Of a stretch of DNA of 26,772 nt, positions 1 through 26,772 are shown piece after piece. The stretch lies in IMG/VR virus record IMGVR_UViG_3300005921_000013, positions 1 to 26,772 of that record. The stretch is one strand, 5' to 3'. How positions within the stretch are numbered: the first letter of the stretch is position 1; each line of letters opens with the position of its first letter. Source of the stretch: a virus. The translations under genes were made by a program, and so were the position numbers. The notes beneath the pieces were generated by a model. The model had not been told where the DNA came from. It worked only from the letters and a program-made list of their open reading frames with translations, and did not search any database.

Positions 1-46
1 CCGAGCGCACCCGGGCGACTCGCCCGCTGCTGTCCGCTGGACTCAT
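1..46 (-). CDS. Start of a further gene, truncated by the window edge
   Basis: An ATG at 46-44 opens a frame that runs to the window edge without a stop (15 codons). It lies two bases after the stop codon of the DUF4054-type gene, and a purine-rich GGTGAGC sits just upstream as a possible ribosome binding site. The position, directly after a head-tail connector gene in a tightly packed operon, suggests another head-completion or tail gene. Too little protein is visible to name it. Confidence 0.45.
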   Translation of the reverse strand, partial: MSPADSSGRVARVRS

Positions 47-48
47 TT

Positions 49-516
49 TCAGCTCACCCCAAACAGAGCCGATCCAAAGGTCTGCGCGATTTCCAGATAC
101 TTGCGGCCATAAGGGGTCTTCAGATAGTCCAGTTCCGCCAGCGTGAACTGCTTGATGGTGTCCGGATTAAATTGCGACATCGAGCTCGCCTGATTGGACG
201 CAGAGGACACCACCCCCACGCTCACGCTGCCTATCTTGAAGCGGTTGCGCAGATCCTCAAAATAGCTCTGACCCGCAGCATCATCGGCAAGACAGATCGC
301 AAGATGGGTCGCCAGGTTGTAGACGGCCTGCACGTACTGCGTCGGGGCTGCACGAGCGATGAAGTCATTGACCGTCTCACAAGCGATATTGAGACTGGTT
401 TGAATGACATCAGCGCTCGGAAGCACGGGGCCGCCAATCCCCTTGGCAATCGGCAGTGTCGCCTCCAGGAAGGCTGTCAGCCCTGCCTGGGTGGGCGGAG
501 AAGCGAACACTGCCAA
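49..516 (-). CDS. DUF4054-like head-tail connector protein
   Basis: This is probably a head-completion or adaptor protein that helps join the portal vertex to the tail. The second half shows the DUF4054-type pattern: a helical stretch (AVYNLATHLAICLA), then GSVSVGVVSSAS, then a C-terminal LKTPYGRKYLEIAQTFGS. These features and the place after the capsid gene are what I recognise. The start is uncertain. A TTG at 516 begins one base after the upstream stop and gives 155 residues, a normal length. An ATG at 597 would add 27 basic, Pro/Arg-rich residues overlapping the upstream gene and looks less likely. Neither start has a strong ribosome binding site, so translation is probably coupled to the gene before it. 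Confidence 0.7.
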   Translation of the reverse strand: MAVFASPPTQAGLTAFLEATLPIAKGIGGPVLPSADVIQTSLNIACETVNDFIARAAPTQYVQAVYNLATHLAICLADDAAGQSYFEDLRNRFKIGSVSVGVVSSASNQASSMSQFNPDTIKQFTLAELDYLKTPYGRKYLEIAQTFGSALFGVS

Positions 517-517
517 C

Positions 518-1063
518 TTACTTGCGCGTGTCCGCGTTCTTCGGTGCGACGCCTGGGGCGGTTGCTTCGGCTCCCTTGGCCTGCGCAGACCCGTCATTTT
601 TCTTATTGGCTTCCGGTATCACCTCCACTTCCACGCGCTTGACCTGAGGCGCATCCAGCTCGCTGGCTCGCTGCTGCTCACGGGTGAGGCCGGCTACCGC
701 AGTCGAATCGATCATCTTCTCGCTGCGAGCCGCCGCGGCTTGCTGATTCGCCTTGATCGAAGCGCGGATCTTAGCAAGATCGATGGGCTGCACATCCCAG
801 ATGAAACCACGAGCCCCTTTGATGGCATCATCCGGGCGGCAGGCGCCGTAGAGCTCAGCCTGATGACTGAACAGTTGATCGAACGCCCACGAGTCGAAAT
901 CATCTCGGCCACTGGCCAGCGCAATTGTCTGGCCTGCTCGCAATTCCTCGTGTCGCAGCCGTCCGGACCAATCCGCCTGGTCGCTGTCCTTTATCTTGAC
1001 AGGGACTCGATAGGACAGCGTGTGGTGCTGCAATGTCGTATTGGCGACATAGATCTTTGACAT
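518..1063 (-). CDS. Hypothetical protein downstream of the major capsid gene
   Basis: I do not recognise the family. The 181-residue product has a mixed beta/alpha N-terminal part (SKIYVANTTLQHHTLSYRV), a central region with FDSWAFDQLF, and a hydrophilic Ala/Lys/Glu-rich C-terminal tail from about residue 110. The start is set at the second ATG (1063): a GGAG lies about ten bases upstream of it, but only one base from the first ATG at 1072. It sits between the major capsid gene and a DUF4054-type connector, a slot often used by minor capsid or head-completion proteins; that role is inferred from position only. Confidence 0.75.
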   Translation of the reverse strand: MSKIYVANTTLQHHTLSYRVPVKIKDSDQADWSGRLRHEELRAGQTIALASGRDDFDSWAFDQLFSHQAELYGACRPDDAIKGARGFIWDVQPIDLAKIRASIKANQQAAAARSEKMIDSTAVAGLTREQQRASELDAPQVKRVEVEVIPEANKKNDGSAQAKGAEATAPGVAPKNADTRK

Positions 1064-1094
1064 GTGAATCATGCTCCGATAATTGGAAAGTTTA

Positions 1095-1122
1095 AGATTC
1101 GCTGTGGGTTGTGCGCGAATCT
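1095..1122 (-). terminator. Hairpin just after the major capsid gene, possible terminator
   Basis: Read on the minus strand, AGATTCGC and GCGAATCT form a perfect 8-bp stem around a 12-base loop, starting one base after the major capsid stop codon. The following bases, TAAACTTT, make only a weak U-tract. It may be an inefficient terminator or a 3' stabilising hairpin that raises capsid mRNA relative to the genes after it. Confidence 0.5.
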
Positions 1123-1123
1123 A

Positions 1124-2146
1124 TCAATAGACCATCGAAATGAGCTGGAGCGCTTCCGGCCGCAGCACCCAGCCCGGAGTCACGCGAATCTCGTACAGCG
1201 TATCCACGGCTCCCAGGGCGAGAGGCACCGTGATCTCACGCGGGGCCGGCATGTCGGCATACATGAATGAGCAGCCTCGCAGGTTGGGCTCGAGCTTGGA
1301 GAACTCGTTCGTGTCCCACATCGCCTCGTTGGGCTGATCCACTTCCGTCAACATCAGAATGATCAGATCCGAGCCGCCTGCCCCCTGACCAATGAGCGTA
1401 TCGTCGTAGCACCATTCGATGACATCGCCCTCGAAGCGCTTGGCGATATCGGCCACCATTTCCGCGGTCGTTGCTGAACCGGCCCCGACTCTCTGGAAGC
1501 TCGTCAGCTGCACGACATTGACCAGGCCGAATTGACCGAGCACGCGCTGCGGACCCAAGAATACCCAGCGGTGGGCCTTGCCGAACTGGTAGGTGCGCTG
1601 TTTGACGACCGACATCTGATTGAGCAGGAATGTCGCCATCTGGCCGTTGTCGTAATTCAGAACCGTGGTATTGCCGAAGCTGTCTGGCGGAAGGCTTGCG
1701 GTAAAGGCCCCGGGAGTATTGACGACGCCCTCGCCATTGCCGCCGTTGTAGCCGTAAAGCCCCAAGCTGCGCAGCGTCTGGAAAATCGTCTGGTGATTTC
1801 CCAGGCGGTAGCCTTCCGCGATGTTGATGCCCCAGCGACTCGCGTTGGCAGCATCGTGATGATCCCACTCGGCGTGCGAGCGCACCCGGTAGGTGGGTGT
1901 GCTGCGGTAGCCGGGGATCAGATCTACTCCCGGCAACACGTTGCCAGCCGTCTGATGGGTATCCGCGCTGCCGCGAAATGCCAGCTGACGGATGTAGACA
2001 AACAGATCCTCCGGGTCGAGCAATACCCGCGGCTTGCCGTCTGCAAACACCCGCAGGAACTGCGAGGATTGATTGATCTGCATGAGCACTCCCGGTTCAA
2101 CCAGCGATGGATGAACCTGTGCCCAGGAAGTGGTTTGAAGTGCCAT
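1124..2146 (-). CDS. Major capsid protein, DUF2184-like
   Basis: This 340-residue protein is the likely shell subunit of the phage head. It resembles the DUF2184 family of HK97-fold capsid proteins: an N-terminal segment with FADGKPRVLLDPEDLFVYI, a variable middle with many aromatic residues, and a C-terminal part containing MYADMPAPREITVPLALGAV followed by YEIRVTPGWVLRPEALQ. The length is normal for that family. A strong AGGAG lies nine bases before the ATG, as expected for an abundant protein. The upstream neighbours are a probable decoration protein and a protease/scaffold gene, the usual order for a capsid module. A hairpin follows immediately after the stop codon. Confidence 0.85.
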   Translation of the reverse strand: MALQTTSWAQVHPSLVEPGVLMQINQSSQFLRVFADGKPRVLLDPEDLFVYIRQLAFRGSADTHQTAGNVLPGVDLIPGYRSTPTYRVRSHAEWDHHDAANASRWGINIAEGYRLGNHQTIFQTLRSLGLYGYNGGNGEGVVNTPGAFTASLPPDSFGNTTVLNYDNGQMATFLLNQMSVVKQRTYQFGKAHRWVFLGPQRVLGQFGLVNVVQLTSFQRVGAGSATTAEMVADIAKRFEGDVIEWCYDDTLIGQGAGGSDLIILMLTEVDQPNEAMWDTNEFSKLEPNLRGCSFMYADMPAPREITVPLALGAVDTLYEIRVTPGWVLRPEALQLISMVY

Positions 2147-2195
2147 GCGTTAAAACTCCTGAGAGAAAAATGTTTCGTCCATTAAAAAAGTGACT

Positions 2196-2840
2196 CTAGA
2201 TCTCCAGAATCACGACCGAGCCGACCGGGCTGTACTCGGCCTGGCCTGCGACCGGAAGATTGGGTTCGACGACGTAGGAATTGCCGATGAAGACCTCAAG
2301 TATTTTCGCAACTCCGCCCGGACCGCCGCCAGGAATCGCGCCAGCGTTGGCACCCGCGCCGGTGTAGGGAATCACCACCTCATTGGTGAAGTCCCACGAC
2401 AGCTGGGTGTACTGCGAGGCACTGAGAAGATTCGCAGCGTTGGCAGCGGAGATCGGCAACGCGATCACCGACTCGGAACCGGGCTCCACGAAGCTGATGC
2501 TCATGCCGGGCGAGAACAGCGGCACCGTTGACTGCGGGGTCATGATGCCGGCGAAGGACTGATCCGCGACAGCGAAGCCTGCGAAGTTGGCGAGGGCCGT
2601 CGCCAATGTCAGCTGCGGCCCCTGTTGCGCGCCGACGCTCTGATTGGCCTGACTGGCCAGGGCAGCGGAGATAGCGACACCCGCATAGACCAGCCCGGTG
2701 ACGCTGGCGGCGATGGTGCCGGCACGCAGATTGAAGCGCGCATTGGGCTTCGGGTAAAGGCAACCAGCGACCTTGCCGATCGTTTGGGCGCCGAACAGAC
2801 CAGCGGAATTGCTGGTCAGCATTGGGTTGAGAGTGAGCAT
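2196..2840 (-). CDS. Probable capsid decoration or structural protein
   Basis: The 214-residue product lies between the protease/scaffold gene and the major capsid gene, the usual place of a head decoration (cement) protein. It is rich in Ala, Gly and Ser, with an Ala-rich stretch at about 44-64 (AASVTGLVYAGVAISAALAS) and beta-prone segments towards the C-terminus ending SPVGSVVILEI. The N-terminus lacks the basic residues of a Sec signal. AGGAG lies ten bases before the ATG. I do not recognise a named family; the decoration role is inferred from position and composition. Confidence 0.65.
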   Translation of the reverse strand: MLTLNPMLTSNSAGLFGAQTIGKVAGCLYPKPNARFNLRAGTIAASVTGLVYAGVAISAALASQANQSVGAQQGPQLTLATALANFAGFAVADQSFAGIMTPQSTVPLFSPGMSISFVEPGSESVIALPISAANAANLLSASQYTQLSWDFTNEVVIPYTGAGANAGAIPGGGPGGVAKILEVFIGNSYVVEPNLPVAGQAEYSPVGSVVILEI

Positions 2841-2882
2841 TTAGAAATTTCTCCTCAAAAAATGATGGTGGATGCGAGCCTA

Positions 2883-3632
2883 TCAGCGGCCGGGATTGGG
2901 ATTGATCCGACCGAGCTGGGTACCCCCCCCCATGAATGCCGCCCATGCGATGCCGGAATCACCGTGATAAGTGGTGATCTTGTGGCCGTGCTCATTGACG
3001 CGGGTGCGCCGAGACAGGGGTGCGCCCTGCGCGATGTGCACGTTCGATGCCGCGATCGCATCGTTGATGATGATGCCTTCAATGTTGGTAAAGGCGTTCT
3101 CATCGCCGATGCTGGATAGATCAGAGTCCTTGTATGCGCGGCTGTGCGCCTTGAGTTCCGTCAAGATGGCGACGCGATAGTCTCGCAGGGACTCGCCATT
3201 CAGAGCGGGGCGCGCCGCGTGCCCCCATGCCTGGCAGGCGCTGTCGAGTCTCATCTGCGCGGCTGCGAACTTGTTCTTATCGTCGGGCGTATGTTTCGCG
3301 GGTTGACCGGCACGAACCGCTGCCAGTTCCTCGCGCAGGGATGCGACTTGCTGGTCGCGCTCGGCATCTTTCTTGGCCTGCGCCTCATCGGCGTCCTTCT
3401 TTGCCTTGGCGGCAGCCTCCTCTTTATCCGCAGCGTCCTTCTTGGCGGCGGCCTCCTCGCAGTCCTTCTTCGATTTGGCATCAGCCTCCTCAGCGTCCTT
3501 CTTTGCCTTGGCCGCCTCAGCATCCTTTTTGGCCTGCCACTCGGCGGCGACTGTGTCCATCTTCGCGCATGCCGCATCCATCTTCGACATCATTGCGTCC
3601 ATTTTGGATTCGGCGGTCTGTGTATCTGCCAT
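2883..3632 (-). CDS. Nested in-frame scaffolding protein from an internal start
   Basis: Codon 364 of the protease/scaffold gene is an ATG (3632-3630) preceded by AGGAG with eight bases between, the best ribosome binding site in this part of the operon. Translation from it would make a 249-residue protein holding only the coiled-coil scaffold and its C-terminal tail. Lambda makes its scaffold Nu3 in the same way, from an in-frame start inside protease gene C. The site falls exactly between the protease-like domain and the coiled coil. The product is inferred; only the start signal and its placement are seen directly. Confidence 0.65.
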   Translation of the reverse strand: MADTQTAESKMDAMMSKMDAACAKMDTVAAEWQAKKDAEAAKAKKDAEEADAKSKKDCEEAAAKKDAADKEEAAAKAKKDADEAQAKKDAERDQQVASLREELAAVRAGQPAKHTPDDKNKFAAAQMRLDSACQAWGHAARPALNGESLRDYRVAILTELKAHSRAYKDSDLSSIGDENAFTNIEGIIINDAIAASNVHIAQGAPLSRRTRVNEHGHKITTYHGDSGIAWAAFMGGGTQLGRINPNPGR

Positions 3633-4721
3633 ATTGATCACTCCTGAAGTATCGACTCCAGCGGGATCGCCGCCTTTGTCCCACACGCCGCGCCTGCAAA
3701 TAGCCAAATGATCGAGTTGGCGCGGCTTGGACTCGATCAGTAACTTCGCCCCATCGGGCAGAATGAACTCCTCGCCGCAGTCTTCCTTCGAGCGAAAAAA
3801 TACGCCCGGTGACGTCGACAACTGCTTCTCGAGCAGCATCTGCACGGCGGCCGTGTCCATGATCTTGGCGATGCACCACACCTCATCGCCTTTGATATAG
3901 GGGTAGAACGCCGAACCTACGTTGTGTGCGGCGTACTCCTCGCTGGTCATGAGGTTGCCTTCCGAGTGCTCCACCAGAACCGCCAAGCCCGCGCAGCGCT
4001 GCAGAAACTCGTCATTCAAATACAGGTCCGGATCCCGATAGGTAAACTCGTTGGTCGGCTTATCCTGGGTGCCACTGCGATGCGCAGCCCCAGTTCCGGT
4101 GACACGCATGGCGATGAGCAAAAGATTCCCGTATATCTGCGGTGAAGTCAGCTCGCCCGCGGCAATCGCTTTCGCCACACCCAGTTCATCCAAATCTGGC
4201 CGCACCAGCGCGATCGGCACTCCGGGGTGCAGCTTGAGCGTCGCGAGAGCCGCCTGTCTCTCAACCCACTGAAAGCCGTCGTGTTCGGCGTTCATCACCG
4301 GGATGAATTTTGGAACCCCCACCGCGATGAAGGTGGTGAAATCCGCGGCATCGTCTATGCGGCGTGTGTGCAGATGAAGCGCACCGGAATAATCAAAGCC
4401 TGTCTCTTCGAGCACCTCGCGCCGCGCTGCCTGCTCTGGATTCTCGCCGGCCTCGATGCCCCCGCCTGGAAACGCCCATCCGCTGCCGTCGGTACGGTGC
4501 ATCAGCAGCACGTGACCGTCTTCGGCCACGAATAGCACACCGGCCGCGTTGACGTAGCTGGGCTCAATGGGAGGGGCTGCAGGGGCAGGCTCGGAGTCCT
4601 CTATCCCGGTGAGCTTGCCGGAGTTGCGCATCGCATACAGGACTCGCTCGGCACGTTCCTTAGAGCCATAAGTTTGTTCTAGCTGTCTAAGAATTTCCTC
4701 GCCTTTGTGAGTTAAAGGCAT
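2883..4721 (-). CDS. Nudix hydrolase + prohead protease (DUF2213-like) + scaffold polyprotein
   Basis: This 612-residue protein appears to join three functions. Residues 1-40 carry a short helical segment (TYGSKERAERVLYAMRNSGK) common at the front of phage proteins of this type. Residues 56-170 form a Nudix domain with a complete Nudix box (G87, E93, R101, E102, E105, E106, G108), so hydrolysis of a nucleoside-diphosphate-linked substrate is plausible. Residues 190-350 look like the DUF2213-type head maturation protease, with LVEHS (249-253), LSTSPGV (301-307) and LDHLAICRRG (336-345) as likely active-site segments. Residues 370-465 are a Lys/Ala/Asp-rich coiled coil, followed by a C-terminal tail, as in a scaffold. 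The start overlaps the preceding stop by one base (TGATG). The Nudix fusion is unusual in a morphogenesis gene. Confidence 0.8.
   Translation of the reverse strand: MPLTHKGEEILRQLEQTYGSKERAERVLYAMRNSGKLTGIEDSEPAPAAPPIEPSYVNAAGVLFVAEDGHVLLMHRTDGSGWAFPGGGIEAGENPEQAARREVLEETGFDYSGALHLHTRRIDDAADFTTFIAVGVPKFIPVMNAEHDGFQWVERQAALATLKLHPGVPIALVRPDLDELGVAKAIAAGELTSPQIYGNLLLIAMRVTGTGAAHRSGTQDKPTNEFTYRDPDLYLNDEFLQRCAGLAVLVEHSEGNLMTSEEYAAHNVGSAFYPYIKGDEVWCIAKIMDTAAVQMLLEKQLSTSPGVFFRSKEDCGEEFILPDGAKLLIESKPRQLDHLAICRRGVWDKGGDPAGVDTSGVINMADTQTAESKMDAMMSKMDAACAKMDTVAAEWQAKKDAEAAKAKKDAEEADAKSKKDCEEAAAKKDAADKEEAAAKAKKDADEAQAKKDAERDQQVASLREELAAVRAGQPAKHTPDDKNKFAAAQMRLDSACQAWGHAARPALNGESLRDYRVAILTELKAHSRAYKDSDLSSIGDENAFTNIEGIIINDAIAASNVHIAQGAPLSRRTRVNEHGHKITTYHGDSGIAWAAFMGGGTQLGRINPNPGR
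3370..3545 (-). repeat. Degenerate repeat encoding Lys/Asp/Ala coiled coil
   Basis: Near-identical units built around GCGTCCTTCTTTGCCTTGGC (plus-strand reading) recur several times and encode variants of AKKDAEEA. They lie inside the scaffold part of the polyprotein and probably arose by tandem duplication of a coiled-coil unit. Confidence 0.7.
3641..3645 (-). promoter_or_regulatory. Internal ribosome binding site for the nested scaffold start
   Basis: A consensus AGGAG on the minus strand, eight bases ahead of the in-frame ATG at 3632-3630, inside the protease/scaffold gene. It decides the proposed internal start. Confidence 0.7.
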
Positions 4722-4975
4722 CAGTCGGCACCCGTAGCTGGCGGCGGCGCGAACACGTAGAAGTGCAGCACTGCGTAAGCGCTCGCACCCGTGGCGTGAC
4801 GGTGATGCAGTAAATCGGTGGCTGGAACTTCCAGTTGATACTTCTTCAGCACCGGCTCGATTGCAGATCTGAACTCGTGCAGGAATGCATCCAGGCGTTT
4901 GTGCCCGGCAGACACCAATTCGGATCGCGCCGCCAACTCCTCGGCACTCAACTGTTTCGCAACCGGGGATGGCAT
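4721..4975 (-). CDS. Small hypothetical protein in the head operon
   Basis: I do not recognise this 84-residue protein. It is helical in the first half (SAEELAARSELVSAGHKRLD) and ends with a His- and aromatic-containing segment (LLHHRHATGASAYAVLHFYV) and a short Pro/Ala tail. The ATG at 4975 follows the stop codon of the Mu F-like gene by four bases; an upstream in-frame ATG at 5074 would overlap that gene by about 95 bases and is rejected. The stop overlaps the start of the polyprotein gene by one base. The position between two morphogenesis genes suggests a head-assembly accessory. Confidence 0.65.
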   Translation of the reverse strand: MPSPVAKQLSAEELAARSELVSAGHKRLDAFLHEFRSAIEPVLKKYQLEVPATDLLHHRHATGASAYAVLHFYVFAPPPATGAD

Positions 4976-4979
4976 TGGG

Positions 4980-5807
4980 TCAGGCCGTGAGTTTTCTGAC
5001 TCGCGCCAGTTCCGCTTTACCGGCCAAGGTAAGCATGGAGGCAGGCAACTCTGACAGCCCGTACACCGGTTCAACCCAGCACGAACAAAAAGGCTCTTCC
5101 GCCACGGCTGTCACCTCGTCGTAGTATTGATGGCCATCCAACTTCACGAAGCCGCGCTTCATCGCCCAGCTCCCGCGCAACAAGAATATTCTGCCGTCGC
5201 GCTCGACGTGCTCGGGCCGAGAGTCATACGCTGGCGGACCTTGTTTGATGTGCCTCCAGATATAGGCAATAGCCCCGCCGTCCACCGCGATGATATCGTG
5301 TATCGCGGCCACCAGTTTGTGGCCCTGATCGATGATGACCACGCGCTCACGGTGCGGCAGCCCTGAGATCGATCGGCGTATCAGTTCGCCCTCCTGCGCC
5401 TTATCGACCGCCTTGGAGCCGCCCGCAGGAATGGATGTTGCCCAACCTGCCAGGCGCTGCAGCGCGCGTTGACGCGAGGCCTTCTGATCCAGTGTGATCA
5501 GACTGACCGATGCCAGAATGCGACGATTCAATTCCGCTCGCAGCCGTGGTGCCAACTGCTGCAGCTTGAACATCGGCACGCCAGGATGGCGCTTCATCAA
5601 GGCAGAGGGTCTGCGAACGGTGCGCTCGAAGATCTGCGTGAGATGCTGGGCGAGCCTTTTCTGCAGCTCGTGCGCCGGCATGAGCGTCGCGCTCATCGAG
5701 GTCTCGATGCGTGCCAACCACTGCTCCAGCCGAGCCTGGGAATCAAAACCGTGAGCTGCGAACTCGCGTATGGCCTCGTTGACCACCGCGTAGAAATTTC
5801 CTCTCAC
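4980..5807 (-). CDS. Head morphogenesis protein, Mu F / SPP1 gp7-like
   Basis: This 275-residue minor head protein probably acts at the portal vertex during head assembly. The N-terminal 140 residues are helical and basic. The diagnostic part is the C-terminal domain: ELIRRSISGLPHRERVVIID (141-160), then YDSRPEHVERDGRIFLLRGS (194-213), then YYDEV (228-232) and EEPFCSCW (237-244), which match the Mu F-type core in which an arginine/histidine-containing YDxRxxH segment precedes a Cys-x-Cys site. The start overlaps the end of the portal gene by four bases, the usual portal-then-F order. Confidence 0.82.
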   Translation of the reverse strand: MRGNFYAVVNEAIREFAAHGFDSQARLEQWLARIETSMSATLMPAHELQKRLAQHLTQIFERTVRRPSALMKRHPGVPMFKLQQLAPRLRAELNRRILASVSLITLDQKASRQRALQRLAGWATSIPAGGSKAVDKAQEGELIRRSISGLPHRERVVIIDQGHKLVAAIHDIIAVDGGAIAYIWRHIKQGPPAYDSRPEHVERDGRIFLLRGSWAMKRGFVKLDGHQYYDEVTAVAEEPFCSCWVEPVYGLSELPASMLTLAGKAELARVRKLTA

Positions 5808-7345
5808 TGCACCGCCGCTGCAACCGGTCGGCCAGGAAGACGCGCGAGCGCTGAACGAAAGTGACTCAAAGAGTCATTCCTGCTCTGGGCGCCGCGACCC
5901 GCCGGCTTGCCGCCGCCATCGGCGTTGTCATTTTGCAGGGAGGCCTCGAAGCTCTTGTTCTCGCGATCCTTGTTTTCCTCAAAATGAGCCAGGAGCTTGT
6001 CGACGTCCAGATTCAATTCTCGCGGCAACAGCGTCTTGATCTGGCTGAGGTTGTCGCACAGCCACTCGACCACTTCGAGCTTGTTGTCCGGATCCAGCTG
6101 CGGCATCAGAAGCTCTGCGACCGCTACCATCGCCTCGAACTTGACCGCCTCCCCCTTGGCCTGCTCGCCCGGGGGCTCGACCAGCATCGAGGGCCACGTG
6201 GCTTTGAATGCGCGGCACCACTCGGAAAACGCAGCCTCATGCGTCACGTTCTCGTACTCTTCAGGATACAGCGACTTGATACGGGTGAAGAATGCCGGAT
6301 TCATCCAGGCGCGGTAGCGAATGATGTTGTCGAACCAGTCGTAGTCCGGTTTCATTTCCAAACGCTCGCCGTCGATATATTTGGAAATGTTCTTCGCATC
6401 CTCGGTGCCTTCCGCCATGCCGCCGATCATGGTCTCATTCTGCAAGAGTTTGGCTGGCATGTTGGCCGCTGTCGCGCAGTCCTTGAGGATATTGTCACGC
6501 GCGAAGGTGCCAGCCGTATCCACATTGTTCATGTCGAGGGTTTCTATTTCCTCGGTCAGATCAATGGTCGCGATTTCACCGTTGGTGGCTGCCTTGAGCA
6601 GCATGCGCTTGAACGCCGCGATGCCCTGCATGACCTTGTTGATCACACCGCCCGGGGACTTGAGCTTTGCGATGAACAGCGCGATCTTGCCGGCGATTGA
6701 GTCGTTCGCGATCATCGTCTTGATGTACGACTTCATCGGATAGAGCGCGCGCTGATAGACGCTGCGGCCGGTGAAGCCAAAGGTCGATGGCGTGAAATCT
6801 ATATAGATCGTCTGCTCGTTCATCACCACTCGAAAGCGCGAGCGGTGATAATTCTTGCCGTTGCACACGACGCGCACGACTTGGTTGAACTCAGGGGTGT
6901 TCGGCACCTGATTCATGATCGCGGAGCCGGACATATTCAACGGATCGAACACGTTGAAGAATATCGGAAGCTCCCACAGCTTCTTCATGTCCAGCGCCTG
7001 GTCGGTGGGCGCATCCTTGCAGCCCAGTACCAGAGAGGCCATGCCGTACACGCGCGACAGGCAGCGCAGGTTCAGAATGTGCGTCTGGCAGCAAAACTGC
7101 GTCCATACCAATTCGAACTCTTCGGCCACTTCCGGTGGGTGATTCTGGACCGTTACCGTTCGTGGCTGGCTCTGTGCCATGCGGATGGGCGCCTCGGCCA
7201 TTTTGGCGCCCAGCGGATGCAGCGTGTAGAGCGCCTTGCATACCTGATAGCTCGGTTCGGTGCCGGGCTCGATCTCATCGGCCTTGAGCAGTTGCAACAG
7301 GCCTTCGCCTACGGCAGTGCCGCCATCAATGGTCACGATAGCCAT
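5804..7345 (-). CDS. Portal protein, DUF1073-like
   Basis: This 513-residue protein is the probable dodecameric portal through which DNA enters and leaves the head. Family features include an N-terminal segment describing the portal wing (YTLHPLGAKMAEAPIRMAQS), a central FNVFDPLNMSG region, the conserved ALYPMKSYIKTMIANDSIAG stretch, and the crown-proximal KLLQNETMIGGMAEGTEDAK followed by YIDGERLEMKPDYDWFDNII. The C-terminal 50 residues are hydrophilic (DNADGGGKPAGRG). The ATG directly follows the stop codon of the upstream exported-protein gene with no clear ribosome binding site, suggesting translational coupling to the cassette. Confidence 0.85.
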   Translation of the reverse strand: MAIVTIDGGTAVGEGLLQLLKADEIEPGTEPSYQVCKALYTLHPLGAKMAEAPIRMAQSQPRTVTVQNHPPEVAEEFELVWTQFCCQTHILNLRCLSRVYGMASLVLGCKDAPTDQALDMKKLWELPIFFNVFDPLNMSGSAIMNQVPNTPEFNQVVRVVCNGKNYHRSRFRVVMNEQTIYIDFTPSTFGFTGRSVYQRALYPMKSYIKTMIANDSIAGKIALFIAKLKSPGGVINKVMQGIAAFKRMLLKAATNGEIATIDLTEEIETLDMNNVDTAGTFARDNILKDCATAANMPAKLLQNETMIGGMAEGTEDAKNISKYIDGERLEMKPDYDWFDNIIRYRAWMNPAFFTRIKSLYPEEYENVTHEAAFSEWCRAFKATWPSMLVEPPGEQAKGEAVKFEAMVAVAELLMPQLDPDNKLEVVEWLCDNLSQIKTLLPRELNLDVDKLLAHFEENKDRENKSFEASLQNDNADGGGKPAGRGAQSRNDSLSHFRSALARLPGRPVAAAVQ

Positions 7346-8536
7346 CTACGGATGCGGCGTGCTGGCGTCAGGTGGAAACGAGGTCCACAACTCCTCGCGC
7401 GCGAAATCAGCCACCAGCTTGGCGCTGGTTGAGGCGCTGCTGTTGGTGTAGAGCATGTCGGAGAAGATACGGTTAACATCCTCGTCCGCTGGTCTATTAG
7501 CGCCTTCATGCGCGCCATTGACGTAGGTGTACGCGCTCTGCTGATAGGTGAAGTTGCTGTCGAGTACATGACCGTTGATTGCCGCCCAGCAGAATCCGGA
7601 GGAACTGGCAGAGCCGCGCATCGCAAACTCGATCAGGAACCAAGTATTGATCGGCACCGGGAACACCGCAGGATCGAACTGATCCTGAAATGCGATCTCG
7701 TAACCGCTGGTCGGGAATCCGTCCGCGATGATCTGAAACTGAGGACTCGTAGCAGTAAAAGAGCCGTGCGCGGCGCCGGTAGTGAGGCCAAGCGAGCAGC
7801 GGTACGAAGAAGTACCGGTCTTGGACTCTTCGATCGTGTAGAAGGCACCGCCATTGGAGTTGGGGGCCATCGAGAAATTCGGACCGATTCGCGCCCAGAA
7901 TCGGTAGTACCACATGTCGCCGATATTGCCGGTCGCGGCCCAGTGGATGCCGACCTGCTGCTCACTCTTGCCTGAGATGCCGCCGATGTTGCCGTCGAAT
8001 GGAACCTGACGAGTGGCTTCCAAATAGTTGACTGTCTGACCGCAACCTGGAAGCGCTGGCGTACCGCATGCTGGAAGCGTGGCACCAGTGAGAATGCTAG
8101 CCGTGAAATCCGTCGATGCATTATCGGCAATGATCTGCATCTCGTCCGGCAGCGATGGGGCTACCGACGCGTTCCACACTGATTTCGTGTTGGGGTAGAC
8201 GAACCCGGTGACCGTGTCTGTGCCCTGAATCTGTCGGGTGCCGTCGTTGGCGCTGATCGCGCCGTTGACGATGGTCAGTCCCTGATAGCTGTACTGGTTA
8301 TAGGCTCCAGCAAGGAAGCCGCTGCTGGTGCCACCGCTAGAGCCGCCAGAGGAAGAACTGGATGAGGACGAGGAACTGCTACCGCCAGAGGATGAAGAGC
8401 CGCTGCTGGTCGCGTTACCAGAGAGCGTGCCGATGAGCGCCGGCAGCGGTGTCTGCGCTGAAATACTCAGGGCTAACGGCAGCACCAATGCGACGGCGAG
8501 CCCAGAGAGCGCGCACAGTTTCAGCAGGCTTTTCAC
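7346..8536 (-). CDS. Exported protein with Ser/Gly linker and lectin-like jelly-roll candidate
   Basis: The 396-residue product begins with a Sec signal: after the GTG start, KSLLK, a hydrophobic core (ALSGLAVALVLPLAL) and a probable cleavage at SISA|Q. The GTG at 8536 follows the upstream stop codon by one base. A longer ATG start at 8584 would put 16 extra residues ahead of the signal and lacks a ribosome binding site. A Ser/Gly linker of about 35 residues follows. The rest is beta-rich, with MWYYRFWARIG, INTWFLIEFAMRGS and CWAAINGHVLDS, the layout of concanavalin-A-like lectin/glycanase folds, where a surface-sugar-binding or lyase role is common. Catalytic residues cannot be assigned. The gene abuts the portal gene. 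Confidence 0.72.
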   Translation of the reverse strand: MKSLLKLCALSGLAVALVLPLALSISAQTPLPALIGTLSGNATSSGSSSSGGSSSSSSSSSSSGGSSGGTSSGFLAGAYNQYSYQGLTIVNGAISANDGTRQIQGTDTVTGFVYPNTKSVWNASVAPSLPDEMQIIADNASTDFTASILTGATLPACGTPALPGCGQTVNYLEATRQVPFDGNIGGISGKSEQQVGIHWAATGNIGDMWYYRFWARIGPNFSMAPNSNGGAFYTIEESKTGTSSYRCSLGLTTGAAHGSFTATSPQFQIIADGFPTSGYEIAFQDQFDPAVFPVPINTWFLIEFAMRGSASSSGFCWAAINGHVLDSNFTYQQSAYTYVNGAHEGANRPADEDVNRIFSDMLYTNSSASTSAKLVADFAREELWTSFPPDASTPHP

Positions 8537-8537
8537 T

Positions 8538-10154
8538 TCACGCCGCGTCGCGCAGGTCGTTCGCCGCCACCCAGGCTGGCGCATGAGGGGCTATCAGTTT
8601 GGTCAAACCTCCGCCGGTGATGAGCCACGCCGCGCTGAATTCCTTGCAGGCCACTGCTTTTCCGTATGCCGCAAGTGTGCGCGAGCCGGTGGAACCCACT
8701 GCCGTGGTGCTTCCGAACCCTAATACAAGCTCGTCGGTATTGATCGTGATCGTAATTGGGCCAGAGCCTCCCTCATTGAAGAACGTGATGCAGGCGCCAA
8801 TGGGGTAGTTGACCTGACCAGAACCACAGGCGCTGCAAGGGATGGTGAACGTGCAGCCGCTGGTGGTCGCGGTGTGCGCAATCTCCTGGCCGTTGTCGGA
8901 AGCCTGCAGTGTGTAATTGCAGGACTGCGCGTTCTGCACGATCTCAAGGGTGCCGATATCGATCGTGCCGCCGTTAGCACCTGGCAGGTTGTAGGTCGTG
9001 GGGCTCGATCCAGCCGGCACATTAACGGTTAGCGGCGCCCCTACAATCGCGGTAGCTCCAGCCCATGTGAGGGCGCCCGTATTGTTAGCGCCCGAGCCGC
9101 CCTGCGCAGGCGTCACCACAGTCTCGCCAGTGATCGACGTGCTGCCAGAGAACAGCGCGATCTGAGGCGAAGCAGGCGAACCCGTAGTCGTGACGGTGCC
9201 TGATCCTCCGCCGCCTCCGGCCGGGACTGCACAGGCGCCGTCGCCGCGCAGGAAATTGCTGCTCGAGCATCCCCCTCCCCATAACCCGATGATGTTGGTC
9301 GCGGTCGCGATACCGAATGGCGTGGTCCCGCGCCCGAGCAAAATCCCGGTCAGACTCGTGGCCCCACTCCCGCCGCTGGATACTGGCAATACCGAGGTGA
9401 CGCCGGTGGAAAGACTAATGGCCGGCAGGTCGGAGGAAACAATCGCTCGCGGCGCGAACGGGCCTGATCCTGAAACCGAGGCCGGCGACATGATAGCGAG
9501 CCCGGGAGAAGCCGAAGCGGACGTAATGGCAAAGGTTCCGCTGCTCGTGATCGAGCTTGGCGAGACGGAGAGGTAACTCGGGACGCTGATCCCGATGCTG
9601 GTGACGGTGCCTGATCCGGAGACTGTCTGACAGCTACCATCGCCACGCAGGAATGTCGCCGAGCTACACGTGCCGGTGAATAGCCCGGTGATATCGCCCA
9701 CCACCGCGTTGGTGATTGATGTCGCGCCAGAGAACGCCGCCAGCACATTCGTGGTGACCGTGCCGGTTGTGACAACCGTTCCACCGCCGGCCGGAGTGGT
9801 GCAACCACCGGCACCATTCAAGAATGACAGCGCATTGCCGGCGCATCCGAACAACGTATAAACATTGGTCGCATTCGCGACTGAGAAAGGCGCGGTGCCA
9901 TTTCCCAATATCAGCCCTGTGAGCGTGGAGACTCCTGTGCCACCCACGGGCACACCGAGCACGCCGGTCGGAAAGATGTAGCCTTGAATCTGCGACAGAA
10001 GAAAGTCTGACGTGACCCCGTTCTGATCACCCAGTAACCGCTCAGCGCCGGAGAATGGCGGGATTGCAGTGGGGTACTGCCCCACTTCCTGCGCACGGAT
10101 ATCACACGTGCACGCAAGCAGCGCCAGCACAGCGGCCAGCTTTTTCAATCGCAT
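8538..10154 (-). CDS. Exported tail-fibre-like repeat protein with paired cysteines
   Basis: This 538-residue protein starts with MRLKKLAAVLALLAC, either a Sec signal cleaved near RAQ|E (22-23) or a lipoprotein signal with lipobox LLAC (C15). Residues 23-62 (EVGQYPTA...FSGAERLLGDQNG) are homologous to the start of the 655-residue protein in this cassette. The body has phage-fibre repeats GGTGVSTLTGLILGNGTAPF (71-90) and GGSGATSLTGILLGRGTTPF (261-280), and three DGxC modules with cysteine pairs 104/118, 163/175 and 296/308. The C-terminal domain (about 410-520) resembles those of many fibre proteins (NYTLQASDNGQEI ... TLAAYGKAVACKEF ... WLITGGGLT). GGAGG lies seven bases before the ATG. It is likely an adhesin; whether it joins the virion or stays on the cell is open. 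Confidence 0.78.
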   Translation of the reverse strand: MRLKKLAAVLALLACTCDIRAQEVGQYPTAIPPFSGAERLLGDQNGVTSDFLLSQIQGYIFPTGVLGVPVGGTGVSTLTGLILGNGTAPFSVANATNVYTLFGCAGNALSFLNGAGGCTTPAGGGTVVTTGTVTTNVLAAFSGATSITNAVVGDITGLFTGTCSSATFLRGDGSCQTVSGSGTVTSIGISVPSYLSVSPSSITSSGTFAITSASASPGLAIMSPASVSGSGPFAPRAIVSSDLPAISLSTGVTSVLPVSSGGSGATSLTGILLGRGTTPFGIATATNIIGLWGGGCSSSNFLRGDGACAVPAGGGGGSGTVTTTGSPASPQIALFSGSTSITGETVVTPAQGGSGANNTGALTWAGATAIVGAPLTVNVPAGSSPTTYNLPGANGGTIDIGTLEIVQNAQSCNYTLQASDNGQEIAHTATTSGCTFTIPCSACGSGQVNYPIGACITFFNEGGSGPITITINTDELVLGFGSTTAVGSTGSRTLAAYGKAVACKEFSAAWLITGGGLTKLIAPHAPAWVAANDLRDAA

Positions 10155-10173
10155 GAGATGTTCCTCCGGAACT

Positions 10174-10398
10174 CTAAGGGTTGAGTGGCGCGCCGCCGGA
10201 ATTCATCACTGGCGCGCCGTCACTGTTGGTGACGACTGTTGAGATGGACGTCGTGAGAATCATTTCATCCGATGCGAGCGCAAGCGAAAGCGTGATCAGA
10301 TAGTTCTTGCCGTTGGCGGCCACAGATAACTTGAATGGCACGCCGATCTTTAGCGCTGGCACTGGGACCGCTGGGGCTGGTGCGAGATCGGCTGACAT
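10174..10398 (-). CDS. Small hypothetical protein without export signal
   Basis: This 74-residue protein has no recognisable family. After a Pro/Ala-rich start (ADLAPAPAVPVPAL) come short beta-prone segments (FKLSVAANGKNYLITLSLAL) and a Gly/Asn/Pro-rich end. It lacks a signal peptide, unlike both flanking genes. Its ATG overlaps the stop codon of the glycine-rich gene by one base (TGATG), so it is translationally coupled. It may be an accessory or chaperone-like partner of the adhesins, which is conjecture. Confidence 0.65.
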   Translation of the reverse strand: MSADLAPAPAVPVPALKIGVPFKLSVAANGKNYLITLSLALASDEMILTTSISTVVTNSDGAPVMNSGGAPLNP

Positions 10399-12365
10399 CA
10401 GGAAGTGGTGATTGCCACGACGTAGCCTGCGCCGCCGTTGCCGCCTGCGCCGGAGGCGTTGCCGACGGCACCCCCTCCTCCACCACCGCCTGAAGCCTGA
10501 ATTCCGTTACCGCCGCCACCCGCGTTACCAGTCGTGCATCCGCCACCACCAGCGCCCGCAGAGCCTGGTGAATAGCCAGAAGCTGATGCGGCTCCAGCCG
10601 CGCCCACCGTGCAGATGCCGGCGCCATTAGCCCCAGTGAGCAGAGGATTGGATCCTGCGCCTCCACCGGCTTGGGCCGTGGGTGAGGTAGACACGCCGCC
10701 GCCAGAACCACCCCCCGGTGCGCAGCGACTGACTCCGCCTAAGGTTCCTGCGCCCCCGCTGGGCGTGCCGCCGCCTCCAGCACCAGAACAATCTCCGCCA
10801 CTGGCTCCGCCTTGCGATCCGGCCCCACCGGTACCAGCGTTGACGCCACCGACGGTGCCACTACAGCCGAACCCTGGAATCGCAAGGCCACCGCCTCCTC
10901 CACCGCTGGATATCGCGCCAGATGCTCCACCGGTGCCCAGACAGCCGCCGAATGCTGAAATCCATGGCGTCGTGCCGAAGCTCGAGGTATTGCCATTGGT
11001 GCCGTTGTTGCCGGCGCCGGATGAGACGGAAGCACCACCGCTACCCGCGGCACCCACTACGACTGATTCGGTGGATCCGAGCGATGCGGTCGCAAATGCG
11101 GTCCACTCGGTGCAGCCACCCCCTCCCCCGCCGCCGCCGCCGGAGTTTGCGGTGCCCGAGGCGGTGACGGCGCCGGAACCTGCGCCACCCCCTGAGCCGC
11201 ACGCCTTTACCCACGTGACTTGAGCCGCGCCGCTCCCGCAGGACGCCGGTTTCGTCCACGTCTGTGTGCCCGCGGTGGCGAATACCTTCACGTCGACCTT
11301 GCAGGGAATGGCTAGCGCTGACTGTGTCGTGGCGACAGAGATCGCCGTGGGAGCAGCCGAGGAGCCAGTGTTGTTGGCGAGGAAGGTGTTGGCGGCCTGA
11401 GAGACCAGACCGCTCAACGGCAACCCGGTCGCGTTCGTGAGCACTGCGGCCGATGGCGTACCGAGCGCTGGCGTGACAAGGGTGGGCGAAGTAGCCAGTA
11501 CGTTGTTGCCGGTTCCAGTCGTCGTCTGCGAGACGAACTGACGCGATGAATTGGTGCCGATGACCGAAGCCGAAGCGGGCACTGCGGCGCCATTCACCTC
11601 GACGGCATTGGTCGCCGTGATCGTGCCGGAGCCGGCAGTGCCAAGCGAGCAGCCAGTTCCGCAGACCATCGCAGCGGAAGTATTGGTGCCGGAGACAATC
11701 CCGCTGAAGGCATTGCCACCTCCGCCACCGGCTTGGCAAGTGCCGTTGGTGGCGAAGAACAACGATGCGGATGAGACGTTGCAGCCGGTTCCTGAGACAG
11801 TCAAATTGTCGAGCGCAATCGGCTTGATCGACCATGTTGTGGCGGTAGTGTCAATCGTAATCGCGCCGCTGGTGGTGATGTCCCAGAAGGAGCCTGCATA
11901 GACGCCGCCTAAGCGCACATGCACGGCCGCGAACTGGAATGCCTGAAGCGTACCTGCGGTTGGATACCATGTCGGTCGCGTCCATGCCCCGCTCTGACAT
12001 ACCCACGGGCCGTTCTGGCTGGCCGTGGTCTGAGCGGTCAGCAACTCGACTGATACACCTACAGAGCAGGCCACCGAATCGATGGTCTGCGCGCCAGATA
12101 GCGTGAGGTTGCCGCAGGTCGCATCGCACACCGAGGTGACAGCCGGCTTGTTGCTGAGCGCGGCTTCGCTGTCGATGATCGGGAAGAAGTACTGGCCCAA
12201 CAGGGCTGGCGTGATGTCTACCGTCAGTCCGGCCTGATCTGCCAGCATGCGCTCGGGTCCAAGGATGGGACCTGCGGTGGGATAGCCGCCGACCTCACTG
12301 GCATTCGCGATGAGTGCGCACGCACAGGCCGCCAGCGCTGCAGCCAGCCGCTTTAGTGATCGCAT
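10398..12365 (-). CDS. Exported glycine-rich adhesin, tail-fibre-like
   Basis: A 655-residue protein with an export signal MRSLKRLAAALAACACALIA: Sec type I (cleavage near ANA|S) or lipoprotein (lipobox LAAC, C14). Residues 24-62 are homologous to the 538-residue neighbour. Residues 64-180 hold a beta-rich module with QNGPWVCQSGAWTR (118-131) and GGVYAGSFWDITTSG, a pattern found in phage appendage proteins. Then come the cysteine-paired module C195/C210, one copy of the [15 protein letters not shown] repeat shared with the 1270-residue protein, and FATAGTQTWTKPASCGSG, which opens a C-terminal domain of about 260 residues dominated by Gly, Ser and Ala. Such glycine-rich tips form polyglycine-helix receptor-binding heads in some phage adhesins. 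Function as adhesin is inferred. Confidence 0.78.
   Translation of the reverse strand: MRSLKRLAAALAACACALIANASEVGGYPTAGPILGPERMLADQAGLTVDITPALLGQYFFPIIDSEAALSNKPAVTSVCDATCGNLTLSGAQTIDSVACSVGVSVELLTAQTTASQNGPWVCQSGAWTRPTWYPTAGTLQAFQFAAVHVRLGGVYAGSFWDITTSGAITIDTTATTWSIKPIALDNLTVSGTGCNVSSASLFFATNGTCQAGGGGGNAFSGIVSGTNTSAAMVCGTGCSLGTAGSGTITATNAVEVNGAAVPASASVIGTNSSRQFVSQTTTGTGNNVLATSPTLVTPALGTPSAAVLTNATGLPLSGLVSQAANTFLANNTGSSAAPTAISVATTQSALAIPCKVDVKVFATAGTQTWTKPASCGSGAAQVTWVKACGSGGGAGSGAVTASGTANSGGGGGGGGGCTEWTAFATASLGSTESVVVGAAGSGGASVSSGAGNNGTNGNTSSFGTTPWISAFGGCLGTGGASGAISSGGGGGGLAIPGFGCSGTVGGVNAGTGGAGSQGGASGGDCSGAGGGGTPSGGAGTLGGVSRCAPGGGSGGGVSTSPTAQAGGGAGSNPLLTGANGAGICTVGAAGAASASGYSPGSAGAGGGGCTTGNAGGGGNGIQASGGGGGGGAVGNASGAGGNGGAGYVVAITTS
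10420..11170 (-). repeat. Low-complexity glycine-coding tract
   Basis: Minus-strand GGN-rich sequence with runs of glycine codons (up to nine in a row near 11130), encoding the glycine-rich head of the 655-residue adhesin. The plus strand reads as an artefactual proline-rich frame. Such tracts are prone to slippage and exchange. Confidence 0.75.
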
Positions 12366-12380
12366 GGTTTTAGCGCGGTC

Positions 12381-12755
12381 CTACTGCGGGTACATGCTCA
12401 AATTCACGGTCGGCGTTCCCGTGCCGCTCAAGGCCGTGACATTTCCGCGCACGTACGGCCATGCGGGAGATGTCACGGTCGTGGAGCCGAACAACGGATT
12501 CGAACTGCCTAAGGCAATCGTGGCGATGACGACCCACCCGACACCAGGATCCTGCGTGGCCTCGACATTGACGCTGGCGATTCCTCCAGTCGTGACCGAG
12601 GCCAGGAACGAGGAGGACGGATACTGCCGCCACGAAAATTGCGCCCCTGCCCCGGTGGCGGTGACGGCCTGCAGGAGGTAGGTGCCAGGAGACAGCGCTA
12701 GCGCAGGAAGCGTCAGAGCCAGACACGCTACCAGCGCCGATAAAAGCCGCTTCAT
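12381..12755 (-). CDS. Small exported beta-rich protein
   Basis: This 124-residue protein begins with a textbook signal peptide (MKRLLSALVACLALTLPALA, cleavage probably after the ALA). The mature part of about 100 residues is beta-prone, with FSWRQYPSSSFLASVTTGG and WVVIATIALGSSNPLFG. I do not recognise a family; an Ig-like or small jelly-roll fold is plausible. It sits between two larger exported fibre-like genes and is co-directional and closely spaced with them, so it is probably co-expressed. Confidence 0.72.
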   Translation of the reverse strand: MKRLLSALVACLALTLPALALSPGTYLLQAVTATGAGAQFSWRQYPSSSFLASVTTGGIASVNVEATQDPGVGWVVIATIALGSSNPLFGSTTVTSPAWPYVRGNVTALSGTGTPTVNLSMYPQ

Positions 12756-12760
12756 GGCTT

Positions 12761-13525
12761 TCAGCCCTGCAATGCGTTCTTGCGGCAGTGCATATGACCC
12801 GTAGCCGTGAGTGCCGCGACGGTGAATGTGGCGAGCGAGACGTTGTACACCGAAGTCACCGCGCTCAAGGCCTGGCGCACGTAGGGAGTGGTGAATACCG
12901 GATCATTGGTGCCGGTGAGCACATTCGCTGCGGTTTCAAAGTCGGTATAGGTACCCAAATTGCCAATCGTGGTCGCGGTCTGAGAAATGCCCTGTTGCAG
13001 ATTGGTCACTGAAGTGGAGGTTGCTGGCACGTAGAAAGTGCTGCCCATGCAATCCCAATCCCCGGCCGGCAGACTCACGCCAGCGGTCGGCAGTCCCGCA
13101 GTGGTGGTGAGCGCGAGCGTGCTGGTGAGATTCGCGGTGCTCGAGGCGCCGGTAGTCGCGACGAAAGTTCCAGCCAGAGCATTCGCGGCGCTGGTGGCCA
13201 CATTGAAGGTGCCAGCCGAGACGCTGATCGGCACGATCCAGTAGTTGGTCGAGGACGACAAACCGGTTGGCGGATTGGCGGTGATCGTGATGGGGCAGGT
13301 CCACACGGCAATGGCTGAGCCAGACCACGGAGGCGAGGCCCATGTGCCCACCGTGGGCGTTGCGTTGGTGAAGGATACGGACGCACCGGAGGTCGCGCTC
13401 GGGCAATTGACCTCGACGTACTGGCCGGGATAGGTCGTCTGTGCCAGCGCTGGAGTGGCGATGGTACCCAGCAGAGCCAATGCAATGGCTGCAATCAGAC
13501 TTGCACACAGGGAATTGAGCTTCAT
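12761..13525 (-). CDS. Exported hypothetical protein, beta-rich, with paired cysteines
   Basis: The ATG at 13525 is chosen because GAGGAG lies eight bases upstream and the resulting N-terminus is a signal peptide (MKLNSLCASLIAAIALALLG ... ATPALA|Q). An upstream in-frame ATG at 13609 would place 28 hydrophilic residues before the signal. The mature protein, about 225 residues, is Thr/Ser/Ala-rich and beta-prone. It has four cysteines (VNCPSA, WTCPI, DWDCMG, MHCRK) that could form two disulfides outside the cytoplasm. The segment STNYWIVPISVSAGTFNVAT recalls repeats seen in phage and surface proteins. A hairpin terminator lies just upstream, so this gene may have reduced expression or its own start. 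No family recognised. Confidence 0.74.
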   Translation of the reverse strand: MKLNSLCASLIAAIALALLGTIATPALAQTTYPGQYVEVNCPSATSGASVSFTNATPTVGTWASPPWSGSAIAVWTCPITITANPPTGLSSSTNYWIVPISVSAGTFNVATSAANALAGTFVATTGASSTANLTSTLALTTTAGLPTAGVSLPAGDWDCMGSTFYVPATSTSVTNLQQGISQTATTIGNLGTYTDFETAANVLTGTNDPVFTTPYVRQALSAVTSVYNVSLATFTVAALTATGHMHCRKNALQG

Positions 13526-13549
13526 GACATCGACTCCTCGAAGGTTTTG

Positions 13550-13578
13550 GAAATAAAGAAAGGCTCGCGAAGGCGAGC
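13550..13578 (-). terminator. Rho-independent-type terminator after the beta-helix gene
   Basis: On the minus strand, GCTCGC-CTTC-GCGAGC forms a tight 6-bp stem with a four-base loop (13578-13563), followed by CTTTCTTTATTT. It lies about 45 bases after the stop of the 717-residue beta-helix gene and about 35 bases before the next start, so it may split the exported cassette into two expression blocks. Confidence 0.6.
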
Positions 13579-13622
13579 TTTGGACTAAATTGTTGGTTCG
13601 CTCTCTCATCCGCTGCGGACTA

Positions 13623-15776
13623 TCAATGCAGCGTCACCGAGCCGCGAATGTTGACATTTCCCCTGATCGTCTCACGGATGTTACTTGCAGAGGAAAAGTA
13701 AGCGTTAAGCACATAGTTGCCGGATAGTTGACTAGGAGTCGCCAGACTGCGAGTCGTCGAGCCCTCTGTTTCAGTCGCCCAGTAAGGCCAGCCAGCGCCA
13801 TTGACGTATTGCTGGATCAGAATGGAAGGCGCCCACAGACTTGAATTATTAACGATCATCGCAGCCCCTGTGGCGCCGGTCGCAGAGCTAGGATAGATCC
13901 ACTGCGTGTAGATCTCGGCTTTTGCTCCGACACTGAGGCTGAACACCGAATTGGTGGTAGCGATTTGCTCCGTCTTTAAGGCAAGTATCCATAGATTGCA
14001 GCCAGCGCAGAAAATCTCTGAACCGTTGGTCGCGTACTCAAAATCAAACTGCCGCGCCCAGATGCTCTGACCTGCAACGAATACTACGCCAGGATGATTG
14101 CCGCCAGTGTCGTCTTCAAAGAAAACGTTTCCAGCTCCGGCAGATGCGGTGTAGGTCCGGTAATAAGAGTCGTTGATGACAACTGTTCTGGACCCGGTAT
14201 GCAGGAATGTACATACGTCATAAATGCAGCCGTCGATGACAAGCGGGGTGGAGGAGCTTCCGGCAACTGTGATATTGAAGGTCGGATTCTGGGCTGTGTT
14301 CAGACTGTTATAGAAATTCAGATGATTGACCGTATCCGGCACCGTAATGCCGATCACACCGCTTCCGGTGACGTAAGTCCCGGGTGGTGCATAGACTGTC
14401 GCCGATGCCGAGCCTGAGATTTGCGAAGGCCAGTTAGCTTGGTTGGTTCCCAGCACCGTCCAGTTTGATTGCGTCGGATCATCTGTTGGATTAGGAGTCT
14501 CGGCTTCCGGAAGGTGCAAGTACCCAGGAGTTCCGCCGAAAAGACTTGATGCAGTGCCGGTCCAGTTTTCCGTCAGATTACCTGTGTACGTGACCGGAGT
14601 TCCTGTCCCGGTATCCACTTCGCATGGGCTGTAACTGCCGCAGGAAACGTTGCGGGCGTAAAGGGTTCCACCTGAGCCGACCGTGATCCCAGTTCCTGAG
14701 CCGTTCAAAAATTCTGAGTCGAGCAGCGAGACCGCACCGGGAGACGTGATACTCAGCGCCGCAGTGGTATTGTCATTCAGCCAGTGCTGGATAGCTGCAT
14801 TGTAGGGACCTGTATTGATTGCAGTGCCTACCTGGCCTTCCGTGGTGATCTGATCGAAGGTCTGTGAGTATTCGTTATTGATGCTGGCGATAGCGTTCGT
14901 GCAGCCATAGATCGCCACATTCTTCACAATGCCTGGACCGGAATATGCCCTGGAAAAGGTAAGCGCATTGGCGCACTGCGAATCCTCAGCCCAGATGACG
15001 ACATTGCGATAGGCACCTGAATTATTTTCCTGATCCGCGATCAATTGGATGCCGGGGTTTCCGTAGCCGGCATCAAATCCCATATTGTAGACGTAATTGC
15101 GGAAGCTGCTCGCGGTGCTAACTGAGTTGGTGTTGATCCACACGTTGTTTGCAGCAATCCCGCTATTAGGAGCCAGCCGCAGGATCGAACTTTGAGGTCC
15201 GCTTCCGAACCAGGTAAAGCCATTGCCGCAGGGCTGTACTTTATTGCTGACTAGATAGACACCTGCTGGCCAATACAGATACAGCACATGCGTGGGCGTG
15301 GCCCCGCAATTGCCGTTCATATAGACCGCGAGCAATGTGTTCAGACATGTGGTGTTGTCTGTCACCCCATCCCCGACCAGGTTGCATGTCGCATTGCTTG
15401 TCACGTTGAGCGCTGGATTCGTCGGGCCTCCGAAGAATCCAGGGGGATAGGTGACGCTTGGAGTTAGGTTTGCGCCGTTTCCATCCGAGGCTATGACCAC
15501 AAGATTGTTGTTAGCCGTAGCGATCGAATATCCGCTGCACGCGAATGTCCCTGCGGAAATCGTGATCGGATAGGTGCCGGGCGAAGATCCAGAGGTCGCC
15601 GTCGTGCTTAGAGTCGGAGCTCCGGTACACGTGGTCGTGTAGGTGTTCTGCGACCAGATCAATGGGGGCACAGGCTGGCCCTGTTCCATCGTCAGATGTG
15701 TCGCAGTCAACGTGATGGTCTGCGCGAAGGCGGATACCGGGAGCAGTAACAGTGCAAGAAGCAGGCGCATTTTCAT
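13623..15776 (-). CDS. Exported right-handed beta-helix protein (pectate lyase/GH55-like)
   Basis: This 717-residue protein has a clear Sec signal (MKMRLLLALLLLPVSAFA|Q, cleavage after residue 18). Residues 20-96 form an Ig-like MBG-type domain (CTGAPTLSTTATSGSSPGTY). From about 130 the sequence matches the pectate-lyase superfamily entry pattern GDGVTDNTTCLNTLLAVY, followed by YWPAGVYLVSNKV (168-180), and long Asn/Gly/Ser-rich beta-helix coils. A second such entry appears near YAPPGTYVTGSGVIGI, as in two-lobed GH55-type folds. Related phage proteins are depolymerases that cut capsule, LPS or exopolysaccharide; catalytic residues cannot be assigned here. Many cysteines fit an oxidising compartment. 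The start follows the upstream stop by two bases without a clear ribosome binding site. Confidence 0.8.
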   Translation of the reverse strand: MKMRLLLALLLLPVSAFAQTITLTATHLTMEQGQPVPPLIWSQNTYTTTCTGAPTLSTTATSGSSPGTYPITISAGTFACSGYSIATANNNLVVIASDGNGANLTPSVTYPPGFFGGPTNPALNVTSNATCNLVGDGVTDNTTCLNTLLAVYMNGNCGATPTHVLYLYWPAGVYLVSNKVQPCGNGFTWFGSGPQSSILRLAPNSGIAANNVWINTNSVSTASSFRNYVYNMGFDAGYGNPGIQLIADQENNSGAYRNVVIWAEDSQCANALTFSRAYSGPGIVKNVAIYGCTNAIASINNEYSQTFDQITTEGQVGTAINTGPYNAAIQHWLNDNTTAALSITSPGAVSLLDSEFLNGSGTGITVGSGGTLYARNVSCGSYSPCEVDTGTGTPVTYTGNLTENWTGTASSLFGGTPGYLHLPEAETPNPTDDPTQSNWTVLGTNQANWPSQISGSASATVYAPPGTYVTGSGVIGITVPDTVNHLNFYNSLNTAQNPTFNITVAGSSSTPLVIDGCIYDVCTFLHTGSRTVVINDSYYRTYTASAGAGNVFFEDDTGGNHPGVVFVAGQSIWARQFDFEYATNGSEIFCAGCNLWILALKTEQIATTNSVFSLSVGAKAEIYTQWIYPSSATGATGAAMIVNNSSLWAPSILIQQYVNGAGWPYWATETEGSTTRSLATPSQLSGNYVLNAYFSSASNIRETIRGNVNIRGSVTLH

Positions 15777-15778
15777 GG

Positions 15779-18700
15779 CTAGTTCTTGTACTCAAGCACG
15801 GAATAGTCACTTACTATGACCCAGTCAAACTGCGATGTTTGGATGAAATCCTGAAAGGTGTAGTTCGCAGCGTTCGCCGTGTTGATAGAACGGGGAGTGG
15901 AAGTCGGGGTGGCGCTGTTGACGTAATAGATGTTGTCCTGTGACGTGGCCACCCCAGTATTGATGGTCGTGCCCTTGACTCCGACCAGCGTCGTCGTACT
16001 CATCGCATTGCTGAGTACGCCGTTAGATCCAAAGTTGGCAGCACAGGTCTTGCTGCCTGCGCTGTTATTGGCGGTACACCTGAATTCAACTGTCAGCTTG
16101 CCTTGGGCGCCCATGGTGCCGGCGCCGATGGTCGTGCTAGGACCATAAACAGCGTTGATAGTCTGTGCATACGCTGCCGGTGTGAGACCTGAGAATGCAG
16201 TGGTCGATGGAACAAGGGGAGCAGTATTGGCGGTATAGGTGTTGTTGAAGCATGTCACTACCGCCAGGGAGACTCCCTGACAGAAGTAAGTTCCAGCCGC
16301 TCCCAACGGGCTCGCTGGAAGCCCGACAAACATGTTCGCGTGCACCGCATCCAATGGTGCTGAGAACAGTTCTCCGAGCGTGTAAGTCAAACCTGTCGGA
16401 GTGCCAGTTGTGGTGACGACAGCCGCTCCGGACTGCGTTGTCAGCGTAGCGGACCCCACAGCGGCAGCACTGATGAGGTACGTCGTCGGGTTAGAGTAGC
16501 CCGTGATCGATCCGGTACCTCCGAAAGTGCCGGAAATAGTCAGAGACATGCCGTTGACAAGATTCGCGCAGGTGCAGGTGATCTGTCCTGCAGTACCGCT
16601 TATGACTACAACCGAGATCGTTGCCGCACTCAACCCAGCAGCGTTGGTAGCTGTGTAAATCGGACCGCTCACCCACGGCGTAAATGGTCCTGTGCCGGAA
16701 GCGGTTGCCGAGAGCGTACAAGTGGCAACCGTGCTACTGCTGAAAGCCGTGATCGCGCAGACTTTATAGGTCGTGTCCAAGAACACGATCTGCCGACCGA
16801 CATCTCCAGCGCTGGTGCCTGTGAGCGTAGCCGCGCTGAATGTCGCCGTGACTGATCCACTGGTCGCGCTGAATGAAACGGTCTGCCCCGAAACCGGCTG
16901 CTGCCCAAAGATGCAATTGCCGGTGGCATCGCAATAGCCGCTGGGAGCTGCAACAAAAGGCAATCCGCTTTGAAGCGCGACCGGAGAACTCGGAATGCAT
17001 CCGCTCGTGGTGATGCCGAGATTGGAATCGTTACAGACAGCGGTTCCTGGCGCGCCGGTGAGGCTTGCAGCAGTCGGTATATTGGTGTCCGTCCCGAGCA
17101 GCGGATAAATTGATGACGCAACGGCGCCCGATCCATTAGGCGCTCCAGTGACCCACGCGCCACCGCTGCCGGGACTAGATGGAGGCTCATAAACCGCGCC
17201 CGTAGTGACTGTAGGTGGCGCAGCCCATGAAACCGCGCCAGAAACAGCAGCGGGCGCTATAGAAGTCGGAGTCATATCGATCTGAGACGATTGGACATTA
17301 CTCATCGTCTCGCTGCCGACAGTCTGGGAAACGCTGACGGTGTAACTACCTGTCCCTCCGGTGCCGGTGCCGAGCGCACTGATAGTTGTCCCGGCTGTAA
17401 TCCCCGTGCCAGTGATTATTTGGCCCACACCCAACGAAACTCCGCTACTTAGGGCTGTGACATTGAGTGTCGTGCCGGAGATCGATGCTGTGAATGTGCC
17501 GCCGCCGCCAACCGCCATTGGCCCTGTTATCACAGGCGTCGTTAGGTCTAGATCAGTGAGCGACCCCGTCGCCGCTCCGCTGAAGATCGGATTGATATAC
17601 GTCTTGTTAGACAGCGTAGCAACATCGCTCACACCATCGATCGCGCTGCCGCCGTTGCTGAGAACGCCGCTAGGAAGATTGCCGGACGCCAACCCGGTAC
17701 TCGGAGGCAGCCCGGTGAGATTCGTCGCTACACCGGAGGCAGGAGTGCCCAATGCTGGAGTGACCAATGTGGGCGAGGTTGCCAGAACGGTCGCGCCCGT
17801 GCCGGTGCTGGACGCGAAGGACGTAGTGGCAGATCCGGCCGTCGTCGTGACCACTCCGCTCAAAGCGGGCAATGCAGTGGCTGGAAGTGCGCTCGCGTTG
17901 CTCAGATTGATCGAGGAGGGCGTTCCAAGAGCCGGAGTCACAAGACTCGGGGATGTTGCTTGAACGAGCGCACCGGATCCGGTAGTCGTCGCAGCGATAA
18001 TTTGATTGGAACCGTTGGATGCGAGCGCGGGGGCGGAAGTCGGAATCACCGCGCCGTTGACCTTCACCACGCTCATTGCCAGAGAACCGGCGCTATTGGT
18101 CGCATCTCCCGTGTGCGCTGGTTCTTGAGCCGCCTGCAATGTGCCGGTGACGCCGGTGGCCAATGGCAAGCCGGTTAGATTGGTGAGCGTGCCGGATGAT
18201 GGGGTTCCCAGTGCTGGCGACACCAGAACGGGCGACGTCGCTTGAACGATGGAGCCACTGCCGGTAGTGGTTGCCGCAATGATCTGGCGCGATGAATTGG
18301 AAGCCAGCGCCGCTGAGCTCGCCGGCACTGCGGCGCCATTTACTTGAGCGACGCTCGGATTGGGATAGCTACCGGACAGATCCCCGCCCGCGCTGCCCGA
18401 AGGGATGGCCCCAGTAATGGCGGTATTGCTGGCGGATGTGAGCCGGCCATCGGCTCCGACCGTGAAACTTGCAACCTGCGTGCCGCTGCCATAACTGCCG
18501 GCCGTGACCGCGGTGGCTGGCAATCTGGCGGCTGGCAAACTGCCGCTTGAGATATTGGCCGCATTGGTCGTGTCGGTGGTCGCAGAAGGCGCGAACGCGA
18601 CGCCGCCCGTTTTGGTGACGCTCGTAGTAAGGCTGCCAGCCGTATTGGTCATGTCCCCGGTATGCGCGGGCTCCTGTGCGGCTTGGAGCGTACCGGTCAG

Positions 18701-19591
18701 GCCAGTGGCCGGAAGCCCTGTGCCATTGGTCAGCGTCACGGCTGATGGAGTGCCCAGATTAGGCGTGACCAGCGCCGGACTGGTGGCTTGTACCGTAGCA
18801 CCGCTCCCGGTGACCGAGGCGAAGCCAGGGTTAGGATACGTGCCGCTCAATACCCCGCCAGCTGCACCGCTTGGAGGCACCCCGGTGATCGCGACATTGG
18901 CCGCAGCGCTGAGGCGCCCGTCAGCCCCTACGGTGTAGGTCGGGATCTGGGTGCCCGAGCCATACGATCCTGGAGTGACGGCAGTGGCTGCCAGGGAGAT
19001 CACGCCCGATGCGGATAGTGTGGCCGCCCCGCTCAGGGTCTGCGGGACATAAGCCGTGCCGCCTGAGTTGCCGACAGGAATCTGTCCTGCCGTGGGAGCA
19101 CTGGATGAGCCAAGGCCGCCCAGGCCAGCCCCCAGCGGGCCGGTGATGCCACCGGTGGTCAGGTTGAGCAGCGTTGCCGTGGAGCCCGCGCTCGTGGTGA
19201 CCGGACCGGTGAAGGCCGGCAACGTGCTGGATGTGCTCCTGCAGGTCCCATCCGCGTAGGGCACGAGCGTACTTGGGCTCGAGGTGCATGACGTCCACAG
19301 CCCGATGATATCGCCGAAGGTTGCCGTACCGGCGCTCGCCAGGTGCGCGCCAGTCCCGAACATGTTGTAGAGCGGGTTGACGGCGTTGTTGTACTTAGCA
19401 CCAAAGATCGCCCAGGTGTCGCCCGTGTTTGTGTTGAACGGGCCGGTGAGCGTGCAAGCGGTGCTGGTTGCGCAGTCGGCGACTGAGGCGGAGAACGCCG
19501 GCGCAAACTGGGCCTGTGCCATTGGAGCGCCCGCAATGATCGCTAGCACACCAATGCCTGCCGCGATCAGCAGCCGCTTGATTGAGGTCAA
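15779..19591 (-). CDS. Large exported tail-fibre-like repeat protein
   Basis: This 1270-residue protein starts from TTG at 19591, preceded by GGAG with a nine-base gap, and opens with a signal peptide ([20 protein letters not shown] ... MAQA|Q, cleavage near 27). After a short N-terminal part with cysteine pairs 40/46 and 102/117 comes a repeat zone (about 165-640). It has two long units containing GSYGSGTQ ... TVGADGRL ... SYPNP, and four copies of the TSPxLVTPxLGTPS motif. Next is an Ig-like module ([20 protein letters not shown]) and a beta-rich C-terminal domain ending YSVLEYKN. The repeats are typical of phage fibre shafts. Role as adhesin or fibre is likely; location is unusual because of the export signal. 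It is the first gene of the cassette after the terminase region. Confidence 0.8.
17708..18791 (-). repeat. Tandem-type repeats within the large fibre gene
   Basis: Four copies encoding variants of TSPxLVTPxLGTPSxxxLTN lie near 17708-17789, 17881-17963, 18166-18247 and 18708-18791. Two copies of a unit encoding [13 protein letters not shown] lie between them. A fifth copy of the first motif is in the glycine-rich gene near 11410-11500. They could support recombination between fibre genes. Confidence 0.7.
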
Positions 19592-19616
19592 AGGATGTTA
19601 TCTCCGGGATCTGGTT

Positions 19617-20051
19617 TTAAGGTGTGCGCACGATCTCGAACAGGGCGCGCCGCGTATACACGTTATCCGTGCCGTCGGTCACACTCACGAGCAGCGCGTG
19701 GGTTTCGCAGGAACGGCTCACAGAAACCATGGCGTTCTGCGCCGCGCTGATAATGATGTTGCTGTTGGATTGAAGCGGCAACTGTGTCGGGCCTAAGATT
19801 ACTTCCCCTGAGAGAAGATCAACGATCTGATAACTGAGCGCAGCCGGCTCCAGAGGCGCCCCATTGATATCGAAATAGGTGCACTGGAAGTTGGCAGCGC
19901 TGCCCGACAGAAAGGCTGCACGCGGGGTCAGGAAACCTATTCCGCTCTGATTGAGCGGCACGATCGTGGCATAACCGAACTGACTGGCGCCGCTGATGAA
20001 CTGCGTGTCGCTGTCGATCGTCTGGCCAGTGGTATCTATGGTATCTGCCAA
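19617..20051 (-). CDS. Hypothetical Ig-like beta-sandwich protein
   Basis: The 144-residue product starts from TTG at 20051 with GAGG eight bases upstream. It has no signal peptide. The central part, YFDINGAPLEPAALSYQIVD followed by LSGEVILGPTQLP, and the C-terminal ETHALLVSVTDGTDNVYTRR suggest a beta-sandwich of Ig type, a pattern common in small phage structural proteins encoded near terminase or tail genes. It lies between the nuclease-like ORF and the exported cassette. A structural or connector role is possible; no named family is recognised. Confidence 0.7.
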   Translation of the reverse strand: MADTIDTTGQTIDSDTQFISGASQFGYATIVPLNQSGIGFLTPRAAFLSGSAANFQCTYFDINGAPLEPAALSYQIVDLLSGEVILGPTQLPLQSNSNIIISAAQNAMVSVSRSCETHALLVSVTDGTDNVYTRRALFEIVRTP

Positions 20052-20082
20052 CTAGAATCCCTCTGGGTTACCTAAAGCGGCT

Positions 20083-20637
20083 TCAGCTACCCGTCTGCAG
20101 CGCCAGGAGCGTGCCGGTGCACCAAGCGTTCAGCACCTCCACGGCATCGGCTTCTTGGCCCGCTCTGTAGCCCTTGATCTGACGCAAGAGGTGGTTCGCG
20201 TTGGTGCCCTTGAAGTTCTGTGTCTTCTCGAATGCAGGGGGCGCAAGCTTCACCTGACCGGCATGCATGAACACCATGGCCTGCGTGGCGCGGCCATCCA
20301 GATCCAGTTCAGCGATATCCTCGCGTACCTCTCGCACGTCATGGCCAGCCTTGTGAGCCTCCAGCATGACTACTTTGCCAAAGCCAGCGGCCTCGGCGTA
20401 TAGCACCATGTCCTCCGGATAGAGAACAGCCTTGTACAAACGTGCCAGCTCTTGCAGCCGCCCGAACACGCTTGGTACATACGTCGGTAGTCCGGTCTCG
20501 ATGGGCGTGATGCTCCAGTCAATTGCCATCAGCGGTGTCTGGTCCCACGAACAGAACGAGAAATACACCGTGCCCAATGCCTGACGCAGCGCCGAGGCGG
20601 CCGAGACCGCGAATACCGTCTCCACGGCAGGCAGCAC
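20083..20637 (-). CDS. Stand-alone TerL nuclease-domain-like protein
   Basis: This 184-residue protein is separate from the full-length terminase just upstream yet resembles the C-terminal RNase H-fold nuclease domain of another terminase type. It has CSWDQTP (29-35), matching the WD motif that carries the first metal-binding Asp; a helix with RLQELARLYKA (60-70); VLYAEAAGFGKVVML (78-92), where E82 matches the acidic residue of the IED-x-G motif; RATQAMVFMHAGQVKLAPPA (116-135), resembling the RA...AGxVxLP motif; and EADAVEVLNA (162-171), where D164 matches the final Asp. A GTG start at 20637 has AGGAG ten bases upstream. It could be an accessory packaging nuclease or a terminase remnant. The assignment rests on motif order only. 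Confidence 0.55.
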   Translation of the reverse strand: MLPAVETVFAVSAASALRQALGTVYFSFCSWDQTPLMAIDWSITPIETGLPTYVPSVFGRLQELARLYKAVLYPEDMVLYAEAAGFGKVVMLEAHKAGHDVREVREDIAELDLDGRATQAMVFMHAGQVKLAPPAFEKTQNFKGTNANHLLRQIKGYRAGQEADAVEVLNAWCTGTLLALQTGS

Positions 20638-20658
20638 CGATTTCGTGCTCCTGATGCC

Positions 20659-22263
20659 CTAGCGTCGAGCCAGCAGCGCCGATTCAGGGAAGAAGCTGCT
20701 GTCGCTGCAGGGGGCGAATGCGATACATACCGCATCTGCCAGATTGGGAGACTTGAAACCGGCCGGGGCTTTCTCGATCAGCACTTTGCCTGCTCCATTG
20801 ATCGAATAGGTCGGTTGCGACAATTCCTGGGTGAGTTGCGCAAGTTCTGGCAAGTCCTCGGCAATCGATATCAACTCGTCCGTGTCGAACTTGAACCCGG
20901 GCTCGTTGAGCGCCCGATGCGTGTGCTCGAATCGCTTGCGCAGCGCCATCCAAGACTGCGACTTGAGATTCGCGAAGTGGTCACGATTCGTGCGTCCCGG
21001 TACCATCTCGCCATCCGGGTCGCTGGGCGGGGCACTGCCGCGGTAGGCATGATCGTCTACCCAACTCTGCCCGTGCTCACGACGCTGCTCGTTGATGACC
21101 CGCGAATCCCCGCGCACGCCGGCCCCAAGGCCATCGGCATCATAGTGGAACGAGGCATATCCAAGGGTGTCGCACAACAGGAAGCATTCCTGCACAGTGC
21201 TGAAGATGTCGCGCGACTTGCCAGACCATGACTTCAGGTGCTGCAGTTCCTGTCCGTATCGACCGGCAAAGGCGTTGCGGTCCAACCCCTCGTCGGCCAC
21301 ATCCAGCGCAGCTCGGTGCTCGCCGGATGCCGCGAGTCCGAGCTTTGACAGTGCCCCTACCGCGCTCTGCACCCATTCGGCCGGGATCAGGATGCCTTCC
21401 TGGGATGCCAGATAGTTGATATCCAGTTCCTGAGCGGTGATCACCGGTCCCCACTGCTCGAGGAACTCCTCGTACATCTTCTGCGTGAATCGCGGGTTGT
21501 CACGCCAGTGGAACGTGAACTTGCGCGAGAAGCCGTCGTGCATGCGCAGCGAGAAAGTGTTGCCCATACCGTGTACCGAACTGATGTCCTGGCGGCAGTT
21601 CGTATTCTTTGACAGCGCGGCGTCCACGCCCTGGTCGCGTTCCAGATAGGCCGCCTCGTCCACGAAGTACACCGCAGTTCGACCGCCGCGGCCGATCTGA
21701 TCGCCAATCTCACCGATCATCGATGACTTGCCTCGATTCGGAAATAGCAATCGGCAATCACGGCTGTGGTAGCGGCGGTCGTATCCGCCACGTAGTTCCA
21801 AAGGAAGGCCGTCGAGGAACGCGCGGGCCTTCTCGAAGAGCGAGCCCATGTCGCCGGAACGATCAACCTTGTCCTGCTTGTAAGAACCCAAGCCGACAAT
21901 CACATTGTCATACAGTGTGCACAGGGCGATCGCGAACGACACGGCGAGCCAGGAGCATCCCACGTCACGGCTTTTTTCTGTGCCGCCATAGCGCCCGTCG
22001 CGCCAGTTCAACTCCGTGAACTCAATCCACTCGCGCTGCCGCTTATCGAGCGTGAATGGCATGAATACCGGCAGACCCGTCCCCACGTTTCTGGGGTCGA
22101 ACGTCGTTCCCCACTCGTTGATGAAATCAGCGATGTGCGTGCGGTAGTAAGTCCTGATCTGCTCGAAGCGACCCGGTGCCGAGCGCAACCAGCGAAGGCG
22201 GCGCGCGCGCTCGCGCCAGAGCCCATCAAAGGGGTCAAGTCTCTCAACGGCTGAGGAACTCAC
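20659..22263 (-). CDS. terL: Terminase large subunit (packaging ATPase/nuclease)
   Basis: The motor protein that pumps DNA into the prohead and cuts it. The 534-residue protein has an adenine-binding region (PFTLDKRQREWIEF, 69-82), a Walker A-type loop EKSRDVGCSW (96-105), a Walker B segment AVYFVDEAA (197-205) with the catalytic Glu, and a coupling motif near SSVHGMGNT (228-236). The nuclease half begins with ALDVADEGLDRNAF (319-332), where D321 and D328 are candidate metal ligands, and continues with FHYDADGLGAGVRG. The GTG start overlaps the stop of the small subunit by four bases (GTGA), so the two are translated together. Length and domain order are normal, so it is complete. Confidence 0.9.
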   Translation of the reverse strand: MSSSAVERLDPFDGLWRERARRLRWLRSAPGRFEQIRTYYRTHIADFINEWGTTFDPRNVGTGLPVFMPFTLDKRQREWIEFTELNWRDGRYGGTEKSRDVGCSWLAVSFAIALCTLYDNVIVGLGSYKQDKVDRSGDMGSLFEKARAFLDGLPLELRGGYDRRYHSRDCRLLFPNRGKSSMIGEIGDQIGRGGRTAVYFVDEAAYLERDQGVDAALSKNTNCRQDISSVHGMGNTFSLRMHDGFSRKFTFHWRDNPRFTQKMYEEFLEQWGPVITAQELDINYLASQEGILIPAEWVQSAVGALSKLGLAASGEHRAALDVADEGLDRNAFAGRYGQELQHLKSWSGKSRDIFSTVQECFLLCDTLGYASFHYDADGLGAGVRGDSRVINEQRREHGQSWVDDHAYRGSAPPSDPDGEMVPGRTNRDHFANLKSQSWMALRKRFEHTHRALNEPGFKFDTDELISIAEDLPELAQLTQELSQPTYSINGAGKVLIEKAPAGFKSPNLADAVCIAFAPCSDSSFFPESALLARR

Positions 22264-22688
22264 TTCTGCGCGGCTGATTCCGGCGTAAGCATCTGCAGAT
22301 AGGCCTGCATGCCAGCAGCGTCGTCAACCGGGCTCACCGCCACCGCGGCTGTAATCGGACCACCATTCGCACCTGTGAGCTCGGTGCTGTTGTAGTCCTT
22401 CCAGCCCAATTGCTTCAGGCTGAAGATGGCCATCGTGCAATTGACCTCGCCCTTCAACGCCTTAGATTCGAGAGCCGCTTCTTTCTTGGAGACGCACCGT
22501 TTCAGAGCGTCCTCTAATTCTGGGAATTCGTAGAGCCTCTGACGATATAGGCCGTTCTTGTAGGCGAACTCGGAGAGGATGGGAATCTCAGTAGATTCAA
22601 TGTATTGCTCAAGAGCAACGAGCAGCTTGGCACGGTCGTAGGTGCGAGGAGCCCCAACAGGATTTTTCTCTTCAGGTTTGGATGTCAT
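22260..22688 (-). CDS. terS: Terminase small subunit
   Basis: The DNA-recognition partner of the packaging motor. The 142-residue protein has a basic GAPRTYDRAKLLVALEQYIE start (13-32), a helix-turn-helix-like stretch SEFAYKNGLYRQRLYEFPEL, and the typical KEAALESKALKGEV followed by TMAIFSLKQLGWKD, a segment common in this terminase family. A flexible Ala/Pro-containing tail probably contacts the large subunit. It lies directly before terL with a four-base overlap. The leader contains an inverted repeat, a candidate recognition element. Confidence 0.85.
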   Translation of the reverse strand: MTSKPEEKNPVGAPRTYDRAKLLVALEQYIESTEIPILSEFAYKNGLYRQRLYEFPELEDALKRCVSKKEAALESKALKGEVNCTMAIFSLKQLGWKDYNSTELTGANGGPITAAVAVSPVDDAAGMQAYLQMLTPESAAQK

Positions 22689-23079
22689 AGAACTCGGATC
22701 TCGGGCCTTTCACACATCATCGCTTCACGTGCCGCTGTTCTTATTCTGAGCGCCACGGTCAAAACCTTGTCAATACCCTGCTTCGCAGCCGATTGATTCG
22801 TCAGCAAAGATAACGCGCATCGCTGATCTCCTTGATTTGAGTAGACATCGCCGCCCCCACCGTGACGAGCGGCTATCACTCGCCACGGTGGGATCATCCT
22901 ACGGGGATAGGTTCTGCGCGGGCTGGACTGTCATTCCAAATTCCTTGTCGTCACCACGTTGGGCATCTATGACCCGTGCACCGGGCCGCCACGTGATCTA
23001 GCGACAGCTACAGTCCGCCATCGCAGGAATTCGCAAACCGAACGCTACCGAAATCTCCCCTTTGCTTCGCTGGTTGTAA
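22689..23079 (-). other. Leader region before the terminase genes, no convincing gene
   Basis: About 390 bases separate the tandem-paralogue genes from the terminase small subunit, the largest gap in the window. It holds a long inverted repeat (22856-22892) and a smaller one around GGTGCACGGG near 22980. A 70-codon frame (22897-22685) ends with its stop overlapping the terminase start as ATGA, but it has no ribosome binding site and unremarkable composition. A TTGACA at 22773-22768 with CAGAAT 19 bases downstream is a weak promoter candidate. Packaging-site or leader-RNA functions are possible. Confidence 0.5.
22856..22892 (-). repeat. Long inverted repeat upstream of terminase small subunit
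   Basis: On the minus strand CCCACCGTGGCGAG and CTCGTCACGGTGGG form a 14-bp stem around a nine-base loop; the one non-Watson-Crick position is a G-U pair in minus-strand RNA. No U-tract follows (GGCGGCG), so it is not a terminator. It could be an RNA hairpin in the terminase leader, a protein-binding operator, or part of a packaging (cos/pac) site. Confidence 0.7.
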
Positions 23080-23316
23080 TTACTTTGGCTCCCAGGCCGG
23101 AATGTAGATTTTAACTTTCCCGTTAGCACCGAAATCCAAAACGGCATCGCTCTGCGGCGTGAACGGTGGACGCTGATCGATGACAGGTTGCAGCCTCTCG
23201 GAAACGTACGCGACGAGTTTGTCGTGCCGCATGGTTGGCATCGGCAGCATCGCCAGGATCTGGCGCTCCATGGCCGCACCCAGCAATTGCGTCGCGAGTT
23301 TTTCGCGAAGCATCAT
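23080..23316 (-). CDS. Small protein, second of two tandem paralogues
   Basis: This 78-residue protein begins MMLREKLATQ and ends with VKIYIPAWEPK; PPFTP (50-54) lies in between. The start at 23316 overlaps the preceding stop by four bases (ATGA). The N-terminus, the PFTP element and the PxWEP ending match the gene just before it, so they arose by duplication. Helical first half, beta-rich second half. No family recognised. An in-frame start at 23430 would overlap the neighbour heavily and is rejected. It is the last gene before the terminase leader. Confidence 0.68.
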   Translation of the reverse strand: MMLREKLATQLLGAAMERQILAMLPMPTMRHDKLVAYVSERLQPVIDQRPPFTPQSDAVLDFGANGKVKIYIPAWEPK

Positions 23317-23633
23317 GGCGCGTAGTACACCGAGCCGTCCAACCCATGATGAAGCCTCGGCGGCTCGGGCTGAGCGTGCTGGAATATTTCGAACTCGATG
23401 GGATCCTGCAGGACGCGCACTGGTTCCCACTTTGGAACAAATACCTGCACACCAGTGAGTCCGTATAGGTCAAACGTCAGCGTCATGCGCGGAGTGAATG
23501 GCGCGAGCTCGATGGAGTTGAGCGCCGCTCGAAATTCTATCAAGGTTAATGGCGACATGATGAGCATCGTCCCAATCACTTCCTTCACCCGCGCCTCGAC
23601 GAGCTGCCGCGCAAACTTCTCTCGCAGCATCAT
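23313..23633 (-). CDS. Small protein, first of two tandem paralogues
   Basis: A 106-residue protein starting MMLREKFARQ at 23633, where the ATG overlaps the upstream stop as ATGA. It shares MMLREK, APFTP and VQVFVPKWEP with the next gene, but has a C-terminal extension of about 35 residues rich in Pro, His and aromatic residues. The predicted layout is a helix pair followed by a small beta element. The role is unknown; it belongs to a late-operon block ahead of terminase, where small lysis, nuclease or packaging accessories are common. Confidence 0.68.
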   Translation of the reverse strand: MMLREKFARQLVEARVKEVIGTMLIMSPLTLIEFRAALNSIELAPFTPRMTLTFDLYGLTGVQVFVPKWEPVRVLQDPIEFEIFQHAQPEPPRLHHGLDGSVYYAP

Positions 23634-23866
23634 GCGTCGTCTCGCTCCCAGTCTTCGTAGCAACCCGGGGTGATGCAAGCGTCAATGGCATCCTCATCCT
23701 GTGCCGAAACAGGTCCAGTCTGTCCGGACAGATACCGGATGGGGATCTGTCTCTCAATCGCTATTTCGCGAATGAGCCGATCCAAATCCGCGGAAGCCTC
23801 TTTCAGGCTGCGCGGCTCTGGGAAATTGGCCACCAGTGAATCCGGGCCAATCATTTCGTGAGGCAA
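23630..23866 (-). CDS. Small acidic hypothetical protein, first gene after the leader terminator
   Basis: The 78-residue product is acidic, with an amphipathic helix (LKEASADLDRLIREIAIERQ) and a Cys/Asp-rich end (DACITPGCYEDWERDDA). The start is uncertain: TTG at 23866 or ATG at 23854, neither with a good ribosome binding site. The stop overlaps the next start (ATGA), so it heads a coupled trio with the tandem paralogues. It lies about 55 bases after the leader terminator, so its expression probably needs readthrough. No family recognised. Confidence 0.6.
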   Translation of the reverse strand: MPHEMIGPDSLVANFPEPRSLKEASADLDRLIREIAIERQIPIRYLSGQTGPVSAQDEDAIDACITPGCYEDWERDDA

Positions 23867-23920
23867 AGCGCCAAAACCATTTACAGCAAACCCCTATAAA
23901 TCCTTGACCGCGAGTATGCC

Positions 23921-23962
23921 ACAAACAAAAAAGGCCGAGAAAACTAGTGTTTTCCCGGCCTT
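23921..23962 (-). terminator. Strong rho-independent terminator
   Basis: On the minus strand, AAGGCCGGGAAAAC and GTTTTCTCGGCCTT form a 14-bp stem (one G-U pair) around an ACTA loop, followed by TTTTGTTTGT. The G-U pair and U-tract exist only on the minus strand, so the terminator serves leftward transcripts: the early cluster and the proposed short leader RNA. Confidence 0.88.
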
Positions 23963-24045
23963 CATCGCAAACCTACCAACGAGATCAGCCGACTTTTGGA
24001 CATGAAAAACCTCTGAGAGCATGAGGTGTCCCAGAGGGGTCGGCG
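23921..24045 (-). ncRNA. Candidate structured leader/small RNA with own promoter and terminator
   Basis: From the proposed start near 24045 to the terminator is about 125 nt with no well-supported gene. Read on the minus strand, GCCGAC (24044-24039) pairs with GTCGGC (23993-23988), enclosing a second stem CCTCTG (24037-32) with CAGAGG (24015-10). The loop bases GGACA (24031-27) can pair with TGTCC (24002-23998) to make a pseudoknot. The 3' end is the terminator. By analogy it could be the terminated late-leader RNA of a Q-type antitermination system (lambda 6S RNA), or an independent regulatory RNA. The remainder of the 265-base gap around it holds only the promoter. A 42-codon frame (MLSEVFHVQK...) crosses it but lacks a ribosome binding site. 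Confidence 0.55.
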
Positions 24046-24051
24046 AAGCGG

Positions 24052-24081
24052 AATGTACGCCGCTTTGATCGCACCTGTCAA
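24052..24081 (-). promoter_or_regulatory. Sigma70-like promoter, candidate late promoter
   Basis: A perfect TTGACA at 24081-24076 is followed after 18 bases by TACATT (24057-24052, four of six consensus matches). It lies just after the stop of the 209-residue gene and fires towards the terminator and the structural genes. This is the best promoter match in the window. Confidence 0.6.
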
Positions 24082-24131
24082 CTTTTGTCATCGGAATGCT
24101 CCGACAGCCAGCCACTCGGCGGCAGTTGCCA

Positions 24132-24761
24132 TCAGCCTTGCGCCGGATGTTCGCTCAATCGCGACTGGATCATGGATGCCGCGGTACCCAGCCATCGCAG
24201 CCAAACAAATCGCAGCGCGAAGTAGCGACTGGCGACCTCGCGATCCCAACTGCGCTCGCTGATCTGAAGATACCAGGCGTACAGCTGCGGGCACACCGCG
24301 AATTCATTCGGGCAGAAGTCCTCGTCCAGAATCAGCTTGGCGAGCCAGGGGATGTAGGGGCGTGCGAGGCCATGGATGTCAGTCACCGTCTCGGGCCAGC
24401 AGTTCTGGTGCTGGATCTGCACAGCCTCGCGCGTAAGCCCGATACGCAGTCGATCGAAGTAGCCACGTGCGCCGGCGAAGGCGTAGCACGCCGCCCAGAA
24501 CTGCATCTGCGGCACTCCGCGTGCGGCTTGCCCCAACTCGGCCAGTGTGTAACTGGGGCGCTTGGAACTGCGCGTGGCTTTTCCGCGAGCTTCATCGCCC
24601 GATGGTTGCAGCAGCACATAGGCGCGTCGACCGCCTTCGAATTTCATCAAGCGCACATCGCGTTTGGGTTTCGCCGCACCGATGCGCGCGGCTTTGATCA
24701 GGTCGACACCGTGGGCGGCGGCGAGCGCGATCAACTGTTCTGCCGGCGGGGCTCGGCTCAT
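24132..24761 (-). CDS. Hypothetical protein; position suggests a late regulator
   Basis: The 209-residue protein is not from a family I can name. The N-terminus (PPAEQLIALAAAHGVDLIKA) and basic stretch (AAKPKRDVRLMKF) are followed by a region with many aromatic residues (MQFWAACYAFAGARGYFDRL) and a helical, Arg/Trp-rich C-terminal part (WDREVASRYFALRFVWLRWL) that could bind nucleic acid. It is the last gene of the early cluster and lies directly before a promoter-leader-terminator unit, the place of gene Q in lambdoid phages. A role in late antitermination is inferred from position only. Its ATG overlaps the upstream stop (ATGA). Confidence 0.7.
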   Translation of the reverse strand: MSRAPPAEQLIALAAAHGVDLIKAARIGAAKPKRDVRLMKFEGGRRAYVLLQPSGDEARGKATRSSKRPSYTLAELGQAARGVPQMQFWAACYAFAGARGYFDRLRIGLTREAVQIQHQNCWPETVTDIHGLARPYIPWLAKLILDEDFCPNEFAVCPQLYAWYLQISERSWDREVASRYFALRFVWLRWLGTAASMIQSRLSEHPAQG

Positions 24762-24955
24762 GGCTCGCGCACCTTGAGCACCGTGGCTGCGGTCTCCAGT
24801 CCATCCGAAAGCGATGTGGTGATGACAGCCACCCCGTTGCTGAAACGCCAGTGCCTGATAGGTTCGCGCTGCCGAAGTTTAAACACGCAGTAGCCCTGGT
24901 CGCGCACCCAGCGGATGAGCAGGCACACGCGCGCACTGTCGCCCAGATCGGTCAC
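24758..24955 (-). CDS. Small hypothetical protein
   Basis: A 65-residue basic protein (MTDLGDSARVCLLIRWVRDQ ... VLKVREP) with alternating beta-like segments, for example GYCVFKLRQREPIRHWRFSN. It overlaps both neighbours by four bases (ATGA), which strongly supports it as a real coupled gene. No family recognised. Confidence 0.65.
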   Translation of the reverse strand: MTDLGDSARVCLLIRWVRDQGYCVFKLRQREPIRHWRFSNGVAVITTSLSDGLETAATVLKVREP

Positions 24956-25182
24956 GACTTGGCTGCCTCGGCGCGCTGCTTGTATGCCATCTCAGCGGCG
25001 TTTTGCAGTTGAGACCCCATCGAGTTGGCAGCTTCCGGTGGCATCACCACAATCCCGGTAGCTGGATTGAGAACCAGCAGCACCTCGCCTTTGTGCGCGA
25101 CCACCGAGCAGCCCTGATGTTGGGACGAGCTTTGCGCCGCAGGCATGTCGCCCAGCAACTTCGTTGAATCATTCTCAGCCAC
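24952..25182 (-). CDS. Small hypothetical protein
   Basis: A 76-residue protein from a GTG start with GAGG eight bases upstream. It has a beta hairpin-like centre (CSVVAHKGEVLLVLNPATGI) and a helical Ala/Glu/Lys-rich end (LQNAAEMAYKQRAEAAKS). It overlaps its neighbours by eight and four bases, consistent with an operon of small early genes. Function unknown. Confidence 0.62.
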   Translation of the reverse strand: MAENDSTKLLGDMPAAQSSSQHQGCSVVAHKGEVLLVLNPATGIVVMPPEAANSMGSQLQNAAEMAYKQRAEAAKS

Positions 25183-25462
25183 GCAGCCACCTCACGAAGT
25201 AATAGATTGCGAACACGAACCCCCAACATATCCCTGCCAGCACCAGTCCAAGCGCCAGCGTCAACCAGTCGTGGCCGGTTTCAAGCGCGGCCAGACGCGG
25301 CTTTCGTGATATCGCTTCTTCGCTGACAATCATGCCTGGCGCTTCCAGATATTGATTGCCGGGGTACAGCGTCACCTCGATGGTCACGATGTTGGGGACT
25401 CCCTGCCGATCGAATTCAATCTTCGCGCGGCGCTCGGCGAAGCGTGGATGGATGTCGTTCAT
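25175..25462 (-). CDS. Small membrane protein with one C-terminal helix
   Basis: The 95-residue protein has a soluble N-terminal part of about 65 residues (FDRQGVPNIVTIEVTLYPGN) and one hydrophobic helix near the end (LTLALGLVLAGICWGFVFAI) closed by a basic RWLRG. This predicts a tail-anchored inner-membrane protein with the N-terminal part in the cytoplasm. The start overlaps the resolvase stop by four bases. It does not resemble a typical holin. Possible roles include membrane attachment of replication or superinfection control; none can be assigned. Confidence 0.68.
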   Translation of the reverse strand: MNDIHPRFAERRAKIEFDRQGVPNIVTIEVTLYPGNQYLEAPGMIVSEEAISRKPRLAALETGHDWLTLALGLVLAGICWGFVFAIYYFVRWLRG

Positions 25463-25947
25463 AGCTTAGCCTCCTTGAGTTTGAACTCGAGATACCATCT
25501 TGCGAGCAAAATAGCCTCTGCCTGCCCCTCGTATTCGGCCGTTGGTAGATACGCGCTCGGATAGAGTTGACGCGCCAACGCGAGCGATGCCGACTTGTCC
25601 TGCTTCAGCAATCCCAGCGCTCGCTTCCACTGTACCGGCGTGCACAGGACAATAGGTTTACAGAACATCGAGAACGCGGACATGATGCCGCCGAACATCG
25701 CACCAAATTTGAAGACGCTGGAAACCCCGTCCGCAGGACGAGAAGCGACGCGCTCGACGACGAATACGCAATCGTCAGGCACCTGAGATCGCGCAGTCTG
25801 GACGAAGACGCTAACCGCAACGGCATCAACCCAGCGGCTTTTCTTGTCTCGGCACACTGGCATCGGGACGGCAACCGCGATGCTGCTGTCAGTTCGCAGC
25901 ACCGCGATTCCTCCGGCCACTCCAGGGTCTGCCGAGAAGATCAGCAT
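25459..25947 (-). CDS. RuvC-like Holliday-junction resolvase
   Basis: This 162-residue protein is a probable structure-specific endonuclease of the RNase H fold that trims branched DNA during replication or packaging. It starts with FSADPGVAGGIAVL, where D7 is the first metal ligand. It continues with a buried strand ending in VVERV (Glu as second acidic ligand) and closes with KSASLALARQLYP and EGQAEAILLARWYLE, matching the C-terminal AEA-LLA helix of phage RuvC-like resolvases. Length is typical. It lies three bases after the acidic-tailed protein and overlaps the next gene by four bases, a recombination/replication cluster. Confidence 0.82.
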   Translation of the reverse strand: MLIFSADPGVAGGIAVLRTDSSIAVAVPMPVCRDKKSRWVDAVAVSVFVQTARSQVPDDCVFVVERVASRPADGVSSVFKFGAMFGGIMSAFSMFCKPIVLCTPVQWKRALGLLKQDKSASLALARQLYPSAYLPTAEYEGQAEAILLARWYLEFKLKEAKL

Positions 25948-25950
25948 GGC

Positions 25951-26583
25951 TCAATGCGTTGCTGGCTGATCCCCGATGCCACCGCTGCGTGTGCTCTTCT
26001 CCTCATCCTCTTCCTCGTCATCGTAGTCATCATCCGGACCTATGCGCGCGCCGCCTTCGCCCAGCTCGAGGCCCTGTTGCTTGGCATCGGCTTTGGGTTT
26101 GGCTTCCTCATCGACGGTCGAGCCAAAATAAATCGTGACAGATTCTTGGTGACCCTGGTGGGCGTAGAGCATGCCCATCTCTTTGTCGGTTGGATAGCCC
26201 TGTAGTTTCACCGAGACCATCGTGGTGCCGCCGTCCTGGCACTCGAAGATGACGTCCTTGATCTTGATCTTCTTCAACTCGATTTTGGTGTCATTCATCG
26301 CGAACGCGATCACCGCTTTGGATTTGTAGTAGACGTGAATCAGGCGCAACTCGCCGAACATCGGCAGCATCGGTTTGTAGACCTTGGAGTTGCCGCGGCC
26401 CTCCTCGGTGTAGAGCGCGGCGGCGACGTACTTGCCGCACAGCTTGTCGACGTCCTCGCGATCGAATGGCACGCCTTTGAGGACGATGTCGCAAGCGTTG
26501 ACGACTTCATCCCCATGATTTTCTGTCCTGGGGTTTAATTTTCCGATGATGCAGTTGCGTTTGCTAAAGCTGGTCAGTGGCAT
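25951..26583 (-). CDS. Acidic-tailed phage protein, possibly SSB-like
   Basis: A 210-residue protein with a beta-rich body (FSKRNCIIGKLNPRTENHGD near the start; GELRLIHVYYKSKAVIAFAM; VIFECQDGGTTMVSVKLQGY) and a strongly acidic tail (PDDDYDDEEEDEE). This architecture, an OB-like beta domain plus an acidic C-terminus, is typical of phage single-stranded-DNA-binding proteins, and the neighbour is a RuvC-like resolvase. However, the tail continues past the acidic run with STRSGGIGDQPATH rather than ending in the usual hydrophobic tip. AGGAG lies ten bases before the ATG. SSB function is inferred. Confidence 0.68.
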   Translation of the reverse strand: MPLTSFSKRNCIIGKLNPRTENHGDEVVNACDIVLKGVPFDREDVDKLCGKYVAAALYTEEGRGNSKVYKPMLPMFGELRLIHVYYKSKAVIAFAMNDTKIELKKIKIKDVIFECQDGGTTMVSVKLQGYPTDKEMGMLYAHQGHQESVTIYFGSTVDEEAKPKADAKQQGLELGEGGARIGPDDDYDDEEEDEEKSTRSGGIGDQPATH

Positions 26584-26772
26584 TGGTAGGTTCTCCTGAC
26601 TGGTTGATGAGCGAAATTGTCTCAGGCCGAATCATCCAACCTTCGGCCGCGGATACGAAATACAGGACGTCGCGAGCGAGTGCAGCGTTAGGCAGCGCGG
26701 TATCCATGACTGCAAATATTTCCTGGCGTTGCTTGAACAACTCCGCCGGCGCGAGCGCTGCAGCCACAGCCG
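26564..26772 (-). CDS. C-terminal part of a gene cut by the window edge
   Basis: The frame is open to the window edge. A GTG at 26767 could be a start, but no upstream sequence is available to judge it, so the gene may be longer. The visible 67-69 residues are helical (LFKQRQEIFAVMDTALPNAA) followed by YFVSAAEGWMIRPETISLI. It overlaps the next gene by 20 bases. No family recognised. Confidence 0.5.
   Translation of the reverse strand, partial: AVAAALAPAELFKQRQEIFAVMDTALPNAALARDVLYFVSAAEGWMIRPETISLINQSGEPTNATDQL

Follow-up and report, generated by a model that had tools for sequence, protein, structure and literature searches.

Eight genes inserted between terminase and portal

The window analyzed here, the whole of a 26.8-kb virus fragment (26,772 nucleotides; IMG/VR record IMGVR_UViG_3300005921_000013), contains eight genes that lie between terminase and portal, inside a late structural operon and all co-directional on the minus strand. 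Listed in the direction of transcription, with their flanks, the genes are as follows:

22260, minus strand: TerS
20659–22263, minus strand: terminase large subunit (TerL), upstream flank of the block
between terminase and block, minus strand: two small genes, among them the next entry
19617–20051, minus strand: 144-aa protein without a signal, just outside the block
15779–19591, minus strand: 1270-aa fiber-repeat protein, TTG start; signal 19511–19591 (27 aa, AQA↓Q)
13623–15776, minus strand: 717-aa spike; signal 15723–15776 (AFA↓Q); MBG domain and Pect-lyase beta-helix
12761–13525, minus strand: 254-aa predicted exported protein; signal 13442–13525 (ALA↓Q)
12381–12755, minus strand: 124-aa predicted exported protein, all-beta in a low-confidence model; signal 12696–12755 (ALA↓L)
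10398–12365, minus strand: 655-aa fiber; signal 12300–12365; decoration-like domain and Gly-rich tip
10174–10398, minus strand: 74-aa protein, the only signal-less gene within the block and the eighth gene of the earlier note
8538–10154, minus strand: 538-aa fiber; signal 10092–10154, with the weakest score of the seven (4.0)
7346–8536, minus strand: 396-aa predicted exported protein, GTG start; signal 8456–8536 (ISA↓Q)
5804–7345, minus strand: portal protein, downstream flank of the block
4980, minus strand: MuF-type head protein
2883, minus strand: NUDIX/protease fusion
between NUDIX/protease fusion and major capsid protein, minus strand: small head protein
1124, minus strand: major capsid protein

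The portal gene directly follows TerL in Burkholderia phage Magia, Pantoea phage PdC23 and others, and we therefore regard the block as an insertion in the late operon; terminase relatives with adjacent portals are mostly without signals. The intergenic gaps in the block amount to about 0–25 bases, except for 97 bases before 13525, and a sigma-70 scan of positions 5000–22800 gave no promoter match on its coding strand.

Like phage tailspikes and tail fibers, the block and its relatives combine repeat modules, a pectate-lyase beta-helix, an S74 chaperone and adaptors with a place in the structural operon; of these spike features, the window itself has the beta-helix, the fiber repeats and the adaptor, while S74 occurs in the relatives. 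The beta-helix that the earlier note had read in the block is borne out, in the spike, by a Pfam Pect-lyase match (E 1e-10), and the mature part of this protein has 14 cysteines. The 1270-aa protein carries the adaptor motif GPxNTNTGDxxxxxGxKxNxxxxxLYxMFGxGxHL behind its signal. The 655-aa fiber, with 18 cysteines in its mature part, and the 538-aa fiber share the N-domain EVGxYPTA...GxERMLxDQxGxTVDI, and the latter ends in a C-terminal domain common to signal-less fibers of other phages. In the 396-aa protein, a Ser/Gly linker leads into a C-terminal domain that matches no known family, so that the lectin-like domain claimed for it found no backing; a sequence search of solved structures returned no useful match, and the AlphaFold models of this protein (from the single sequence, pLDDT 33) and of the 124-aa protein (pLDDT 53) were too poor for fold searches. 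Domain searches found no peptidoglycan-hydrolase domain in any block protein.

Export signals and cysteine content

The accepted view places the folding and assembly of tail fibers and spikes in the cytoplasm, and these proteins normally carry no export signals. Seven of the eight block genes nevertheless have Sec-type N-termini, as the earlier note had claimed, and the starts it gave (19591 with TTG, 15776, 13525, 12755, 12365, 10154 and 8536 with GTG) proved correct. Clear Shine-Dalgarno sequences precede 19591, 13525 and 10154, and the start at 13525 is better supported than the alternative at 13609. All seven N-termini show the layout of n-region, h-region and cleavage motif, with a basic n-region and an AxA-type site.

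We scored the signals with a purpose-written scorer calibrated on 40 kb of E. coli K-12, where, with labels set by ourselves, all exported proteins scored 4.5–5.3, no cytosolic protein was picked up and three inner-membrane proteins were false positives. The seven block signals score 4.0–6.4, comparable to true E. coli signals, with that of the 538-aa fiber being weaker. The remaining minus-strand genes of the window score zero, apart from a spurious internal start (3.4) in 10174–10398, and the mature parts of the block proteins hold no transmembrane-grade segment. Shuffled N-termini reached the observed score in 0–2.5% of trials, and the background among co-directional ORFs in related phage loci is 1.4% at scores of at least 5 and 3.4% at scores of at least 4; at this related-locus rate, seven signal genes among eight adjacent ones would arise by chance with a probability below 1e-9. 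The shuffling and the background rate rule out a chance origin of the signals. The sequences LAAC in the 655-aa fiber and LLAC in the 538-aa fiber are readable as lipoboxes, and the homolog in contig G002 aligns to a signal peptidase I site.

We compared the mature parts of 34 signal-bearing proteins from the window and its relatives with 21 signal-less fiber and baseplate proteins that we chose as controls. The signal-bearing proteins contain 16.0 cysteines per 1000 residues versus 7.5 in the signal-less ones (Mann-Whitney 3e-5, a value made optimistic by relatedness). Moreover, cysteine counts are even in 27 of the 31 cysteine-containing signal-bearing proteins (binomial 1.7e-5) versus 8 of 18 signal-less ones (Fisher 0.003), p-values which are again optimistic for partly related proteins; in a first, smaller set, the corresponding counts of 17/18 and 17/24 were unconvincing. 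The excess and the even counts fit disulfide bonds that would form outside the cytoplasm. As a side observation, roughly two in three of these 34 proteins can be read as having glutamine as their first mature residue.

The sister contig and wider relatives

The closest relative is the sister contig G001 (IMGVR_UViG_3300037199_000073, sequence L090), with a portal 72% and a capsid 94% identical to those of the window. It has the same insertion before the portal, in the form of eight consecutive genes that all bear signals, and only some of these are homologous to genes of the window. Between the two contigs, the signals of the 254-aa protein (11/28 identical; mature part 79%) and of the 1270-aa protein (8/26; mature part 63%) have diverged more than the mature parts, whereas in the 124-aa protein the two are about equal (13/20; mature part 68%); in all pairs, the signal type is kept while the letters drift. 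The homolog of the signal-less 19617–20051 protein has a signal joined exactly at the start of the window protein. The 396-aa protein has a counterpart in a GH26 glycosidase (E 8e-11; its PDB matches are mannanases), which occupies the same place in the operon and has the same linker style, and the sister contig also encodes an S74 chaperone spike. Pattern scans with the 254-aa and the 124-aa proteins matched the sister contig only, and nothing was matched when the portal by itself or the 396-aa protein served as the pattern. There are two further observations: TerL is unrelated between the window (20659–22263) and the sister contig (L090 12281–13717) despite similar portal and capsid, a terminase swap, and KLxAP(xAP)xW motifs common to the C-termini of 8538–10154 and of L090 2474–4489 and 4493–5296 are possibly traces of recombination at gene ends.

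Further relatives were fetched by portal, or by terminase in the case of contig G004, and large contigs were examined in pieces; these relatives are few and not independent, and the pattern-limited scans give no estimate of frequency. Large signal-bearing proteins occur in G002, G003, G004, G005, G006, G009, G015 and the isolate Shewanella phage vB_Sb_QDWS, and G007, G008, G011 and G014 offered no clear spike-type case. Where the context was read, the signal genes run in the late-gene direction. Their location varies: some lie past the lysis genes, some between the connector and sheath genes, and some behind the baseplate genes. G004 has a GH5 domain and G006 an S74 spike as well as a CHB_HEX/Fn3 protein. 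Two proteins of G002 in spike position (L190:5034-7259 and 7597-9639) have Tat-like twin-arginine signals, and in one of the two the number of cysteines is odd. G004 also encodes a protein (L091:9724-11088) in which a degenerate repeat built around (A/P)QDTxQxNLL recurs about ten times, and in G007 two neighboring signal-bearing proteins (L199:4328-5002 and 4995-5630) end in PEP-CTERM-type sorting motifs.

Phage vB_Sb_QDWS (OK094664.1) is a culturable member of this set, with a portal and a capsid about 43% related to those of the window. Its spike frame (L222, 14004–16067; 687 aa) encodes a signal, fiber repeats and a beta-helix, of which the GenBank start at 15260, 269 codons downstream, loses the signal and the fiber repeats. 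Start-codon calls can thus hide a signal. The earlier note had considered that homologs might start downstream of the hydrophobic segment; those in G001, G002, G004 and G006 keep the segment, and the GenBank call in QDWS is the only one that starts downstream, in a frame that is open upstream and matches a tail-fiber family there (residues 80–325 of the longer frame). 'Hujiaoplasma phage zrk29-1' (OP650936.1) has the same genome length as QDWS (47,902) and a 100% identical spike, and the stated hosts of the two come from different phyla. A similar, weaker signal-bearing spike (score 4.0) is found in an Acinetobacter prophage. Independent contigs, the same operon logic and homologs that keep the signals rule out chance, annotation artifact and host contamination.

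Some of these genomes also have a conventional fiber: in G002, G003, QDWS and the Acinetobacter prophage, a signal-less fiber lies next to the baseplate genes, and in the first three it has a Gp10_C or gp53-like C-terminal domain. Since the relatives also keep this fiber, the exported proteins appear to be a second set rather than the only fibers of the phage; the tail module is absent from the window, so that the separate fiber is known from the relatives. The fibers of the related enterobacterial isolates PdC23, Yersinia 29.18 and Chronis, as well as those of the Magia, Limnohabitans and Manatee Spring phages, have no signal, whereas the block proteins bear signals and are richer in paired cysteines.

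Recurring adaptor domains directly follow the signals and precede very different C-termini. In four lineages, an A-x-A↓Q cleavage site precedes the adaptor GPxNTxTGDxxxxxGKxNANxxxLYSMFGxxSxL; the other adaptor, EVGxYPTA..LxGxERMLxDQxGxTVDI, is common to two window genes and one G002 protein, with looser forms elsewhere. When IMG/VR was scanned for the adaptor by itself, the matches were G001, G004, G006 and a single further contig, G045, and each of them has a signal before the adaptor. In G045, four signal-bearing genes cluster between head-connector and sheath-type genes (gene names are our reading), and its adaptor protein has a predicted lipoprotein signal (LLAAGC), the only clear lipobox that we found.

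It could be argued that the N-termini are uncleaved hydrophobic docking segments of ordinary virion fibers, given that the proteins are otherwise fiber-like and encoded within a structural operon. We consider this very improbable: all three elements of a signal, namely the basic n-region, the h-region and the AxA site, have survived the drift of the letters, the A-x-A↓Q site persists in four lineages, the scores equal those of true E. coli signals, cysteines are in excess and paired, and homologous signal-less fibers have no such segment. Because the signals are kept in the sister contig and recur in related phages, and because cysteines are enriched and paired, the reading of the block proteins as fiber-type and built for export is, at the level of sequence, well supported. 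This part of the earlier interpretation stands, and the lectin-like domain that accompanied it found no confirmation, with no family match and a pLDDT of 33; the roles it had named, namely surface display, lysogenic conversion and superinfection control, or appendages assembled outside the cytoplasm, are possible.

Possible roles of the predicted exported proteins

Late phage proteins that take the Sec route via an N-terminal signal are known from the exported endolysins, such as Lys44 of Oenococcus phage fOg44 and the SAR endolysins (PMC6116005). Unlike the block, with its runs of spike-like and polysaccharide-active proteins, these are singly encoded lysis enzymes. The tail-type proteins PblA and PblB of Streptococcus phage SM1 reach the bacterial surface via permeabilization by holin and lysin (PMC2920869), but they are different proteins of a Gram-positive host with no described signal. 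In our literature search, which was partial in coverage, these two cases were found and exported spike clusters were undescribed. The GH26 and GH5 proteins with signals resemble the phage-borne glycoside hydrolases of environmental viromes, where they count as auxiliary metabolic genes. Here, however, their genes are neighbors of spike-type genes and show the same layout of a signal plus modules, which suggests that they serve infection and not the carbon metabolism of the host. This would recast phage glycosidases of environmental viromes as infection tools, and points to new secreted depolymerases.

We infer actual export, disulfide bonding, timing, and the place and target of action from these features, and think that little-known environmental phages probably deploy a second spike set outside the cytoplasm of the infected cell. 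The block would encode spike, fiber and depolymerase proteins made late in infection and sent out through the Sec machinery of the host, with Tat export or lipoproteins as occasional variants in relatives; after cleavage by signal peptidase, they would fold with disulfide bonds in the periplasm. As we saw no feature for outer-membrane secretion in the proteins of the window, a Gram-negative host would keep them periplasmic until lysis. From the periplasm, their targets would be glycans of the cell envelope and, after the cell opens, those of its surroundings: capsule, O-antigen or matrix polysaccharide that they would bind or trim. This would open a path for progeny and strip debris of receptors, while receptor binding by the virion would be left to the separate signal-less fiber. 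That such a set, after periplasmic export, acts on glycans of the envelope or matrix no later than lysis is a reading of the sequences to which we give an even chance. The adaptor domains and the S74 chaperone, which are typical of virion proteins, speak against it.

The same features would be expected under the main alternative, in which the spikes are exported, cleaved and trimerized in the periplasm, encounter virions as the inner membrane opens at lysis, and attach to the baseplate via the adaptor. The adaptor is conserved behind the signal over different C-termini and weakly matches the N-terminus of the baseplate-wedge family phrog_958 (E 0.007), two proteins carry the S74 chaperone, and the gene right behind the canonical fiber gene of QDWS, and likewise of the Acinetobacter prophage, is that of the signal-bearing spike. 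Yet we found no described tailed phage that builds its spikes in this way, one adaptor-bearing protein is a predicted lipoprotein that would remain in the membrane, and the glycosidase domains behind Ser-rich linkers resemble free secreted enzymes, so that we regard such virion spikes as unlikely, though worth serious consideration. In a broader form, a lineage of tailed phages might build part of its spike apparatus extracytoplasmically, with proteins exported by Sec, by Tat or as lipoproteins, disulfide-bonded and trimerized in the periplasm, and displayed on the infected cell or added to virions at lysis; this we propose tentatively, leaning slightly to the doubtful side. If true, it would amount to a second, extracytoplasmic route of fiber maturation in tailed phages. 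Repeated export signals on spike-type proteins break the rule of cytoplasmic assembly and imply a putative exported, oxidized set that binds or cuts glycans.

Instead of acting late, the proteins might be expressed from a prophage and decorate the surface of the lysogen, altering adhesion or blocking superinfection. QDWS has an integrase and a repressor, G007 has the PEP-CTERM surface-type proteins, and Acyl_transf_3 genes of the O-antigen-acetylase type adjoin the signal-bearing spike genes in G002 (L190:3415-4500), G003 (L193:10218-11267) and QDWS (L222:12959-14011). On the other hand, no integrase was seen in the window fragment. The block genes are spaced by only a few bases within the late operon, and no promoter of their own is evident; this speaks against expression chiefly from a prophage, and we consider lysogenic conversion improbable.

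Follow-up and report, generated by a model that had tools for sequence, protein, structure and literature searches.

A probable Q-type late-gene switch: a promoter and terminator directly behind the gene of a 209-residue phage protein with a predicted Q/AlpA fold

We propose that the IMG/VR record IMGVR_UViG_3300005921_000013, the whole of which (26,772 bases) is the window analysed here, carries a lambda-like, Q-type switch for its late genes with a 209-residue protein, p209, as the antiterminator, and we consider this reading probable. The last genes of the early cluster, on the minus strand, are a Holliday-junction resolvase gene (25459-25947), small genes and then p209 (24132-24761). A gap of approximately 265 bases follows, with a promoter and an intrinsic terminator inside it, and behind the gap lie three small genes, the small terminase subunit (22260-22688; PHROG 309, E 6.6e-5), which is among the first late genes, and the large terminase subunit (20659-22263; PHROG 2, E 9.3e-17), all on the same strand. 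The original prediction, made from the sequence alone, had described a pR'-6S-tR'-like switch with the 209-residue protein as a Q analogue. Our data strengthen this part through the predicted fold of p209 and the recurrence of the promoter and terminator in relatives, and weaken the alternative offered with it, a put-type or conserved RNA, since the leaders of relatives differ.

A promoter and a terminator lie between p209 and the late genes

We found that the promoter, TTGACA-18-TACATT (24081-24052, minus strand), matches the consensus at 10 of 12 positions and ranks first among the 26,772 minus-strand positions scored with a sigma-70 position matrix. Consensus and matrix scans place its -35 element, TTGACA, at 24076-24081, 50 bases past the p209 stop codon, and its -10 element, TACATT, at 24052-24057. 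A TTGACA promoter between the early cluster and the late genes had been predicted, and it is there with the top matrix score. One observation named beforehand as speaking against the switch, a promoter of their own for the late genes, did not appear: a consensus scan of both strands of bases 1-20000 returned zero promoter-like sites (shuffles averaged 6.1), and the three other consensus matches within 22000-26772 (22441, 25025 and 25657) are all on the plus strand. The empty scan of 1-20000 suggests that promoters inside the late operon are selected against. The promoter spacer, searched together with GACA and with up to 3 mismatches allowed, occurs a single time in the window. The arms AAGCGG/CCGCTT, 8 bases apart, form an inverted repeat (24046-24065) that is centred on the -10 element and may be a protein site or chance.

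The terminator hairpin (23963-23930, minus strand) has 15 pairs, counting weak closing pairs, and a loop of 4, and is followed by TTTGTTTGTG in a U-rich tract that runs to about 23920. It is tR'-like, and it is the terminator that had been predicted with 14 bp. The hairpin alone has a z of -7.5, with none of 200 shuffles equally stable, and its exact pattern had 0 matches when IMG/VR was scanned for it. Both the promoter and the terminator are clearly non-random. Through a 12-base near-repeat (10/12; 23958-23969 and 24062-24073), a portion of the promoter spacer recurs at the base of the terminator hairpin, at about chance level.

The promoter and terminator recur behind p209 homologs

Homologs of p209, 32 to 46% identical, were found in eight IMG/VR loci. 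As an IMG/VR query, p209 alone retrieved no relative, and alignments of 4 and 7 sequences retrieved the same 8 loci. In locus L010, the closest relative, TTGACA-17-GACAGT lies downstream of the p209 homolog with a terminator 96 bases behind it, and after the terminator a 204-residue gene occupies the place of the small terminase, directly before the large terminase. In L082 and L080 the promoter and terminator are not immediately behind the homolog: they stand in the non-coding stretch that comes next, with the promoter 400 and 497 bases past the p209 stop, respectively. The promoters of L081 and of the near-identical L002 and L025 begin 2 and 10 bases past the stop of the homolog, and no terminator was found behind them by a scan that also misses lambda tR'. 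Neither L078 nor L079 has a clear promoter or switch downstream of the homolog. The missing terminators and switches in these loci, and the distances in L080 and L082, count against the proposed switch. A TnpB/IS605 OrfB-type gene lies near the p209 operon of L078 (7083-8249) and could be the reason for the lack of a clear promoter-terminator pair there.

We compared the gaps after p209 with other gaps that were all co-directional and 100-700 bases long, in loci with at least 50% G+C (36 sequences, window included). A promoter was found in 6 of 6 tabulated gaps after p209, which represent five distinct gaps given the near-identity of L002 and L025 (5/5), and in 7 of 71 other gaps; promoter and terminator together were found in 4 of the 6 tabulated gaps after p209, all 4 distinct, and in 0 of 71 others. 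L081, L078 and L079 fall outside this table. Over all distinct p209 loci, a promoter comes next in 6/7 and a promoter with a terminator in 4/7. With L078 and L081 counted as misses, the joint occurrence is 4/7 versus 0/71 (p 2.5e-5), and with the window left out it is 3/6 (p 2.7e-4), values that serve as guides with a crude gene caller and related loci.

A scan of 1,488,242 bases on both strands listed 30 promoter-terminator rows, duplicates included, and as a control it found lambda pR' 42 bases after Q and missed tR'. In L022 (12-205), ahead of the large terminase gene, TTGCAT-17-TATAAT is followed by a hairpin that resembles a terminator, the preceding gene lying outside the stretch. In addition, a csrA gene is located directly behind the p209 homolog and promoter in L002 (2444-2626; PF02599, E 5.9e-17) and in L025 (about 1766-1948), and in both loci it sits between the large terminase and the portal.

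p209 is predicted to have a Q/AlpA fold

No PHROG, Pfam or NCBIfam match was found for p209, and its six distinct homologs have no Pfam or PHROG match beyond chance. Likewise, two scans of genome contigs for p209 relatives found none, tblastn of p209 and the L081 homolog against phage records gave no match, and a sequence-profile search of the PDB returned two chance-level matches only. The lambda Q family (PF03589) and the 21Q family (PF06530), neither of whose Pfam models p209 matches, were each found in 0 of 22 records; PF06323 was found in 0 of 23, an uninformative count given that the controls were likewise without a match. Against a profile of eight lambda-type Q proteins, p209 aligned over 27 columns in the C-terminal helices with E 0.049 and a probability of 1.1%, which is not significant. 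Four cysteines (C118, C121, C144 and C147) are invariant across the eight lambda-type proteins; CxxC pairs number 0 in all 7 p209 homologs, which thus have no two-CxxC zinc finger. Literature searches in an open library, directed broadly at Q proteins and AlpA and at put and other phage RNAs, brought up no paper on the p209 family.

An AlphaFold (AF2) model of p209, built on a seven-sequence alignment, reached pLDDT 74 and pTM 0.70, and its residues 28 to 67 contain poorly predicted stretches. When compared with 474 chains by VIA-align, the model scored Z of at least 5 for four chains only, all of them antiterminators, and the next chain scored 4.6. The four are lambda Q (7ubm_Q, Z 10.6, rmsd 2.9 over 112; 7ubn_Q, Z 10.1) and AlpA (Z 7.8 and 6.5), in a range (under about 13) in which helical proteins may share merely a common arrangement. 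A model of the L081 homolog gave 10.5 for lambda Q, 7.3 and 6.6 for AlpA and 3.8 for the next chain, and it is built on the same seven sequences, so the two models are not independent. Among 98 Foldseek matches from the PDB, lambda Q came fourth and fifth; the E values are weak (1.6 and 1.7), and the rank-4 match has the highest probability in the table (0.66). Among predicted viral structures, the first of 148 matches was annotated 'Antitermination protein Q' (E 4.3e-3, probability 0.99). Q21 is absent among the VIA-align matches listed for the p209 model, and its scores with the model of the L081 homolog are low (Z 2.8 and 2.7).

We find the Q/AlpA fold persuasive because the four chains share a function, are well separated in score from all others and agree with where the gene lies. 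These models suggest that p209 has a Q/AlpA fold that is unrecognised by sequence, and we assign it to neither the lambda Q nor the 21Q family. We claim the fold and a Q-like way of working, and refrain from filing p209 under lambda Q or 21Q because a pause hexamer was not found at the start of the transcript.

Comparison with known antitermination systems

The arrangement resembles that of lambda Q, pR', 6S RNA and tR' in that a Q-like gene is followed by a strong sigma-70 promoter, a short leader, a terminator and the late genes. Even the distance from the stop codon to the promoter is similar, 50 bases for p209 and 42 for lambda Q. Unlike lambda Q, p209 matches no PF03589 model and has no zinc-binding CxxC, and no -10-like hexamer lies at +1 to +7. 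The lambda 6S RNA is about 190 nt long, and the leader here, at 82 nt, is shorter.

Hafnia phage yong1, a named relative by terminase (46.6%), carries an annotated 21-type Q (PF06530) in the slot of p209, between nin genes and the lysis and terminase genes. Its Q gene is followed by 5 bases, a TTGACA-17-AATCAT promoter and then a terminator. A 21-type Q shares with p209 the slot and the promoter and terminator directly after it, whereas p209 belongs to a different sequence family and the structural resemblance of 21Q to the L081 model is weak.

Pseudomonas aeruginosa AlpA, with the alpB promoter and tB, has the fold predicted for p209, no zinc finger, and a promoter followed by an intrinsic terminator. 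AlpA governs a host cell-lysis operon, whereas the candidate p209 would govern phage late genes. For AlpA, PMC9371919 gives a -10-like CACGAT at -1 to +5 and, within the promoter spacer, the element GGGACG, neither of which is in the promoter region of the window. According to PMC6606751 and PMC9371919, every Q protein requires both a binding element in the promoter and a -10-like element at the very beginning of the transcribed region. We found no hexamer with A at position 2 and T at position 6 at about +1 to +7 from the predicted start, where the sigma-dependent pause element usually lies, and this counts against the switch. The test is weak, since the start is predicted and the element degenerate: 29% of random sites score as well as lambda's own. 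The first hexamer with the key A and T in the predicted transcript is CATGCT, near +22.

Known Q proteins (21Q, lambda Q, 82Q and AlpA) have a common mechanism and no sequence in common, and the authors of the AlpA study (PMC9371919) foresaw that structure would bring further Q proteins to light. p209 seems to be one of these, and the promoter and terminator on which it would act lie next to its gene. Furthermore, GafZ of Caulobacter, described in PMC11150451 as an antiterminator with a putative element between -35 and -10, shows that the antiterminator class extends beyond phages. What is new in our proposal is p209 itself, as a member of a family of Q-type antiterminators that only fold and context reveal and that comes with a promoter and terminator of its own. 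The switch gives a testable role to a family that has no Pfam, PHROGs or NCBIfam model, and it provides a search rule for further cases, namely a gene whose following gap contains a promoter and a terminator. Comparison of the conserved promoters could reveal how Q proteins change their binding site and pause element.

A proposed mechanism for the switch

We hypothesize that the promoter at 24081-24052 is constitutively active and that the terminator at 23963-23930 would stop RNA polymerase after about 125 nt, which would leave the late genes off. Transcription of the early cluster would yield p209 last. By analogy with 21Q and AlpA, p209 may then bind the promoter spacer and an early-paused polymerase. 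The 18-nt spacer (24058-24075, minus strand) is the putative place of a Q binding element, in analogy to the QBE and ABE described in PMC6606751 and PMC9371919. Within the RNA exit channel, a ring of p209 could block folding of the terminator hairpin, and the polymerase would read through into the small genes, the terminase and the structural genes. We infer the start site, the p209 binding site, the pause and the readthrough by analogy with these systems, with the start near 24045 set by promoter spacing only. No binding element can be named because the spacer is not conserved between relatives, whose promoter spacers share no motif by eye.

The leader RNA and alternative explanations

The predicted leader is 82 nt long up to the terminator (23964-24045, minus strand), and the nested stems and possible pseudoknot described for it (23988-24044, minus strand) pair as had been predicted: GCCGAC/GTCGGC at 24044-24039 and 23993-23988, CCTCTG/CAGAGG at 24037-24032 and 24015-24010, and GGACA/TGTCC at 24031-24027 and 24002-23998. 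The predicted fold is one hairpin within an outer stem that begins at about +2. A function for this RNA is not borne out, given that the leader alone has a z of -0.7, with 44 of 200 shuffles as stable, and that relatives differ. The 125-nt whole transcript has a z of -4.8 against shuffles, and the terminator accounts for this stability. The pseudoknot pair alone was equalled by 53 of 400 shuffles. Together with its enclosing stem it had no equal among 400 shuffles, although 7 of 178 same-strand windows of equal length did as well. The leader structure is borderline against chance.

We found that the leader of L010 is unstructured (z +1.0), that of L082 takes a different, branched fold (z -2.1), and that of L080 is only 23 nt long. 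These leaders cannot be aligned to one another. Rfam searched over the window and the gap gave no match at gathering thresholds; with E relaxed to 10 it gave two matches, both at chance level. A nucleotide search with the gap gave no match among 76 loci, and a search of phages gave only 13 matches, to Parabacteroides phages with 15% coverage, that are no better than chance. Because the leaders of relatives differ and the leader alone folds like shuffles, we do not regard its structure as a functional element under conservation, although it may have a role in this one phage.

These observations bear on two readings in which the RNA itself is the active part. HK022 put RNA resembles the leader as a structured RNA near a promoter start, and a put-type element would make polymerase termination-resistant without a protein. 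The nested stems and possible pseudoknot lie near the start site, and HK022 putL is similarly placed, just behind its promoter (PMC9378689). The same paper describes put as two stem-loops of about 70 nt in all, a topology that differs from the one hairpin inside an outer stem here. The structure is also not kept in L010, L080 or L082, and a terminator stands right behind it; an element of the put type should overcome that terminator, with the late genes always on. We regard this reading as highly improbable, and the varying length and structure of the relatives' leaders speak against both put-type antitermination and a conserved regulatory RNA. In the second reading the short transcript is a regulatory RNA in its own right, with the switch role secondary; this agrees with the stability of the whole transcript and its outer stem from about +2, and IsrK of Gifsy-1 is reportedly a precedent for a prophage regulatory RNA. 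This second reading is distinctly unlikely in view of the absence of nucleotide conservation in the 76 loci and in phages and of a leader that, by itself, is close to its shuffles.

The terminator sits where the early operon would end, and it might merely end that operon, with an unrelated constitutive promoter making a short by-product and p209 doing something else. This is unlikely: promoter and terminator occur jointly in four of the seven distinct p209 loci and in none of the 71 other gaps, the predicted Q/AlpA fold of p209 speaks against an insulator, and a terminator of that kind would leave the late genes with no visible promoter in 1-20000. It is very unlikely that p209 represents a further Q-type family that loads without an early pause hexamer and uses the pseudoknot leader as a pausing or loading device, in a mixture of Q and put. 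We therefore retain the Q-type switch with p209 as its antiterminator.

Other features of the window

Large terminase and portal genes are usually adjacent. In the window the portal (5804-7345) lies far beyond the large terminase, and approximately 13 kb of fibre-/tail-like genes (7346-20637, minus strand) separate the two. Within this stretch, the gene at 13623-15776 contains a pectate-lyase-like domain and an MBG_2 domain. A 612-residue late protein (2883-4721, minus strand) begins with an N-terminal NUDIX domain (PF00293, E 1e-19), and its long remainder, which is without a Pfam match, includes a lysine/alanine-rich repeat stretch.
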